64,000 bases of DNA from Vaginella massiliensis (GTDB taxonomy: Bacteria > Bacteroidota > Bacteroidia > Flavobacteriales > Weeksellaceae), in the NCBI RefSeq assembly GCF_900089075.1, contig NZ_LT593746.1:742920-806919 (forward strand), read 5' to 3'. The notes below the pieces were generated by a model that worked only from the letters and a program-made list of their open reading frames with translations, did no database searches and had not been told where the DNA came from. Shown here in pieces: positions 1-64,000 of this stretch. Made by a program: the position numbers and the translations under genes. The first letter of the stretch is position 1. Each line of letters opens with the position of its first letter.

Positions 1-753
1 ACCAATCGTTATGCAACTTACATCCAACAATGGGAGTATGAAAAGGTAAAACGATATGATTATATTTTTACTGTAGACCATGGATTGTACAAACGTTTCA
101 AGCAAAATGTTCCGAATGTTCCGGTAGCGAATATTTACAATTTCACCAATTTGAAACACCAACGAGAGTCGCTCCTATATGAAGATAAAATCTACGATGC
201 TGCCTATGTTGGCGGACTTTCGGAGATGAGAGGAGCATTGGTTGCAGTGAAAGCAACGAAATACGTAGTAGAAAAATTTCCGAATTATAAATTGCTGTTG
301 CTGGGACAAATACACGATGGAGAGTTGCAAAAGAAGATCGACCGTTTTGTTGCTGAAAATCAATTAGACCAAAATATCGTACAGCAAGCATCTGTACCGC
401 ATCAGGAGGTTTCGGCTTATTTCAATCGGATAAAAATCGGGTTGAATCCTCTGCTGTACGCCAAAACCCACGAGGAGATTATCCAGATCAAATTGTTCGA
501 ATACATGAATTTTGGAATTCCGATCATTACAAGCAATTTTGGCTATATGAAGCAGTATGTAGAAGAAAATAATGTTGGTCTTGCGATACAACCCAACGAT
601 GCGCAACTTTTGGCAGAAACCATTGTTGAGTTGTTGTCGAATCGAGAGCAGTACGATTTGTTTTCTAATAATGGAATAAAAGCGGTAGATGAAAAGTACA
701 ATTGGGATTTGATGGAAGAGAAAATGTTAGCAATATATCGTAAATTAGTCTGA
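1..753 (+). CDS. glycosyltransferase, GT4-like, 5' end outside the window
   Basis: The reading frame is open from base 1, so the true start lies upstream of the window; only the C-terminal 250 residues are visible. The visible part has the C-terminal Rossmann domain typical of family 4 retaining glycosyltransferases: a strand-turn GGLSEMRG segment, then LFEYMNFGIPIITSN, a variant of the EX7E donor-sugar region, followed by a helix-rich end. It probably transfers a sugar to a lipid-linked glycan at the inner membrane. The stop is one base before the next ATG, so it is cotranscribed with the two membrane proteins and the flippase behind it, which fits a surface polysaccharide locus. The sugar and acceptor cannot be told from sequence. 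Confidence 0.85.
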   Translation, partial: TNRYATYIQQWEYEKVKRYDYIFTVDHGLYKRFKQNVPNVPVANIYNFTNLKHQRESLLYEDKIYDAAYVGGLSEMRGALVAVKATKYVVEKFPNYKLLLLGQIHDGELQKKIDRFVAENQLDQNIVQQASVPHQEVSAYFNRIKIGLNPLLYAKTHEEIIQIKLFEYMNFGIPIITSNFGYMKQYVEENNVGLAIQPNDAQLLAETIVELLSNREQYDLFSNNGIKAVDEKYNWDLMEEKMLAIYRKLV

Positions 754-754
754 T

Positions 755-1198
755 ATGCCGATAGATAGATTGACCAAGTATTTGTATTTTATTTTCGCCT
801 TGCTCGTTTTTGTGTCCTATATTGGAAATAAGGTGGCGCAACACTCAGAGACGTATCCGTTTTTTTGGTGGCAACTGTTTACCAATCCAGCCAGAGGAAG
901 CACGCCTTTTGTGATGCACAGAGTTTATGCCTTGCAGAATGGCGATACCATTCGGTTGGCGAATGATGGCGTTCACCTCGATCAGGTTGTTTATAACTCA
1001 TTGATCAAGCAAACGGTGGCAGAATCTCAAACCAATGCGCAACAAGCGACAATCATACTGAAAAAGTTGGGCGAGTTGAAGAGTGCTCAATCTCATCAAG
1101 ATTTTTTGTTGGTCGAAGAAACATACGAGAATCCGATAAATATTACCGTAAACCACCATCCTTATGCAAAGAAAGTCATTTTGTCAACAGCTCAATAA
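755..1198 (+). CDS. hypothetical single-pass membrane protein
   Basis: A 147-residue protein that I do not recognise. It has one N-terminal hydrophobic segment (about residues 10-25) followed by a polar domain of about 110 residues with no cysteines, so it is probably anchored in the inner membrane with its domain outside the cytoplasm. It begins one base after the glycosyltransferase stop, and the next gene may overlap its 3' end. This tight packing suggests it works with the polytopic membrane protein that follows, as a two-part membrane unit in the polysaccharide locus. No catalytic motif is visible. Confidence 0.7.
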   Translation: MPIDRLTKYLYFIFALLVFVSYIGNKVAQHSETYPFFWWQLFTNPARGSTPFVMHRVYALQNGDTIRLANDGVHLDQVVYNSLIKQTVAESQTNAQQATIILKKLGELKSAQSHQDFLLVEETYENPINITVNHHPYAKKVILSTAQ

Positions 1199-2042
1199 TA
1201 GCTTTTTGAACGATCACAATTATCTGAGAGATTTTATTGTTTCTGATAAAGTGCTTCGTGTGTTTACGGTTTTCTGGATTTTCTACATCGTACAACTTTA
1301 CGAATCGCGGTATCATTTTCCGAGCGAATTATTCTTTCCTCAGTTGGATTTTCAACGATTTTTTATTCCAAATTATCCGCCGAGATTTTATTTCTATACG
1401 ATTGTCGCATTGGGCGTTGTGGGCAGTTTGTTGACGTTGAAGAAAAATACCATTGTGTTACGCTTGATTACGTTTTTTTGTGTCTTGTGGTTGAATGCTT
1501 TTCAATGGTGTTTTGGTTCTATTTCGCATTCGGGGCATTTGCTGGTGTTGGCTCATTTTTTTTCTGTTTTTTTAGTTTATCATCAAACCGTAAATCAGAC
1601 CCAATTTATTCGTGGAATTAATTTTTTTCATCTAGGATTGCTTTCTACCTACACCTTGGCAGGGATGTGGAAATTAGTTTTTTTGGTAAGAGATGTGTTC
1701 GTTCCGAAAATAGAAACCACAACGTGGTTCGACCCCGAAGCTGTGAAAACAAATGCCATTACCAATTTGCTGACAAAAGACGTGATTGCAAGCGGATGGC
1801 AAGCCAAAATGTACGATATACCAGTGGTGTGGCAAATAGCAGTGTTGGGTACTTTTTTTATCCAACTGATCGCGGTTTCTGCTGTGTTTTCTAGGCGATT
1901 GATGTATGTGATAGTCGCTGGGCTGATTGGATTTCATATTTATAATCAGTTCTTTACGTTGACCTATTTTTTACCAGCGATTTTCACGTTGACGATTGTG
2001 TTTTTTCCGTACCATTTAATTTTGAGAAATGGCAAAGATTAA
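1164..2042 (+). CDS. polytopic membrane protein of unknown function
   Basis: A 292-residue protein with about six to seven hydrophobic segments, rich in Phe and Trp. A His-containing stretch (SISHSGHLLVLAHF) in the middle and a conserved-looking WFDPEAV loop are the only distinctive points. I do not recognise the family with certainty. The ATG at 1164 overlaps the preceding gene by 35 bases; a TTG at 1205 would avoid this, so the start is uncertain. The 3' end overlaps the flippase start by 14 bases, so the genes are probably translationally coupled. Context suggests a role in surface glycan modification or export. Confidence 0.7.
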   Translation: MQRKSFCQQLNNSFLNDHNYLRDFIVSDKVLRVFTVFWIFYIVQLYESRYHFPSELFFPQLDFQRFFIPNYPPRFYFYTIVALGVVGSLLTLKKNTIVLRLITFFCVLWLNAFQWCFGSISHSGHLLVLAHFFSVFLVYHQTVNQTQFIRGINFFHLGLLSTYTLAGMWKLVFLVRDVFVPKIETTTWFDPEAVKTNAITNLLTKDVIASGWQAKMYDIPVVWQIAVLGTFFIQLIAVSAVFSRRLMYVIVAGLIGFHIYNQFFTLTYFLPAIFTLTIVFFPYHLILRNGKD

Positions 2043-3471
2043 TCGTTTGTTTTACAAAGATTTTTTGTGGTACGCCGTTGGAATGATGGTTCCAATGGGC
2101 ATCAACCTGATCAAAACGCCAATCTTCACCAGGCATTATTCGGCAGAAGAGTATGGTTATCTAGGCTTGATCATGATGGTGTTTATGTACCTGTCGACCG
2201 TTTCTTATGCTTGGTTGTCGAGTTGCATTTGGCGTTATTACAATACTTTTCAGCGCAAAGGTATTTTGCCAAAATTCTACGCCAATCTTATTTTTCTGTA
2301 TGGTCTTTCAACAGCGATTATGCTCATTTGTGCAGCTGTTTTCATTGCGTTTTATCATACTCCATTTTTGGTTTCGAAGTTGATTGTCATTTGCTTTTTG
2401 CACTTTGTTACCAAAGAATTGTTGGGCTTGTACATCGTGGTGCTTCGGGTAAAAGGCGAAGCCAAAAACAGCAATGTATTGGCTATAGTGCAGGCTTTGG
2501 CTAGTTTTGGTTTGCTTTGTTTTTTTGCTTTTCGATTGGATTTTGATATCTCTGCCCTGATCATGAGTTCGATTGTGATCGATCTGATTCTGATAGCTGG
2601 ATTGAGCATTTATCTGAAAGTGAACAAACGCTTGACCTGGTTTTCGCTACAACTGGTGAACCGCAGATACCTGAAAAAATTCGTCCAGTTTGGATCTTTT
2701 ATTTTACTTTCGAGCTTGGTCACTTTACTCATTGTTTCGAGTGATCGCTATATTCTTGCGATGTATGATAGCTTAAAAAATGTTGGGGTTTACACCAAAG
2801 TTTATGACATAGCTCAGATTTCGATTACGGCTTTTGTGTTGGTTTTTTTCAGTGTGATCAATCCTAAAATGAATCGAGAGTTGTCGCAGAATGTTTCGAA
2901 TTCAAATCCGCTTTTACAGCAATATTTGTATGCTTATTTGCTAATCTTGTTGCCTATTGTAGCTATATTATCGATGTTTTCTAAAGAAATTGCAGACCTC
3001 TTGTTGGGCGAAGAATTCAGAGCGGGTTACCAGATTATGCCTTATGTGTTTTTCAGTACTTTTGTTTACGGACTCGTCACGTTCAGCCTCAATAAATTAA
3101 AATTCGCCAATCGCCTGAAAACCATTTTAGCTATTCTATCGCTCACTTTTGCTGTGAATTTGGTGCTGAATCTTATTTTCATACCGAGCTATGGCTATTT
3201 TGGTGCTGCCGTTACCACCTTCATCAGTTATGGGCTGATGCTGTGTTTGTTCTTTTTGATAGACGATTTTGGGATGAATCGACAACGAGAACAACTAATG
3301 ATTTTGGCGCTTCAGCTTGTAGTTTTGCTTCTCTTCTATGCGCTTACGCATTGGATAAGGTCCCAAGCTCAGCTCACGGTAGAATACGCGATCATCTTGG
3401 GTATTGCTTATCTGCTCGTGTTTGTTGCCTTATTTTTCAGAACGTATCGAAACCTCAAAATTACAGTCTAA
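2029..3471 (+). CDS. polysaccharide flippase, Wzx/oligosaccharide transporter family
   Basis: A 480-residue polytopic protein with roughly 12-14 hydrophobic segments spread along its length, the layout of the MOP/Wzx flippase group. The N-terminal pattern (short cationic start, then GMMVPMGINLIKTPIFTRHY and EYGYLGL) is typical of these proteins. It would flip lipid-linked oligosaccharide units across the inner membrane. It overlaps the preceding gene by 14 bases and ends convergently, with a 4-base overlap, against the metalloprotease gene on the other strand. The glycosyltransferase upstream supports the role. Substrate is unknown. Confidence 0.85.
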   Translation: MAKINRLFYKDFLWYAVGMMVPMGINLIKTPIFTRHYSAEEYGYLGLIMMVFMYLSTVSYAWLSSCIWRYYNTFQRKGILPKFYANLIFLYGLSTAIMLICAAVFIAFYHTPFLVSKLIVICFLHFVTKELLGLYIVVLRVKGEAKNSNVLAIVQALASFGLLCFFAFRLDFDISALIMSSIVIDLILIAGLSIYLKVNKRLTWFSLQLVNRRYLKKFVQFGSFILLSSLVTLLIVSSDRYILAMYDSLKNVGVYTKVYDIAQISITAFVLVFFSVINPKMNRELSQNVSNSNPLLQQYLYAYLLILLPIVAILSMFSKEIADLLLGEEFRAGYQIMPYVFFSTFVYGLVTFSLNKLKFANRLKTILAILSLTFAVNLVLNLIFIPSYGYFGAAVTTFISYGLMLCLFFLIDDFGMNRQREQLMILALQLVVLLLFYALTHWIRSQAQLTVEYAIILGIAYLLVFVALFFRTYRNLKITV

Positions 3472-4694
3472 AGCTTACTGATTGAGGTCGATTTTTTATT
3501 CCTGAAATTTTCAAAAACTTTTCCGTTTGGCAAGGTGATTTTACCGTTTTTCTCGAACACGATTTTACTGTTTTTTCCAAATTCGATAAAGGCTTGTGGT
3601 GCCAAGATGATGGGCTCGGATATGGTGAGCGTTACGCCGTCTTGTAACCAAAGGTTAGAATAGAAACGTTGGGTATGCGTCCAATGCGTGTCTTTGTCAA
3701 TCAAGAAAGTGTTGCCTAAAAAAGAATCTTCGGTCACAAATTGAATGAGATTGGTCTCGCGCAAATTTTTATGTGCCTTGATGATTTCGGTTGGTTGCAC
3801 ATAGTTTCGCGGATGCTCCCAGTTTTGCGACATCAACGAGTATTTGCACTGATTGGTACCGTGATACGGATTGCTGTGGCTCAAACCAAGAGAATGCCCC
3901 AATTCGTGGGCTGTTCCTACCGCATCGGCAAGATGCCAATTCCTTGTTTCTTCCCAAGTTGTATTGAATTGTTTTGGGGCTTGGTATCGGTGCATGAGGT
4001 ATTTTAAATACCGATTTGGTACATTTATACTAGAATTTCTGGTTAAATTAGTCGTGCTGGGTGTTTGTGAAGCTTCAATACCTTTTATATCATATCCTTT
4101 ACCTTTAGAGTTGTACAATTCATCAAACTGGTCTCCATCTGTTGTTAGGTACACCAAAATCCCTTTGGGAATACGAGTGTCATTCATAAATTGTAGATCC
4201 AACCGATGTAAATACCAATTGTCAGACGGTACGAAGCCACTATAATTTCGGGTTTCTATCTTTGCTCCGCTTGTTGTATAGCTCCACGCTGCTGCATCTT
4301 TATATGGAATGAAATTGAACTGAAATCTGATTTTTGAATCTTCATAGAAGTCATTACCAGTATAGCAACCATGCAAATCTACAGGCTTGTAAAATTTGCT
4401 CCAACTAAGGTTTGTTCGCTCAAAGTAATCTTCTAATAATTTCTTTTCTTCGCTGTTGTTCAGATCAAAATTAGATACTTTTCTCTTCTCGTCTTGTAGA
4501 ATGATTACATTGACCCGTACCGTAATTGGGTTTAATAGATAAGAAATTTTGAAATCATCAATTGTAGAAAGCAGAGTTGTTGATGCGGTTGTTTGCTTCT
4601 CTTGCGTAGGGTACGTCAGACCATATTGATTGCTAGAGCATGATTTGAGCGTAAAAAAGGCAAGCAAGGCAAAGTATAGTTTACTAAAATTCAT
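3468..4694 (-). CDS. secreted zinc metalloprotease lipoprotein, metzincin type
   Basis: A 408-residue protein with a lipoprotein signal (FALLAFFTLKSC), so it is anchored to a membrane after export. The extended metzincin zinc motif HELGHSLGLSH is present near residue 265, followed about 20 residues later by LMSQN, a fitting Met-turn. The glutamate of the motif is intact, so it should be an active endopeptidase. The C-terminal third lacks the zinc motif and is beta-rich. It ends in a 4-base convergent overlap with the flippase and lies 3 bases downstream of the FemAB/GNAT-like gene, so the two leftward genes are likely cotranscribed. The substrate is unknown. Confidence 0.82.
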   Translation of the reverse strand: MNFSKLYFALLAFFTLKSCSSNQYGLTYPTQEKQTTASTTLLSTIDDFKISYLLNPITVRVNVIILQDEKRKVSNFDLNNSEEKKLLEDYFERTNLSWSKFYKPVDLHGCYTGNDFYEDSKIRFQFNFIPYKDAAAWSYTTSGAKIETRNYSGFVPSDNWYLHRLDLQFMNDTRIPKGILVYLTTDGDQFDELYNSKGKGYDIKGIEASQTPSTTNLTRNSSINVPNRYLKYLMHRYQAPKQFNTTWEETRNWHLADAVGTAHELGHSLGLSHSNPYHGTNQCKYSLMSQNWEHPRNYVQPTEIIKAHKNLRETNLIQFVTEDSFLGNTFLIDKDTHWTHTQRFYSNLWLQDGVTLTISEPIILAPQAFIEFGKNSKIVFEKNGKITLPNGKVFENFRNKKSTSISKL

Positions 4695-4697
4695 TGG

Positions 4698-5600
4698 TCA
4701 CATTTTTTTTAAAAAGTACAACATTTTTTCTATAAAATGCAAATTACTGAAAGATGTATAATGTTGAGTAATAGCCCTCATGCTGTTGTTGAAAGCGTTT
4801 ACCCCTTGCAAAGTAGAGCCCTCAAAATCGAGAATCATTTCTTGATTTAAGTGCGTTTTTATCATGTAGTTTACAATGTGTGTGTTGAAATTATGATTCG
4901 TATTGTGCAGTTTTGCATTAATTAATTGAATGATTCGATGTTTAGAATACACATAAAGCGAACTCGCTACAACGATATTTTCGTGCGTAATTTCGATAGT
5001 CTTAGCCAAATGTCTTTCCTGTAATTCAGCGGTTAATTTTTGTAATCGATCATCCTTAATTTGCTTGTAAAGGTGTTGATAGCATTGCTCTAAAATCTTT
5101 AAGAATGATTGGCTTGTCGCAGATTCTGTAATTTTATAATTATCCAGAAGTCCAGCCCTTAATTCTTGTTTTCTGTTTTTACGTAAAGAGTTGAGATACA
5201 CCTCATATTCAAAGTCAAGGGCTAAGATTTGATTGATTCTTTTTTCTCCCTTTGGTCCAAACATGGCGGTGTTTTCTTCATTAAAATGATAGGCTCGAAC
5301 CAACTTTCGATGTAATTTTTTTTCGAACTGTTCAAATAGATTTTCATCCAAACTGACTTTATGAAAAACACCCAATTGCTGACAATACGGTGGTTGTGCG
5401 ATGTGTTTGATACCAAATTTTTTGCGATAAGGAAGAGGCATCACGGCATCATAATCGTTGTACACCAAACAATCCCATTTGCCGTCTGCTACAACATCCA
5501 AATACCAAACCTCTGCATATAGGCGATAGTTGAGGCTTTGTTCTAAGCATTCCGTGTACTTTTCGGTGTCCAAATCTTTGCGAGCAATTTGTCTGATCAT
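4698..5600 (-). CDS. FemAB/GNAT-like acyltransferase family protein
   Basis: A 300-residue soluble protein. The N-terminal half (segments like YAEVWYLDVVADGKWDCLVY, MPLPYRKKFGIKHIAQPPYC and QQLGVF) looks like the proteins of Bacteroidota usually annotated as hypothetical or FemAB/GNAT-like. The C-terminal half holds a helix of Lys/Arg-rich character and the segment MILDFEGSTLQGVNAFNNSM, which resembles the acceptor part of FemAB-type folds (DFEGS). It probably moves an amino-acyl or acyl group, but the substrate is not shown by the sequence. The next gene lies 3 bases downstream, so both are probably on one transcript. Confidence 0.65.
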   Translation of the reverse strand: MIRQIARKDLDTEKYTECLEQSLNYRLYAEVWYLDVVADGKWDCLVYNDYDAVMPLPYRKKFGIKHIAQPPYCQQLGVFHKVSLDENLFEQFEKKLHRKLVRAYHFNEENTAMFGPKGEKRINQILALDFEYEVYLNSLRKNRKQELRAGLLDNYKITESATSQSFLKILEQCYQHLYKQIKDDRLQKLTAELQERHLAKTIEITHENIVVASSLYVYSKHRIIQLINAKLHNTNHNFNTHIVNYMIKTHLNQEMILDFEGSTLQGVNAFNNSMRAITQHYTSFSNLHFIEKMLYFLKKM

Positions 5601-5627
5601 AACACAAAACTAAAGAATATAAATGGC

Positions 5628-6329
5628 TTACATCATCCCTTGGTCGGCAAAACTTAGATAATTTTTTTGCCCTACAATCAGATGATCCAACACCTGAATA
5701 TCGAGATACTTTGCGGCTTCGGTTATTTTACGAGTGAGGGCCTTATCTGCTTCGCTAGCAATCAAATTCCCCGACGGATGATTGTGAGCCAGAATAATGG
5801 CTGTCGCCATCAATTCTAATGCTTTTTTGAAAATTATACGGATGTCAACCGCCGTTTGTGTAATGCCGCCTCGACTGATTTGCTCCAACTTCAGTACACG
5901 ATTCCCTTGATTCAGGAACATGATCCAAAACTCCTCGATGGCTAAATCGCCTATCTGTGGCGAGAGCAGTTGGAAGGCGTCTTGACTCGAGCTTATTTTC
6001 GGACGCTCCAAGATGGCTTGTGCATTTCGACGTCTGCCAATTTCCAAAGCTGTAATGATCGAAATTGCTTTTGCTTCGCCAACTCCCTTGAACTGACATA
6101 GATCCTGAATGCTAAATTTTGCCAATTCGTTCCAATTGTGTTGCGTGTTGTTCAAAATTCGCTTTGCCAACTCTACGGCCGATTCTTCTCTGTTGCCACT
6201 CCCCAGAATGATGGCAAGCAACTCGGCATCAGACAGAGCACTTCGCCCTTTGAGTGCGAGTTTCTCTCGTGGCCTATCGTCTTCTGCCCAATTTTTTATA
6301 GAGGAATTATCGGGTTTGTATTTTTCCAT
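5628..6329 (-). CDS. radC: RadC family JAB-domain protein
   Basis: A 233-residue protein of the usual RadC length. The N-terminal part has a helix-hairpin-helix-like stretch (LCQFKGVGEAKAISIITALE), and the C-terminal MPN/JAB domain carries the metal-binding pattern HNHPSGNLIASEAD (HxHPSGxxxxSxxD). The family was first linked to DNA repair, but that role is disputed; a metal-dependent hydrolase acting on or near DNA is the safe description. It is 27 bases upstream of the FemAB-like gene on the same strand. Nothing is missing from the motif. Confidence 0.93.
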   Translation of the reverse strand: MEKYKPDNSSIKNWAEDDRPREKLALKGRSALSDAELLAIILGSGNREESAVELAKRILNNTQHNWNELAKFSIQDLCQFKGVGEAKAISIITALEIGRRRNAQAILERPKISSSQDAFQLLSPQIGDLAIEEFWIMFLNQGNRVLKLEQISRGGITQTAVDIRIIFKKALELMATAIILAHNHPSGNLIASEADKALTRKITEAAKYLDIQVLDHLIVGQKNYLSFADQGMM

Positions 6330-6424
6330 CGGATGTAAATTTTAGGTACACATTGCGCTATTCATCGTTCATTTATTTTGGTTTTGCAACAGCAAGTCAT
6401 TTCCTAAATTTACAAAATATAAAA

Positions 6425-6445
6425 TAGCCCGATAAATTCGGGCTA
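6425..6445 (-). terminator. rho-independent-type hairpin after glnS
   Basis: An 8-bp perfect stem (TAGCCCGA / TCGGGCTA) with a 5-base loop. Read leftward, it lies 24 bases past the glnS stop and is followed by an AT-rich, T-containing stretch; read rightward, it is followed by AAAAAA. Confidence 0.75.
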
Positions 6446-6469
6446 AAAAAATGATACATCTTGATCGGA

Positions 6470-8152
6470 TTATTTATTTACTTTGGACCAAGTGTCTTTC
6501 AAGGTAACCGTTCTATTGAAGACCAAATGATCTGGTGTTGTGTCTTTGTCCAATGCAAAATAGCCCAAACGTTGAAATTGGAATTTGTCTTCTGCTTGCG
6601 CATTTTTCAACGAAGGTTCACCAAAACCTTGTTTTATTGCTAGGGAATTCGGATTCACAAACTGCATAAAGTCTACTTCTTTTTCTGCGTCTGGCGATTC
6701 TACGGTAAATAAACGATCGTACAAACGCACTTCTATCGGGGTGTTGTTGCTTGCCGAAACCCAATGCAGCGTCCCTTTTACTTTTCGTTTAGAGGCTTCT
6801 GTTCCGCTTCCAGATTTAGAGTCGGGATCGTAGCTTGCGTAGATTGTGGTGATTTTTCCGTCTTCGTCTTTCTCCACGCTCTCTGCTTTGATGATGTAGG
6901 CACCTTTCAGCCGAACTTCGTTTCCTAACGATAATCTAAAGAATTTTTTTGGTGCTTCTTCCAAGAAATCTTCGCGCTCGATGTAGATTTCTTTACCGAA
7001 AGGCACTACTCTTTCGCCAGCATTTTCATCCTCCGGATTGTTTTCCAGTGTCAACATTTCTTCTTTTCCTTCTGGGTAATTTTCGATAATGACTTTTACT
7101 GGGTCTATCACGGCCATTACTCGAGGTGCAATTTTGTTCAGATGATCGCGTATAGCAAACTCTAGCAGGGAGATTTCCATGACGTTGTCGCGTTTGGCAA
7201 TTCCGGCTTTTTCCCAAAAATTTCGGATAGATTCTGGTGTGTATCCTCTTCTTCTGAGGCCCGAAATGGTCGGCATTCGAGGGTCATCCCAACCGTCGAC
7301 AATGTTATCTTCTACCAGCTTCAACAGTTTGCGTTTCGAGGTGATCATGTACGAGACATTCCCTCGGGCAAATTCGCGTTGTTTGGGTTTGATGGTTTGA
7401 TTTTCGATTTCAACCTGATTCAAATACCATTCGTACAGATCGCGATGATTTTTGAATTCTAAAGAGCATAACGAATGCGAAATACCTTCGATATAGTCAG
7501 ATTCACCGTGAGTCCAGTCGTACATCGGGTAAATTTTCCAGTCGGTACCAGTTCTGTGATGCGGGCGATTCAAGATGCGGTACATGACAGGGTCTCGCAT
7601 ATTCATGTTGGGCGAAGTCATGTCTATTTTGGCACGCAAGACGTGCGAACCTTCTGGAAACTCGCCGTTTTTCATGCGTTCGAACAGTTCCAAGTTTTCT
7701 TCTGCCGAACGGTTGCGATAGGGCGATTCTATTCCGGGTTCTCCAGGGTTTTTGCGTTGTTCGTTGATGATTTCAGAACTTTGATCATCAACATAGGCTT
7801 TGCCTTCTTTTATCATCATTACAGCCCAATCGTACAATTGCTGGAAATAGTCAGATGCATAGCGCTCTTCTGCCCAATTGAATCCCAACCATTTTACATC
7901 TTCTCTTATAGAGTCTACATATTCTTGTTCTTCTTTGTCTGGATTGGTGTCATCGAAACGCAGGTTGACAGGCGCATTGTATTTTTCTCCCAAACCAAAA
8001 TTCAGACAAATAGCTTTTGCATGTCCGATGTGTAAATAACCGTTGGGTTCTGGCGGAAAACGGAAACGTAATTTTTCTTGTGGCAATCCGTTTGCTAAAT
8101 CGTCTTCTATGATTTGCTCAATAAAATTGAGTGACTTTTTTTCTTCTTCCAT
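6470..8152 (-). CDS. glnS: glutaminyl-tRNA synthetase
   Basis: A 560-residue class I synthetase that charges tRNA-Gln with glutamine. The HIGH signature appears as PNGYLHIGHAK near residue 35 and the KMSKS-type loop as ITSKRK further on; the C-terminal beta-barrel anticodon domain follows. Length matches the bacterial enzyme (about 555). The frame is open 29 codons further upstream, but those codons give a hydrophobic stretch unlike any GlnRS, so the ATG at 8152 (MEEEKKSLNF) is chosen. Presence of GlnRS means direct charging rather than the transamidation route for tRNA-Gln. It is divergent from the GLPGLI gene. Confidence 0.96.
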   Translation of the reverse strand: MEEEKKSLNFIEQIIEDDLANGLPQEKLRFRFPPEPNGYLHIGHAKAICLNFGLGEKYNAPVNLRFDDTNPDKEEQEYVDSIREDVKWLGFNWAEERYASDYFQQLYDWAVMMIKEGKAYVDDQSSEIINEQRKNPGEPGIESPYRNRSAEENLELFERMKNGEFPEGSHVLRAKIDMTSPNMNMRDPVMYRILNRPHHRTGTDWKIYPMYDWTHGESDYIEGISHSLCSLEFKNHRDLYEWYLNQVEIENQTIKPKQREFARGNVSYMITSKRKLLKLVEDNIVDGWDDPRMPTISGLRRRGYTPESIRNFWEKAGIAKRDNVMEISLLEFAIRDHLNKIAPRVMAVIDPVKVIIENYPEGKEEMLTLENNPEDENAGERVVPFGKEIYIEREDFLEEAPKKFFRLSLGNEVRLKGAYIIKAESVEKDEDGKITTIYASYDPDSKSGSGTEASKRKVKGTLHWVSASNNTPIEVRLYDRLFTVESPDAEKEVDFMQFVNPNSLAIKQGFGEPSLKNAQAEDKFQFQRLGYFALDKDTTPDHLVFNRTVTLKDTWSKVNK

Positions 8153-8219
8153 TATACTTACGATTGAGTTTGCGAATTTACGAAAAATCACTAATTTGGC
8201 GATGAATAGATTTACAGAT

Positions 8220-8924
8220 ATGAAGAGTTTTTTATCCATTAACCTGCTTTTTTTGGTAAACCTTGTGTTTTCGCAAACCTCGGTAAAAGTAACTTATAAT
8301 GCGGTGATGAGCCTCGATGAGCAAAATTCTTCTTCAAGATCGAAGGTGCACCGTGTTTTTGTCCCAACAGAATTCGAACTGAAAATTAATCAAGATCTTT
8401 CAGTTTTCCATTATATAGAACGAATCAATAATGAGCAAGCTGGCATGACGTTTAAGATAACCTTAGACGAAGATATGTACATTGATTTGTCTAAAAATTC
8501 AGCTTTCCAAAGAATGGAAATTGGTAAGGATAAGTTTTTGGTACAAAGAGAAATTTCGCATTACCCATGGGTTATCAGCCGCCAGTCGGAAACGATGCTA
8601 GGGTATACCGTGAAAAAAGCTTCTTTTTCGAATGATTATGAAAGTGTGGTGGCTTATTTTGCCCCTGCTCTTCCGTTTAAACACGGGCCATACGGTTATT
8701 TTGGATTACCAGGGCTCATTGTAGCTTTGGATATTACGGTGGAAACTTCTCAAGGGGCTTTGTTAAAAAGACATTTTGCTCTGAAAAGTATCGAGATTTT
8801 GGATCAGCCTATATCAATTAAATTGCCAAAAGACAAACTAATCTCGTATGAAGAAGCTGATCGTTTGCTTGATGAAGAATTTGATCGGATAGAAGCGTTA
8901 CAATCTCAAGGGGTTGAGAGATAA
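8220..8924 (+). CDS. GLPGLI family secreted protein
   Basis: A 234-residue exported protein with a signal peptide (hydrophobic run ending FSQ) and the signature PYGYFGLPGLIVALD near residue 165. The GLPGLI family is found in Bacteroidota; its function is not established. The open frame extends upstream into the 5' part of glnS, but the ATG at 8220 begins a proper signal peptide; the ATG at 8202 is also possible. It has no cotranscribed neighbour. Confidence 0.85.
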   Translation: MKSFLSINLLFLVNLVFSQTSVKVTYNAVMSLDEQNSSSRSKVHRVFVPTEFELKINQDLSVFHYIERINNEQAGMTFKITLDEDMYIDLSKNSAFQRMEIGKDKFLVQREISHYPWVISRQSETMLGYTVKKASFSNDYESVVAYFAPALPFKHGPYGYFGLPGLIVALDITVETSQGALLKRHFALKSIEILDQPISIKLPKDKLISYEEADRLLDEEFDRIEALQSQGVER

Positions 8925-8945
8925 AGCAAAACGCTTTTGTTTTTC
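8923..8945 (+). terminator. weak hairpin with T-run after the GLPGLI gene
   Basis: Stem AAAGC/GCTTT with a 5-base loop followed by TGTTTTTCT, overlapping the stop codon. The stem is short, so this is a weak call. Confidence 0.4.
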
Positions 8946-8983
8946 TATAAAAACCTAGGTGATGAAGGTAAATGCGGCGTCTT

Positions 8984-9508
8984 TTATCCTAAATAAATCT
9001 CCAATAATCCGTCTGGAATGTCGATTAGCATCGCTTTGTGGTCGCGGTCTACCTCGAGAATCCATTGGTCGATTATCGGGATTAATATTTCTTTTCCGTT
9101 GACGTCGACCTCAAAAAAAGCCTGTGCCGCAGAGTCGTTGACGTTTTTTATTTGCCCAATTTCGGTATTGGTTTGATCGAAAATTGTAAAACCGATGATT
9201 TCGTGGTAATAAAAAGAAGTTCCTTCCAACTTTGGAAGCGTGCTCAAGGGCAAATACAGTGAGCGATTGATGAATCGATCTGCCTCGTCGCCCTCTACAT
9301 CTTCAATTTTTACCAATAATTTTTCGCCCTGATAGGCTTGTATCGATTCGAAAAAAAATGGAATCAGTTTTCCGTCTTGTTCAACGAAAACTGATTCCAA
9401 ATTATGATATAATTCTGGTTCGTCGGTGTCCAAATGGATAACTAAGTTGCCTTTAAAGCCGTGTTTTTTAGTGATTTTCCCTAAATAATAACACTCGTTA
9501 ATCTCCAT
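8984..9508 (-). CDS. rimM: ribosome maturation factor RimM
   Basis: A 174-residue protein of standard RimM length. The N-terminal RimM domain begins ECYYLGKITKKHGFKGNLVIH, the usual G-(K/R)-(I/V)-x-(K/G)-x-(H/F)-G-(F/L)-(K/R)-G start, and a C-terminal PRC-barrel domain carries the segment IGQIKNVNDSAAQAFFEVD. It binds S19 and assists 30S head maturation. It lies 21 bases downstream of rpsP, the usual rpsP-rimM order. Confidence 0.95.
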   Translation of the reverse strand: MEINECYYLGKITKKHGFKGNLVIHLDTDEPELYHNLESVFVEQDGKLIPFFFESIQAYQGEKLLVKIEDVEGDEADRFINRSLYLPLSTLPKLEGTSFYYHEIIGFTIFDQTNTEIGQIKNVNDSAAQAFFEVDVNGKEILIPIIDQWILEVDRDHKAMLIDIPDGLLEIYLG

Positions 9509-9529
9509 GGGTTGCCGTCGATGAATTGA

Positions 9530-10105
9530 TTATTCTGCTGTCTCTTCTGTAGATTCTTCAGCAGCTGTTTCTTCTGTAGATTCTTCAGCAGCTGTTTCTT
9601 CTGTTGCAGGAGTTTCTTCAGCAACTTCTTCTACAGCTTCTTCAGCTGGAGCTTCTGCCTCTTCAGCAGCTTTTATACGCGCTTCGTTTATTGCTTTTTC
9701 TGCTTCCAATGCTGCTTTTTTGCTTTCAGCTACAGATTTTGCCAAGCCGTCTTTTTTGTTTTGTATTTTTGCTTCTTTTTCTTCTAACCAAGCAGCAAAT
9801 CTTTTTTCAGCCTCTTCTTCGTTAAAAGCTCCTTTTGCAACACCGCCTAAAAGGTGTTTTTTCATATAAGCTCCTTTGTACGATAAAAGCGCTCTTGCAG
9901 TGTCTGTAGGCTGTGCACCGGTCATCAACCATTTTACCGCAGCGTCTACATTAAGCTCGATAGTTGCTGGGTTGGTGATAGGATTGTAAGTTCCTAATTT
10001 CTCGATAAAGCGTCCGTCTCGTTTTGCTCTAGAGTCTGCAACCACGATGTGAAAGAATGGTTTTCCTTTGCGACCATGTCTTTGTAATCTAATTCTTGTA
10101 GCCAT
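9530..10105 (-). CDS. rpsP: 30S ribosomal protein S16 with acidic C-terminal extension
   Basis: The first 80 or so residues are a standard S16 (start MATRIRLQRHGRKGKPFFHI, then RDGRFIEKLGTYNP). The protein is 191 residues, more than twice the E. coli length (82). The extension has a charged helical part followed by an Ala/Glu/Thr tail in which a 9-residue unit (EESTEETAA) recurs, encoded by a 27-base tandem repeat. Long acidic S16 tails are common in Bacteroidota, but the repeat number can vary. It is first in the rpsP-rimM operon. Confidence 0.95.
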   Translation of the reverse strand: MATRIRLQRHGRKGKPFFHIVVADSRAKRDGRFIEKLGTYNPITNPATIELNVDAAVKWLMTGAQPTDTARALLSYKGAYMKKHLLGGVAKGAFNEEEAEKRFAAWLEEKEAKIQNKKDGLAKSVAESKKAALEAEKAINEARIKAAEEAEAPAEEAVEEVAEETPATEETAAEESTEETAAEESTEETAE

Positions 10106-10157
10106 AATTAACTAATTGTTTAGGGATCTCGTCCCGTTTTTAATAAATTTCGAGGTG

Positions 10158-10165
10158 CAAATATA
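10158..10165 (-). promoter_or_regulatory. candidate -7 promoter box for rpsP-rimM
   Basis: CAAATATA on the + strand, i.e. TATATTTG leftward, matches the Bacteroidota -7 consensus TAnnTTTG, 53 bases upstream of the rpsP start. No clear -33 TTTG at the usual distance, so it rests on one box. Confidence 0.45.
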
Positions 10166-10271
10166 GTGTTTATTAATTAAATCCGAGTAAAATATTTTAG
10201 ATTGATTTTTTCTTAATTTGATGATTTGTTTGAAAGGGTTTTCATAAACTTGTCTAATTATTTTCGGTCTA

Positions 10272-10871
10272 ATGGATACACAAGCTATTTTGCAGCACGT
10301 AAAACAATACGTCAGAGAGGCGTTTGCAAAGGATGGTTCGGGGCATGATTATTACCATGTCGAACGGGTGGTAAACAATGCCAAAAAAATTTTACAACAT
10401 GAAAATGCAGATGTTTTTTTGGTCGAATTGGCGGCTTGGGTGCATGATATTGGCGATTACAAATTGCATAACGGAACCGATCGGTCCGAAGAGTTGATTA
10501 CCGCTTTGCTTCAAAAGTTGAAGGTGGATGAAAAGATAATTCGGCAAGTGAACGAAATTGTTTCGCAGGTTTCGTACAGCAAAGGTAATATTCCGACCTC
10601 GATTGAAGCCCAGATTGTGCAAGACGCCGATCGCTTAGATGCAATAGGTGCGGTTGGGGTGGCGCGTTGTTTTGCGTATGGCGGAAGTGCAGGTAAGCGC
10701 ATGTACGATCCAGACAACAACGAAAAAGACGCATCGAGTGTGCAACATTTTTATGATAAATTACTCAAACTAAAAGACTTGATGCATACCGAAACAGCAA
10801 AATCTCTTGCCCAACAAAGACATGATTTTTTAGAAGTATTTTTGAAACAATTTTATTCAGAAGTAAAATAA
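10272..10871 (+). CDS. HD-domain phosphohydrolase, YedJ-like
   Basis: A 199-residue soluble protein of the HD superfamily. The metal ligands appear in order: GHDYYHVERV (H), AAWVHDIGDYK (HD) and QDADRLDAIGAVGVAR (D), the pattern of the YedJ-type uncharacterised phosphohydrolases. It is likely to hydrolyse a phosphate ester or nucleotide; the substrate is not known. It lies 9 bases upstream of the interrupted S41 peptidase gene, so the two were probably cotranscribed before the mobile element came in. Confidence 0.85.
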   Translation: MDTQAILQHVKQYVREAFAKDGSGHDYYHVERVVNNAKKILQHENADVFLVELAAWVHDIGDYKLHNGTDRSEELITALLQKLKVDEKIIRQVNEIVSQVSYSKGNIPTSIEAQIVQDADRLDAIGAVGVARCFAYGGSAGKRMYDPDNNEKDASSVQHFYDKLLKLKDLMHTETAKSLAQQRHDFLEVFLKQFYSEVK

Positions 10872-10880
10872 AATCCGTCT

Positions 10881-11219
10881 ATGCCGAAATTTGTAAGTAT
10901 GCTTTTCATTAGTTGTTTGCTTTTTTCATGTCAGTCGATTGAGCGATACAATGCACTACTCATGCGAGAAATCCCAGTAACTCAGTTGCAAGAAGATGTA
11001 GATTTTGCTTATCAAAAATTGCAACGCAAACATCCCGACTTGTATTGGTTTACGCCAAAAACGGAGTTGGAATACCAATTAGATAGCTTCAAAAAGGCTA
11101 TTCAACAACCCATGAAACCCTTCGATTTTTATTATGAATTTTCTCAAATCATCGGGAATATTGGGCAAGCGCATACGTCGCTACAAAATACATTGACAAT
11201 CAATAGGTTATTAATGTGA
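10881..11219 (+). pseudogene. S41 peptidase lipoprotein, N-terminal fragment cut by the mobile element
   Basis: The first 101 codons of an S41-family (C-terminal processing protease-like) gene, with a lipoprotein signal (LLFSC). Host sequence ends in the 11-bp repeat at 11172-11182, at the codons for AHTSL; the reading frame then runs 12 codons into the element and stops at TGA 11217-11219. Fusing base 11182 to 45287 gives a continuous 1581-base frame (526 residues). The fragment has no catalytic residues, so the insertion destroys the gene. Confidence 0.93.
11172..11182 (+). repeat. attL core, 11-bp direct repeat
   Basis: CATACGTCGCT, identical to 45276-45286. The left flank CAAGCG (11166-11171) pairs with CGCTTG formed at the right junction, giving a CAAGCG-CATACGT-CGCTTG core in the empty site. 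Confidence 0.92.
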
Positions 11220-11229
11220 TGGACTAAAA
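11219..11229 (+). repeat. subterminal repeat ATGGACTAAAA, left copy
   Basis: The 11-mer ATGGACTAAAA lies 37 bases inside attL and recurs in the same orientation at 45162-45172 inside the right end. A candidate arm-type site for the recombinase or for an excision factor; inference from position only. Confidence 0.5.
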
Positions 11230-11311
11230 AAGGGACTAGCTTATTCAGTTGGTTCCTTTTTATATTACTTCTTTAAGTTCTATTTTAAAGGAGAATATTC
11301 TTGTATACAAT

Positions 11312-11499
11312 CTTGTCAAAATGTGCATAGGTTATCCACCTGACCTTGTCAAAATGTGCATAGGTTATCCACCTGACCTTGTCAAAATGTGCATAGGTTA
11401 TCCACCTGACCTTGTCAAAATGTGCATAGGTTATCCACCTGACCTTGTCAAAATGTGCATAGGTTATCCACCTGACCTTGTCAAAATGTGCATAGGTTA
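11312..11499 (+). repeat. 33-bp tandem repeat array (five full units plus 23 bases), iteron-like
   Basis: Perfect units starting at 11312, 11345, 11378, 11411 and 11444, then a partial unit 11477-11499. Each full unit begins CTTGTCAAAATGTGCATAGG and contains TTATCCAC, one base short of the DnaA-box consensus TTATCCACA, set inside a small AGGT/ACCT inverted repeat. The 33-base period equals close to three helical turns. An AT-rich tract follows within 75 bases. These traits are those of an iteron-type origin, but no function is shown. Confidence 0.9.
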
Positions 11500-11568
11500 C
11501 AAATTGTTTATTACTGATATTCAGTATAATATGATTTTCTTATTGTATTAATATATTAAATATATATT

Positions 11569-11610
<42 letters not shown>

Positions 11611-11724
11611 TTTTTTTCTTTCTGCATCAAGTCTCTCTGATTAATCAATAAAATTAGCATTCAATTTAAATACTGCTGACAACCAATGTTTTAATAACTC
11701 TATAAAAAAGCGGTTTGGAAAGTA

Positions 11725-11782
11725 GCAAGATGTGTCATTGTACCCACAAACTTTGCAAGTTTTGGTACTAATGACATCTTGC
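11725..11782. other. long imperfect inverted repeat, candidate oriT or RNA hairpin
   Basis: The arms GCAAGATG(TG)TCATTGTACC and GGTAC(T)AATGACATCTTGC pair along about 19 bp with small bulges; inside them CAAACTT and AAGTTT(T)G pair again, so almost the whole 58 bases folds. It is followed by CCTTTTTTC. It lies 222 bases upstream of the relaxosome gene, which makes a transfer-origin hairpin plausible; a terminator or a structured leader are alternatives. Confidence 0.6.
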
Positions 11783-11863
11783 CTTTTTTCAAAAGGAGAA
11801 AAAACTGCGGAACTTGTTTTTTTTCTTTAAAAAATTTGATTTATAAATAAAATTTGTTTTTGG

Positions 11864-11901
11864 ATGTAGTTTTTAATCCAAATTAGTCCTAATTAGTTTT
11901 A
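11864..11901 (+). repeat. 38-bp dispersed repeat, copy A (upstream of mob genes)
   Basis: Matches 30001-30038 at 34 of 38 positions, beginning ATGTAGTTTT in both. Each copy lies 70-105 bases upstream of the first gene of a rightward transcription unit (12005 and 30108). Probably a shared promoter or regulator-binding region. The rest of 11620-12004 shows no gene. Confidence 0.7.
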
Positions 11902-12004
11902 TTGATAATCAATTGGTTGCGAGGTTTAAAAGAATAATTCAAATTTGTCTCCATAATCAATTTATGAGGGCGAAATAATCTTTTTTATGATAAGAATTTG
12001 ACAA

Positions 12005-12361
12005 ATGGAGACTAAAAAAGCGATGATAAAATTCAGAATAGAAATGCAGAAAAAAGAAAAGTGGAAAAAAATCTGTTCTGAAAAAAAAATCTCACTTACA
12101 AGCCTAATCATTCAGTCGGTTGAAAATAGATTATTAGATGATGAAAGAAAATTGGTTTTGGAGTTCATTGAAAAGCAAGACAATATTTTTGGAAAAATAG
12201 AAAACAATATCAATCAATTTGCGAAGATTGCTAATTCTAAGAAAGATATTTCAAATGCAGATTTGAATAGTTTTAATATTCTTCTGGAAGAGATTGTGGC
12301 TTTGAAATTAGAACAGAATAAAACCTTTATTAAGATTTACACATTGCTTGGAAAATCATGA
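12005..12361 (+). CDS. relaxosome accessory protein, MobC/MobA-like
   Basis: A 118-residue basic N-terminal domain with the pattern of a ribbon-helix-helix DNA binder (IKFRIEMQKKEKWKKICSEK) followed by a helical part with NNINQFAKIAN, the gNNxNQiAk signature of MobC-type mobilisation proteins. It would bind the transfer origin and help the relaxase nick DNA. Its last four bases overlap the relaxase ATG, the usual order for such pairs. It is the first gene of the transfer region; the hairpin and 38-bp repeat upstream are the likely targets of its control. Confidence 0.85.
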   Translation: METKKAMIKFRIEMQKKEKWKKICSEKKISLTSLIIQSVENRLLDDERKLVLEFIEKQDNIFGKIENNINQFAKIANSKKDISNADLNSFNILLEEIVALKLEQNKTFIKIYTLLGKS

Positions 12362-13809
12362 TTGTAAAAGTTATGAAAGCAGCTGGTTCTAATTTTCCTG
12401 CCGTTCAATATAACGATAAAAAAATAAAATCTGAAAAAGGAGAATTAATGCTAATGAAGAACTTTCCTTCATTTATTAATCAACATGGTTCAAAAGAGGA
12501 TGTGAAATCCTATCTAGCCAGTATTTCTAAAAGCCATAAAATTAAAAAACCTCAATTCCATGCAGCTATATCAACACGATTCCGAGAGCATTCAAAGGAT
12601 GAATTAGCCAAAATAGCGGAAGAATTTATGACAGAAATGGGATATGGTGAACAGCCTTATTTAGTGGTTTTTCATGATGATACAGAAAATAATCATGTTC
12701 ATGTTGTTTCAACTAGGGTTGATAAGGGAACAGGGAAGAAGATTGATGATAGTTTTGAGAAATTGAAGTCACAAAAGGCATTGGCAACTGTGATGGAAAA
12801 AATTTATGGAGTAGGTGTAGATGAGAAAATTGAAAAGTTATTACAATATAAATTCAATTCCATTAATCAATTATCTCTTCTCTTTGAACGATCTGGTTTT
12901 CGACTTGTTAAAAATCCGAAGATTGAAAATGCGTATGATATCTTGAAAAATGGAGTTAGTCAACAAACTATTTTAAGTAATCAAATAAATTTTAGTCAGG
13001 CAACAAAAGAAAGGAAAAAACAGCTAAAGGCGATTCTTCATAAATATAAGGACCTCCAAGACAATAAAGTTTTCAAAGTTATAGATCGAAGAAAAATAGA
13101 AGGCGTTTTACCTAAAGAAAAGATAGATGAAAATGGTAAACCTAAAATAGAATTCCAAAGCGCGCTTCAGCACAAGCTCCGAGAAATTTTTGGAATAGAT
13201 ATACACTTTCATCACAGTGCAGATAAAATGCCTTTTGGTTATACGCTAATCGATCATAAAAAAGGAATGATTTTCAAAGGTAGTGAGTTGTTTCCCATGA
13301 AAGACTTATTTGAATTTACCGATTCGGAAATAGATAAAAGGCAATTTGAATCCTTAAAAGATTATTCAATAAGAGATGAAGATTCTAAGAGACTACTGCT
13401 TCAACATCTTAACAGAAATGGTTTTGATAACATTCAGGATTATATGCTTTTTCAAAATAAAAAAAGAAAAAGTAAAAATGAATTCAGTTCATTGAAAAAA
13501 GAAATTGTTGACTATTTGAATTCTAAATACAAGAACAATAATCATATAACTATTTTGAGAGATGAAGAAGGTAAAGAATACGTAATTCATGATAGACTCC
13601 ATTACATTGGAGATTTACGCAGTACAATTGGTAGTGTTGAATTCCAAAAATATATCAATTCCGAAACGAAAATAACCGAAGAGGAAATGCTTTCAGATGA
13701 ATTAAATCAAAGTATTAAAGATTTTGTTTTTGAGATAAATAAATCATCACATACTGGGAAAGATCCAGCAGAAGATGATTTGAAAAAAAGACGAAGGAGA
13801 AAGAAATAA
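12358..13809 (+). CDS. MOBP-type relaxase
   Basis: A 483-residue relaxase. The N-terminal nuclease domain has a tyrosine in AVQYNDKKI (motif I, about residue 18) and the metal-binding histidine triad in FHDDTENNHVHVVS (H106, H113, H115). This enzyme nicks one strand at oriT, stays joined to the 5' end through tyrosine and leads the strand into the recipient. The C-terminal half is lysine-rich, lacks a helicase motif, and ends in a KKRRRRKK run. It overlaps the relaxosome gene by 4 bases and precedes the ParA-like gene by 1 base. Confidence 0.93.
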   Translation: MIVKVMKAAGSNFPAVQYNDKKIKSEKGELMLMKNFPSFINQHGSKEDVKSYLASISKSHKIKKPQFHAAISTRFREHSKDELAKIAEEFMTEMGYGEQPYLVVFHDDTENNHVHVVSTRVDKGTGKKIDDSFEKLKSQKALATVMEKIYGVGVDEKIEKLLQYKFNSINQLSLLFERSGFRLVKNPKIENAYDILKNGVSQQTILSNQINFSQATKERKKQLKAILHKYKDLQDNKVFKVIDRRKIEGVLPKEKIDENGKPKIEFQSALQHKLREIFGIDIHFHHSADKMPFGYTLIDHKKGMIFKGSELFPMKDLFEFTDSEIDKRQFESLKDYSIRDEDSKRLLLQHLNRNGFDNIQDYMLFQNKKRKSKNEFSSLKKEIVDYLNSKYKNNNHITILRDEEGKEYVIHDRLHYIGDLRSTIGSVEFQKYINSETKITEEEMLSDELNQSIKDFVFEINKSSHTGKDPAEDDLKKRRRRKK

Positions 13810-13810
13810 T

Positions 13811-14470
13811 ATGATAATCACTTTTGCAACACAAAAAGGGGGAGCGGGGAAGACTACATTAGCCATTACCTTTGTTAATTATCTATCGAGCTTAACCTCT
13901 CGAAAAATAAATGTTTTTGATTTTGATTATCAAAAATCATTCTATTACAAATGGATGGAAGATCAGATGTTGGATGATCCAAAAATCTATGACGTGCAAA
14001 TTGTAGGTGAAGATGAAGACGAAAACAAATATCCTTTTGAAGACCTTGAGAAGCTATTTGAACTTAAAGACTCTGATGAAATAAATGTTTTTGATTTGGC
14101 AGGAACGTTAGACGAAAAGTACAGTGATTTATTGGTGTATAGTGATGTAATTATTATACCGTTTGAATATTCGGATGTCTCTGTAAAATCGACCTTAGTT
14201 TTTAAAAATCTTTTAGGACTTATTGAATCTCAGGCTGAAAGAATATTTATTAGAAATAAGTACGACAAAGGATACAAGTACTTAAATCAAAAAGAAATGG
14301 ATGAAGAAATTTCCAAATATGGAGTGTTAATAGAAACACCTGTGTTTAAGAGAAATTGCTTGCAAACTATAAACACTCGAAAATTAAGCTACGAACAAAA
14401 ATATGCTGTACGAAAGCCCTTTAATGAAATAATTGAAAGTATAAATGATGCATTACAAATTACCATTTAG
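13811..14470 (+). CDS. ParA-like ATPase, TraA type
   Basis: A 219-residue P-loop ATPase with the deviant Walker A motif KGGAGKTT (residues 9-16) of the ParA/MinD group. Bacteroidota conjugative elements usually carry such a gene (TraA) at the head of the tra operon. It may position the element or the transfer machine in the cell; no ParB is seen next to it. Starts one base after the relaxase stop. Confidence 0.85.
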   Translation: MIITFATQKGGAGKTTLAITFVNYLSSLTSRKINVFDFDYQKSFYYKWMEDQMLDDPKIYDVQIVGEDEDENKYPFEDLEKLFELKDSDEINVFDLAGTLDEKYSDLLVYSDVIIIPFEYSDVSVKSTLVFKNLLGLIESQAERIFIRNKYDKGYKYLNQKEMDEEISKYGVLIETPVFKRNCLQTINTRKLSYEQKYAVRKPFNEIIESINDALQITI

Positions 14471-14735
14471 AATTGTTCTTGAACGCAAGTATAATGATAT
14501 TAATATCGACCAATATTTAAAAGAAAGAGAAGAAAATGTAAGAGAAAGAAAAACATGGAATATAACCATTGATAATGACTTGCATGTGGAGTTGGGTAAA
14601 TTTCAAACCTATGACATCTCGTTAGATGAGATTATTGATTTAGCGATTAGATATGCATTGAATAAGCATGAGTTCAAAAAATTATCTGCTCAATTAATAA
14701 AAGAAAAAGAAAACAAAAAACAAGAAAACTTATGA
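14445..14735 (+). CDS. small conjugation protein, TraB position (DUF3408-like)
   Basis: A 96-residue protein. The part WNITIDNDLHVELGKFQTYD then a helix-turn-helix-like stretch (DEIIDLAIRYALNKHEF) looks like a ribbon-helix-helix DNA binder as seen in DUF3408/TraB proteins. The start overlaps the ParA-like gene by 26 bases; a downstream in-frame start is not obvious. It may be the ParB-like partner of the ATPase before it, which is inference from position. Confidence 0.6.
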   Translation: MMHYKLPFRIVLERKYNDINIDQYLKEREENVRERKTWNITIDNDLHVELGKFQTYDISLDEIIDLAIRYALNKHEFKKLSAQLIKEKENKKQENL

Positions 14736-15181
14736 TAAAATATACCGCCATATTACTAGGCTTATATGTCGTTTATTATGCTGGAAATATTGTCTATGAT
14801 CTTTTTTTTAGAAAAGAAAAAAAGATTGTTACAGACGAATCAGAAGAGTTCACATTGAAAGATATTACAACAGAGCTGTCAGAGGTATACATCGATGATG
14901 TTGAAGAAATTGATACTCCAGGTGAATTTATACAGCATGATTTTGATACAGTAGAAAGAGAAGAAAATGATAGACCAGACTTAGATCAATTAAGAGAGAA
15001 GTTTGAAAGAGAAGAAGAGTTTGATTTTGAAAATTCTTTGAATAAAGCTACACAAGAAAATGTAGTTAAGAAAGTGACAGAAGAAAAAAACAACTGGAAA
15101 GACCTTATGAAAATGTCTGAAACTATGGTTCAAGTTGTGAAAGATTATGATGGACAAAAGGTATATCATTCAACAATATAA
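14732..15181 (+). CDS. membrane-anchored acidic protein of the tra operon
   Basis: A 149-residue protein with one N-terminal transmembrane segment (about residues 4-22) and a very acidic, Glu-rich, probably disordered cytoplasmic or periplasmic part. I do not recognise the family. It overlaps the previous gene by 4 bases and stands where TraC/TraD-like genes lie in related elements. Confidence 0.65.
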   Translation: MIKYTAILLGLYVVYYAGNIVYDLFFRKEKKIVTDESEEFTLKDITTELSEVYIDDVEEIDTPGEFIQHDFDTVEREENDRPDLDQLREKFEREEEFDFENSLNKATQENVVKKVTEEKNNWKDLMKMSETMVQVVKDYDGQKVYHSTI

Positions 15182-15213
15182 CATTTATTAATTTTTTTAA
15201 CATTTTTTTATTT

Positions 15214-15531
15214 ATGATCAAAATGAACACAAGAACTAAAACGCTATTAGCATTAGCGTTTTTAACAATTGCTATTACACCGCTTATGGCTCAAGGTGGT
15301 AACTCTGCTATTGCTAATGCTTCAACTACAATTGCTGATTATTGGGACCCAATAAAAAAACTCTTAAATGCAGTTGGAGGAGTTGTAGGACTTATTGGAG
15401 GTCTCCGAATTTATAACAAATGGACAAATGGTGACCAAGATATCAACAAAGAAATTTTGGGGTATGGCGGAGCTATGGTTTTTTTGATTATCGTACCACA
15501 ATTTGTAAGTGCGTTTTTTAAGATAGCATAG
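15214..15531 (+). CDS. traE: TraE-like (DUF4134) pilin, VirB2-like
   Basis: A 105-residue protein with a signal peptide (cleavage after PLMAQ likely) and two hydrophobic helices joined by a short loop (NKWTNGDQDINKE), the VirB2-pilin shape. The pattern IYNKWTNGDQDI and GGAMVFLIIVPQFV fits the DUF4134/TraE family of Bacteroidota. The alternative ATG at 15223 gives a better signal peptide. It would form the pilus or channel filament. Confidence 0.88.
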   Translation: MIKMNTRTKTLLALAFLTIAITPLMAQGGNSAIANASTTIADYWDPIKKLLNAVGGVVGLIGGLRIYNKWTNGDQDINKEILGYGGAMVFLIIVPQFVSAFFKIA

Positions 15532-15536
15532 TAAGC

Positions 15537-15821
15537 ATGAGTTATTATTTATACAAGGGGTTGAAGAAACCTCTTGTATTTTTCGGTTTGAAAGGAAAAT
15601 ATATTTTATATGCTGTAATAACAATTGGAGGTGGAGTCTTACTTACGATGGTGATTTCATCAATTATTGGATTGTTTGGGACATTGTTAGGTGTTGTATT
15701 AACTGCAGGAGGGGTTTATTTGGTTTTCAGAATACAAGATAAAAAAGGGTTATACAATAAAACAAAAAATAACAACCAAGTCTTTGTTTTTCCTAAAAAA
15801 ATGAAAAAACTAAAAAGATGA
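15537..15821 (+). CDS. traF: TraF-like (DUF4133) protein, VirB3-like
   Basis: A 94-residue protein with two closely spaced transmembrane segments after the short polar start YKGLKKPLVFFGLKGKYI, as in DUF4133/TraF. VirB3-like proteins sit with the VirB4 ATPase in the inner membrane. Its TGA overlaps the ATG of the ATPase gene, so the two are translationally coupled. Confidence 0.88.
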   Translation: MSYYLYKGLKKPLVFFGLKGKYILYAVITIGGGVLLTMVISSIIGLFGTLLGVVLTAGGVYLVFRIQDKKGLYNKTKNNNQVFVFPKKMKKLKR

Positions 15822-18800
15822 AAAAAACAACAACTTTAGATTTTAATATTCCCTATATAGGCTATGATTATGGAAAAGACCATGATTGGAATTTTGATGT
15901 ATTGTTTGGACAATTTGGAAACCCCATAATAGGTATCAAAATAAAAAATACAGTACAACAATATTCTGCTGATCCAGAGGGGTACTTAAATTATCACGCT
16001 TTATTAAATCAAGTTGTATCGATAATAGGGGAGGGGAGAATAATTCAAAAGCTTGATATATTCTCTAAAAGAAAATACAACGCAGAAGTTCATGAGCAAT
16101 TTTTGCAACAAAAATACTCCGAGCATTTTGATGGACGTCTTTTTAAAACAATTGAAACTGTTTTATTTTTTACAGACATCGTTGATGATAAACTTAAAAA
16201 GAAATCAAAGCATTACGGTTTTTCAGAGAAGAATTACAAAAATCTACGAGATAAATGTCAGAAGGTTTTTATGCTTTTAAAACAAGAAAATTGTAATCCA
16301 CAATTTTTGTTTGAAAAAGATTTTGAATATTACATTTCGGGGGTGCTTACCATGCAATTTGGTGAAAAACCAGTTTTTGATAATATTAAATCATCTAATG
16401 AATTTCTTCAAATAGGAAATCGGTTTGTCAAGAATATTACTTATGTAGACGTAGAAAATATAGATATACCCTCTTATATAGAACCATTTTCTTTATTTGG
16501 TGGATCTGGTGCAGCAGCTGAAACAGCAGTCGATAATTTTTCGTTCATTAATGATTTAGAAGACTATGAGACTATTGTTTATAATCAAGTTGTCTCAATT
16601 CCATTACAAGCGCCTCAGCAACGAGAACTAGACAAAAAGAAAAAGAAACATGAGGGAGCGGCTAATAATTCACCGTCAAATGCAATTATTGCAGAAGAAA
16701 TTGAAACGTTACTTCACAATATTGCTGTAGATGGTCAATTAATTGTAAATGCACATTTTTCCATTTTGTTTTCAGCATTAGATCTAGAAAAAATGGAAAA
16801 TATTCAATCCATGATAGAAAACAAACTTTTCACAAAAGGGATTGTCGTTTCAAAAAATGCTTATAATCAAATGGAACTATTTCGGGCAACAATACCCGGT
16901 AATGCGACTGAGTTAAGAGAATACGATTTATTTATGACCACAAGTGAAGCTGCACTTTGTTTTTTTTTTAAAGAAAGTTACCCCATAAATGAAGAGTCTA
17001 ATTTCTATTTAAGATTTACGGATAGACAAGGTGTCCCACTAAAAGTTGATCCAGCTGATTTACCTATGAAAACAGGACGAATCAATAATCGTAATAAATT
17101 CGTTTTAGGTCCATCAGGTTCAGGTAAGTCATTCTTAATGAATAATATTGTAGAGCAGTATCTAACCTATAATTATGATGTAGTAATTGTTGATACTGGA
17201 GATTCTTATAGCGGAACTTGCTCCTATAAAAACGGGAGGTACATCCAATATACTGAAGAAAATCCAATTACAATGAATCCTTTTCTTTTCAAAAAGGAAG
17301 AATTTAACATTGAGAAAATCGAGTTTCTAAGTAATCTGATTTTTTTGATTTGGCAAGGAGCTGATGCTACGATGTCGGCAACAATCAAATCAATTTTAGA
17401 TAATGTCTTAGTGACATACTATCATCAATTTTTTAATAAAAATGAAAATTGGTTTGAGGGGAAGGATACAGATCATTTATTGTTGTTTCTACAAAAGTTT
17501 AATATTTATGAGGATGAATTAATTGTTGAATTAGAAAAAACATACCAAAAAGAACAAACCTTCTACGATATTTTAGGTATTCCATACGATGCAACAATGG
17601 ATGAAGTGAAACAAGCTGGAAGAAAACTTATTGCAGAATTTCATCCAGATAAAAACATGAATAATCCAAATTATAATCCTTCCGATTTCTACAATGTTTA
17701 TGATGCCTATGAAACATTGATAGACGAAAATAAAAGAAGAATTTATAATGAAACAAAAATGATTTTAGTTATATCGAATGATATAATTAAAAAACCTGAA
17801 ACAGCAGAAGAATGGAATGAAGCATTTAGAAATGCTATTATAAAAAAAATAAAGGAACTAAACGAAACACTTGTTGTTGAAGAGTTGTCTTTTAACTCAT
17901 TTTATGATTTTTGTAATGACTTTCTGCCTATTTATCTGAACAATAAAAATCATAGAATAAAAGAAAATGAATTCAATTTGAGAACTTTTTTGTTTGTTCT
18001 AAAGGATTTCTATAAGGGAGGTAGATATGGAACTACTTTGAATGAAAGTGCAGATAATACTCTCTTTGAGGAACCATTTATAGTTTTTGAAATCGATAAT
18101 GTAAAAGATAATCCAAAGCTTTTCCCAATCGTTACGCTAATCATCATGGATACCTTCATACAAAAAATGAGAATGCGGAAAGACAGACGGAAAGCATTAA
18201 TTATAGAAGAAGCATGGAAAGCAATTGCATCAAAATTAATGGGAGGATACATCTTGTATCTATATAAAACTGTTCGAAAATTTTGGGGAGAAGCTATCGT
18301 AGTGACACAAGAGTTAGATGACATTATTGGAAATGCAGTAGTGAAAGATAGTATCATTAATAATTCAGACACCTTTATATTATTGGATCAAACAAAGTTC
18401 AAGGATAATTTCGATCGAATTGCCGATATATTATCCTTAAATAAAGTGGAACAAAACAAAATTTTCACGATAAATAATCTGAATAACAAATTTGGAAGAA
18501 GTCGTTTTAAAGAATTTTACTTAAAGCGAGGTAGTGTTGGAGAAGTTTATGGAAACGAGGTTTCGTTGGAGCAGTATCTAACCTACACTACTGAAAAACC
18601 TGAAAAATCAGCGGTTGAATACTATGTTCAAGAATTTAAATCTTACGACAAAGCTTTAATAGTTATTGTTGACCATTTGAAAAAATATAAACTGCAATTA
18701 GACCAGTTGGTTTCCCTAGTTAATTTGTTTAAACAGCCATTACAAAATGAAATTGTGAGGTTTTATAATTCAAAAAAGAAAGTACATGACAGTAATACGA

Positions 18801-18892
18801 TTAAGATAATTTCACAAGAATTACAAGAATACGAGGATAATCCGATTGAAATACTCAAAACCAATAATATAGATGTATATGAAGAAGTATAG
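15818..18892 (+). CDS. traG: conjugation ATPase TraG (VirB4-like) with an inserted DnaJ J-domain
   Basis: A 1024-residue ATPase that powers the type IV secretion channel. The Walker A motif is GPSGSGKS (431-438) and the Walker B motif is ALIIEEAW (E797, E798), followed by a TQELDDI segment. It is longer than the roughly 830-residue TraG usual in such elements. Much of the surplus lies between the two Walker motifs, where residues 581-645 form a J-domain with HPD at 609-611. The N-terminal third holds the usual VirB4 region interrupted by a Lys-rich linker near residue 273. It overlaps the VirB3-like gene by 4 bases. The J-domain could bring a DnaK-type chaperone to the channel. Confidence 0.93.
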   Translation: MKKTTTLDFNIPYIGYDYGKDHDWNFDVLFGQFGNPIIGIKIKNTVQQYSADPEGYLNYHALLNQVVSIIGEGRIIQKLDIFSKRKYNAEVHEQFLQQKYSEHFDGRLFKTIETVLFFTDIVDDKLKKKSKHYGFSEKNYKNLRDKCQKVFMLLKQENCNPQFLFEKDFEYYISGVLTMQFGEKPVFDNIKSSNEFLQIGNRFVKNITYVDVENIDIPSYIEPFSLFGGSGAAAETAVDNFSFINDLEDYETIVYNQVVSIPLQAPQQRELDKKKKKHEGAANNSPSNAIIAEEIETLLHNIAVDGQLIVNAHFSILFSALDLEKMENIQSMIENKLFTKGIVVSKNAYNQMELFRATIPGNATELREYDLFMTTSEAALCFFFKESYPINEESNFYLRFTDRQGVPLKVDPADLPMKTGRINNRNKFVLGPSGSGKSFLMNNIVEQYLTYNYDVVIVDTGDSYSGTCSYKNGRYIQYTEENPITMNPFLFKKEEFNIEKIEFLSNLIFLIWQGADATMSATIKSILDNVLVTYYHQFFNKNENWFEGKDTDHLLLFLQKFNIYEDELIVELEKTYQKEQTFYDILGIPYDATMDEVKQAGRKLIAEFHPDKNMNNPNYNPSDFYNVYDAYETLIDENKRRIYNETKMILVISNDIIKKPETAEEWNEAFRNAIIKKIKELNETLVVEELSFNSFYDFCNDFLPIYLNNKNHRIKENEFNLRTFLFVLKDFYKGGRYGTTLNESADNTLFEEPFIVFEIDNVKDNPKLFPIVTLIIMDTFIQKMRMRKDRRKALIIEEAWKAIASKLMGGYILYLYKTVRKFWGEAIVVTQELDDIIGNAVVKDSIINNSDTFILLDQTKFKDNFDRIADILSLNKVEQNKIFTINNLNNKFGRSRFKEFYLKRGSVGEVYGNEVSLEQYLTYTTEKPEKSAVEYYVQEFKSYDKALIVIVDHLKKYKLQLDQLVSLVNLFKQPLQNEIVRFYNSKKKVHDSNTIKIISQELQEYEDNPIEILKTNNIDVYEEV
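17558..17749 (+). other. J-domain coding segment inside traG
   Basis: Codons 581-644 read TFYDILGIPYDATMDEV, then a helix leading to EFHPDKN, then FYNVYDAYETLIDENKRRIY. This matches the J-domain order: YxxLG start, HPD loop, AYxxL and RxxY ending. HPD is the residue triad by which J-domains stimulate Hsp70. It is in frame within the ATPase gene, not a separate gene. Confidence 0.9.
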
Positions 18893-19535
18893 TTTGATTT
18901 TAGCAAGTTTATATTGTTTTACCGTTTCTGCGCAAAACACTTATATAGACCCAACTGTTACGGCTGCGATGATTCTTTATTCAGAAAATTTAAAGGCTAA
19001 ACAAGATGACGTAATTGAAGAAACGACAAAGTTGCAAAGAGCACAAGCGTGGGTTGGAACACAGATGGTGGTAGCAAACAATATTCAAAATAAAATCTTA
19101 AAAGGTCTGAATGAGGTTTCGGGAACGTTGCAAAACGGGATTCAAGTAAAAGAAATTTATTATGAATTGCAAAGATGTTACAGATACGCAAAAGAAGTAG
19201 GTGATTTAGCAGCTGAAAAACCACAGTTTGCAATTTTTGGGGTGAAAGCTACACAAAAAACTTATGAGCAAAGTTTAAATATTATTACGGATGTTACCGA
19301 GTTGCTGAAATCTGGTGATTTGAATTTAGCAACTGCTGGAGACCGATATAGGTTGCTACATAACATATATGAAAATGTGATAAATCTAAAGCTTTGGCTT
19401 TTAGCTATTAAAATGAGAATGGAAAGAGCTATTAGCGTGGGCTTTTGGAATGCTATTAATCCTTTTGCTGGTTATATCAATACAGATAAGAGTATTGTCG
19501 AAAATATCATGAGACGGTATGAAACACATTTTTAA
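18879..19535 (+). CDS. TraI-like (DUF4141) exported conjugation protein
   Basis: A 218-residue secreted protein with a signal peptide ending VSAQ and a long helical, coiled-coil-prone body (AKQDDVIEETTKLQRAQAW and repeated helices), as in DUF4141/TrbJ-like proteins. It would act in the periplasm near the channel, like VirB5. The ATG at 18879 is chosen over 18873 because it starts the signal peptide directly; both overlap traG's 3' end. Its C-terminus TDKSIVENIMRRYETHF shares a motif with the next three genes. Confidence 0.8.
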   Translation: MKKYSLILASLYCFTVSAQNTYIDPTVTAAMILYSENLKAKQDDVIEETTKLQRAQAWVGTQMVVANNIQNKILKGLNEVSGTLQNGIQVKEIYYELQRCYRYAKEVGDLAAEKPQFAIFGVKATQKTYEQSLNIITDVTELLKSGDLNLATAGDRYRLLHNIYENVINLKLWLLAIKMRMERAISVGFWNAINPFAGYINTDKSIVENIMRRYETHF

Positions 19536-20226
19536 AGGTAAAATAATTACCGCTTTTAGAACCTTTCTTTTGTTGCCGTTGTTTTTGATATTAACGTCTA
19601 TGGGAGGAGGGAATTCGTCTCCGTGGTCAAAAGAAAATGTATCATTTCCAATGATGAATCTTGAGATCAAAGCCACAATGGACGAAAATAAACGTCAAAA
19701 AGAGATGAAATCAAAGCAAGATTCTAATACGGCAGAAGAGGTTATTAATGAAAGACAGTGGAAAGGATTTAAAGAAAAAGTTGTAACAATACAAGATAGA
19801 CTTCGAATCTTATCATTGGCTTTGCAAGCTGCTCCAGCAGGTATCCAAATACAAAGGGAAAGCAAAAAAATCTATGAAAACCAAAGAGCTATCATTCAAG
19901 AAATAGAGGATGCACCCTATATCCTAGTGGCAGCACTTCCCTCACAAATAAAGTTTGTAGATGATTTACAAATGGTTATTCGATTTCTAACTGGAATAGT
20001 CCTGTCTTATGGTGCTATAAATCAAATGGAACAAGCTGAAAGAAAGGTTTTATTAGATTATGCAGTTGATGAAGTGAAGAAACTAAGATATGATTCGTCA
20101 AATATGCTGTTTACAATTCAAGAATTAAAATTAAAGATTAAAAGAAACACTAATGCAATTAGATTCTATGTGAACAGAGACAAACAAGTCGTTGAAGAGA
20201 TTATGCAAAATATTAAAAACTTTTAA
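19519..20226 (+). CDS. exported conjugation protein with shared C-terminal motif (second)
   Basis: A 235-residue protein with an N-terminal hydrophobic segment (LLLPLFLILTSMGGG) and a helical body of the same general kind as the preceding TraI-like protein. It ends RDKQVVEEIMQNIKNF, the same tail motif. It overlaps the preceding gene by 17 bases. I do not recognise a named family; a paralogue of the TraI-like protein is likely, from the motif and size. Confidence 0.7.
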   Translation: MKHIFKGKIITAFRTFLLLPLFLILTSMGGGNSSPWSKENVSFPMMNLEIKATMDENKRQKEMKSKQDSNTAEEVINERQWKGFKEKVVTIQDRLRILSLALQAAPAGIQIQRESKKIYENQRAIIQEIEDAPYILVAALPSQIKFVDDLQMVIRFLTGIVLSYGAINQMEQAERKVLLDYAVDEVKKLRYDSSNMLFTIQELKLKIKRNTNAIRFYVNRDKQVVEEIMQNIKNF

Positions 20227-20227
20227 C

Positions 20228-20890
20228 ATGAAAAAGAACATATTTCTGATAGTATTATTATGTGGAATAATATCCAACGCTCAAACTATTGTTATCAATG
20301 ACAAGTTGTTAACTCAAATGACAAAAAATCATTCAGTAAGAATGGCTAGTGAAGAAACTTTTCTGAACTCTTACGAAAAGCAAAGAAAACTTTATGAAGA
20401 TATAAATGGAAAAATAGCACAAGCAATCGTTATTCACGAACACATTTATCGACAATTGAGAAATGTAAACGCTGCGCTTTTACAGAGTAAAAAATTAATT
20501 TATATCTATCAATATTTAGAGAGAATTAAAAAAAATGGAAGTGTAATGCTCTCTGCTACAACGCGAAGACCGCAGTATGCAATCTTAGTATCAAAATATT
20601 ATAATAATATTCTTATAGAAACTCAAAAATTATTTACAGAACTAACAGCTGAAATATTGAATGAAAACAATGACTTTTTGATGGATTCAATGGACAGAGA
20701 ATATTTAATTGAAAATATATATATGAGATTAAGACATATTAATGGGAATATATTGCTCATCACTTGGAGGCTTCAAAGTGCTAATGAAATACCTTATCTC
20801 TATCAAGTTCCAATATTACGAGATTATATAAGTCTTGATAAGCTAATCGTAGATGACATCATTAGAAAATACAATTACATCTTTAATTAA
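20228..20890 (+). CDS. exported conjugation protein with shared C-terminal motif (third)
   Basis: A 220-residue protein. The ATG at 20228 starts a clear signal peptide (MKKNIFLIVLLCGIISNAQ); the longer frame from 20192 overlaps the previous gene and adds a charged stretch, so it is rejected. The body is helical, with segments LRNVNAALLQSKKLIYIYQYLE and RRPQYAILVSKYY that parallel the TraI-like protein's AEKPQFAIFGVKA. The end LDKLIVDDIIRKYNYIF carries the shared tail. Confidence 0.72.
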   Translation: MKKNIFLIVLLCGIISNAQTIVINDKLLTQMTKNHSVRMASEETFLNSYEKQRKLYEDINGKIAQAIVIHEHIYRQLRNVNAALLQSKKLIYIYQYLERIKKNGSVMLSATTRRPQYAILVSKYYNNILIETQKLFTELTAEILNENNDFLMDSMDREYLIENIYMRLRHINGNILLITWRLQSANEIPYLYQVPILRDYISLDKLIVDDIIRKYNYIFN

Positions 20891-20895
20891 TCATT

Positions 20896-21711
20896 ATGAG
20901 AAAACTAATTCTTTACCAAATTTTTTTAATGCTTGTATTTTCTTCAAATATCAATGCACAAAGCGTAAAGCGGCTTAATGATCCATCCATAGTTGCACAA
21001 CACAAAAGAATGACTTACGAAAGATGGGGAGATTGGAGACCTTATCCCAGACGCTTTTTGGGTATTCAGACTAATTTCGCGTATGCTACAGTGTGGGGAA
21101 TGTGGGCTCCAAAAAGAAATAAGCAGTATAAAAAAGGGGAGGATATTAGACCCTTAAAAATTGATGGACTACAAAATAAACGATTATTAGAATTAAAATT
21201 TCAAGAAGAAGAAGCCGAAAGAATACACGCTTCAGCTGATACCGTTTATAAAAGAAGTGTGCAGGATTTTGCCCATTGGACTTCCGCAATCGTTGATGCA
21301 GACCCACTATGGTTATTATATTATAAAAGAATGTTAAATCCTGTTAGAGTTTTCCCTGCTAATCCATCAAATTATGTCGAATGGACCATTAAAGATCAAG
21401 AAACTTTTGATTTTATGAAGAAGACAGGTAAAATAGCAATACTACAAGAAGAGCTGGATCTTATAAAAGAAAAAAATAACTTGTCAAGAACCATGGATAT
21501 GCCAAGGGGGAAAAGGTTCTTAATGTATCACGAAACTTTGATCAGGTGGCGTGCTTTTGAGAAAAGTTTAAGAGCGATAAATGATAAAACAACGTTGCTT
21601 TTGACCTACAAAAATATCATTAAAGATCGCTACAATTTTAATCAATCTACACCTAAATCAGATAAACAAATTGTTGAAGAAGTAATGGAAAAGTACAAAA
21701 ACAAATATTAG
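20896..21711 (+). CDS. exported conjugation protein with shared C-terminal motif (fourth)
   Basis: A 271-residue protein with a signal peptide (SSNINAQ) and an unusual aromatic N-terminal half (RWGDWRPYPRRFLGIQTN, TVWGMWAPKRN) followed by charged helices. It differs from the three genes before it in its body but ends SDKQIVEEVMEKYKNKY, the same tail. It lies 5 bases after the preceding gene and 6 before traJ. The family is not known to me; probably a periplasmic channel component. Confidence 0.7.
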   Translation: MRKLILYQIFLMLVFSSNINAQSVKRLNDPSIVAQHKRMTYERWGDWRPYPRRFLGIQTNFAYATVWGMWAPKRNKQYKKGEDIRPLKIDGLQNKRLLELKFQEEEAERIHASADTVYKRSVQDFAHWTSAIVDADPLWLLYYKRMLNPVRVFPANPSNYVEWTIKDQETFDFMKKTGKIAILQEELDLIKEKNNLSRTMDMPRGKRFLMYHETLIRWRAFEKSLRAINDKTTLLLTYKNIIKDRYNFNQSTPKSDKQIVEEVMEKYKNKY

Positions 21712-21717
21712 AATTAT

Positions 21718-22989
21718 ATGAATAAGTTTATTAAAATAACAATTGGTTTGTGTTTATTTTTTATGCCAATGTTGCTTTTTGGTCAATCGGACGGAGAATA
21801 TAGTAATATTCTAAAATATCTGAAAGGAGATGGAGCATTTGAAAAATGGTTCATGGAAGCTTTTACAACACTCGATACACAAGTCAATATTGAAGCAACA
21901 AAGGTAGCGTTATTAGGTCGCGCAATTGGTGGGTTTGGTGCTTTATTGTATTTGGGATACTTAGGATGGCAGATGATAGCAGGGGATCGAGAATGGGAAA
22001 TAATGCCAATGTTTAGACCAATTTTCATAGGTTTTTTGTTGATTTATTGGTCAGGATTTACCAATCTAATTCAAAAACCATTCATAAAACTTGCACAACC
22101 GGGGAAAGAAATATTTGCTGATATAGAAGATGAAGTCAATGATTTAAGAGTAAAGCGTTTTAAAAAACAGTCACAATTATTAGAGTTTTTGATAAAGAAA
22201 AAAGCTGAAGAGGACGCTAAAGAAGAAATTGTAAAAGGAGATCAAAGTTGGTGGCAACAATTAGGGGATGATATTGCAGATTCAATGGAACAATTGGTTG
22301 CTCCCATTAAAGAATGGGCAATTCGAATGAGTTTTCAAGGTCAAAAAGCTATCGCTGAAATAATAGAATTTGTAGCTTTAGCCATACTTCGTGTCTGTGT
22401 GTATTTAATATTTTTTATTCAGAAAATTTGGAGTTATATACTCATCGTTTTGGGACCTGTAGCTGTAGGTATGGCGTTAATCCCAGGCTTTGAGAATTCT
22501 TTGTACAGTTGGGTGGCAAAATTTATCAATATCAACTTATACACTTTCGTTGCTTATACGATCATTAACATTGGTCAACAATTGATTGCATCTGGATATA
22601 CCATGGAAATTCAAAGGTTAGACTTGCTTATTTCAGATACTGGAGTTGTGGATGATTTAAATGCGCTATTGCTATATATGACTGGTTATGGAATAGTATA
22701 TAACCAGTTATTTACTGTCGTAGCTTATGTTGTTACAGGGATAGGTGTATTAATGACTCCAACAATTGCTGACACTATTGTTACAGCTGGTGGAGCAGGA
22801 GCAGCAACAAAAATGAAGAGTGCAGCTGCTAAAGTAGCTAGTGCAGGAAAAACTGCAGTAATAGCCGCTAAAACAGGGGGAGTAGCAGCCGCTGGACAAG
22901 CAGCAACAGCTGCGAAGGATACAGCTCGAGCAGCACAGCAAACATATAATACTTTAAAAAATAAACGAAATGTTAATGAAAAATATTGA
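21718..22989 (+). CDS. traJ: TraJ-like polytopic channel protein (VirB6-like)
   Basis: A 423-residue inner-membrane protein with a signal-like start (MPMLLFGQ), about six hydrophobic segments and a long Ala/Lys-rich C-terminal tail. The LLGRAIGGFGALLYLGYLGW region and the PVAVGMALIPGFENSLYSW region are typical of TraJ/VirB6-like proteins in Bacteroidota. It should form the inner-membrane part of the channel. It overlaps traK by 20 bases. Confidence 0.87.
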   Translation: MNKFIKITIGLCLFFMPMLLFGQSDGEYSNILKYLKGDGAFEKWFMEAFTTLDTQVNIEATKVALLGRAIGGFGALLYLGYLGWQMIAGDREWEIMPMFRPIFIGFLLIYWSGFTNLIQKPFIKLAQPGKEIFADIEDEVNDLRVKRFKKQSQLLEFLIKKKAEEDAKEEIVKGDQSWWQQLGDDIADSMEQLVAPIKEWAIRMSFQGQKAIAEIIEFVALAILRVCVYLIFFIQKIWSYILIVLGPVAVGMALIPGFENSLYSWVAKFININLYTFVAYTIINIGQQLIASGYTMEIQRLDLLISDTGVVDDLNALLLYMTGYGIVYNQLFTVVAYVVTGIGVLMTPTIADTIVTAGGAGAATKMKSAAAKVASAGKTAVIAAKTGGVAAAGQAATAAKDTARAAQQTYNTLKNKRNVNEKY

Positions 22990-23575
22990 ACAACGAATCA
23001 AAATCAATAAAATAGTATCAATTTCAACTATTTTTTTTGCTTGTCTTATTGTAATCGCTGGGTTTTTGTTTTCTTATAAATTAATAGGAGATTCAAAGAA
23101 ATCAATTTATATCCTAGATAACGGAGTGCCTGTTTTGGCAAAACAAACAGACGCTTTACTTAACCGACCTGTAGAATACAAAGCACAAATTGAACTGTTT
23201 CACAGATTGTTTTTTACGATCGCGCCCGATGATGCTTACATCAAAGAAAACACCAATAAATCACTGTACTTAATTGATGATTCTGGAAAGAAAGAATATA
23301 CAAATTTGAGAGAAAAAGGGTTTTACAATCAAATTATCGCTTCAAGTTCAATGGTAAGTGTTAAAACAGATTCAATAAAAATCAACCTAGAAAATAACAG
23401 CTTTATATATTACGGAAAACAAATGATTAATAGAAGAACAGGAATTATTACAAGAAATCTAATCACAGAAGGAAATTTCAAAGACATCATTAGAAGTCCA
23501 AATAATCCACATGGTGTTTTACTTGAAAATTGGCGAGTTATAAATAATGATGACTTGTATTCTAACATAAGATAA
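22970..23575 (+). CDS. traK: TraK-like protein (VirB8-like)
   Basis: A 201-residue protein with a short cytoplasmic start, one transmembrane segment (about residues 16-35) and a periplasmic domain with the segments YILDNGVPVLAKQTD and EIELFH-like YKAQIELFHRLFF, as in TraK. The VirB8-like role is assembly of the channel core. The ATG at 22976 is also possible. Confidence 0.85.
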   Translation: MLMKNIEQRIKINKIVSISTIFFACLIVIAGFLFSYKLIGDSKKSIYILDNGVPVLAKQTDALLNRPVEYKAQIELFHRLFFTIAPDDAYIKENTNKSLYLIDDSGKKEYTNLREKGFYNQIIASSSMVSVKTDSIKINLENNSFIYYGKQMINRRTGIITRNLITEGNFKDIIRSPNNPHGVLLENWRVINNDDLYSNIR

Positions 23576-23585
23576 TAATATTATT

Positions 23586-23954
23586 ATGGAAAAGTTTATA
23601 GCAAACTTTAGTAATTATAAATGGTTTAGGTGGATTGTAAATAATCCTAAAATATTTTACACCTATACAATGGTGTTTTTAATCATATCATTTATAGTAA
23701 ATATGACTTTTAGTATTTATTATGAAAAGCCTATAAAAAATTACACATCAATGTATCCTATAATGAATATAAAAGATGAAAAAATCCAATTAGATTATGA
23801 AAAAACTAAAGAGAAAATGAAAAAAACAGTGAATGAGTTAGAAACAATGAAAAAAAAGAGAGATCAAGGTTTACTAACGAAAACGGATAGTATAAGAATA
23901 GAATATTTGTATAATCAATACCAAAGCTTGAAACATGAACTTCAAAAAAATTAA
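23586..23954 (+). CDS. small membrane protein of the tra operon, TraL position
   Basis: A 122-residue protein: one transmembrane segment (YTMVFLIISFIVNMTF, about residues 26-45) and a C-terminal coiled-coil-prone part rich in Lys and Glu. It holds the TraL position between TraK and TraM; I cannot show homology from sequence. Its 3' end overlaps traM by 20 bases. Confidence 0.65.
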   Translation: MEKFIANFSNYKWFRWIVNNPKIFYTYTMVFLIISFIVNMTFSIYYEKPIKNYTSMYPIMNIKDEKIQLDYEKTKEKMKKTVNELETMKKKRDQGLLTKTDSIRIEYLYNQYQSLKHELQKN

Positions 23955-25119
23955 TTTCAAAGAGAAAAAATATATTTTACCACTGTTGGTTCTTCCGTTT
24001 TTAATTTTTTTTATTTATATCGGAACAAGCTTCGTTCAAGAGGAAGAAATAGTTATAGATGATGGAGAAAAACTATCACTTTCTTTAGGAGAGAGTAGTG
24101 ATTCCATCATGTCAAAAAATGACGCTTATGATGCGTTTTTTGAAAGAGGAGATGATAGAACTATGTTAGATGGTTTGACACAAGAAACGGATAGTTTAAT
24201 GGTTTATAGTGATTTGTTGACGGAAGCGCAAAAAAGAAAAATTGATTCACTGAAATTTGTATCAGAAAAGCAAATACAAAAAACTCAAAATAGAAATAAT
24301 TCCTATTACGAACCAAAACAAGACCGAGACGATTATCAAAGATCTGCTGATATTATTAAAATGCTAAATGAAAAATCATATGGTTCGAATTCGGTTAGTG
24401 AACCAAATTCAGGAAATTATACAATAAAAGAACTGCCAACAGACCCTGTAAAATTACTAAAAGAACAAATGTTAGTAATGGATTCTATTGAAAAAGCTAG
24501 AGATCCCGAGTATCAAAGTAGATTGGCGGCTGAAGAAAAATTGAAAAAAAACAAAGAAAAAAAAGAAGCCTTTTTAAACTCAACGTTTGACGTAAACAAA
24601 ACGCTTGTTAACAATAGTTTCAATTCAATTTATAAAGCAAAGGAAAATAATTTTATTAAAGCCGTAATAGATGAAGATAACAAAGGGTATTTAGGCTCCA
24701 GAATACGAATAAGATTGTTAGAAGATATCTATGTTGCAAATAAAAGAATTAAAAAAGGTAATGTTTTATACGCTCAAATTTCAGGGTTTTCAATGCAAAG
24801 AGTGAATCTTAATATTGTCTCTGTTTTATCTGATGGTGAAATCTTACCAATCAACTTATCCATTTACGATTTAGACGGAATGAAAGGATTATATATACCA
24901 AATAGTCTGTTTAGAGATATGGTAAAAGAGTTTGGAAGTCAATCTGTTCAAGGAACTAATTTAGATTCCTCTGGAAGTAGTTTTTTTACAAGCATTGGTT
25001 CAAAACTCTTTACTTCCACATCTCAATCCATTGCAAATTTGATAAAAACAAACAAGGCAAAACTTAAATACAATTCATACATCTATTTAATTGATGACAA
25101 AGAAATGCAATCAAACTAA
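23935..25119 (+). CDS. traM: TraM-like protein (VirB10-like)
   Basis: A 394-residue protein with an N-terminal transmembrane segment (residues 15-30), a long acidic and probably flexible middle, and a C-terminal beta domain with RIRIRLLEDIYVANKRIKKG and INLSIYDLDGMKGLYIPNS, the signature of Bacteroidota TraM. VirB10-like proteins span the periplasm and couple ATPase energy to the outer pore. It overlaps traN's alternative start region slightly. Confidence 0.9.
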   Translation: MNFKKINFKEKKYILPLLVLPFLIFFIYIGTSFVQEEEIVIDDGEKLSLSLGESSDSIMSKNDAYDAFFERGDDRTMLDGLTQETDSLMVYSDLLTEAQKRKIDSLKFVSEKQIQKTQNRNNSYYEPKQDRDDYQRSADIIKMLNEKSYGSNSVSEPNSGNYTIKELPTDPVKLLKEQMLVMDSIEKARDPEYQSRLAAEEKLKKNKEKKEAFLNSTFDVNKTLVNNSFNSIYKAKENNFIKAVIDEDNKGYLGSRIRIRLLEDIYVANKRIKKGNVLYAQISGFSMQRVNLNIVSVLSDGEILPINLSIYDLDGMKGLYIPNSLFRDMVKEFGSQSVQGTNLDSSGSSFFTSIGSKLFTSTSQSIANLIKTNKAKLKYNSYIYLIDDKEMQSN

Positions 25120-25141
25120 ATTAAAATTTAAAATAAATATT

Positions 25142-25981
25142 ATGAAAAAGAACATATTTCTATTTTTTCTTTCTGCATTATTATTAAACGTTAATGCGCA
25201 AACTGCTACAAAAGAGCAATTGGTAGAGGATTTAAAAACAATTGAAATATCAGAGGGAATTAACTTACATATCATTTCGCCTGAACAGGTACAATATGTA
25301 GATCTATCAACCGAAAATCTTACAGGCGATATGCCAGCAGAAAATATTTCAAGAGTTAAGATTGCAGATAACGATTCAATTGTTTATTCACAGAATCAAG
25401 AAATAGGTATAGTGACAGTAGTTGGACAATCTTTTATTGCCCAGTACAGATTAATCTATTCAATGAATTCAGCAAAAAATAAAACAAACTTTCATATTCA
25501 AGCAGAAAATATGCAACCAATAGAATTTAATTCTATGCCATTTTCAAATGCTGAATTGAGAAGATATGCCTTGGATTTAATTACTGACAAAAAAGATAAA
25601 AATCCAATTAGAAAAGAAAAAGATTTGAAATTAACCATGCAGTTGAATAACATCTATGTTAGAAGTGATTATATTTTTCTAGATGTAACTTTTACCAACA
25701 ATACAAATCTAAGCTATAATATTGATGATGTGAAATTTTCCATAGAAGATAAAAAGATTCACAAAGCCACAAATAATCAAAGTATAGAATTAGAGCCACT
25801 GTACATTTTCAATAAATCTAAAAGTTTTAGAAAAAACTTTAGAAATATCTATGTGTTCAAAAAATTCACTTTCCCTAATAGTAAAATATTGAACATCCGA
25901 TTAATAGAAGAACAAGTTTCAGGGAGAGCCATTGACATGAAAATTAATTATTCTGATGTCCTAAAAGCTGATACTTTTTAA
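25142..25981 (+). CDS. traN: TraN-like outer-channel protein (VirB9-like)
   Basis: A 279-residue exported protein. The ATG at 25142 starts a signal peptide (SALLLNVNAQ); the longer frame from 25091 adds a lysine-rich piece overlapping traM, so it is rejected. The end, YVFKKFTFPNSKILNIRLIEE, is typical of TraN. The first 20 bases are identical to those of the exported gene at 20228. It would form the outer-membrane-side ring with TraM. Confidence 0.87.
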   Translation: MKKNIFLFFLSALLLNVNAQTATKEQLVEDLKTIEISEGINLHIISPEQVQYVDLSTENLTGDMPAENISRVKIADNDSIVYSQNQEIGIVTVVGQSFIAQYRLIYSMNSAKNKTNFHIQAENMQPIEFNSMPFSNAELRRYALDLITDKKDKNPIRKEKDLKLTMQLNNIYVRSDYIFLDVTFTNNTNLSYNIDDVKFSIEDKKIHKATNNQSIELEPLYIFNKSKSFRKNFRNIYVFKKFTFPNSKILNIRLIEEQVSGRAIDMKINYSDVLKADTF

Positions 25982-25983
25982 AA

Positions 25984-27990
25984 ATGCAAGAACAACAACA
26001 TCAAATAAATATTTACAGTTTTTTTCAAAAGCTTGTATATGCAGTTGTTGTGCTTGATTGTGCTACACTTTTTTATGCAAGTGCAGATATTCCAGTTTTA
26101 TCTAATTTTCTGAAAAGCTTTGAAAAAATAAGTTTTATTTACCCCCCTATTAATGCAAAATTTTTGACGATCATACTAATAGCTTTAGTTGCTATTGGCA
26201 CGAAAGCAAAAAAGAAGAAAGATTTAAACATTACAACAAACATTGTTTTACCGATAATCATAGGTTTGACTTCGATTTTTACATCCTTATTATGGCAGAA
26301 TCAAGCGTCAGATATGACTATTCCAAAAATATTGCCCGCTACGAACATTTATCAAGTAGTTTATGCTATAATGTCATTATTAGGAGCAGTTATTTTACAA
26401 ATTGGAGCAGATTCTATCTCCAAATTGATGCAAAATAAAATGGGTAAAGACAGATGGAATATTGAAGAAGAATCTTTTGACCAAAATAAAGAACTAATCA
26501 ATACCGAAACGAGTGTGAATATTCCATACTTGTTTCGGTATAAAGGAAAGAATAATAAGGGATGGATGAATATTAATCCATTTCGTGGTACTATGGTGAT
26601 TGGAACTCCAGGGTCTGGTAAATCTTTCGGGGTTATAAATCCAGCTATTCGGCAAATGATTTCAAAAGGATTTTGTCTTTGTATTTATGATTTCAAGTTT
26701 CCAGACTTAGCACAGATTGCATACTATCATTATTTACTCAAAAAAAGTAAAGAAACTGAATACAATTACGACTTTCATGTTATTAATCTAAATAATGTTG
26801 AAATGTCAAAAAGGGTGAATCCATTCCATAAAAAGTATGTTCAGACTTTGGCTGAAGCACAAGAAATGGCAGAATCAATGGTTTCATCATTGCAAAAAGG
26901 GGGAGCAAGTGCAGGGGGCGGTTCGGATCAGTTTTTCACTCAATCTGCTATTAATTTTTTGTCATCTACCATTTATTTTTTCGCTACTTATGAAAATGGT
27001 AAATATTCAGATTTACCTCACATACTGTCTTTCATGAATAGAAGTTATCAAGAGATTTTTGATACGCTTTTTAATCACGAAGAATTGACATCTTTGCTTT
27101 CTCCTTTTAAATCAGCATATGACAATAGAGCCTTTGACCAACTAGAAGGGCAGGTAGGTACACTGAAAATCTTTTTGTCAAGATTAGCTACAAAGGAGAG
27201 TTTTTGGGTTTTCTCTGCTGACGATGTAGAATTGAAAATAACCGATAGAAATAATCCATCAATACTAATTCTAGCTTCTGATCCAAGCACACAAGATATT
27301 AATTCAGCTTTATATTCATCTATTCTTAACAGAATTCTTCGAGTAATAAATTCTAAAAACAATCTACCCGGGGGAATAATTGCGGATGAGTTTCCAACTA
27401 TTTATATACATAAAATCGATAATGTCGTGGCTACTGCTCGAAGCAATAAGGTGGCAGTTCTTTTAGGTCTTCAAGAGTTACCACAGCTTCGTCAATTTTA
27501 TAAAAAGGAAGTTGCTGAAACTATTTCTGCAATAGTTGGTAATGTTCTATCTGGTTCTGCGAGAGATAAAAACACTTTGGAATGGCTTGAGAGAATGTTT
27601 GGTAAAATAAAACAAAAAACATATTCTCAATCTATATCACAACAAGGAACTACCACAAGTATAAATGAAAAGATGGATAATATGATTCCTGCAGGAAAAA
27701 TAGCAGCCTTAAAAACAGGAGAAATGGTCGGAATGATTGCACAAGATAACAATACTGAAGAATATAAAACTTCAGCAATAAATGGTCGAATTGATTTAGA
27801 CATGAAAGCAATCAAAAAAGAAGAGGATAATTATGTACAAATGCCAAAATATTACTCGTTTATTGACAGAAATGGGGTTGATAGAAAAGAAGATATACTT
27901 ATGACTAATTTCAGAAAGATTAATCGAGAAATAGAAATGGTTGTAAAAGTAAACAAAAAAAAATCAAAAAACAATGAAAAAGTTTTATAG
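25984..27990 (+). CDS. type IV coupling protein (VirD4/TraG-RP4 family; MobC of related elements)
   Basis: A 668-residue protein with four N-terminal hydrophobic segments and a cytoplasmic ATPase domain: Walker A GTPGSGKS (207-214) and a Walker B-like region near GGIIADEFPTIYI. The TARSNKVAVLLGLQELPQL segment is typical of coupling proteins. It takes the relaxase-DNA complex to the channel. It begins two bases after traN and overlaps the M23 gene by 17 bases. It shares a 23-base identical stretch with that next gene (27649-27671). Confidence 0.92.
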   Translation: MQEQQHQINIYSFFQKLVYAVVVLDCATLFYASADIPVLSNFLKSFEKISFIYPPINAKFLTIILIALVAIGTKAKKKKDLNITTNIVLPIIIGLTSIFTSLLWQNQASDMTIPKILPATNIYQVVYAIMSLLGAVILQIGADSISKLMQNKMGKDRWNIEEESFDQNKELINTETSVNIPYLFRYKGKNNKGWMNINPFRGTMVIGTPGSGKSFGVINPAIRQMISKGFCLCIYDFKFPDLAQIAYYHYLLKKSKETEYNYDFHVINLNNVEMSKRVNPFHKKYVQTLAEAQEMAESMVSSLQKGGASAGGGSDQFFTQSAINFLSSTIYFFATYENGKYSDLPHILSFMNRSYQEIFDTLFNHEELTSLLSPFKSAYDNRAFDQLEGQVGTLKIFLSRLATKESFWVFSADDVELKITDRNNPSILILASDPSTQDINSALYSSILNRILRVINSKNNLPGGIIADEFPTIYIHKIDNVVATARSNKVAVLLGLQELPQLRQFYKKEVAETISAIVGNVLSGSARDKNTLEWLERMFGKIKQKTYSQSISQQGTTTSINEKMDNMIPAGKIAALKTGEMVGMIAQDNNTEEYKTSAINGRIDLDMKAIKKEEDNYVQMPKYYSFIDRNGVDRKEDILMTNFRKINREIEMVVKVNKKKSKNNEKVL

Positions 27991-28783
27991 CATACTTTTT
28001 ATTCTTACAGGTATTTTTTCTTTTGCTCAATTTAATACCATACGGAAAACAATTAAGGTTGAAGAAAAAACTACCACAAGTATAAATGAAAATATAGAAG
28101 AACAAAATAAGCTAGACTCGAAGGCAAATAAAGTAAAAAAAACATTCAAGATTACCTCAAAATCAGATTTGAAAAATGAAATTGATTCATTAAAGATCTT
28201 GATTAAAGAAATCAAAAATGAAAAAGCATACTATAATCAAATAAAGGATTCATTAATGGAAAATAGTCGTAGAAATATTCTTTTTGCGAACTCCATAGAA
28301 AAAGAAACAAAGCCTAATTACACTATCTACAATTTTATAGACGAACCAATTTCAAAAATATTTATGCCAATAAAAAACAAAATACACATTACATCTCCTT
28401 TCGGGGTTAGAAAACATCCAATAAGTGGTGTAATGAAAATGCATAATGGAATAGATATTAGAGCGAATTATGAAGATGTTCTTTCTGTTCTTGATGGTGT
28501 TGTCGTTGAATCAGGGTGGGATTCAAAAGGAGGAGGACACTATATAAAAATAAATCATTTTGATAGATTTGAAACTTCATATTTACATCTACATGAATCT
28601 TATTATAAAAAAGGAGAAATCGTTAAAGCAGGTTATGTTATTGGTTTAAGTGGGAATTCAGGGGGATCAACTGCGCCGCATTTACATTTTTCTGTCAAAG
28701 AGTGGGGTAGATTTATTAATCCAGTTAAATTTTTAAATGATATAATCAAAGTAAATAACTTAATAGCAATGAATTATGAATAA
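27974..28783 (+). CDS. M23 family peptidoglycan endopeptidase
   Basis: A 269-residue exported protein with a signal peptide (ending FSFAQ), a charged coiled-coil-prone middle and a C-terminal LytM domain. The zinc motifs are present: HNGIDIRAN (HxxxD) and HLHFSVKE (HxH). It should cut peptide cross-links so the channel can cross the wall, a task often done by a lysozyme-like enzyme in other elements. It overlaps the genes on both sides, so its expression is tied to transfer. Confidence 0.92.
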   Translation: MKKFYSILFILTGIFSFAQFNTIRKTIKVEEKTTTSINENIEEQNKLDSKANKVKKTFKITSKSDLKNEIDSLKILIKEIKNEKAYYNQIKDSLMENSRRNILFANSIEKETKPNYTIYNFIDEPISKIFMPIKNKIHITSPFGVRKHPISGVMKMHNGIDIRANYEDVLSVLDGVVVESGWDSKGGGHYIKINHFDRFETSYLHLHESYYKKGEIVKAGYVIGLSGNSGGSTAPHLHFSVKEWGRFINPVKFLNDIIKVNNLIAMNYE

Positions 28784-29474
28784 AACAGAATTACCTACAG
28801 AAGAATTGAAAAAATACGGAATTATCAATGACGATAATTCATTTTCAAAAAAATTGACTGCTAATGATGTTCAAGATTTTTTAAATGGAGGAATAATTGT
28901 GGCAGATAATGAAAAAAAAAGAATCACATTTCAACTAACCGAAAATAATACCAAATTAAACGTTAATCTGTTTGAACGTGATAAAACAATGAAAGAGGTG
29001 TTGGAGAACAGTAAAAATAACATTGAATATGCTGAAATTAAAAATATTTCATCCGAAGATGAAAAGTTAAATTTCGAACAAAAAGCATTTATTTATGATG
29101 AAAAAACTAAACAAATTCTAGAACTTGATATGATTAAGCATATCAAAGAAATAACGGAGTTTGTTGTTGAAAAAAATAGCGATTTAGAATCTAATAGATA
29201 CAAAATCGAGTTACAAAAACTTCAATCTTTTCTGCAAGATAAAATTGATAAATTTCCAGAGATTGCAAAAGAGATTGCTGTCGACAAGAATATTGTCTCT
29301 AATGAAATTAATAGCATCAACAGTATATCAAGACCACAAAAACAGCGAGAAAAAGAGAATAAAAATGATGTACGTCTAAATGTAAATGATCCAGATATGT
29401 ATCAAGATGCAAATCAAGAAAGAGAAGAAGAGCTTAAACTAGAGGAAAACCAAAACCGAAGAAGAGGGAGATAA
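28776..29474 (+). CDS. DUF4099/DUF3945-like element protein
   Basis: A 232-residue protein. The N-terminal part (LPTEELKKYGIIND, then FSKKLTANDVQDFLNGG) matches the pattern of DUF4099-type proteins of Bacteroidota elements; the C-terminal part is charged and ends in RRRGR. Function is not known; the family is found with conjugation and DNA-processing genes. It is the last gene of the long transfer operon. Confidence 0.7.
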   Translation: MNKTELPTEELKKYGIINDDNSFSKKLTANDVQDFLNGGIIVADNEKKRITFQLTENNTKLNVNLFERDKTMKEVLENSKNNIEYAEIKNISSEDEKLNFEQKAFIYDEKTKQILELDMIKHIKEITEFVVEKNSDLESNRYKIELQKLQSFLQDKIDKFPEIAKEIAVDKNIVSNEINSINSISRPQKQREKENKNDVRLNVNDPDMYQDANQEREEELKLEENQNRRRGR

Positions 29475-29570
29475 TCCTAAATATTTTAACCAACATTCCA
29501 TTTATTAGCGATAGTGGCGGATTTGAAAACATAAACTTTCAATTACCGCCATTTCGCCAATATGGTTTAG

Positions 29571-29744
29571 GCTACATACGGTTCAAGTTTTAGCGTTTCT
29601 ATTATTGAATCTCAAAAAGTCTTATTACCAACCAAAAACAATCAACCCGATTATAAGGCAATGGAACTAATCGTTTCAGCCATTCAAAAACTCGTCATAA
29701 AAGATGTAGTACAATACACACAGGATAAATTAGCTACTGCATAA
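29571..29744 (+). pseudogene. startless 57-codon remnant
   Basis: An open frame of 57 codons directly after a TAG, with a protein-like composition (TYGSSFSVSIIESQKVLL, then YKAMELIVSAIQKLVIK) but no ATG, GTG or TTG near its beginning; the first Met is codon 28. It ends at TAA just before a strong hairpin. Probably the 3' remainder of a lost gene, or a short gene starting at the internal Met. Confidence 0.4.
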
Positions 29745-29748
29745 ACTA

Positions 29749-29784
29749 AAACAGACTAGCCAACCTAATCGGGCCAGTCTGTTT
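29749..29784. terminator. strong hairpin, likely bidirectional terminator
   Basis: AAACAGACTAGCC and GGCCAGTCTGTTT form a 13-bp stem with one weak pair and a 10-base loop. It separates the transfer operon and the remnant from the next unit. The rest of 29785-30107 has no gene besides the 38-bp repeat. Confidence 0.7.
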
Positions 29785-30000
29785 ATTTACAACTTATAAC
29801 CGAAACAATTTCTGCCAATTTTAAAAAAACATTCCACAATCGCCACAATTCATTTAATTTCTTGCAGCTGGATTGTTTCATTTCTTTTTAAAATCCGCAC
29901 TTTTATCACAACACAGTGCAAAAAATTCTGTTCCGCCATTTCAGCACAGCGTTGTTTAACTCTATTAAAAAGTTCATTCTGAATGACGCTAAAAAAACAA

Positions 30001-30038
30001 ATGTAGTTTTCAATCCAAATTAGTCTTATTTAGCTTTA
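30001..30038 (+). repeat. 38-bp dispersed repeat, copy B
   Basis: Matches 11864-11901 at 34 of 38 positions and lies 70 bases upstream of the start of the second rightward unit. Confidence 0.7.
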
Positions 30039-30107
30039 GTACAAGGTGTTACCTTTTTTTTGACAAATTCCTTTATCATTTTTGTTTTAAACTTCAAAAC
30101 AAAGAAT

Positions 30108-31475
30108 ATGGATGAAGAACAAAAAGAAAAAAGGCAGGTTGAAAAAGAGATGAAATATCGATTTCAACAACTATCTAAATCGAGAATTGATTTAACGATA
30201 ATTGATTATTATGCAAGAGCAAAACTAGAAGCTTTTAATAATTCAAAATTCAATTCTTCAAATACTACAGAATTAAAGGATTATGAAAAGTTGAAAGCAG
30301 TAATCGGGGCAAGGAATTTTCCGTCTGTTTTTTTCGATACTTTGGAACAAATAGTCAACGAAAACACCTACGAACTTTATCCAAGAGAAGATAAACTCCA
30401 AATAGAAGACTTTGTAAAAGTTATAGGCGAATTAAAAAAGGATAGACAATTTGAAGAATTGAAAAATATGTTAGAGTTCAGCAAAAAAGCTGAAATTACA
30501 GAACATATAGACTTTGCAATTAACCCTGTTCAACCAGAAACATACGATTTAATAAATTGGGATAAACCTTATTTGACACCTGAAGAAAACATTCATAGGA
30601 TAGTACAAGAAATTTCATCGGATAAAGAAAAAACTTATGCATTCAATAAAGCCATCGATCAGTTTAATAAAGTAGAAGTAAAAAAAATAATTGAAAAAGA
30701 ACAACAAAAATCAAATATTATGGAGACAAACAAAGAATTTGACCAATTAGACTATTTAAAAAAACAATTAAAATACTTAGGATTTGGAGAAGATGAAAAA
30801 CTTCACAAAGATTTAAAAGCTGGAATCGATTCTCCAGAACAAAAATTTGAAATTAAAACGCAATCAGACAAAGCTCTTCCTTGGAATAAGGTAGAATTTA
30901 CACTGAATTTCAACAAAACAGAACAAGGGGGAATTTTTTTTAATTCTTACAATGCGAATCTAGAAAATCAAAAAGGGGAAAACATCTCACAGAATTTCAA
31001 AGTAACTAAAGAAAATACTTTTACAGCAAAAGAAGCTGTAAATCTTTTGGAAGGAAGATCTGTAAAAATTGAGTTTACAAATCCAAAAACTGACATCAAA
31101 GAAGATGCTTTTGTGAAGTTAGATTTAAAGAATGAAAAAAATAAAACAGGAAATTACAATTACCAAACCTTTTACCAAAACTATGGAGTCGATGCAAAAA
31201 AGATTGTAGAAAATTCAAATTTAGTTTTTGATAAACCCGAATGGAAAAATGATGCAATCAAATCTCTTGAAAAAGGAAACATTGTCAATGTGAAAATTAA
31301 AACGGATGATAATGTAATCGATGGTAAAGCTTTTCTGAATCCTCAATATAAAACTCTCAACTTATATGATCGTGAAATGAATAGAATAAACACAAACAAA
31401 CCAATTCAAGGGTTAGACGAGAGTAATCAAGAAAAAGCCAATGTTAGACAACAAAGTGCTTCAAGAGGCATCTAA
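30108..31475 (+). CDS. DUF3945-like element protein
   Basis: A 455-residue protein starting at ATG 30108 (a TTG 48 bases upstream is open but gives a poor start). The C-terminal half has segments such as GIFFNSYNANL, TAKEAVNLLEGRSV, WKNDAIKSLEKGNIVNVKI and NPQYKTLNLYDREM, which occur in DUF3945-type proteins of Bacteroidota elements. Function is unknown, but members travel with conjugation and DNA-processing genes. It begins the second rightward unit, behind the copy B repeat. Confidence 0.75.
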   Translation: MDEEQKEKRQVEKEMKYRFQQLSKSRIDLTIIDYYARAKLEAFNNSKFNSSNTTELKDYEKLKAVIGARNFPSVFFDTLEQIVNENTYELYPREDKLQIEDFVKVIGELKKDRQFEELKNMLEFSKKAEITEHIDFAINPVQPETYDLINWDKPYLTPEENIHRIVQEISSDKEKTYAFNKAIDQFNKVEVKKIIEKEQQKSNIMETNKEFDQLDYLKKQLKYLGFGEDEKLHKDLKAGIDSPEQKFEIKTQSDKALPWNKVEFTLNFNKTEQGGIFFNSYNANLENQKGENISQNFKVTKENTFTAKEAVNLLEGRSVKIEFTNPKTDIKEDAFVKLDLKNEKNKTGNYNYQTFYQNYGVDAKKIVENSNLVFDKPEWKNDAIKSLEKGNIVNVKIKTDDNVIDGKAFLNPQYKTLNLYDREMNRINTNKPIQGLDESNQEKANVRQQSASRGI

Positions 31476-31481
31476 ACTCAT

Positions 31482-31513
31482 AAACGACACTCCTCAAGAG
31501 TGGCCGTTTTTTT
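31482..31513 (+). terminator. hairpin with T-run
   Basis: AACGACACTC and GAGTGGCCGTT form an imperfect stem around CTCAA, followed by TTTTTTT. It lies just past the DUF3945-like gene. Confidence 0.7.
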
Positions 31514-31530
31514 AATCAATCAAACAAAAA

Positions 31531-32196
31531 ATGAAAAAACTAATTATAACACTTTTTTTTCTTTCTGCATTAATTTCTTGTGACAACAAAATAAAATCTG
31601 AAAAGGGAGGGATAGACATGATTTCAAATGTCTATTTTAACGCTTCAAAAGGGTTGGAAGCAATGCAAACATACTATGTTTCAAGAATAAATTATTCGAA
31701 TGATTCCATTCTAGAATTGATTCCAGACATTAGTTTTCCTTCTATCAATATTGAGAGTAATTATATTTTAGATACCACTTACTACCAAATAAATACCAAT
31801 AGTGGAGAAGCTTTAATTCCTGATTTATTGGCTGGTAAAGCTTATTCGGTTTTTGATAAAAAAAATGGGGCGATTTATACAAACGAAAAAATACCTAACT
31901 ACCAACATCGAAGACCTTTACCTGATACCATACTTTTTAAAAAGAAATATAAGCGGTTTGAGATAAATTCTCCCGATTTGTATTCTCGTTTTTACATCTA
32001 CGAAACCGACACTATTTTACCTTATTCGTTGTACAAACACGTTGAAAAAGATTATAAAGGCAGATTGGAAAGAATTGATACATATAATAAAAATACTGAT
32101 GTGTTTGTAACACTTCAAATAATCCCAAGAAATAAATGGGATGATGAAGCTAAAGAATTTTTTGAATATAACGATTACGCAAAAAAAGTAAAATAA
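31531..32196 (+). CDS. hypothetical lipoprotein
   Basis: A 221-residue protein with a lipoprotein signal (FFLSALISC). The mature part has no recognised motif; it is beta-rich with many Tyr and Asp. I do not recognise the family. It sits two bases upstream of the large fusion gene and may be a surface-exclusion or entry-blocking lipoprotein, which is a guess from type of element only. Confidence 0.65.
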   Translation: MKKLIITLFFLSALISCDNKIKSEKGGIDMISNVYFNASKGLEAMQTYYVSRINYSNDSILELIPDISFPSINIESNYILDTTYYQINTNSGEALIPDLLAGKAYSVFDKKNGAIYTNEKIPNYQHRRPLPDTILFKKKYKRFEINSPDLYSRFYIYETDTILPYSLYKHVEKDYKGRLERIDTYNKNTDVFVTLQIIPRNKWDDEAKEFFEYNDYAKKVK

Positions 32197-32198
32197 AA

Positions 32199-35100
32199 AT
32201 GGACCATTTATACACTAAAGAAGAAATTGAAGAAATTTCAAAAAGTGTTTCTGTGTTAGATTACTTCCTATATCTCGAAGAAAAAGGGAAAGTAAAATTT
32301 GAAACGAAAAAAGGAAGAGATTTATTTTTTAAGGACAATCATAATAAATACGCAGTTAATGACAGAGGATTTTTTGATTTTCAAAATAATGAAGGAGGTA
32401 AGATTTTGAAAGCAGTAATGACCTTTGAAAATAAATCATGGAAAGAAGCAATTGATTTTTTAAAAAACTTTGATGGAAATAATCTTTCATTAATTGCAGA
32501 AAGAAAAAAAGATTTCAAATTAAGAGAAAATAATAATTATTCTGAAATTAAAATTCAGTATACAGGAAAACCGAATAATGAAAAACTGTTAGCTTATTTC
32601 AATGAACGAGGTATTTCAACAGCTGTATTGCAAGAAAATACCAAGCAAATTCATTATTCTAACAACGGAAGAAAGTTCTTTGGAATTGGTTTAGAAAATT
32701 ATTCTGGCGGTTTCGAAGTCAGAAACCCTTTAGCTAAAATTAAAATTGGTAAAACTGACCTTTCTGAAATTAAAGGCTCTAAAAATGAAATTGTTTTATT
32801 TGAAGGTATGACCGATTTATTATCATTTCTTCAACTGCAAAAATTGAATAACAACAAAAATAATCGTACTTTAATATCGTTGAATTCCATCACGAATACT
32901 GATCGTTTTTTGGATTTATATAAGAATTTTGACGGTAAAATATTTTTGTGCTTGGATGGGGATAATGCAGGGAGCTTAGCTACTCAAAAAATACTGAAGG
33001 AGTTTTCTGTTAAAAACATCAAAGATATTCGTCCATTTTACAATATATCCGAAAATGGCAATAATGACTTGAACGATTATTTGAAATCAAAAATTAAGAC
33101 TGAAAAAATAAATATTAATCAAAACGAAGTAAAGTATGACCATAAAATTGAATCCACAAGAATTTCCGATGTTAAGTCAGTGGAAGGTAGAACATCTAAA
33201 CAGGACAATAGAGAGCTTGACAAAAAGAGCGAATCCCAACAAGAAGAACATTACACTGGAAGACAAAATGTGGACAGCAAAAATGTTGGAGATGGACCTA
33301 TCCGAACAGAAAATGAAGACAGGAGAATCGCTGAATCAAGAGGAGGATCCATTGACCATTCACAACAAAAAGATGTTGGAATCGAAAAACCCTTGGGGAG
33401 AATATTAAACAATTCAACCAACATTCCAGAGCTTGATGAACTCATCTTAAAATATAAGGACAAAAAATTATCAAATGATGAAGTCAGCGAAGTAGTGTCT
33501 GCAGCTTGTATTGTTTCGGACGATATGAAAATTCTTTTAAAAGATAATATTCAAATTACAGATGACTTAAAAAATATTGCAAATCAATTTAAAAGTGGCG
33601 GTATAGCAAAAGAAGGTAGAGGAATCTTGGATGAATATTATACCGATCTGCCAATCGTAGATGCAGTAAAAAACTTAATCAAAAATAATTTTGAGAACAA
33701 TAAACCACTAAAAGTTTTAGAACCTAGCGTTGGAACTGGAAACTTTTTAAACCTATTAAAAGACCTAAATATTCAATCCTTTGCAACAGCATTTGAAATT
33801 AATGAAACAACAGCTAAAATTGCTAAAATATTTCATCCACAAACAGAAATTAATGTACGTTCATTTGAAACTGAATTTATTGATGAAAACGGTTTTAAAA
33901 AGGAACAAAATCAAACCTATGATTTAATTCTTGGGAATCCTCCGTATGGTAAACACCGAGGACTTTATAAAGGATTGGGAGAAGAGCCAAAGATTGCAAA
34001 GTATGAAGATTACTTCGTCAAACGAAGTTTGGATGTATTGATTGAAAATGGCACACTTGCCATGGTTCTACCTTCGAGTTGGTTGAATAGACAAAAAAAA
34101 TTAGAAGGTGCAGAAATAGAAACAGGATTCAGACTTCCCTCTGGTGCATTTGCAGGAACTCAGATTGGTACGGATATTATTATTTTAAGAAAATCAATCC
34201 AATCAAAAGAACATAACATTTCAGACTATTTCATTAAAAACCCTCAAAATGTTTTGGGTGAAATTCGTGAAAAAACAAACCGCTTTGGCAGATTAGAAAA
34301 ATATGTACATGGAAGTTTGGATGATGCCTTAGCTACAATAGAACAATTGAATAAAAAAAGACACGATGGAATTCAAACGAATATGTTTGAACAGGCACAT
34401 ATTGTTTCAAATAATCAATTACAACCAATAAAGCCAAATGATGAAGCAGAAGACATTAAACCTATACTTACAACGGAAAATAACGATGATGTTCAAGAAG
34501 TAATTGCATCTGCAATTGAAGCTTTAGAAAGTATAAAATTCAAATCTCCTGCGACAAAATCAGAACTTACCAAATTTGAAACGTATCAGACACAACTGAG
34601 TGAAAATCAATTATCGGTTCAGCAAATTGAGAAAATTAAAATCCGAGCTGAAAGGATTGTAAATAACTCATCCAAAAACAACGCTGAATATACGCTTCAA
34701 AAAACACCTAATATTTCAAAAAAAATACTGAAATATCAATTTGAAAAAGAGGATGAAATTGTCAATTTCAATGAACAAAACAATTCAAACTTATCAGATA
34801 AAGAATTAAAAGCTTTTATAGACACCAACTACGATGGTACTATAAATAATCATGAATTGCATGCTGAACACGCCAATTATATGAATGGGGTGTGGTTTCA
34901 TGATTTCTATTATGCTGAAGGAAATATTTATAAAAAACTGCAGCAATTAGAAAATGATTTTGAAGATAAAAACTCGGCACAATACATTAAACAAAAACAA
35001 TTATTGGAAAGTGTTTTACCAACGCCCAAAAAGTTAGGAGAAATTATCATTTCGCCCAATCATGAATTCATTCACAAATTTGATTTGGGAACAACTGAGA

Positions 35101-37739
35101 AATCAAGGTATAACTTTTCTACTAAAAAAATGGAAACGGTGGTTGTGGATTATACCCTTGCAGATAAATTTAAGGATTTTGTCGACACTTTGCCATACGA
35201 AGCTTTTCAAGGATCATCATCGTGGGAGGTTAGAAGCTTTGTAGATAATGAAACGGTCACTGGTAGTGACAAAGAGAGAAATGCCTTGATTCGGGAGAGA
35301 AGAAAAGAAGCAGCAAACGATTTGTTTTCTAAATTTATAAATGAAGAATTGGATGAAGATTTGAAACATAGATTCACAAAAGAATTCAATCAAAATTATA
35401 ATAATATCCATGTGCCGGACTATTCAAAATTCCCTTTATTTTCGAAAATACATTTAAACTTCAAAGGTCGCGAGCTTAAATTAACAGAAGTCCAAAAAGC
35501 AGGAATAGGTAGAAATACCACCAAAGGAGTAGGTTTATTGGCGCATGAAGTAGGTTTTGGTAAAACATTATCGGGAATATTATCCATGCATGAAGCCATG
35601 GAAAGAAATAATGCCAAACGTCCATTAATAGTTGTTCCAAACGAAAGTATATTAAAACAATGGGTTGATACCATTTTTGAAACCATACCTAATGCCAAAG
35701 TAAACGTTTTAGGGAATCTTGGAAAGGATTATGATTTATCAAAGTTTGACAACAAAGACAATGAAATTACAATTGTAACATACGAAGGATTCAATAACAT
35801 TGGATTTTCAAAGGAAATTACAGAACGACTGGCAAATAAATTCAACTATATTTCTGCAAGTGAAATGAAAAGTGTTACCAATACGACAAGAGACGAACAA
35901 ATTGAAATGCAGAAAGAAAAAGAGATTGAAGGAAAAATGAAGCGTGGAAAAATATACGACTGGGAAGATTTTAAGTTTGACCATTTAACGTTTGATGAAG
36001 TTCACAATGCAAATCACATCGTTGGTAAAGTAAGAATTGAAGATAGACGCTTTGCATCTGATTTCAGAAGTCAAAATCAACAAACCTCTAAATTAGGGAT
36101 CAATACTTGGATGGCAGCTCAATACATTCAAGAACAGCAAAACGGACGTAATGTAACTTTACTTTCTGCAACTCCTTTTACAAATAAACCATTAGAATAT
36201 TATTCAATTTTATCTTTGATCGCCAATAACAGATTAGAAGAAAAGGGCTATTTTAATATCAATAATTTCTTTGAAACTTTTATGGAGGCGGACAATGATA
36301 TGGAGATTGATGCTAAAGGAGATGTTAAGTTTAAAACTAATGTGAGAAGATTTAAAAACAATACGCTATTTCAACAATTGCTTTCGGAGTTTATTGATAT
36401 AAAAGGTGAAGATGATAATCCCGAACTAGTTCGCCCAACTAAAATAAATAAAGAATATAAAATTGATCAAAATGATTTGACTAAAGAGCAATATGACTTG
36501 TTAAATCAGAATTTTAGTGAATCTGAAAAAGGAGCAATATTAACACATATTCTAAATGCCCGATTAATTGCCATTTCACCCTATCTATCCCCATTTTACG
36601 ATGGTGAACAGCCAACATTAAAAGAATTTATTGAAAATTCTCCAAAACTTCATGAAACCATGAAGTTGATTGAGCAAAATTTAAAAGACATTCCAGATGG
36701 TGGTCAAATCATATATTCAGAATTAGCCGTTTCAGAATTCCCCAAATTAAAGGAATATTTAATGGTCGAAATTGGACTTAAAGATTCAGAAGTAGGAATT
36801 ATTACAGGGAAAACCACTAAACCAAACCGACTTAAAATTCAAAATGATTTTAACAATGGTAAAATAAAAGTGATTATTGGAAGCGAAGCGATTCAAGAAG
36901 GAATGAACTTGCAAATGAAAACAACGGATACCTATCTTTTATCGTTGCCGTATAATTTTACATCATTGAGGCAGGTTGAAGGTAGATCCTGGAGACAAGG
37001 AAATCAACATGAACATGTTCGAATGAATTTTATGCTTACAAATGACAGTATTGATGTGTTTATGTTACAAAAGCTTCAAGCTAAACAGGCAAGATATTTA
37101 GAAGCCATGAAAAAAGGAGCTGATGTTTTGGATATATCTGATATTGATACACAGGAACTCAAAACTGCTATTATAACAGATCCCACGACAAGAGCTGATA
37201 TTGAAATTGAATTGTTGAAGAAAAAAATTGAAAGTGAAAAGAATAAATTTTATTCTGATTCTGCTTTTGTTTTGAGAAAGTTTGAAGAGTATAATAATGC
37301 CTTGTTTGAAGTTAAAAAAGCTGAAGCAGATTACAATCGTATTTTGGGATATTCAGAAAATAATAATAACGAATATTGGAAAAATCAATTACCATTATAT
37401 CAAAATAAAATTAATGCTGCACAAAAGAACGTTGATGAAGTAGTTCAAAATTTAGCTAAAAAAGGAGTGAATGTTGCAGAAATAAAAAGTCAAACAGAAA
37501 TTACCGAAAACAAAATCAAGGAGCTTGAAGATAAATTAGAGAATTTACCTAATGTAAGAGCAGAACTCATTGAAACGTATAGAATGGAAAAACAATTACT
37601 TCAAGAATCTAAATCGAAAATAAATATTGTTTTAGAACGAAAGACAGAAAATGCCGAGCTTTTTCCAGTAGAGAAACTGGAACCGATGAATTTAGCTAAG
37701 GAAGAAATAGAACAGATTTATGAGGGAATAAAAAGGTGA
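32199..37739 (+). CDS. Toprim/primase-like, N6-methylase and SNF2-type helicase fusion protein
   Basis: An 1846-residue multidomain protein. In order: an N-terminal primase-like segment (SVSVLDYFLYLEEKGK, ending near residue 95); a Toprim fold (IVLFEGMTDLLSFL and FLCLDGDNAGSL, about residues 195-260); a DNA adenine methylase (LEPSVGTGNFLN, then the catalytic NPPYG near residue 580); a helicase with HEVGFGKT (Walker A), FDEVHNAN (DEAH-type box), LLSATPFTN and QVEGRSWRQGNQ (motif VI); and a coiled-coil tail. Such methylase-helicase proteins are frequent in Bacteroidota elements and may process or protect incoming single strands; here the Toprim part is joined in the same chain. Confidence 0.9.
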   Translation: MDHLYTKEEIEEISKSVSVLDYFLYLEEKGKVKFETKKGRDLFFKDNHNKYAVNDRGFFDFQNNEGGKILKAVMTFENKSWKEAIDFLKNFDGNNLSLIAERKKDFKLRENNNYSEIKIQYTGKPNNEKLLAYFNERGISTAVLQENTKQIHYSNNGRKFFGIGLENYSGGFEVRNPLAKIKIGKTDLSEIKGSKNEIVLFEGMTDLLSFLQLQKLNNNKNNRTLISLNSITNTDRFLDLYKNFDGKIFLCLDGDNAGSLATQKILKEFSVKNIKDIRPFYNISENGNNDLNDYLKSKIKTEKININQNEVKYDHKIESTRISDVKSVEGRTSKQDNRELDKKSESQQEEHYTGRQNVDSKNVGDGPIRTENEDRRIAESRGGSIDHSQQKDVGIEKPLGRILNNSTNIPELDELILKYKDKKLSNDEVSEVVSAACIVSDDMKILLKDNIQITDDLKNIANQFKSGGIAKEGRGILDEYYTDLPIVDAVKNLIKNNFENNKPLKVLEPSVGTGNFLNLLKDLNIQSFATAFEINETTAKIAKIFHPQTEINVRSFETEFIDENGFKKEQNQTYDLILGNPPYGKHRGLYKGLGEEPKIAKYEDYFVKRSLDVLIENGTLAMVLPSSWLNRQKKLEGAEIETGFRLPSGAFAGTQIGTDIIILRKSIQSKEHNISDYFIKNPQNVLGEIREKTNRFGRLEKYVHGSLDDALATIEQLNKKRHDGIQTNMFEQAHIVSNNQLQPIKPNDEAEDIKPILTTENNDDVQEVIASAIEALESIKFKSPATKSELTKFETYQTQLSENQLSVQQIEKIKIRAERIVNNSSKNNAEYTLQKTPNISKKILKYQFEKEDEIVNFNEQNNSNLSDKELKAFIDTNYDGTINNHELHAEHANYMNGVWFHDFYYAEGNIYKKLQQLENDFEDKNSAQYIKQKQLLESVLPTPKKLGEIIISPNHEFIHKFDLGTTEKSRYNFSTKKMETVVVDYTLADKFKDFVDTLPYEAFQGSSSWEVRSFVDNETVTGSDKERNALIRERRKEAANDLFSKFINEELDEDLKHRFTKEFNQNYNNIHVPDYSKFPLFSKIHLNFKGRELKLTEVQKAGIGRNTTKGVGLLAHEVGFGKTLSGILSMHEAMERNNAKRPLIVVPNESILKQWVDTIFETIPNAKVNVLGNLGKDYDLSKFDNKDNEITIVTYEGFNNIGFSKEITERLANKFNYISASEMKSVTNTTRDEQIEMQKEKEIEGKMKRGKIYDWEDFKFDHLTFDEVHNANHIVGKVRIEDRRFASDFRSQNQQTSKLGINTWMAAQYIQEQQNGRNVTLLSATPFTNKPLEYYSILSLIANNRLEEKGYFNINNFFETFMEADNDMEIDAKGDVKFKTNVRRFKNNTLFQQLLSEFIDIKGEDDNPELVRPTKINKEYKIDQNDLTKEQYDLLNQNFSESEKGAILTHILNARLIAISPYLSPFYDGEQPTLKEFIENSPKLHETMKLIEQNLKDIPDGGQIIYSELAVSEFPKLKEYLMVEIGLKDSEVGIITGKTTKPNRLKIQNDFNNGKIKVIIGSEAIQEGMNLQMKTTDTYLLSLPYNFTSLRQVEGRSWRQGNQHEHVRMNFMLTNDSIDVFMLQKLQAKQARYLEAMKKGADVLDISDIDTQELKTAIITDPTTRADIEIELLKKKIESEKNKFYSDSAFVLRKFEEYNNALFEVKKAEADYNRILGYSENNNNEYWKNQLPLYQNKINAAQKNVDEVVQNLAKKGVNVAEIKSQTEITENKIKELEDKLENLPNVRAELIETYRMEKQLLQESKSKINIVLERKTENAELFPVEKLEPMNLAKEEIEQIYEGIKR

Positions 37740-37758
37740 TATTGTGTTAGAAAATCAG

Positions 37759-37766
37759 TAAATTTG
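37759..37766 (+). promoter_or_regulatory. candidate -7 promoter box for the zeta-toxin pair
   Basis: TAAATTTG matches TAnnTTTG 18 bases before the ATG at 37785. No good -33 box at the usual distance. It would give the pair its own promoter apart from the fusion gene. Confidence 0.45.
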
Positions 37767-37784
37767 TATTAAAATAGTATCATT

Positions 37785-38036
37785 ATGGAATATCCAATTA
37801 GTTTAGACACAGCACTTCAAATAGTAGGTTCTATGAAGGTTCGAAAAATTAAAGAAGTATCCAAAACTGAAAGCTCGTTTGAGATTCAAAAATTAGAACA
37901 AGAAATTGATATGTATATAGAAGAAGAAAAAATTCTATATGGAAATAATGAATATTTAAAACTGTCAGTAATGGATAAAATTGTTCGACTTTACAGCAAA
38001 ATATTAAAGCAAGAAAATGAACAATTCGTTAGTTGA
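37785..38036 (+). CDS. small helical protein upstream of zeta toxin, candidate antitoxin
   Basis: An 83-residue, helix-rich, charged protein with no recognised motif. Its 3' end overlaps the zeta-toxin gene by 20 bases. Antitoxins of zeta/PezT systems lie in exactly this place and are about this size, so it is a good antitoxin candidate. I see no clear epsilon or PezA signature, and no helix-turn-helix. Confidence 0.6.
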   Translation: MEYPISLDTALQIVGSMKVRKIKEVSKTESSFEIQKLEQEIDMYIEEEKILYGNNEYLKLSVMDKIVRLYSKILKQENEQFVS

Positions 38037-38877
38037 AGAAATTTTTGAGAAAGAAAAAAATTATCTTTTACGAGGTTTAGAATCACAAAAGGAACCACTT
38101 GCATATATATTAGGAGGGCAACCAGCATCTGGGAAAAGTAATCTTGCGAGTATTGTAATATATAAAAATCCTACAAAGAATTTTCTTATTGTCAATGGAG
38201 ATATTTACAGAGAATTTCACCCACATTATTCAGAACTAAAGAAACTACCCAACTTATTTTCAGCGGAAACTCAAATATTTTCAAATGTTTTTACAGAAGC
38301 TTTGATTCAAAAAGCAATTGAGAATAAGTACAATATCATTATCGAGGGGACAATGAGAAACCCTCAGATTCCATTGAAAACAGCCAAACTCTTTCAAGAA
38401 AATGGATTTAAGGTAGAAGCACTCGCTATTTCTGCACCTGCAATATTTACAGCATTGGGCTTATTTGTTCGTTATCAAGAAGAAATTAATTTTCAAGGCT
38501 GGGGACGCTTAGCAGAAATGGAATCTCATAACAATGCAGTCAATGGACTTCCAAAAGCGTTAGATTTATTGTATGATGAAAAGGCAGTAGAAAAAATACA
38601 TCTTTATAATTATCAAGCAAAAAAACATATTGAAAGTTTTATTTTGGAAAACGACAAATGGAATCTTAAAATGAAACCTTCAGAATATGTGGAAATCACA
38701 AGAGAAGTCCAATTAGAAAATGATAAAGAACGTCTTCAAAATATTATTAACCGAGGTAGAATTACTCTTTCTGAGATAGAATCAGGTTTGAAAGAAAATG
38801 TAAAAGAAGCGCTTAGTAAAATAGAAGAAGCTTTCGAAAATTTGCAACACAAAAATAGACCTGGATTAAAAAGATAA
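38017..38877 (+). CDS. zeta-toxin family kinase
   Basis: A 286-residue P-loop kinase of the zeta/PezT family. Walker A is GGQPASGKS (33-41); NGDIYREFHPHY follows, with the acidic residue and arginine of the substrate site, and IIIEGTMRNP holds the second acidic motif. These toxins phosphorylate UDP-N-acetylglucosamine and block wall synthesis. With the overlapping small gene upstream it probably forms an addiction module that keeps the element in the population. A hairpin follows the stop. Confidence 0.85.
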   Translation: MNNSLVEEIFEKEKNYLLRGLESQKEPLAYILGGQPASGKSNLASIVIYKNPTKNFLIVNGDIYREFHPHYSELKKLPNLFSAETQIFSNVFTEALIQKAIENKYNIIIEGTMRNPQIPLKTAKLFQENGFKVEALAISAPAIFTALGLFVRYQEEINFQGWGRLAEMESHNNAVNGLPKALDLLYDEKAVEKIHLYNYQAKKHIESFILENDKWNLKMKPSEYVEITREVQLENDKERLQNIINRGRITLSEIESGLKENVKEALSKIEEAFENLQHKNRPGLKR

Positions 38878-38915
38878 AGAGGAGTCCCCAAAAGGTCAAC
38901 CTCTTTATTCTTTTT
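38874..38915 (+). terminator. hairpin with T-rich tail after the zeta gene
   Basis: ATAAAGAGG and CCTCTTTAT form a 9-bp stem around a 17-base loop, followed by TCTTTTT. It overlaps the stop codon. Confidence 0.7.
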
Positions 38916-38941
38916 ATGATAAATTTAGAAATGAGTAAAAA

Positions 38942-39487
38942 CTATTCTACTATTTCATTATTAAGTTTAATCTCTCCAGTTATTAAAGCTTCTTGTAAAG
39001 AAATTTGATAGGTTTTGTTTTCAAACTTAGTGTTCAAAGAATAACCGTCATCATTATTGAAATTCCAATCTACAACTTCAAAGTCTTTACCCGCAATTTT
39101 TTTAGCATTGTTAGAGATTGGTAATTCTTGTATTTTATCCAAAGCTTCTACACCATATTGTACTGCAGAAGCCGTTCGGTAAACTTTCATAGATTCTGTC
39201 AATACTTTCAGATTTCCAGTTCCAACGCCTACCGCAGTTGCTCCTGTACTAGCTATATTTGCTACCGAGCCTAATAGTTTAGTATTAAATTTTTTAACAG
39301 GCTTTACAAACATAAAATCTTTCCCGACAGGTAGATAAACTTTAATATTGTCTCCTTTTTTTATGCTGATTGAATCATTAATGACCAGCTCATTGCCTGT
39401 GTTTTGAATGGATGAAACGGGGAGCTGCGCATTTAAGACATTGGATGCAGAAAGATAAAAAAATCCGATTAAAATTAGTTTTTTCAT
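38942..39487 (-). CDS. hypothetical exported protein
   Basis: A 181-residue protein with a signal peptide (SNVLNAQ) and no recognised domain. A Gly/Ala/Thr-rich middle (SVANIASTGATAVGVGTG) could be membrane-active or a linker. It lies 4 bases downstream of the PH-domain gene on the same strand. Function unknown; cargo of the element. Confidence 0.6.
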   Translation of the reverse strand: MKKLILIGFFYLSASNVLNAQLPVSSIQNTGNELVINDSISIKKGDNIKVYLPVGKDFMFVKPVKKFNTKLLGSVANIASTGATAVGVGTGNLKVLTESMKVYRTASAVQYGVEALDKIQELPISNNAKKIAGKDFEVVDWNFNNDDGYSLNTKFENKTYQISLQEALITGEIKLNNEIVE

Positions 39488-39491
39488 TTTT

Positions 39492-39956
39492 TTATATTTG
39501 TTGTTTATGTTTTTCTATAATAAAACTTCTGAGTTCTAAGGGATTGGAGATAAAATAATGGTGTGTTATTTCTCCTGTGCTTACATTAATGGTCCCATAA
39601 TTGAATGTTTTTCCCAACAATGATTGATGAATGGATATACCTTCAAGCCTTTGTAATGATATATCGGAAATGTATTTGCTGAATATTCCTGTTTGAAACG
39701 TCAACAATTTGTCGGTTAAAAATATTTTTGTGGTTTTGTTTCGAAAATATTTTAGAATTCCTTTAAAAAATAGAAAAACTAAGAAAAATGCAACAAATTG
39801 GAAAAACCCTCGAAATATTATAGCTGGGAGTATTCCTAGCGCACCAATACTTATCATTAGTATTGGTATTACATATGATATCCAATGAAGTTTTGCTTCA
39901 TATTCAACTTCTGTGGTTGTTATGTCCATTAGGTGGCTTTGGTCTAATAAATTCAT
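39492..39956 (-). CDS. bacterial PH-domain membrane protein (YdbS/YdbT-like)
   Basis: A 154-residue protein with two neighbouring transmembrane segments (about residues 28-66) and a C-terminal bacterial PH-like fold (KIFLTDKLLTFQTGIFSKYISDISLQRLEGISIHQSLLGK), the pattern of the bPH2 family. Function in the element is unknown. The exported protein gene follows 4 bases later. Confidence 0.78.
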   Translation of the reverse strand: MNLLDQSHLMDITTTEVEYEAKLHWISYVIPILMISIGALGILPAIIFRGFFQFVAFFLVFLFFKGILKYFRNKTTKIFLTDKLLTFQTGIFSKYISDISLQRLEGISIHQSLLGKTFNYGTINVSTGEITHHYFISNPLELRSFIIEKHKQQI

Positions 39957-39979
39957 GATAAAAATACGATTTAATTACA

Positions 39980-40207
39980 TTACAGAAAATTTGATTTATT
40001 TTTTATCAAATTATAAAACATTTTGACGGCTCGTTCATAGCGTTTTTTGATGGTCACTTCGTAATCTTCTCTTATTTCTGAAGAGTCATCCATAATCTCT
40101 ATATGGTAGAAGAAATTTTTGTATCGTTTTTCTTTTTTCAAGTTTGATTTTCCAGCAATCCATTCAGGTAACACCCCCATGAACTGTTGATCCGCATTTT
40201 TATTCAC
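39980..40207 (-). CDS. hypothetical protein with uncertain start
   Basis: A 75-residue protein if translation starts at GTG 40207. The same frame is open back to 40384 (134 codons) and stays protein-like (LIDLGISSLSNEVQIGFARN), yet contains no ATG, GTG or TTG in that part. Either a rare start codon is used or the gene has lost its start. The C-terminal part is basic. Family not recognised. Confidence 0.45.
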   Translation of the reverse strand: MNKNADQQFMGVLPEWIAGKSNLKKEKRYKNFFYHIEIMDDSSEIREDYEVTIKKRYERAVKMFYNLIKNKSNFL

Positions 40208-40373
40208 AATCCATCCGTGCAGTTGAATATGATTGAAATCAAAACCGTTGTCTAAATTTACATTACGTGCAAAACCAATCTGAACTTCGTTTGATAATGA
40301 GGAAATTCCTAGGTCAATTAAATTAAATAAATCATTTGCTATGTTTACTTTTACTTTGTTACTTATTCTCTTA

Positions 40374-40556
40374 TTAAAACAATTTTAGTTGGTTTGGATT
40401 GTAATTTGTCTCAATGCACAGGCGATTGAATAGTTCTAAAAACCTGATAAACTCATCATGATCTTGCATATTATTTTGAAGAATATTCAAACAGGTGTTG
40501 CAGAGTTTATTTTCTTCTGGAGAAAGGTTTTGAAAGGAAATCGATATTGTATTCAT
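40374..40556 (-). CDS. small hypothetical protein
   Basis: A 60-residue protein starting at ATG 40556 (MNTISISFQNLSPEE); the frame is open further upstream but overlaps the helicase gene. It is helix-rich with two Cys residues. It follows the DnaB gene by 16 bases and may be part of the replication unit. Confidence 0.5.
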   Translation of the reverse strand: MNTISISFQNLSPEENKLCNTCLNILQNNMQDHDEFIRFLELFNRLCIETNYNPNQLKLF

Positions 40557-40572
40557 ATTTAAAATTTGGTGT

Positions 40573-41889
40573 TTATAATTCGTAAAATTTAGAAGTTGGA
40601 AGATCAACGCCATAGCGTTCTGAGAGGATTCCTCCTTGTCGGTTTTTTTGTATAATGATTTCTATCTGATTGTTTGTTTTACCATTGTTATATTCGTCTC
40701 CCCAAAATTCTATACCATAATACTCTGGACGATACAGAAATATAACTTCATCGGCATCTTGTTCAATTGATCCCGAATCACGTAAATCTGATAACAAAGG
40801 GCGTTTATCTATACGTTCCTCTACTTTTCGTGAGAGTTGAGATAATGCAATTACAGGTATGTTTAATTCTTTTGCAAGGGCTTTTAATGAGCGTGAAATT
40901 GTAGATATTTCTTGCTCTCTATTGTTGAATTTACTGTCCGCAGACATTAACTGTAAATAATCTACAAAAATAATATCGATATGATAGCGCAAACGTAGCA
41001 TTCTTGCTTTTAATCGAAGATTGTTTATGGTGATGGCTGGTGTGTCGTCAATGTGGATTGGGAGTGAAGATAAGGTGTCTTTGTAATAATGAAATGTTTT
41101 CCATTCATCCACACTCATGCCTTTTCTTAGAATAGAGTAATTAGGAATATCCGTGAAATTATTCACTATTCTCCCTGCAATTTGTTCAGAGCTCATTTCT
41201 AAAGAAAAAACGGCACAGCTTTTACCTTGTTTAGCAACATCAACGATTTGCTGAATCATAAATGCAGTTTTTCCCATTCCTGGTCTTCCTGCAACGATGG
41301 TTAAGTCTGCGTTTTGCCAACCTCCGATGGCTTTGTTTATAATTCCAAGTGAAGTTCTTAATCCAGGGAGTTGTTGATTACCGATTTTCTTTGACTTATC
41401 TTCAACAAGATTGATTAATTGTGGAAATGAATTGATTGATTTATTTTGTTCAATGAATTTATCAATAAAAAGATTTTCAAAAGTAGAAATTGCTTTGTCA
41501 CGTAAATTAAATATATCTTCAGTCGGATCCTTAGCTAATGTTATCAGTGTATTGAACTGATGAATGAAATCCCTTTTGATATAAAGCTCAACCAATACAA
41601 TTATGTAATATTCTAAATTTGCACTTGATGTAACGCTTGAAGTAATATTTATCACATGAGCATCTAAATCTTTTCTATTAATACGCTCCAATTCAAGGCA
41701 AATCAATACAAGGTCGATTGGTTCATTCGCTTTAAATTTTTTGTCTATAACATCAAAAATTAATTGGTTGTCTTTATCGTAAAATAAGTTGTGACTTAGT
41801 TTAGTAAAATGATATACAATGCTTTTTGGATCTGTGATTAACATACCTAAAACCATATTTTCAATATTTACATCATAATTTTTATCCAT
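40573..41889 (-). CDS. replicative DNA helicase, DnaB-like
   Basis: A 438-residue protein of DnaB length and layout: N-terminal helical domain, linker, then a RecA-type ATPase domain with GRPGMGKTA near residue 200, IIFVDYLQLM (Walker B), SQLSRKVEERIDKRP and SDLRDSGSIEQDADEV (motif H4 region). It is an element-borne replicative helicase and would unwind DNA at a fork. Its place behind a likely loader gene (3-base gap) points to an independent replication module. Confidence 0.93.
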   Translation of the reverse strand: MDKNYDVNIENMVLGMLITDPKSIVYHFTKLSHNLFYDKDNQLIFDVIDKKFKANEPIDLVLICLELERINRKDLDAHVINITSSVTSSANLEYYIIVLVELYIKRDFIHQFNTLITLAKDPTEDIFNLRDKAISTFENLFIDKFIEQNKSINSFPQLINLVEDKSKKIGNQQLPGLRTSLGIINKAIGGWQNADLTIVAGRPGMGKTAFMIQQIVDVAKQGKSCAVFSLEMSSEQIAGRIVNNFTDIPNYSILRKGMSVDEWKTFHYYKDTLSSLPIHIDDTPAITINNLRLKARMLRLRYHIDIIFVDYLQLMSADSKFNNREQEISTISRSLKALAKELNIPVIALSQLSRKVEERIDKRPLLSDLRDSGSIEQDADEVIFLYRPEYYGIEFWGDEYNNGKTNNQIEIIIQKNRQGGILSERYGVDLPTSKFYEL

Positions 41890-41891
41890 AG

Positions 41892-42548
41892 TTATTCGTT
41901 ATAGGTAGATTTTGGGCGTGTAATCGTTGGTAATTCTATTTTTTGATTTGGCAGGGAGTTTTTCAAATAAGGAAGAGTATTCCTAATTGTACTTTTCCAG
42001 TTGGTAATTGGTTTGTCGTAACCAGTTTTCCAGTTGTTCTCAATCCAGCTTCCATACTTAGCTTCGATGAGCGAATCCAGTTCAGCTGTGTATCCATTTA
42101 ATGTTTTGGCGTACGCAAGAAACTCTGCAAAATCTGGAATGTTATTTTCTTTTTTTAAAGGAATTGTTTGAGGAACAGTTTCTAACTGTTCAATTTTAGC
42201 TGGTTGTTTTTTATCAACTTTTAAAGGGGGTGCTTTTGTTTTAAGACTCGTTGGAAGGTGGGTTTGGTGCCATAAAGGATTTTCAAGGATTTTATATTGG
42301 CAAGGGATACCGTTGGATGTTTTATAATGTATCAGTCCAATATTTCTTAACTTGATTTTAGAAGCCTTGATAGTGTTCATAGATATTTTTAAATCCTGTT
42401 TAATCCTCAAGTCTGGAAAACTGAAATCAGTGAAATCGTTGTTTTTATATTGTTCTAATAGATACAAATACAATGACACACTTGCACAGCCTAATTGATG
42501 TTCTGTGTTAATTTGCCAAAATCGTTCTATTAAATCGATATATTTCAT
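41892..42548 (-). CDS. likely helicase loader, winged-helix plus DnaD-like C-terminus
   Basis: A 218-residue protein. The first 90 residues form a winged-helix-like domain (LYLYLLEQYKNNDF, then a recognition helix MNTIKASKIKLRNIGLIHY). A proline-rich linker follows, and the C-terminal part has SWIENNWKTGYDKPITNWKS, a pattern seen at the end of DnaD/replication-protein-O-like loaders. With dnaB directly behind it, a loader or initiator role fits. Its start overlaps the DUF3853-like gene by 4 bases. Confidence 0.65.
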   Translation of the reverse strand: MKYIDLIERFWQINTEHQLGCASVSLYLYLLEQYKNNDFTDFSFPDLRIKQDLKISMNTIKASKIKLRNIGLIHYKTSNGIPCQYKILENPLWHQTHLPTSLKTKAPPLKVDKKQPAKIEQLETVPQTIPLKKENNIPDFAEFLAYAKTLNGYTAELDSLIEAKYGSWIENNWKTGYDKPITNWKSTIRNTLPYLKNSLPNQKIELPTITRPKSTYNE

Positions 42549-42805
42549 TTCTTATTCCCAAATAATTGTAATGCTTTTTCAACGTCAACAACAATAGTAT
42601 TTCTGTTTTGAAAAATCGCATCATCTAAAATTCCTGATTTCTTTACTTCTGCAGCCTTTGAACGTGAACAACCTAATATTTTTGCTATTCCCTTAATTCC
42701 ATAGACATATGTTTTTTTGTCCTTATTATTCATAGAGTTTTGCAATTCGATAAATTCGGCAACTGTGAGTTCAGCTAAAGTTGTATTTGGATTTATATTT
42801 TTCAT
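42545..42805 (-). CDS. DUF3853-like DNA-binding protein (second copy)
   Basis: An 86-residue protein with a MerR/excisionase-type helix-turn-helix (YGIKGIAKILGCSRSKAAEVKKSG), then a short hairpin (RNTIVVDVEKALQLF). It is a close paralogue of the gene next to it (42807-43079). Such proteins act as excision factors or small regulators; the role here is inferred. Confidence 0.75.
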   Translation of the reverse strand: MKNINPNTTLAELTVAEFIELQNSMNNKDKKTYVYGIKGIAKILGCSRSKAAEVKKSGILDDAIFQNRNTIVVDVEKALQLFGNKK

Positions 42806-42806
42806 T

Positions 42807-43079
42807 TTAGCTTTTTTTATTAAATAGTTCTAATGCTTTCTCTTTGTCAATTATAATTTTTCTGCCATTTTGAATAATTGCTTCGTCGAACAAACCAGAT
42901 GATTTTAATTTCCATGCGTAATTTTTTGAGCACCCTAATAACATTGCTAATCCATTAATTCCATAGGCGTATTCTTTTTCCGTTTTCGGAGGTTCGACGT
43001 TGTTGGAATTATTTTTATTCAATAACTCTAGAAATTCTCCTACTGTTAACTGCCATATTGGTTTATTATAGTTTTCCAT
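42807..43079 (-). CDS. DUF3853-like DNA-binding protein (first copy)
   Basis: A 90-residue paralogue of the neighbouring gene, with YGINGLAMLLGCSKNYAWKL as the helix-turn-helix and RKIIIDKEKALELF as the wing. Lies upstream of copy two by one base. The pair may form homo- or heterodimers and act in excision or control of the replication unit. Confidence 0.75.
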   Translation of the reverse strand: MENYNKPIWQLTVGEFLELLNKNNSNNVEPPKTEKEYAYGINGLAMLLGCSKNYAWKLKSSGLFDEAIIQNGRKIIIDKEKALELFNKKS

Positions 43080-43299
43080 CTTTCTCAGATTTTGAATGTT
43101 GTTCCATTTTTGAAATAATCACCCGAACGCCCTGTGCTTGTAATCCGTATTTTTCGCCTATTGCACGCCATATTGCCCATTTTGTGAAATTTTCTGGAGG
43201 GTTTTCAAGAATTTCTTTATACTCTTGATGTATTTTTTTGTTTCGTTCGTCCTTTTCGCGTTGTAGAGGAGTTCTTAAATCAAGATGTTTTGCAGTCAT
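43066..43299 (-). CDS. small hypothetical protein, possible DNA binder
   Basis: A 77-residue basic protein with a possible helix-turn-helix (WAIWRAIGEKYGLQAQGVRVIISKM). It is first in the leftward unit and overlaps the next gene by 14 bases. Family not recognised with certainty. Confidence 0.6.
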   Translation of the reverse strand: MTAKHLDLRTPLQREKDERNKKIHQEYKEILENPPENFTKWAIWRAIGEKYGLQAQGVRVIISKMEQHSKSEKDGKL

Positions 43300-43368
43300 A
43301 ATAAAAGATTACATTTTTTATTTAACTTTGTTTAAGTTATTGTGTTATACATTGTTTAAATACCATCA

Positions 43369-43376
43369 CAAATATA
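43369..43376 (-). promoter_or_regulatory. candidate -7 box of the leftward replication unit
   Basis: CAAATATA on the + strand (TATATTTG leftward), with CAAA at 43398-43401 (TTTG leftward) 21 bases behind, the Bacteroidota -33/-7 arrangement. It lies 70 bases upstream of the 43299 start. Confidence 0.6.
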
Positions 43377-43404
43377 GAGAAATAATTCTATATAAAACAA
43401 ATTT

Positions 43405-43839
43405 ATGGAGAATAAATTGACTAATATTAAAGAAAGAATACTTTTGTTGGCTGAAACTGTGGAAGTTAGTAAACAGGTTTTTTTTAAAAAAATAGGGATA
43501 ACTTATAGTAATTTCACGGGAGAGAAGAAAAATAGACCTATCAATTCAGATGCAATAAAGAATATATTGATTAATTATCCTCAGACTAATCCTCATTGGT
43601 TAATACTAGATGAAGGTGAAATGTTATTGAAGGATTCTCAAAATGTTTCAAATAATGGGAATAATAATAAAAATATTGGAAGCAATATAAATGGGAATAA
43701 TGGAAATATTACAATTTCTCATAATGATATGGTTGATTTGAAAAAAGAGCTTACAGAGCGTTTAAAGGTTTGTCAAGAACATCTTTCAGAGAGTCAAGCG
43801 CAAACAACAACACTTTTAGAAATACTAAAAAATAAATAA
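43405..43839 (+). CDS. phage-repressor-like transcriptional regulator
   Basis: A 144-residue protein whose N-terminal 65 residues resemble the helix-turn-helix domain of CI-like repressors of Bacteroidota elements (KERILLLAETVEVSKQVFFKKIGITYSNF, ending PHWLILDEGEML). An Asn/Gly-rich linker and a C-terminal coiled coil (DMVDLKKELTERLKV) follow. It stands divergent to the leftward replication unit and just before the integrase, the normal place for an element regulator. Confidence 0.72.
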   Translation: MENKLTNIKERILLLAETVEVSKQVFFKKIGITYSNFTGEKKNRPINSDAIKNILINYPQTNPHWLILDEGEMLLKDSQNVSNNGNNNKNIGSNINGNNGNITISHNDMVDLKKELTERLKVCQEHLSESQAQTTTLLEILKNK

Positions 43840-43878
43840 CATGGAGATAGTGTTTCTTCAAATTTAATATGGAATAAA

Positions 43879-45144
43879 ATGCTGATAAAATACCATGCAC
43901 AGTTCTTACTCGATAAAGAGGTTGATAACCCTACTGCAAAATTACGTTATCGAATAAAGTGGAATAACAATAAGAGAATTGTTTCCTTTAGTGTTGGGTA
44001 CAGAGTTGAAATTGATAAATGGTCTTTGGAAACTCAAAGATGTAAAACTAATACTACTCATGGTCCTAAAAAAGTACCAGCATCGGAAATAAATAAAAGA
44101 CTAAACCTATTTGAGAAAGCTTGTGAAAATCTATTCAATAATTATCAAACAAAAAATGTAATTCCTGAAATTCAGGATTTTAAACAACAATTTAATAGAT
44201 GTATAGGAAGAGATAAAGCCAATGTTGAGGAGAGTTTTTATAAGATTTATGATCTTTTTTTAAATGAAGAAACAGAAATAAATCAATGGTCTTCCAGAAC
44301 ATATCAAAAATATAAAACTTTAAAAGCGCATTTATATAATTTTAATCAAAATCTTAAATTTAGTGAATGCACGAAGGAAACGCTTTATGGTTTTGTGTTT
44401 TATTTGCAAGGCATAAAACACAAAAATACGACCATTGTAAAAACAATAGCATTGTTCAAGATTTTTTTAAAATGGTCTTATAAAAAGGAATATCTGAAAA
44501 TAGAGGATTTTAAATTTTTCCAACCCAAATTAACCCAATACAAAAAGAAAATTATATTCTTGAGTAGTAATGAACTTATTCAGCTCAGAGACTATATAAT
44601 TCCAAGTGATAAAAAACATTTAGAAAAAGTAAGAGATGTTTTTCTTTTTCAATGCTATACAGGTTTGAGATACTCTGATGTTGAAAACTTAAAAAAAACA
44701 GATGTTAAAGAAAGCCACATTGAAATTACTACTTTAAAGACGGCTGATTCTTTAATAATTGAATTGAATAAACATAGTAGGTCGATATTGGAGAAATATG
44801 CTAATCAAACCTTTGATTCAAATAAAGCCTTACCTGTAATAAGGAATCAAACAATGAATGACCATTTAAAGGAATTGGCAAAGTTAGCTGGGATTAATGA
44901 AATAATAAGGGAAACTTATTATATAGGAAAAAAAAGAATTGATGAAGTTTATCCGAAATATGCATTACTAGGAACCCATGCAGGACGAAGAACATTTATC
45001 TGTAATGCACTTGCACTAGGAATACCACCACAAGTAATAATGAAGTGGACTGGTCATAGTGATTATAAAGCAATGAAGCCATATATTGATATTGCAACTG
45101 AGATTAAAGCAAATGAGATGAGTAAATTTAACAATATCTTTTAG
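43879..45144 (+). CDS. int: tyrosine recombinase (integrase)
   Basis: A 421-residue site-specific recombinase with an N-terminal arm-binding domain, a SAM-like core-binding domain and a C-terminal catalytic domain. The active-site residues are present: R264 in YTGLRYSD, H367-x-x-R370 in THAGRRTF, H393 in TGHSDY and the nucleophile Y402 in MKPYIDI. It joins attP to attB and excises the element. It is 40 bases after the regulator and ends 131 bases inside attR. Confidence 0.95.
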   Translation: MLIKYHAQFLLDKEVDNPTAKLRYRIKWNNNKRIVSFSVGYRVEIDKWSLETQRCKTNTTHGPKKVPASEINKRLNLFEKACENLFNNYQTKNVIPEIQDFKQQFNRCIGRDKANVEESFYKIYDLFLNEETEINQWSSRTYQKYKTLKAHLYNFNQNLKFSECTKETLYGFVFYLQGIKHKNTTIVKTIALFKIFLKWSYKKEYLKIEDFKFFQPKLTQYKKKIIFLSSNELIQLRDYIIPSDKKHLEKVRDVFLFQCYTGLRYSDVENLKKTDVKESHIEITTLKTADSLIIELNKHSRSILEKYANQTFDSNKALPVIRNQTMNDHLKELAKLAGINEIIRETYYIGKKRIDEVYPKYALLGTHAGRRTFICNALALGIPPQVIMKWTGHSDYKAMKPYIDIATEIKANEMSKFNNIF

Positions 45145-45172
45145 TCCGTGTTTGTAAAATCATGGACTAAAA
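45139..45172. repeat. inverted repeat with subterminal site, right copy
   Basis: TTTTAGTCC and GGACTAAAA form a perfect 9-bp inverted repeat around a 16-base loop at the stop of the integrase gene. Its right arm is within ATGGACTAAAA (45162-45172), which also lies inside the left end. It may be a terminator, an arm-type recombinase site, or both. Confidence 0.6.
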
Positions 45173-45275
45173 TGAGTGTTATTTAAAGAGATGTAGTAAT
45201 ACTTGTTGGTATGTAAAATATTGAATAACAATATAATGATTGTTTATGATTACTTAAAAATATTTAAAAACAGTC

Positions 45276-45286
45276 CATACGTCGCT
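45276..45286 (+). repeat. attR core, 11-bp direct repeat
   Basis: CATACGTCGCT, identical to attL. AGTCCAT (45272-45278) just at the core is the inverse of the start of the subterminal repeat. Confidence 0.92.
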
Positions 45287-46565
45287 TGTTGCGCCTAGTC
45301 CGAAAATAGAAAAAGCTAGGCAAAAAGAATTGCTCAAAACCATGGGACCCTTCAGTCAGTTGAAATTTCATTTTACACCCAATTATTTATTGCTCATCGG
45401 CAATTCATCAGTCAACAAAAGTTTACCAATTGGTGGCAAAATCACGCATGTCAATCATCAGCCTGTATCCGAAATTTATCAGAAATACGCAAAAATAGAA
45501 TTTTCTGACGGCTACAACAAAACCTTTGTTGCCAATCAGTTGTCGCGACAGTTTAGCTATTTTTTTTCCTTAGAACACGGTATACAAGATTCAATTGTTT
45601 TGCAATTCGAAACGGCAGATTCTGTCTTTACTAAAACCGTTTTCAGAAAAAAAATAGAAGAAAAGACAAAAGCAAAAGAACTGAAAAAAGATTCGGTAGC
45701 GAAACCAAAGTTAACCAAAATAGAACGAAAACAAAATCGAATAAAAAATAGAAATTTTGGCTACGATGAGCAATCGAAAACTTATACCATAGAACTGTCT
45801 TTTCCTACACAAGACAGCACAACTGCGGTGTTGAAAGTGAGAAATTTTACCAAAGGCGTGCCAGCAAAAGCCTTTGCAGAGGTTTTCAGAACAATTGCCG
45901 AACACGATGTGAAACATTTGGTGTTGGATTTGCGCAACAATGGTGGCGGATATGCCCATAGCGCTCGAGAATTGTTTGCCTACCTTTATCAGCCAGCAAT
46001 TGCCTTTACGCAGCCAGCAAAAGTTGTTTCGAAGACTTCGTTGGCTTTGGCTTACCCTCAGTCGAAAACGTGGGCTGGAAAAATTATCGGATTTCCTTTT
46101 TGGATGAGCCAATCGGTGTATAGTTTTTTCAAAACCAAGAAAAACAAAGAGGGCGACTATTATTATAAAATGTTCTCGGCTAAACCTTATGCCGTAAAGG
46201 ATTATCAGTACCAAGACCAGCTTTATGTGTTGATAAATGGCGGTTCTTTTTCTGCTACATCGTTGTTGATTACCATGCTCGACCAATATACGCAAGCTGT
46301 TTTTATAGGAGAAGAATCTGGCGGAAATTACGACGGGACGGTTGCCGGAATTATGCCTACCTATAAATTGCCAAATTCTAAACTGGATTTGAGGATTGGG
46401 CATCTCACCATTAAACCTAATTATAAAACCGAAGGCGTAAAAGGAAGAGGAAAATTTCCTGAAATCGAAATTTTACCGACCACAGACGACATTGCAAAAG
46501 GAAAAGATCCCATCTTGCAACGCAGTTTGAAAATGATTGAAGAGGCAAACAACAGAACGGAATAA
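45287..46565 (+). pseudogene. S41 peptidase, C-terminal part separated by the mobile element
   Basis: The remaining 425 or so codons of the interrupted S41 gene. It contains the S41 catalytic core: LVLDLRNNGGGYAHSA and the serine in INGGSFSATSLLITML, then FIGEESGGNYDGT. An internal TTG at 45330 could start a shortened product of 411 residues, but it would lack the signal peptide. Loss of export makes it non-functional in the current state. Confidence 0.93.
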
Positions 46566-46697
46566 ATAAGCTCATAGAAATACATCGTTGTTCATTTTTC
46601 GGTTGATTTTCTTTTCGTCAAAAAGTTTGTTGGGCAGTGTCTAAACAAAACTTCTTTTATTACCTTTAATGCTCGAAAACCAAACTTTTTCACGACC

Positions 46698-48107
46698 ATG
46701 CTTAGGTTGATTTTTATCTTGCTCGGTTCTTTTCTCAGTGCACAGTCTGTGCAATTGCTTTATTTTACAGATGCTCATCAATTGTACGAACTAGACGATG
46801 TGCCTGGCGGAAGAGGCGGTTTCGCTCGGCTAAAAACGGTGGTAGACGAATGTAAAAAAGAAAATCCGTCTACGCTTACAATTCATGGGGGTGATTTTGT
46901 GGGCGGTGTTTTGTACGGTGGAATGCTGAAAGGTAAAAATATGCCAGGAGTTTTTAACCAAATTCCGGTCGATATACTCAACTTTGGTCAGCATGAATTC
47001 GACTATGGAATAGAACATTTACAGCAATTGATTCCACAATTTACGGGTTCGTTTTTCACCACCAATTTGGTAGACGACAACAACAATTCTTTCTTGCATT
47101 TGCCAACTTATTTGTTGCGAAAAATAGAGAATCAAACTCTGTTGTTTCTTGGTCTTACCGATCAGATGCAAACCACAATTCAGGACCCTCGCGTTCGCCA
47201 AGACGATATTTTTCTTTCGGTGCAACGAGTTTTGTCTCTTCTTTCGTCGGTTGCGATCGATAAAATTGTGGTGATTTCTCAGATGGATTTAGAAAAAAAT
47301 ATTCGTTTGGTAGAGCAGTTCCCACAAATCGATTTGGTGCTTACCGAGGAGCTCAACGAGTATAATTCGCAAATCAATTTTGTCGGAAAAACTCCTATCG
47401 TTGCGCCTTCTGGCAATATGAGTGCGGTTGCCAAAATTCTTTTATCCAAAAACTCACTTCCTTCAATTCAGTTAATTCCTTTGAACCAAGAGGTGAAAAA
47501 AGACCCTAAATTGGCGATTCGCGAACAGCAAGAAAAAGATTTTATAGACCGCCAACTCAACGAGAAAGTTGCCGATTTGCTCGTCGATTTGGATGTACAA
47601 TCTGGTCTGAAAGGAGAATCATTGGCAGGAAATCTTATCACCGATGCAATGCGATTTTATTACGATGCCGATGCTGCAATGATAGATGCCAACGGAATAA
47701 GAAATGCTGTCCCTCATGGCGATTTTACCCTGAAATCGGCGAGAACGCTTCTCCCATTTGGCAACAAAATAGTAATGGTTTCGATAAAAGTTGGTGACTT
47801 GAAAGATTTTATTTTAAAGAATTTCTTGTTAGAAAAACCAAAAATTATGCAGGTTTCAGGCTTTTCTTACCAATACAATGCGAAAGATCATATAATTGTT
47901 TTTCCGAATTTACAAGATGATCAAATCCTGCGTTTGGTGCTGAACGAATATAATTTTAAGCAATTGCAACGCTATGAAAATGTTTTGATCTCTGCCCATG
48001 ATCAGCAGTCTGTAGAAGATTTTTTTACGCTTACCCAATGGGCAAGAAAACAGCAACGCATTCGACCGAAATTAGAAAAAAGAATAACAATCATCAAACA
48101 AAAATAG
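46698..48107 (+). CDS. 5'-nucleotidase-like exported protein with degraded metal site
   Basis: A 469-residue exported protein (signal peptide ending LSAQS) laid out like UshA: N-terminal metallophosphatase domain, C-terminal nucleotidase domain with ESLAGNLITDAMRFYY and PFGNKIVMV. The first metal motifs remain (D25-x-H27, G65-D66), but the GNHE motif reads GQHE (Q98), the next histidine position reads SQMD (Q195), and the GHxH motif is replaced by TEEL near 216. These changes suggest weak or lost hydrolase activity. It is preceded by a promoter-sized gap and followed by hflX. Confidence 0.85.
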   Translation: MLRLIFILLGSFLSAQSVQLLYFTDAHQLYELDDVPGGRGGFARLKTVVDECKKENPSTLTIHGGDFVGGVLYGGMLKGKNMPGVFNQIPVDILNFGQHEFDYGIEHLQQLIPQFTGSFFTTNLVDDNNNSFLHLPTYLLRKIENQTLLFLGLTDQMQTTIQDPRVRQDDIFLSVQRVLSLLSSVAIDKIVVISQMDLEKNIRLVEQFPQIDLVLTEELNEYNSQINFVGKTPIVAPSGNMSAVAKILLSKNSLPSIQLIPLNQEVKKDPKLAIREQQEKDFIDRQLNEKVADLLVDLDVQSGLKGESLAGNLITDAMRFYYDADAAMIDANGIRNAVPHGDFTLKSARTLLPFGNKIVMVSIKVGDLKDFILKNFLLEKPKIMQVSGFSYQYNAKDHIIVFPNLQDDQILRLVLNEYNFKQLQRYENVLISAHDQQSVEDFFTLTQWARKQQRIRPKLEKRITIIKQK

Positions 48108-48222
48108 ACGAGTGGATTTTGGGAATTCATCCCCATTTTCGACAACGGATTCAGTTTCAGAAAGGTATTAAATTTGATAATATAAGAACAGAACAACCTT
48201 TTATGCCAAGACAAAAGAGGTT

Positions 48223-48239
48223 TTTGTTTGTCAAACAAA
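48223..48239. promoter_or_regulatory. perfect palindrome upstream of hflX
   Basis: TTTGTTTGTCAAACAAA: two 8-base arms around one base, 57 bases before the hflX ATG. A likely regulator-binding site; the factor is unknown. Confidence 0.5.
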
Positions 48240-48295
48240 GCATAGAAAAATCGGCTGTAATCCGTATAATTGCACAACAAAGCTTATAGAAATAC

Positions 48296-49513
48296 ATGTT
48301 AGAGAAAAAAGAAGCTCAATACGAAAGAGTAGTTTTGGTAGGATTGATAACGCGCGACCAAACAGAAGAAAAGCTGTCAGAATACATGGATGAACTTCAG
48401 TTTTTGGCTTATACAGCTGGAGCAGAAGTGATGCAACGCTTTACGCAGAAATTAGATCGACCAGACTCTAAATTCTTTGTAGGGAGCGGAAAACTGGAAG
48501 AAATTACCAATTATGTAGAAGAAAACAACATCGATACGGTCATATTCGACGATGAGCTTACGCCTTCGCAACTGAAGAATATAGAAAAAGTGGTGAACCG
48601 AAAAATTATCGATCGCACCCAATTGATTTTGGACATTTTCGCGCAACGAGCGCAAACCTCTTACGCACGCACCCAAGTGGAGTTGGCTCAGTATCAATAT
48701 CTTTTGCCTCGACTCACCCGTATGTGGACGCACTTGGAGAGACAGCGAGGTGGGATTGGTATGCGTGGTCCGGGTGAAACCGAAATAGAAACCGACCGAC
48801 GAATCATTCGCGATCGGATTACTTTGCTCAAAGAAAAACTAAAATCCATAGACAAGCAAATGGCAACTCAAAGAACCAACCGTGGGGCAATGGTGCGCGT
48901 GGCTTTGGTGGGCTATACCAATGTTGGAAAATCGACGTTGATGAACGTTTTGAGCAAATCTGATGTGTTTGCAGAAAACAAACTTTTTGCAACTTTAGAC
49001 ACCACCGTTCGTAAAGTTGTTATCGGGAATTTGCCTTTTTTGTTGACCGACACGGTTGGATTCATTAGAAAATTGCCAACCCAATTGGTAGAATCTTTCA
49101 AATCGACCCTAGACGAGGTGCGCGAGGCAGATTTGCTCATTCATGTTGTCGATATTTCGCACCCGAGTTTTGAGGATCATGTGAATTCGGTAAATCAGAT
49201 TCTTACCGAGATCGACGCCAAAGAAAAGCCTACCGTAATGGTGTTCAACAAAATCGATAATTTTTCTTATATCAAACAAGATGAGGATGATTTGACAGAG
49301 AAAACTTTCAGAAATTATTCACTTGATGATTGGAAGCGAACTTGGATGGCAAAAACGCCACACCCAACCCTGTTTATCTCTGCCACCGAAAGAGATAATT
49401 TGGAAGAATTAAGAAAAGCGGTGTACGAAGAAGTGAAAAAGATTCATATTCAGCGGTTTCCATACAACAACTTTTTGTTTCATTATTACGAAGAAGAAAC
49501 AGAAGAAGAGTAA
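48296..49513 (+). CDS. hflX: ribosome-associated GTPase HflX
   Basis: A 405-residue GTPase. The HflX domain has the Gly-rich RGGIGMRGPGETEIETDRR segment; the G domain has GYTNVGKST (G1), TDTVGF (G3) and FNKID (G4). It splits stalled or hibernating 70S ribosomes under stress. It is alone in its unit, with a strong terminator behind it. Confidence 0.96.
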   Translation: MLEKKEAQYERVVLVGLITRDQTEEKLSEYMDELQFLAYTAGAEVMQRFTQKLDRPDSKFFVGSGKLEEITNYVEENNIDTVIFDDELTPSQLKNIEKVVNRKIIDRTQLILDIFAQRAQTSYARTQVELAQYQYLLPRLTRMWTHLERQRGGIGMRGPGETEIETDRRIIRDRITLLKEKLKSIDKQMATQRTNRGAMVRVALVGYTNVGKSTLMNVLSKSDVFAENKLFATLDTTVRKVVIGNLPFLLTDTVGFIRKLPTQLVESFKSTLDEVREADLLIHVVDISHPSFEDHVNSVNQILTEIDAKEKPTVMVFNKIDNFSYIKQDEDDLTEKTFRNYSLDDWKRTWMAKTPHPTLFISATERDNLEELRKAVYEEVKKIHIQRFPYNNFLFHYYEEETEEE

Positions 49514-49570
49514 AATGATTAGCGTTGACTTGAAATTCTTTGTAGGAAGAAATTTTAATCATAAAACACA

Positions 49571-49600
49571 AAAAAAGGAATCGAACGATTCCTTTTTTTT
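49571..49600. terminator. strong bidirectional terminator
   Basis: AAAAAAGGAATCG and CGATTCCTTTTTTT form a near-perfect hairpin with T-runs in both directions, between convergent hflX and the Crp/Fnr gene. Confidence 0.9.
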
Positions 49601-49621
49601 ATATCTTGAAAATTGATTCGC

Positions 49622-50329
49622 TTACATGATTACATGTCCAAGTTTGGTCAATTTTTTATGCTCTAGAATTTTTATTTTTCTACCCTCAACCTCAATCAGC
49701 TGATCTTGTTTGTATTCCGAAATCAATCGAATTGCCGATTCTGTAGCCGTTCCGATGAGGTTTGCTGTTTCTTCGCGAGTGAGCGAAATATTGATGAATC
49801 CGTCTTTGTCTGTTCCCAATTTGGCTTCTAACAGCAGCAAGACTTCTGCCAAACGTTCGCGAACGGTTTTTTGAGCCAAATAGGTGATGGTGCGGGCATA
49901 TTCGCCCAAATCTTTTGCAATACGTTGCAAGATATTGAAAGCTAAATTCGGATTGTGTTGTAAGATTTTGATGAAGAATTTTTCGGGTACATAATAGATT
50001 TCACAATTTCCCATTGCCGTTGCCGATGCGCCGTAGAGTTCGCCGCTCAAAATAGAACGATACCCAATGATGTCGCCTTCGTTTACAAATCGCAAGATTT
50101 GCTCCTTACCATTAAACCCAACTTTAAATAATTTTGCTGTCCCTTTTATCATGCAATAAATCCCTTTTGGGGTTGCACCTTCTTGTATGATTTCATCTCC
50201 TTTTTTTAGGGAGAGAATTTTTCTTTCTGTATTGAATTCGATTAATTCTTCTTTAGAAAAAATCCCTAACTTTTCAGGGTTTTCAAATAAGTATTTGATG
50301 GTGTCAAGGTTTTCGCTAAATTCTGACAT
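49622..50329 (-). CDS. Crp/Fnr family transcriptional regulator
   Basis: A 235-residue regulator with an N-terminal cyclic-nucleotide-binding-type domain (KGDEIIQEGATPKGIYCMIKG) and a C-terminal winged helix (LTREETANLIGTATESAIRLISEYKQD). It lacks the N-terminal cysteine cluster of Fnr, so it cannot carry that iron-sulfur sensor in the usual way. It lies divergent to ccoI, with a 14-bp perfect palindrome and a -7 box between them, so control of itself and of the oxidase genes is likely. Confidence 0.88.
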   Translation of the reverse strand: MSEFSENLDTIKYLFENPEKLGIFSKEELIEFNTERKILSLKKGDEIIQEGATPKGIYCMIKGTAKLFKVGFNGKEQILRFVNEGDIIGYRSILSGELYGASATAMGNCEIYYVPEKFFIKILQHNPNLAFNILQRIAKDLGEYARTITYLAQKTVRERLAEVLLLLEAKLGTDKDGFINISLTREETANLIGTATESAIRLISEYKQDQLIEVEGRKIKILEHKKLTKLGHVIM

Positions 50330-50344
50330 ATAAATGTTTGATTA

Positions 50345-50358
50345 ATGACTTAAGTCAT
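50345..50358. promoter_or_regulatory. 14-bp palindrome ATGACTTAAGTCAT, candidate Crp/Fnr operator
   Basis: A perfect palindrome (ATGACTTAAGTCAT) in the 77-base space between the divergent regulator and ccoI, next to the leftward -7 box CAAAGATA (50360-50367). The half-site TGACNNNNGTCA type resembles Crp/Fnr operators. Confidence 0.6.
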
Positions 50359-50391
50359 GCAAAGATACAAGATATTCTTGTGAATGGAAAG

Positions 50392-50399
50392 TAATTTTG
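50392..50399 (+). promoter_or_regulatory. candidate -7 box before ccoI
   Basis: TAATTTTG matches TAnnTTTG only 8 bases before the ccoI ATG, which would make a nearly leaderless mRNA. No good -33 box; weak call. Confidence 0.35.
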
Positions 50400-50406
50400 T
50401 AAAACT

Positions 50407-52782
50407 ATGGCAGAGCAATGTTTCCATTGTGGGCAGCAGATAGAAGAGGAACGAATTTCTTTTGATGAAAAGGAATTTTGCTGCCAAGGTTGTAAAACTG
50501 TTTATGAGATATTGAACCTCAATGATCTTAAAGATTTCTATGAACTCAATCGTAATGCTGGCGTTCGCCCCGATAAGAAAAATACGCATCAATTTGAGTT
50601 TCTCAATACCAAAGAAATTTTTGATAAAGTCGTCGATTTCTCAGATGATGGAGTTACGGTGGTCACGTTTCATGTTCCGGTAATTCATTGTACCTCATGT
50701 GTTTGGTTGTTGGAGAGTTTAGAAACCATCAATCCTAATATTATTTCGTCGCATGTGAATTTTTCTGAAAAAAATGTGCAAGTTACTTTCAGAGACGAAC
50801 TGAAATTGGGCGACTTGGCTAGGTTGATGACTGATTTGGGGTATAAGCCATCGATCAACCTTCATACCGTAGAAAAGAAGAAAAAGAAAGTGGATCGCTC
50901 GTTGGTGGCAAAATTGGTAGTTGCGGGGTTTTGCTTCGGAAACATCATGATGTTGTCTTTTCCAGAGTATGTAGAGTTTTTTGGAACGGTAAAAGAAAAA
51001 TGGCTAGAAGAGAACAAGCATTTCTTGCGATGGACGATGTTCTTTTTGGCTTTGCCTGTTTTCCTGTATTCGGCTACAGATTATTACAAATCGGCTTGGC
51101 AAGGTTTGAAAAACGGAATTGTAAACCTCGATGTGCCGATTGCGTTGGGAATAATTGTTATTTTTTTCAAAAGCACTTATGACATCACGTTCGATGTCAG
51201 TCCGGGATATTTCGATTCGTTGGCGAGTTTGTTGTTCCTGATGCTCACAGGCAAATGGTTTCAGCAACAGACCTTCAATTCTTTATCTTTCGACCGAGAT
51301 TATAAATCGTTTTATCCGATTGCTGTTGCCAAGTTGATCGAGGGGCAAGAAGTTCCTATATTATTGTCCGATCTGCAAAAAGGTGATCGAATTCTTGTAC
51401 GGAACGAAGAAATTGTGCCCGCAGATGCAATTTTGATGAAGGATGAAGCGATGGTTGACAATAGTTTCGTGACGGGAGAATCGCGTTTGATTTCGAAAAA
51501 ACAAGGCGATAAAATATTTGCAGGCGGACGGATTTCTGGGCCAGCGGTCGAATTGGAAATTATTTCAGACATCAATCAAAGTTACCTTACTCAGCTTTGG
51601 AACAACGATGCGTTTAAGAAAAACTCTTCAGAACTCAACGTATTGACCAATTACGTTGCAAAATATTTTACCTATGTCATTCTTACTTTATGCTTAGTGT
51701 CTTCGGTGTTTTGGTATTTTCACAATCCGTCGATGATAATGCAAGTGGTGACCTCGATTCTCATCATTGCTTGTCCGTGTGCTTTAGGATTGTCTTCGCC
51801 ATTTACATTGGGGAATATGATGCGCGTTTTTGGCAACCATAATTTTTATATCAAAAATACCACAACGATAGAAAATTTATCAGACATTACCGATGTGGTG
51901 TTCGATAAAACGGGAACCATTACCGAGAGCGAATCAGATCAAATCGAATATGAAGGAAACGCCATTCCGACCGAAGATTTACGCGCGATAAAAGCCGTTC
52001 TTCGCAACTCGAATCACCCGTTGAGCCGTTCGCTTTACAACAAAATCGAGGTAGATTCTAATCTGAGAGTACAAGATTACGTACAAGTTTTGGGCAAAGG
52101 ACAAGAAGGAGTTGTGAACGGTAAAAAATATTTGATTGGTTCCAAAGGATTTGTTGGCGCCGATGAAGCGGTTGTTGTGAATCAGACCGTGGTGTATATC
52201 AAGGTGGATGAGGTGATTTTGGGACGCTATGTATTCAAAAATAAATACCGTCAAAACTTAGAACAACTCATCGATCAATTATCCAAATTCGATTTGCATG
52301 TACTCTCTGGCGATAACGATGCTGAGCAAGATTTTTTAGGAAAAATTTTTCCGGCAAACACCAAATTCAATTTCAATCAGACCCCGAATGATAAGCTCAA
52401 TTACATCAAAAATTTACAAGAAAAAGGTAAAAAAGTGCTGATGATTGGTGACGGACTGAACGATGCTGGAGCTTTGGCGCAAGCGAACGTCGGCATTACC
52501 ATTACCGAGAGCATGAACAGTTTTTCGCCCTCGTGCGATGGAATTTTGGACGCCAAAGAGTTCGAACGTTTGCCTTGGTTCTTGAAGCTGTCGAAAATCG
52601 CGATGCGTTTGGTAATTGGCGCCTTTATAATTTCTTTTATCTACAACTTGGTGGGCTTGTCTTTTGCGGTAAGTGGATATTTACAGCCAGTTGTCGCTGC
52701 AATTTTGATGCCGCTAAGTTCTTTCTCTGTCATATTATTTGCTACCTTTGGTACAAGATTTTTTGCTAGATTTACAACTTAA
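50407..52782 (+). CDS. ccoI: copper-type P-type ATPase for cbb3 oxidase assembly (CcoI/FixI)
   Basis: A 791-residue heavy-metal P-type ATPase. A Cys-rich N-terminus (CFHCGQ, FCCQGCKTVYE) precedes a metal-binding domain with CTSCVW. The core has TGES, the metal-transport CPC (ACPCALGLSSP), DKTGTIT with the phosphorylated Asp, SNHPLSRS, and GDGLNDAGAL. It moves copper for the CuB site of the cbb3 oxidase whose genes follow, so it belongs to the CcoI group rather than to detoxifying pumps. Confidence 0.93.
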   Translation: MAEQCFHCGQQIEEERISFDEKEFCCQGCKTVYEILNLNDLKDFYELNRNAGVRPDKKNTHQFEFLNTKEIFDKVVDFSDDGVTVVTFHVPVIHCTSCVWLLESLETINPNIISSHVNFSEKNVQVTFRDELKLGDLARLMTDLGYKPSINLHTVEKKKKKVDRSLVAKLVVAGFCFGNIMMLSFPEYVEFFGTVKEKWLEENKHFLRWTMFFLALPVFLYSATDYYKSAWQGLKNGIVNLDVPIALGIIVIFFKSTYDITFDVSPGYFDSLASLLFLMLTGKWFQQQTFNSLSFDRDYKSFYPIAVAKLIEGQEVPILLSDLQKGDRILVRNEEIVPADAILMKDEAMVDNSFVTGESRLISKKQGDKIFAGGRISGPAVELEIISDINQSYLTQLWNNDAFKKNSSELNVLTNYVAKYFTYVILTLCLVSSVFWYFHNPSMIMQVVTSILIIACPCALGLSSPFTLGNMMRVFGNHNFYIKNTTTIENLSDITDVVFDKTGTITESESDQIEYEGNAIPTEDLRAIKAVLRNSNHPLSRSLYNKIEVDSNLRVQDYVQVLGKGQEGVVNGKKYLIGSKGFVGADEAVVVNQTVVYIKVDEVILGRYVFKNKYRQNLEQLIDQLSKFDLHVLSGDNDAEQDFLGKIFPANTKFNFNQTPNDKLNYIKNLQEKGKKVLMIGDGLNDAGALAQANVGITITESMNSFSPSCDGILDAKEFERLPWFLKLSKIAMRLVIGAFIISFIYNLVGLSFAVSGYLQPVVAAILMPLSSFSVILFATFGTRFFARFTT

Positions 52783-52859
52783 ATATTTAGAATGAATATA
52801 AATTAATATATATTCTACACGGATGAAGAAAATCATTGTAAAATCTATTTTTGGCTTTG

Positions 52860-52867
52860 TAATTTTG
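52860..52867 (+). promoter_or_regulatory. candidate -7 box before ccoS
   Basis: TAATTTTG with ATTG at 52835-52838, 21 bases upstream, as a -33-like element; TATTTTTG at 52846-52853 is an alternative -7. The gap after ccoI (93 bases) allows a separate promoter for the oxidase genes. Confidence 0.4.
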
Positions 52868-52875
52868 TACAAATT

Positions 52876-53043
52876 ATGGGGGTTGTAATATTGACAATAG
52901 TAATGAGTCTGTGCCTTGGAGCGCTGTTCTTGGGCTTGTTCTTTCTTGGGTATAAAAAAGGACAATTTGACGAAGATGAATCCCCCGCGGTTCGAATGTT
53001 AAAAGAAGATAAAAAAGTTAACGATAATAAAATTGACACGTAA
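52876..53043 (+). CDS. ccoS: cbb3 oxidase assembly protein CcoS
   Basis: A 55-residue protein with one N-terminal transmembrane segment and the ending GYKKGQFDEDESPAVRML, which is the CcoS signature (GQFDDxxxPAxRML). It is needed to place heme and copper in the cbb3 oxidase. Its TAA overlaps the ATG of ccoN (TAATG), so the two are translationally coupled. Confidence 0.9.
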   Translation: MGVVILTIVMSLCLGALFLGLFFLGYKKGQFDEDESPAVRMLKEDKKVNDNKIDT

Positions 53044-55319
53044 TGCAGATGCAGACATTTAGTTACGATAATAAAATCGTAAAGTATTTCATTTATGCTA
53101 CACTTTTTTGGAGTGTATTGGCATTTTTCTTTGGGGTGTTGGTGGCGACTTTGTTATTCTTCCCTACCTTACCAGAAGTTATTTTTGGTACAGATGATGG
53201 GTCTGTAAAAGGGTTTGGAGGAACTATACAAGGTTTAGTCAATTCACAAGGTACGCTTGGGTATGGACGTCTTCGTATGATCCATACAACTTTTGCAATT
53301 TTTGCTTTTGTCGGGAATAGTTTTTTCTCGGGAGCATACTACTCATTGCAAAGACTATTAAAAACCAGAATGTACAGCGATGTAATGAGCTGGATTGTTT
53401 TCTGGGGATGGCAATTATTCATTGTGGCTTCATTTGTAACTTTTATTTTGGGGTACAACACATCTAAGGAGTACGCTGAGCATGAGTGGCCAATAGACAT
53501 TCTCATCGCATTGGTGTGGGTGTTGTTTGGAGTACAAATGTTCTTGACGATCGCAAGACGTAGAGTAAGGCATCTGTATGTAGCAATTTGGTTCTTTATC
53601 GGGACTTGGGCAGGGATTACCATGCTTCACGTTTTCAATAACTTAGAATTGCCGGTACATTTTAGTTTAACTGCACCAAAATCATACTCAATCTATTCTG
53701 GGGTACAAGATGCTTTGGTACAATGGTGGTACGGGCACAATGCAGTGGCATTTTTCTTGACAACACCAGTATTAGGGTTGATGTACTATTTCGTGCCAAA
53801 AGCGGCAAATAGACCAGTATTCTCGTACAAATTATCGATAATCCACTTCTGGTCGTTGATCTTTGTTTATATCTGGGCAGGACCTCACCATTTATTGTAT
53901 ACCTCATTACCAGGTTGGGCACAAGCATTAGGAACAGGTTTCTCGGTAATGTTGATTGCACCATCTTGGGGTGGTATGTTGAATGGTTTGTTGACCTTGA
54001 GAGGATCTTGGGATAAAGTTCGTGAAAATCCAATCTTGAAATTTTTCGTTGTAGCGCTTACTTGTTATGGTATGGCTACCTTTGAAGGGCCAATGTTGGC
54101 AACCAAAACCTTGAACAAAATCGGACACTTTACAGACTGGGTTCCGGCTCACGTACACGTTGGTACGTTAGGATGGAATGGTTTCATGGCTTTTGGTATC
54201 ATCTACTATATCATTCCTAGAATATTCAACACCAAATTGGCTTCTGTGAAAATGGCAAATGCGCATTTCTGGATTGGTACTTTTGGTATATTATTTTGGG
54301 TGATCCCAATGTATGTTGCGGGTTGGACTCAAGGTTTGATGTGGAAACAATTTGCAGACGACGGAACTTTAGCTTATCCAAACTTCTTACAAACGGTAAC
54401 AATCCTTAAAGATTATTTATATCCATTACGTGCATTAGGAGGTACTTTGTATTTAGTTGGGGCAATTTTAATGATTGTCAATGTGGTACAAACAATCAGA
54501 AAAGGAAGCTTCGTAAGAGACGAAGAAGTGCAAGCTCCGGCCTTGGAAAAAAGATCTGCAGCAAGACAAGAAGGTGAGACTACTCACACGTGGATAGAGC
54601 GTACACCAGTAGTGCTTACCGTATTGGCTTTCTTGGCATTGTCAGTCGGAGGGTTGGTGCAAATCGTTCCTACCATTGTGGTAAAATCGAATATTCCTAC
54701 CATATCAAGTGTAAAACCATATACACCATTAGAAGTTGAAGGCCGAGATATCTATATTCGCGAAGGTTGTAACGCTTGTCACTCACAAATGATTCGTCCT
54801 TTCCGTGATGAAGTGAAACGATATGGGGAATATTCTAAACCAGGAGAGTTCGTATACGATTATCCATTCTTATGGGGATCAAAACGTACAGGACCAGACT
54901 TGCATAGAGAAGGTGGCAAAAACCCAGATGCATGGCATTACAAACACATGTGGAATCCGCGCGAAACATCAGATGGTTCTATCATGCCTCGTTATCCTTG
55001 GATTATCGAAAACCCGTTAGACATCAGCCATACGGCAGATAAGATGCAAGCATTGGCTACCTTAGGAGTTCCATATCAAGAAGAGGATTTTGACAGCATG
55101 ACGGTTTCTATGCAAAGACAAGCCATTGCAATCGAGAAAAACATCTTCAACGATGCACCAGACTTGAAAGAGCTTTGGTCAAAACGTGAGGCAGACGCGA
55201 AGGCAAAAGGTGAAACCTTTGTACCATTGAGAGATCGAGAAATTGTTGCACTTATAGCATATTTACAACGATTGGGTACCGATATTAGTGCACAAGAAAC
55301 GCAAACAGCTAGTAACTAA
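53043..55319 (+). CDS. ccoN: cbb3 cytochrome c oxidase, fused subunits I and II (CcoNO)
   Basis: A 758-residue fusion. The first 480 or so residues are CcoN: twelve hydrophobic segments, with the heme and CuB histidines in positions such as RMIHTTFA, WWYGHNAVAFF, AGPHHLLYT and VPAHVHVG. After a linker and one more transmembrane segment comes CcoO, a membrane-bound cytochrome c with a single heme motif CNACHSQMIRPF. The two subunits are separate genes in proteobacteria; this fusion is known from Bacteroidota. It reduces oxygen with high affinity. Confidence 0.95.
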   Translation: MQMQTFSYDNKIVKYFIYATLFWSVLAFFFGVLVATLLFFPTLPEVIFGTDDGSVKGFGGTIQGLVNSQGTLGYGRLRMIHTTFAIFAFVGNSFFSGAYYSLQRLLKTRMYSDVMSWIVFWGWQLFIVASFVTFILGYNTSKEYAEHEWPIDILIALVWVLFGVQMFLTIARRRVRHLYVAIWFFIGTWAGITMLHVFNNLELPVHFSLTAPKSYSIYSGVQDALVQWWYGHNAVAFFLTTPVLGLMYYFVPKAANRPVFSYKLSIIHFWSLIFVYIWAGPHHLLYTSLPGWAQALGTGFSVMLIAPSWGGMLNGLLTLRGSWDKVRENPILKFFVVALTCYGMATFEGPMLATKTLNKIGHFTDWVPAHVHVGTLGWNGFMAFGIIYYIIPRIFNTKLASVKMANAHFWIGTFGILFWVIPMYVAGWTQGLMWKQFADDGTLAYPNFLQTVTILKDYLYPLRALGGTLYLVGAILMIVNVVQTIRKGSFVRDEEVQAPALEKRSAARQEGETTHTWIERTPVVLTVLAFLALSVGGLVQIVPTIVVKSNIPTISSVKPYTPLEVEGRDIYIREGCNACHSQMIRPFRDEVKRYGEYSKPGEFVYDYPFLWGSKRTGPDLHREGGKNPDAWHYKHMWNPRETSDGSIMPRYPWIIENPLDISHTADKMQALATLGVPYQEEDFDSMTVSMQRQAIAIEKNIFNDAPDLKELWSKREADAKAKGETFVPLRDREIVALIAYLQRLGTDISAQETQTASN

Positions 55320-55504
55320 TGTTAAAATATTTCAAAGAATCTTTTTCCGATTACAGTTTTGCATCCTCATTACAAACAATATCGCTCATACTATTCATAT
55401 TGTTTTTTCTAGGAACGTTCTACTATGTGTGGAAAAGACCAAAGGAAGATTATAAAGAAGCAGAAAATTTACCATTAGAAGAAGATCAAGAAGACAAAAT
55501 TTAA
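55319..55504 (+). CDS. ccoQ: CcoQ-like small oxidase subunit
   Basis: A 61-residue protein with one transmembrane segment (SLILFILFFLGTFYYVW) and a charged end with RPKEDYKEAENLPLEED, as in small CcoQ-type proteins. It overlaps ccoN by one base and lies 5 bases before ccoP. It stabilises the oxidase complex in other organisms. Confidence 0.8.
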   Translation: MLKYFKESFSDYSFASSLQTISLILFILFFLGTFYYVWKRPKEDYKEAENLPLEEDQEDKI

Positions 55505-55509
55505 AAACT

Positions 55510-56460
55510 ATGAAATTACGTACACCTGCATACATTTTTATACCACTGACATTGTTGGGAATTTTAATTACCTTTGCAATGGTAATCCCAGTTGACAATG
55601 CTCCAGAACCTGGTTTCAAAGGGATGATGGCAAATATGTTCGAACACTTTGCCGCGGCTCTTTCCCAAGGCGTAGTTTGGGCTGTGATGGGAATTTCGTT
55701 GGTGATGTTGTTCATCATCAATGCCGTGAACAAACTGGTTGAGTCTCAAAAATTCGAAAAACTTTCTCCAGAAGAACAAGCAGAATATTTGGCGAAGAAA
55801 GAAAAAGGTTACATCAAAAACCTTATCGAATCGGCAAATAGAAAACAAACCAAAGAAGAAGAAGAAGCTATTATCTTGGATCATGGTTTCGACGGAATCA
55901 AAGAGTTGGATAATGCGTTGCCACAATGGTGGCTGTCACTATTCTGGTTTGGTGTTGTCTACTGTGTGGTTTACTTATTGGCATACTCGTTCACAGACTT
56001 CGCTCACATGGATGCAGAGTACAATACAGAAAAAGTAATTATGGATAAGCGTGACGAAGAATGGGCAAAAGCAAACGATATCACCATAGAAGGAGCGGTC
56101 AACAAATTCAACGATCCTGCAATAGTAGAAGCAGGTCAGATAATCTTCAATACCCAATGTACGCTTTGTCACTTAGAAAATGGTAAAGGAGGTATTGGAC
56201 CAAACCTTACCGACGATTATTGGGTGAATCACGAGCAAGACAGCTTGTTCTACAACATCTACGATATCATCTACAACGGTTCGCCAAACAACGCTCAGAT
56301 GCGTGCTTTCGGGCAGCGAGGTGAGATTTCTGGTTTGAATATTGAAAAAGTTGCATCGTACGTTTACTACATCAACCAAGTAGGAAAAACCATTTCACCT
56401 GCCGAAGGTGGTGCCGAACCACAAGGTGATTTGATCGAAAGATGGTCAAAAAAGAATTAA
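55510..56460 (+). CDS. ccoP: cbb3 oxidase subunit III (CcoP), one heme c
   Basis: A 316-residue membrane protein with transmembrane segments near residues 8-28, 51-75 and 140-160, and a C-terminal cytochrome c domain with CTLCH and later MRAFG. Only one CxxCH motif is present, whereas the proteobacterial CcoP has two. This looks like the normal form for the phylum rather than damage. It passes electrons to CcoNO. A hairpin terminator follows. Confidence 0.9.
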   Translation: MKLRTPAYIFIPLTLLGILITFAMVIPVDNAPEPGFKGMMANMFEHFAAALSQGVVWAVMGISLVMLFIINAVNKLVESQKFEKLSPEEQAEYLAKKEKGYIKNLIESANRKQTKEEEEAIILDHGFDGIKELDNALPQWWLSLFWFGVVYCVVYLLAYSFTDFAHMDAEYNTEKVIMDKRDEEWAKANDITIEGAVNKFNDPAIVEAGQIIFNTQCTLCHLENGKGGIGPNLTDDYWVNHEQDSLFYNIYDIIYNGSPNNAQMRAFGQRGEISGLNIEKVASYVYYINQVGKTISPAEGGAEPQGDLIERWSKKN

Positions 56461-56483
56461 AAATTCAAAATAAATATCATTCG

Positions 56484-56512
56484 AAGAGAGTCTTGAAAGG
56501 CTCTCTTTTTTT
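56484..56512 (+). terminator. hairpin terminator after ccoP
   Basis: AGAGAGTC and GGCTCTCT form an 8-bp stem with one G-T pair around a 6-base loop, followed by TTTTTTT. Confidence 0.8.
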
Positions 56513-56524
56513 ATTATAATGTCG

Positions 56525-56532
56525 TAACTTTG
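56525..56532 (+). promoter_or_regulatory. candidate -7 box before ccoG
   Basis: TAACTTTG matches TAnnTTTG, 46 bases before the ccoG ATG and just behind the terminator. It would start a second cco transcript. Confidence 0.5.
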
Positions 56533-56577
56533 TATAGGAAAACAATTGTAATATCATTTAATTAAAAAAATAAAGAA

Positions 56578-58050
56578 ATGTCGGATATAAAATCAAAAGA
56601 AAATAAAGAAGAAGAATTTTTGTCTTTTGATAACCAGATGGATGAAAATGTAAGATCGACTATCGGAACCATGGAACGTTCTGGTAAACGAAAATGGGTT
56701 TATCCAAGAAAACCGCATGGTAGTTTTACCAACAAAAGACGAGTGGTTGCTTACTTTTTGTTGACGATTTTGGTCATCATGCCTTTTATCAAATTACCCA
56801 ACGGAAATCCCTTATTCAAATTCGATGTATTGAATCGCGAATTCATTATTTTCGGATTTCCATTTTTTACCTCAGACTTCTTCTTGTTAGCAATAGGAAT
56901 GATCACCACCATGATCTTCATTATTCTGTTTACCATGGCGTATGGCCGTATATTTTGTGGCTGGATTTGCCCTCAAACCATCTTTCTCGAAATGGTATTC
57001 AGACCGATCGAATATCTAATCGAAGGTGACCGAGCAAAACAAATGAAGTTGGATCGACAAGAATGGGACGAAGAAAAGATACGCAAAAAAGTATCGAAAT
57101 GGGTTATTTTTGCCCTGTTGTCGTTCATCATTGCCAATATATTTTTATCTTATATCATCGGTGCAGATGCCTTGTTGCAATTGGTGAAAAATGGCCCGAT
57201 ACAAGAAGCTTCAACCTTCATCGGATTGTTGATTTTCACTGGTTTGTTTTTCTTTGTCTTCTCATGGTTCAGAGAACAAGCCTGTACTTTGGTTTGTCCG
57301 TACGGTCGTTTCCAAGGAGTGTTGATCGATTCGCACACCATCAATGTGATCTATGATTACAAACGAGGCGAAGGAAGAGTAGGACGATCAAAATTCCGTA
57401 AAAACGAAGATCGTGCAGCTGCTGGTAAAGGTGATTGTATCGATTGCGGACAATGTGTTGTGGTTTGTCCTACGGGTATCGATATCCGAAATGGAATTCA
57501 GCTCGAGTGTGTCAACTGTACCGCATGTATCGACGCTTGTGACGAAGTGATGGAAAAAGTAAACCTCCCGCCTGGACTTATCCGTTATGCATCCGAAGAC
57601 AATATCAAAAAAGGCGAACCATTCCGTTTCACCAAACGATTGATGGCGTATACTACCGCATTGGTTATACTCTTGTCGGTCATGACGGCGTTCATGATCA
57701 ATCGCCCTTCGGTGGAATCTAAATTCTTGAAAGTCGTGGGATCTAACTATTCTACCGAAGGTCAATATTTGGTCAATCAGTTCGAGTATACTCTATACAA
57801 CAAAACCAACGTGGACCAACGTCTGCAATTGGTGTTGATTTCTCACGAAAATGGTGTGTTCGAAATGTACCAAGGTCAGAACGATTTGCTGTTGAAAAAA
57901 GGTGAAATTGCACAAGGAAAATTCAAATTGAAAATTCCAGCCAATGAGGTGAAATCGTACAAAGAGTTGGTAGAAATCGGTATAAAAAATATCGACGGAA
58001 AAGTGATCGATAAATACGAAATTAGTTTTTCGGGTCCTTATAAATATTAA
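56578..58050 (+). CDS. ccoG: cytochrome oxidase accessory protein CcoG (FixG/RdxA-like)
   Basis: A 490-residue membrane protein with several transmembrane segments and iron-sulfur motifs: CGWICPQTIFLE, ACTLVCPYGRFQG and a ferredoxin-like pair CIDCGQCVVVCP and CVNCTACIDACD. It reduces copper for the CuB site in other bacteria. A C-terminal immunoglobulin-like domain ends the protein. It starts the second cco unit. Confidence 0.93.
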   Translation: MSDIKSKENKEEEFLSFDNQMDENVRSTIGTMERSGKRKWVYPRKPHGSFTNKRRVVAYFLLTILVIMPFIKLPNGNPLFKFDVLNREFIIFGFPFFTSDFFLLAIGMITTMIFIILFTMAYGRIFCGWICPQTIFLEMVFRPIEYLIEGDRAKQMKLDRQEWDEEKIRKKVSKWVIFALLSFIIANIFLSYIIGADALLQLVKNGPIQEASTFIGLLIFTGLFFFVFSWFREQACTLVCPYGRFQGVLIDSHTINVIYDYKRGEGRVGRSKFRKNEDRAAAGKGDCIDCGQCVVVCPTGIDIRNGIQLECVNCTACIDACDEVMEKVNLPPGLIRYASEDNIKKGEPFRFTKRLMAYTTALVILLSVMTAFMINRPSVESKFLKVVGSNYSTEGQYLVNQFEYTLYNKTNVDQRLQLVLISHENGVFEMYQGQNDLLLKKGEIAQGKFKLKIPANEVKSYKELVEIGIKNIDGKVIDKYEISFSGPYKY

Positions 58051-58060
58051 AAAATACATT

Positions 58061-58510
58061 ATGAAATTTAAATTCACGTGGGGACACGGAATTGCGGTAG
58101 CATTGTTGTGCTTTATGATTTTTATCTTGAGTTTGATGTTCTTTGCTGGCGACACTGGTGATTTGGTAACCGATAATTATTACGAAAAATCCATCGAATA
58201 CGAAGACGATATAGAGGCAGAATCTCGAACGCTGAGCTTGCAAAAACAACCCGAAGTAGTGATTCAAGCGAATGGATGGAAGCTGATTTTCCCAGCAGAA
58301 TACCAAATTACAGAAGGTTCGGTTGTTTTGCTTCGCTCCAACAATCCAGATCAAGACCTGATATTACCATTAAAACTCGATGCTAAAAATCAAATGCTCA
58401 TTCCGTCTGCCAAATTGGTCAATGGGGATTACGAAATGCGACTGTCTTGGGAAATGAATCATAATAAGTACTTGGTGAAAAAAACAGTACAATGGCAATC
58501 ACCATCATAA
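58061..58510 (+). CDS. ccoH: FixH/CcoH-like protein
   Basis: A 149-residue protein with one N-terminal transmembrane segment (residues 9-28) and a periplasmic beta domain (TDNYYEKSIEYEDDIEAESR is a FixH-type segment). It helps oxidase assembly. It overlaps the next gene by 19 bases. Confidence 0.88.
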   Translation: MKFKFTWGHGIAVALLCFMIFILSLMFFAGDTGDLVTDNYYEKSIEYEDDIEAESRTLSLQKQPEVVIQANGWKLIFPAEYQITEGSVVLLRSNNPDQDLILPLKLDAKNQMLIPSAKLVNGDYEMRLSWEMNHNKYLVKKTVQWQSPS

Positions 58511-59205
58511 TTCTTGCCTTTGGATTTGGTCTTGTCACCAGTTTGCATTGCGTGGGAATGTGCGGCCCTATAGCTTTGTCGATAGGGCTCAGTGCCGAAA
58601 ACAAATTGCGGTTCGCAATCAAGAATCTCACCTATCAGTTAGGTAGGGTATCGACCTATGTCATCTTGGGCATTATTCTCGGGCTGTTGGGCTCTGGAGT
58701 TACCTTTGCAGGATTCCAAAACAGCCTCAGTATTTGCATCGGCGTGCTGATGATTCTTACCGTATTCATCCCCAAGTTTTATGACAATAATGCTTTGCAA
58801 ATGGGGTTTCTTGCCCAACAAATGCTGCACGTAAAAATGCAATTGGCAAAACTCTTTCGCAAGCAAGACTATTCATCTCTTTACCTTACGGGCATTCTCA
58901 ATGGTTTGTTGCCCTGTGGCTCGGTCTATGCTGCACTTACAGCCGCACTTGGCTTTGGATCGATCCGAAACAGTCTTCTTTTTATGTTATTTTTTGGTTT
59001 AGGAACCATTCCTTTAATGTTTTTTACCATGTTGTTGGGCAATTTCATCAGTGTAGAAAATCGACAAAGAATACTCAAAATTTTACCCGTCATCACCGTG
59101 GTGTTGGGCGTGATTTTTATTCTTCGAGGTTTGGATCTCAACATCCCCTATATCTCACCTGCATTAGAGGCTTTGCAAATCAATGGCGAGGATCATTCAC
59201 ATTAA
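58492..59205 (+). CDS. sulfite exporter TauE/SafE-like membrane protein of the cco locus
   Basis: A 237-residue polytopic protein with the segment GLVTSLHCVGMCGPIALSIGL (the CVGMCGP cysteine pair), six or so transmembrane segments and GLLPCGSVYAAL as a second repeat, typical of the UreH/SafE-like proteins that sit in cco loci and are thought to help copper delivery. It overlaps ccoH by 19 bases. Confidence 0.88.
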   Translation: MAITIIILAFGFGLVTSLHCVGMCGPIALSIGLSAENKLRFAIKNLTYQLGRVSTYVILGIILGLLGSGVTFAGFQNSLSICIGVLMILTVFIPKFYDNNALQMGFLAQQMLHVKMQLAKLFRKQDYSSLYLTGILNGLLPCGSVYAALTAALGFGSIRNSLLFMLFFGLGTIPLMFFTMLLGNFISVENRQRILKILPVITVVLGVIFILRGLDLNIPYISPALEALQINGEDHSH

Positions 59206-59279
59206 TTACGAAAGTTTTTTAATCTTCAAATAAATTGTATTTTTGATTTCTTTAACAAAAGATATAAATACATCACCAG

Positions 59280-59861
59280 ATGATTACACAACTGAGCGGA
59301 CGACTCATAGAGGTATATCCTACACATGCCGTAATCGATTGCAATGGCGTCGGATATTGGGTTTATATCTCCATCAATACGTTTTCTAATTTGGTTTTAG
59401 ATGAGGCGATAACGCTTTATACACAATTGATTGTAAGAGAAGATGCTCATCTTTTATACGGATTTGGAACAAAAAACGAGCGAGAAATTTTCTTGAAGCT
59501 GATCAGTGTCAATGGGATTGGTCCGGCTTCGGCTATTGTGATGCTTTCGACCCTGTCGCCAACCGAAATTGCACGCGCAATACAGACAGAAGATGCTGCG
59601 TTGTTGCAAAGCGTAAAAGGAATTGGAGCAAAAACAGCTCAACGAATCATCATCGATCTCAGAGATAAATTAACAGATTTTACGGTAGAAGATGTTAATT
59701 CTTTAACAGTAAAAAATAAATCGCGAATAGAAGCGTTATCTGCTTTAGAAGTTTTAGGAATTCCTAGAAAAACAGCAGAAAAAGTCATGGATAAATTATT
59801 GTTGAATAATCCAGACGCTGACGTGGAAACATTAGTAAAAGAAACCTTGAAAAATATTTAA
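59280..59861 (+). CDS. ruvA: Holliday junction helicase subunit RuvA
   Basis: A 193-residue RuvA with the N-terminal OB domain (MITQLSGRLIEVYPTHAVID), two helix-hairpin-helix motifs (SVNGIGPASAIVML and SVKGIGAKTAQRIIIDL) and a C-terminal RuvB-binding domain. It holds the junction while RuvB drives migration. TATTTTTG at 59237-59244 is a possible -7 box. It is directly followed by sprA, the usual neighbour in Flavobacteriia. Confidence 0.96.
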   Translation: MITQLSGRLIEVYPTHAVIDCNGVGYWVYISINTFSNLVLDEAITLYTQLIVREDAHLLYGFGTKNEREIFLKLISVNGIGPASAIVMLSTLSPTEIARAIQTEDAALLQSVKGIGAKTAQRIIIDLRDKLTDFTVEDVNSLTVKNKSRIEALSALEVLGIPRKTAEKVMDKLLLNNPDADVETLVKETLKNI

Positions 59862-59866
59862 ACATT

Positions 59867-62800
59867 TTGAAACAAGATATTTACTACGCTTATCGACATG
59901 TCCTATGGGCGTTTCTTATTTTAGTAGGTTTTGCTCCATCGGCCAATGCACAAGATACTTTGAAGTTCCCATTCAATAACCAAACTGGCGGACTTTTTTT
60001 AGATAGTCAGATAACTTATACAGTAGAATATGACGCCATCTACGGTCGCTATATTTTGTGGCCAACGATTGGAAGTAGCGTTGTGGGCGATCCTATCTAT
60101 TTGTCGCGCGCAGAGTATTTGCAGATGATTCAGCAACAAGAAGTTGGGAATTATTATCGGTTGAAATCTCAAACCAACGATCAATATTATCGTGAGCAAC
60201 AATTTGGGGATAGGGAGCAAAACAAGTTGGCGAATATTATCCCATCGTTCAAAGTCAAATCAAAAGCATTCGAAACCATTTTCGGTGGCAACGAAATTTC
60301 GTTGACGCCCCAAGGTTTTGCCAATATAGATTTAGGATTATTCCTACAGAAAATAGACAATCCTTTGTTGTTGCCACAAAATCGAAATACCTTGACCATC
60401 GATTTGCAACAACGTATGCAGCTCGGACTCATCGGTAAAGTTGGAGAAAATCTTCAACTGCGTATGAACTATGATACGCAAGCTGGATTTGCATTCGAAA
60501 ATCAAACCAAATTGCAATGGCGCAAGGCGGTGGCAAACAAATTGGATCCTTTTGCAGGAGAAGACGATATTTTACAAAACGTAGAATTAGGAAATATCTC
60601 GATGCCATTATCCAACTCTTTGATCCGTGGTTCACAAGCATTATTTGGGGTGAGAACCGATCTGAAATTCGGAAACACCAATGTGACCGCCGTGTTTTCT
60701 GAACAGCGATCAGAAGGGCGATCAATTACCGTTCAGGGGGGCGGGGTGATGACCGAATTCAATATCTATGCAGAAAACTACGAATACAATAAGCACTTCT
60801 TTTTGGGCCATTATTTCCGCGACCGTTACGACGAAAGCCTTCGCAATTACCCAATCATCAATAGCCAAGTCTACTTGAATAGAGTAGAAGTATGGAAAAT
60901 CGACCGTTCGGGAGGTAATGTCAACAATCGCCGTCAGATTTTAGCATTACGAGATTTGGGTGATGAGTCGGCAACTTCTGCACCAGAAAACGGAAATCTT
61001 TACACCACGGTAAATGCTTTGGTAGGATCTGATAACCGCACGATAAGCGACATTCGAAACAAAATGAATGGTTTCAACTATGGCGAAGCTTATCGCGATG
61101 GCGAGCATTATGCAATAAATGAAAATGTAAGAAAATTAAATTCATCAGAATATACCTTTTATCCGCAGTTGGGTTATATTACCTTAAACTCACCTTTGAT
61201 CGATGGCGAAGATATGTTGGCAGTAGCCTATCAATACACCATCAACGGCCAAGTGTATACCGTGGGTGAAATGTCGGATGAAAAATCTGGTGTTTTAGTA
61301 GCCAAACTCATCAAACCAAATGCTGTGATCAACACCGCTTCACCCATGTGGGATTTGATGATGAAGAACATCTATTCGCTCAATGCCTATGGCTTGGATT
61401 CGCAAGACTTTGTGATGAATGTGATGTTCAAAGACAACAGTGCCAATTCTTCTGGTACAGTGAATTTTCTTCCTAACTCATCGGTACAAGATCAGACCTT
61501 GTTGCAAGTTCTCAACATGGATCGTCTGAATCAAGCGGGGCAAGTGCAGACCAATATCAATGGCTCGGTGACCACGTACGGTGACGGATTGTTTGATTTC
61601 ATGCCGGGCATAACCGTTGATTTGCAACGCGGAAGCATCATTTTCACCACCAAAGAACCTTTTGGCCAACATTTGGCAAGTAAACTGAGTCCGGATGAGC
61701 GAAGCCGATTTGTGTTTCAGGAGATTTACGATAAATTACCCGCTACGCTGATTCAAGAAAAATTGGCAAACCGATATGCCTTAAATGGTCGATACAAAGG
61801 TACGGTAAGTGATGGTGTAGGGCTTGGCGCATTCAACGTTCCAGAAGGATCGGTGGTCGTAACCTCGAATGGTGTTACCTTGATAGAAGGAGTAGATTAT
61901 ACCGTAGATTATCAGCTTGGACGGGTGACCATTATCAATCAAGCACTCAAAGATTCTGGCGCTGCAATCAACATTAGTATGGAAAATCAATCTGCTTTCA
62001 ATATGCAGAAAAAGCGTTTCATAGGTTTGAATGCAGAACATTTCTTTTCAGAAAAATTCATGGTTGGAGCAACAATGGTCAATTATCAAGAGCGTCCACT
62101 AACCCAAAAAACGCAATTCGGGAGCGAAGCCGTAAACAACACCATATTTGGTGTCAACACCCAATTGAATACCCAAAGTGAATGGTTGACCAGAATCGCC
62201 AACTATTTACCAGGAGTGAAGACAGAAGAACCATCGAATATCAACTTCATGGCAGAAGGTGCCTATCTTTTACCAGGACTGAACAAAGCGACCAAAGGAT
62301 ATTCGTATATCGACGATTTCGAAGATGCACAAACGAATATTAGCCTGATGGATGTGAGTTATTGGAAAATAGGAAGTACACCAGGTGCACCAGCAGGTGT
62401 GTCGACCAACTATCATCCCAACTTCCCGAAAGGGAATCTTATCGATCCCGCTCGGATTACTGAATACAACGAAGGCCGTAAAATGCTTTCTTGGTACAAT
62501 ATAGACCCTAGATTTTATGGTTTGGGCGGAAACTCTCCGTTGTCTGACAACGATTTATCTAATCACCGATCTAGACGCGTAGAGATGAAAGAGCTTTTTG
62601 ATCAGCGAGATATCATGGCGGGTACGCAATCGTATATTTCGACCTTCGATATGACGTTCTATCCGCAGGTGAGAGGACCTTACAACTTGAATCCGAACGG
62701 AACTTCTACCGACAATTGGGGAGCAACCATGCGATCGCTTTGGGTATCGAATCTGATTGAATCGAATATCGAATACATCGAGTTTTGGATGATGGATCCT

Positions 62801-64000
62801 TATGCAGACGGTGTCGGTGGCGATGGAGAATTATTGATCCATTTAGGAAATGTGTCTGAGGATATTCTACGAGATGGAGAATTGCAATTCGAGAACGGAT
62901 TGCCTTATCCTGGTAGCACCAATCAATCTCAAGAAACCGCTTGGGGACGAGTGCCAAAGTCAAACCCGATTATTTATACTTTTGAAACTGAAGGCGAAAA
63001 TAGAAAAGCGCAGGATTTAGGATTCAATGGTTTGACCGACGAAGAAGAGGCTGCTTTGTACGGTATTTCGGAAGTCAATCCTGTGAGTGGTGACTTAGAC
63101 CCTGCTAGTGATAATTACATCTACTTTTTAGACAACCGTTTCAATGCTAGTAATAGCGGAAATTCGGTGCAAGGTCGTTATACCTATTTCCGTAATCCGC
63201 AAGGTAACTCATCTACAGACGATCCGCTGCATGCATCGAGCCTTAGACCCGATACCGAAGATATCAACGAAGACTTCAATTTAGATCAGACCGAAAATTA
63301 CGTTCAATACAGATTGAAGATTTCGCGTCAAGATTTAGAAGATCCTAACAACGACAAAATCGTGGCTCGTAAAACTGTGGATGTAAAGTTTGCGAACGGA
63401 CAAGCCTCGAGCGTGAATTGGTATCAAGTGCGCATCCCAATCGATGGTTTCGATTTGGACATCGACGGCGATGGTGTGAATGATGTAACCAATAGATCAG
63501 CAGCAGAAAGCGTATTGACTTCTGCGCGTTTCATGCGTATGGTGATGAGAGGATTCCAAGAAGAAACCACCTTGCGTTTTGGTAAATTTGATATGGTAAG
63601 AAGTGAATGGAGACGTTATGGTAAAAACATCTTCCCGATTCTTGCTGCAGGTAGTAGCGAAGGTACCGAAGACGATACGCAATTGCACAACCTAGAGATA
63701 GGAGAGGTGAATGTAGAACAAAATAGTAATTCGCAACCTCGATATGTGTTGCCACCAGGTGTATCGCGTGAGCAGTTACAAGGAACAACTGGTTATCAAA
63801 ACATGAACGAATCGTCGATGACGATAAAAGCAAAATTGAACAATGCCAGTCGCTCGAAAGGGGTAATCAAGAATGTAAACTTAGATTTGCGTCGTTATAA
63901 GAAAATCGAAATGTTTGTGTCTGCACAAAACCTTTTAGATGTAGCCGACAACTCGTTGGACGAAAACACTTTGATGTTCATCCGATTCGGATCAGACTAC
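59867..64000 (+). CDS. sprA: SprA, type IX secretion translocon, 3' end outside the window
   Basis: A frame of 1378 codons that is still open at base 64000; family members are about 2300-2400 residues. It has a signal peptide (FLILVGFAPSANAQ) and long beta-rich SprA segments such as QMQLGLIGKVGENLQLRMNYDTQAGF-like stretches and VFIRFGSDY-like LMFIRFGSDY at the visible end. SprA is the outer-membrane pore of the type IX secretion system. No ATG is available; the TTG at 59867, 5 bases after the ruvA stop, is the only start that keeps the whole signal peptide. Confidence 0.93.
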   Translation, partial: MKQDIYYAYRHVLWAFLILVGFAPSANAQDTLKFPFNNQTGGLFLDSQITYTVEYDAIYGRYILWPTIGSSVVGDPIYLSRAEYLQMIQQQEVGNYYRLKSQTNDQYYREQQFGDREQNKLANIIPSFKVKSKAFETIFGGNEISLTPQGFANIDLGLFLQKIDNPLLLPQNRNTLTIDLQQRMQLGLIGKVGENLQLRMNYDTQAGFAFENQTKLQWRKAVANKLDPFAGEDDILQNVELGNISMPLSNSLIRGSQALFGVRTDLKFGNTNVTAVFSEQRSEGRSITVQGGGVMTEFNIYAENYEYNKHFFLGHYFRDRYDESLRNYPIINSQVYLNRVEVWKIDRSGGNVNNRRQILALRDLGDESATSAPENGNLYTTVNALVGSDNRTISDIRNKMNGFNYGEAYRDGEHYAINENVRKLNSSEYTFYPQLGYITLNSPLIDGEDMLAVAYQYTINGQVYTVGEMSDEKSGVLVAKLIKPNAVINTASPMWDLMMKNIYSLNAYGLDSQDFVMNVMFKDNSANSSGTVNFLPNSSVQDQTLLQVLNMDRLNQAGQVQTNINGSVTTYGDGLFDFMPGITVDLQRGSIIFTTKEPFGQHLASKLSPDERSRFVFQEIYDKLPATLIQEKLANRYALNGRYKGTVSDGVGLGAFNVPEGSVVVTSNGVTLIEGVDYTVDYQLGRVTIINQALKDSGAAINISMENQSAFNMQKKRFIGLNAEHFFSEKFMVGATMVNYQERPLTQKTQFGSEAVNNTIFGVNTQLNTQSEWLTRIANYLPGVKTEEPSNINFMAEGAYLLPGLNKATKGYSYIDDFEDAQTNISLMDVSYWKIGSTPGAPAGVSTNYHPNFPKGNLIDPARITEYNEGRKMLSWYNIDPRFYGLGGNSPLSDNDLSNHRSRRVEMKELFDQRDIMAGTQSYISTFDMTFYPQVRGPYNLNPNGTSTDNWGATMRSLWVSNLIESNIEYIEFWMMDPYADGVGGDGELLIHLGNVSEDILRDGELQFENGLPYPGSTNQSQETAWGRVPKSNPIIYTFETEGENRKAQDLGFNGLTDEEEAALYGISEVNPVSGDLDPASDNYIYFLDNRFNASNSGNSVQGRYTYFRNPQGNSSTDDPLHASSLRPDTEDINEDFNLDQTENYVQYRLKISRQDLEDPNNDKIVARKTVDVKFANGQASSVNWYQVRIPIDGFDLDIDGDGVNDVTNRSAAESVLTSARFMRMVMRGFQEETTLRFGKFDMVRSEWRRYGKNIFPILAAGSSEGTEDDTQLHNLEIGEVNVEQNSNSQPRYVLPPGVSREQLQGTTGYQNMNESSMTIKAKLNNASRSKGVIKNVNLDLRRYKKIEMFVSAQNLLDVADNSLDENTLMFIRFGSDY

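Follow-up and report, generated by a model that had tools for sequence, protein, structure and literature searches.

J-domains bring Hsp70 to a particular place and trigger its ATPase through the HPD triad. In the DnaJ class and in class C J-proteins (E. coli DnaJ, 5nro and 1xbl) the carrier of this domain is a co-chaperone. Sec63 and Pam18/Tim14 are channel-bound J-proteins that recruit Hsp70 at a protein-conducting channel; both are separate subunits and act on the receiving (trans) side of the ER and mitochondrial channels, respectively. We know of no J-domain in the VirB4-type ATPases R388 TrwK and VirB4 of T. pseudethanolicus. Passage through its T4SS requires a conjugative relaxase to unfold, and which unfoldase is responsible has been stated to be unclear (PMC5826034).

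The TraG protein of Vaginella massiliensis described here has the J-domain sequence, HPD triad and fold in common with DnaJ and the class C J-proteins, whereas its carrier is a secretion ATPase. The protein, further referred to as J-TraG, is encoded in the window (the whole 64,000-nucleotide stretch of DNA that was analysed) and has the following layout:

15818..18892, + strand: J-TraG, VirB4-type conjugation ATPase carrying a J-domain, 1024 aa (translation and profile matches)
17108..17131, + strand: Walker A GPSGSGKS, residues 431-438 (sequence; conserved in the alignment)
17438..17884, + strand: hypervariable helical insert, residues 541-689 (alignment)
17561..17749, + strand: J-domain proper, residues 582-644 (PF00226, E 3.6e-16; AF2 model; Foldseek to PDB J-domains)
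17642..17650, + strand: HPD triad, residues 609-611 (invariant in 83/83 distinct J-TraGs)
18191..18211, + strand: Walker B strand and acidic residues 792-798 (sequence, conservation, strand 792-797 in the model)

The ATPase belongs to the Pfam family P-loop_TraG (PF19044, E 5.6e-130, 434 bits against a cut-off of 25.8) and to the NCBIfam family Bac_Flav_CT_G (TIGR03783, 463.2 bits against a curated cut-off of 261.55). The insert 541-689 is part of its C-terminal ATPase domain and houses the J-domain, with the HPD triad between helices II and III and between Walker A and Walker B, the latter being formed by strand 792-797 followed by E797/E798. An earlier note, made by reading the sequence, had placed a J-domain at residues 581-645 and proposed a domain search; PF00226 matches residues 582-644 with 59.4 bits (curated cut-off 27.8), covering positions 2-63 of the 63 in the model. 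The positions given there for HPD (609-611), Walker A (431-438) and the Walker B acidic residues (797-798), and the location of the J-domain between the Walker motifs, are likewise correct. NCBIfam DnaJ models also match this region, and the best 30 PDB chains found by phmmer with J-TraG as the query are J-domains, every one aligned at 576-646. No G/F or zinc-finger family was matched next to the J-domain in the Pfam scan of the protein. The conclusion that a genuine, functional-looking J-domain has been kept inside a VirB4-type ATPase is well supported. The opposite reading, a chance resemblance or an assembly chimera, has a negligible probability and is already refuted by the E-value of 3.6e-16 and by recurrence of the architecture in independent assemblies (80 named loci and two plasmids, see below).

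A structure of the full-length protein was predicted with AF2 (pLDDT 84, pTM 0.75) from an input alignment that left out plasmid-record rows. Around the HPD loop the model has helices 582-586, 594-608, 621-635, and 637-655, and helices 594-608 and 621-635, which flank HPD, form the predicted antiparallel helix II-III hairpin, the structural feature by which the same note had proposed to judge the domain. Over most of its length J-TraG shares the fold of R388 TrwK/VirB4 (7o41, 8rtd; VIA Z 30.5), and it shares the ATPase fold with VirB4 of T. pseudethanolicus (4ag5/4ag6; Z 26.6), at an identity of 14-19% to the two proteins. Since the Foldseek and VIA searches with the full-length model were dominated by VirB4, HerA, and TrwB matches, which are uninformative on the J part, the insert was modelled separately. 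The pLDDT of this isolated model is about 90-94 in the J core. Its top Foldseek matches in the PDB are J-domains throughout, and the DnaK-bound J-domain 5nro_B is matched with a TM-score (target) of 0.85 at 2.0 A.

J-TraG is a conserved clade, carried by roughly one in three of the host-family genomes sampled. At a threshold of E 1e-100 or better, the J-TraG type was found in 93 of 296 such genomes, nearly all matches having 64-83% identity; HPD was read directly in the fetched loci rather than in all 93. One of the 93, from genome G024 (50% identity), is an HPD-less outlier, further called L205. When 84,980 species genomes were scanned, 80 named loci with J-TraG were obtained. They are from Chryseobacterium, Epilithonimonas, Kaistella, Cloacibacterium, Weeksella massiliensis, Elizabethkingia occulta, Empedobacter, Riemerella columbipharyngis, Moheibacter, Halpernia, and others, and include four Capnocytophaga contigs. 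The 80 loci and the 93 family genomes rule out a singular oddity. A match to the whole insert is found in only two of 72,556 plasmid records, Chryseobacterium sp. JJR-5R p1 and Sphingobacterium faecium pWB8. In the phylum sample (395 genomes) full-length matches to the insert model occur only in members of the host family, the other matches listed being shorter, mostly DnaJ-sized frames; the order sample contains host-family members and DnaJ-sized matches; and the class sample, in which the full-length insert match is likewise confined to the host family, contains J-less TraGs from outside it. Spread across all Bacteroidota was therefore not seen in these three samples, and the exceptions to the host family are the Capnocytophaga genomes and the Sphingobacterium plasmid. 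The search for other TraGs with PF00226 at the equivalent place, suggested in the earlier note, detected the J-domain in 37 of the 38 clade members scanned singly, and the remaining one is most likely L205.

For an analysis of conservation we picked 83 distinct full-length proteins that hold an HPD and exceed 900 aa. The triad is at the aligned place in all of them, and the TraG frames without HPD in this survey are known J-less relatives. Besides HPD, the canonical J-domain positions Y583, L586, A630, Y631, L634, R640, and Y643 are invariant. The basic face of helix II (K598, R602, K603) is also retained: with the window protein included, Lys or Arg occupies position 598 in 84/84, position 602 in 84/84, and position 603 in 81/84 sequences, and K612-N613 after the HPD is nearly invariant. 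In 70 close pairs of J-TraGs, dN/dS of the J-domain is 0.029, compared with 0.091 and 0.074 in the two insert flanks and 0.013-0.023 in the ATPase core. The J-domain is under strong purifying selection. The position equivalent to Tyr-25 of E. coli DnaJ is filled by Gly in 53 of 84 sequences, and to judge by this residue the binding of DnaK might be weaker or re-specified.

In the maximum likelihood tree constructed with the insert removed, all J-TraGs lie on one side of a branch with support 93/98. Together with the HPD-less L205 they form a group with support 100/100, separate from the J-less TraGs. The L205 branch is long, and its exact placement is unsure. The simplest reading is a single gain of the J-domain followed by loss of HPD in the L205 lineage. 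The L205 protein itself (G024, 1483-4473) retains J-like sequence (YYEVLGI ... KRAYDKT) and represents a natural HPD-minus variant; the domain may thus serve some use independent of Hsp70. Other TIGR03783 TraGs of Bacteroidota (from Bacteroides, Mucilaginibacter, Pedobacter, and Pontibacter plasmids) resemble J-TraG in the ATPase core (40-51% identity) and in the operon order (relaxase, ParA, DUF4134, DUF4133, TraG ... TraK, TraM), but differ in the place of the J-domain, where the alignment has another helical-looking sequence in Mucilaginibacter and Bacteroides and almost nothing in Pedobacter and Pontibacter. V. massiliensis itself encodes a second TraG elsewhere on the contig, also without a J-domain. 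These J-less proteins suggest that the machine does not generally require docking of DnaK.

The J-TraG gene lies in a conjugation operon with the relaxase and coupling protein genes, within an element that has the following features:

11172..45286, no strand: ICE of ~34 kb, with the 11-bp direct repeat CATACGTCGCT at 11172-11182 and 45276-45286; interrupts a protein-coding gene
12005..12361, + strand: small protein in the MobC position of the Chryseobacterium plasmid (synteny; no Pfam match)
12358..13809, + strand: relaxase, MobA/VirD2-like (PF03432, E 6e-21)
13811..14470, + strand: ParA-family ATPase (PF01656/PF13614)
15214-15531, + strand: small protein in the DUF4134 position (synteny and size)
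15537-15821, + strand: small protein in the DUF4133 position (synteny and size)
21718..22989, + strand: TraJ / TrbL-VirB6-like membrane protein (PF04610, weak, E 7e-4)
23935..25119, + strand: TraM (PF12508, E 5e-38)
25091..25981, + strand: TraN, DUF4138 (PF13595, E 8e-48)
25984..27990, + strand: T4CP, VirD4-type coupling protein (PF10412, PF02534, PF12696, PF14293)
43879..45144, + strand: tyrosine integrase of the ICE (PF00589, PF13102)

With an integrase, transfer genes, att repeats and an empty site all present, the element is an ICE predicted to be self-transmissible. In two congeners the chromosome is unbroken at this site and the target gene is whole, while in V. massiliensis the gene, presumably S41-peptidase-like by our reading of the protein, is split by the ICE. 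A tRNA attachment site was considered as well; none is found in the window, the insertion being in the protein-coding gene. The ICE interval also contains a Zeta-toxin-like kinase gene (38017-38877; PF06414, E 8e-39), a complete gene for a DnaB-type replicative helicase (40573-41889, - strand), and a gene for a 1846-aa multidomain protein (32199-37739) with Toprim, Eco57I-like methylase, and SNF2/helicase domains, which from its domains would be of the kind found among counter-defence proteins of mobile elements. No VirB11-type ATPase scored above the cut-off in the genome. Exactly two J-domains are encoded in it, those of DnaJ and J-TraG, together with one full-length HSP70 (DnaK) and one short partial HSP70 match. 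Both HSP70 matches are outside the window, and no element-borne Hsp70 was seen.

These observations could be explained as follows. By acquiring a J-domain in its helical insert, a VirB4-type ATPase would have become an inner-membrane motor with its own docking site for the host DnaK. By analogy with known VirB4/TrwB structures, the J-domain would be at the cytosolic face of the channel. DnaK in the ATP form would bind the HPD/helix II face of J-TraG, whose J-domain would then trigger ATP hydrolysis by DnaK, so that the chaperone closes on an exposed stretch of a polypeptide that has arrived where the channel opens to the cytoplasm. The simplest candidates for this polypeptide are the relaxase and other transferred proteins; DnaK would assist in unfolding it, or in preventing its refolding, during threading by the ATPases. 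The parts of this explanation differ in strength. Recruitment of DnaK by J-TraG is quite likely, because HPD is invariant, the DnaK-contact positions are conserved, and the genome has one full-length DnaK. That the task is handling of the substrate rather than of another client is a narrower call, to which we give slightly less than an even chance, and the relaxase in particular is an assumption, since pilin or TraG itself could equally be the client. The purposes suggested in the earlier note, unfolding of the relaxase or keeping substrates open, are thus only some of the options, and its interpretation is supported in part. For the whole scheme, host DnaK docked at the channel by J-TraG and helping to unfold or hold the transferred polypeptide, we consider the chances to be about even. 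Our first choice is unfolding or holding of the substrate, with channel or pilin handling second and gating by DnaK availability third.

The second possibility is that the J-domain recruits DnaK to build or recycle the channel, by folding or remodelling of the TraG hexamer or by handling of pilin during pilus elaboration, and does not act on the transferred substrate. J-proteins that remodel complexes, such as those of the auxilin type, do exist, and it is VirB4 that has the J-domain, whereas the relaxase is received by the coupling protein. VirB4 ATPases, moreover, are needed for pilus elaboration as well as for transfer (PMC12857230). On the other hand, a pilin- or assembly-specific signature was not found, and channel assembly presumably proceeds without it in the J-less relatives, whose operon order is the same; we consider this role rather unlikely. 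A gate or sensor would also fit the finding that one motor protein has a J-domain of its own while the genome encodes one full-length DnaK. Through it, the availability of free DnaK (under heat or envelope stress) would switch transfer and tie the spread of the element to host proteostasis; no regulatory partner was seen, and we regard such a function as improbable.

All these readings assume engagement of Hsp70. If the J-fold were only a structural spacer or a protein-protein contact, retention of J-like sequence in L205 after loss of HPD and the presence of other inserts at this place in relatives would be readily explained, and J-like proteins without HPD exist in eukaryotes. This is however difficult to reconcile with HPD in 83/83 J-TraGs, the retained basic helix II, and a dN/dS of the J-domain below that of its flanks, and we find it marginally less probable still than the gate. 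Returning to the preferred scheme, in which DnaK acts on the transferred polypeptide, J-TraG resembles Sec63 and Pam18/Tim14 in the working principle, a J-domain held at a channel, with no homology claimed; it differs in having the J-domain within the motor itself and on the donor (cis) side. Conjugation machines with an Hsp70 docking site on VirB4, in which host DnaK helps by unfolding or holding at the point where the type IV secretion channel is entered from the cytoplasm, might tentatively be viewed as a class of their own, a bacterial donor-side counterpart of these proteins, although we put this at somewhat below even.

The earlier note knew of no described J-domain in a VirB4-type ATPase, and we too found no description of a J-domain VirB4 or TraG in the open-access full-text literature, where absence is not proof, nor any annotated family with this insertion; the name of the J-TraG proteins at NCBI is only 'TraG family conjugative transposon ATPase'. 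Both parts are of known kinds, and their fusion inside a secretion motor appears to be undescribed. The J-TraG elements, a family found in Flavobacteria, suggest use of the host protein-unfolding machinery for moving DNA and protein between cells, in a clade carried by Chryseobacterium, Epilithonimonas, Kaistella, Elizabethkingia, Empedobacter, Riemerella, and Capnocytophaga. They also offer a natural system in which a single residue change (HPD to QPD) can probe the share of the host chaperone in relaxase unfolding, with ready-made controls in the J-less sister TraGs, the HPD-less sister, and the J-less TraG of the same host.

One more conserved feature was observed in the TraG gene, upstream of the region encoding Walker A:

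16958..16972, + strand: CFFFK motif with the T10 tract TGTTTTTTTTTTAAA, TraG codons 381-385 (codon-invariant candidate slippage site)

Wherever residues 381-384 are present among the 83 J-TraGs, they are encoded by the same codons, TGT TTT TTT TTT. For comparison, the top codon has a mean share of 0.72 over 360 two-fold sites, of which only 7 use a single codon. In most J-less relatives the tract is interrupted by C or by another residue. Addition of one T results in TGT TTT TTT TTT TAA, so that a stop follows residue 384 immediately, close to the N-terminal domain border. The tract is a candidate site of programmed transcriptional slippage or of phase variation (a contingency site), which would yield a VirB4 consisting of the N-terminal domain only; it resembles transcriptional slippage of the Thermus dnaX type (PMC5009743). 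Frame-broken copies with T9 or T11 tracts are present in several genomes, and homopolymer sequencing error could explain these shifted copies, but not the codon invariance. J-TraG is broken near residue 380 in genomes G067, G054, G123, G217, G245, and G262; the tract is T11 in G067 and G262, as well as in locus L049, and T9 in G217 and G123.
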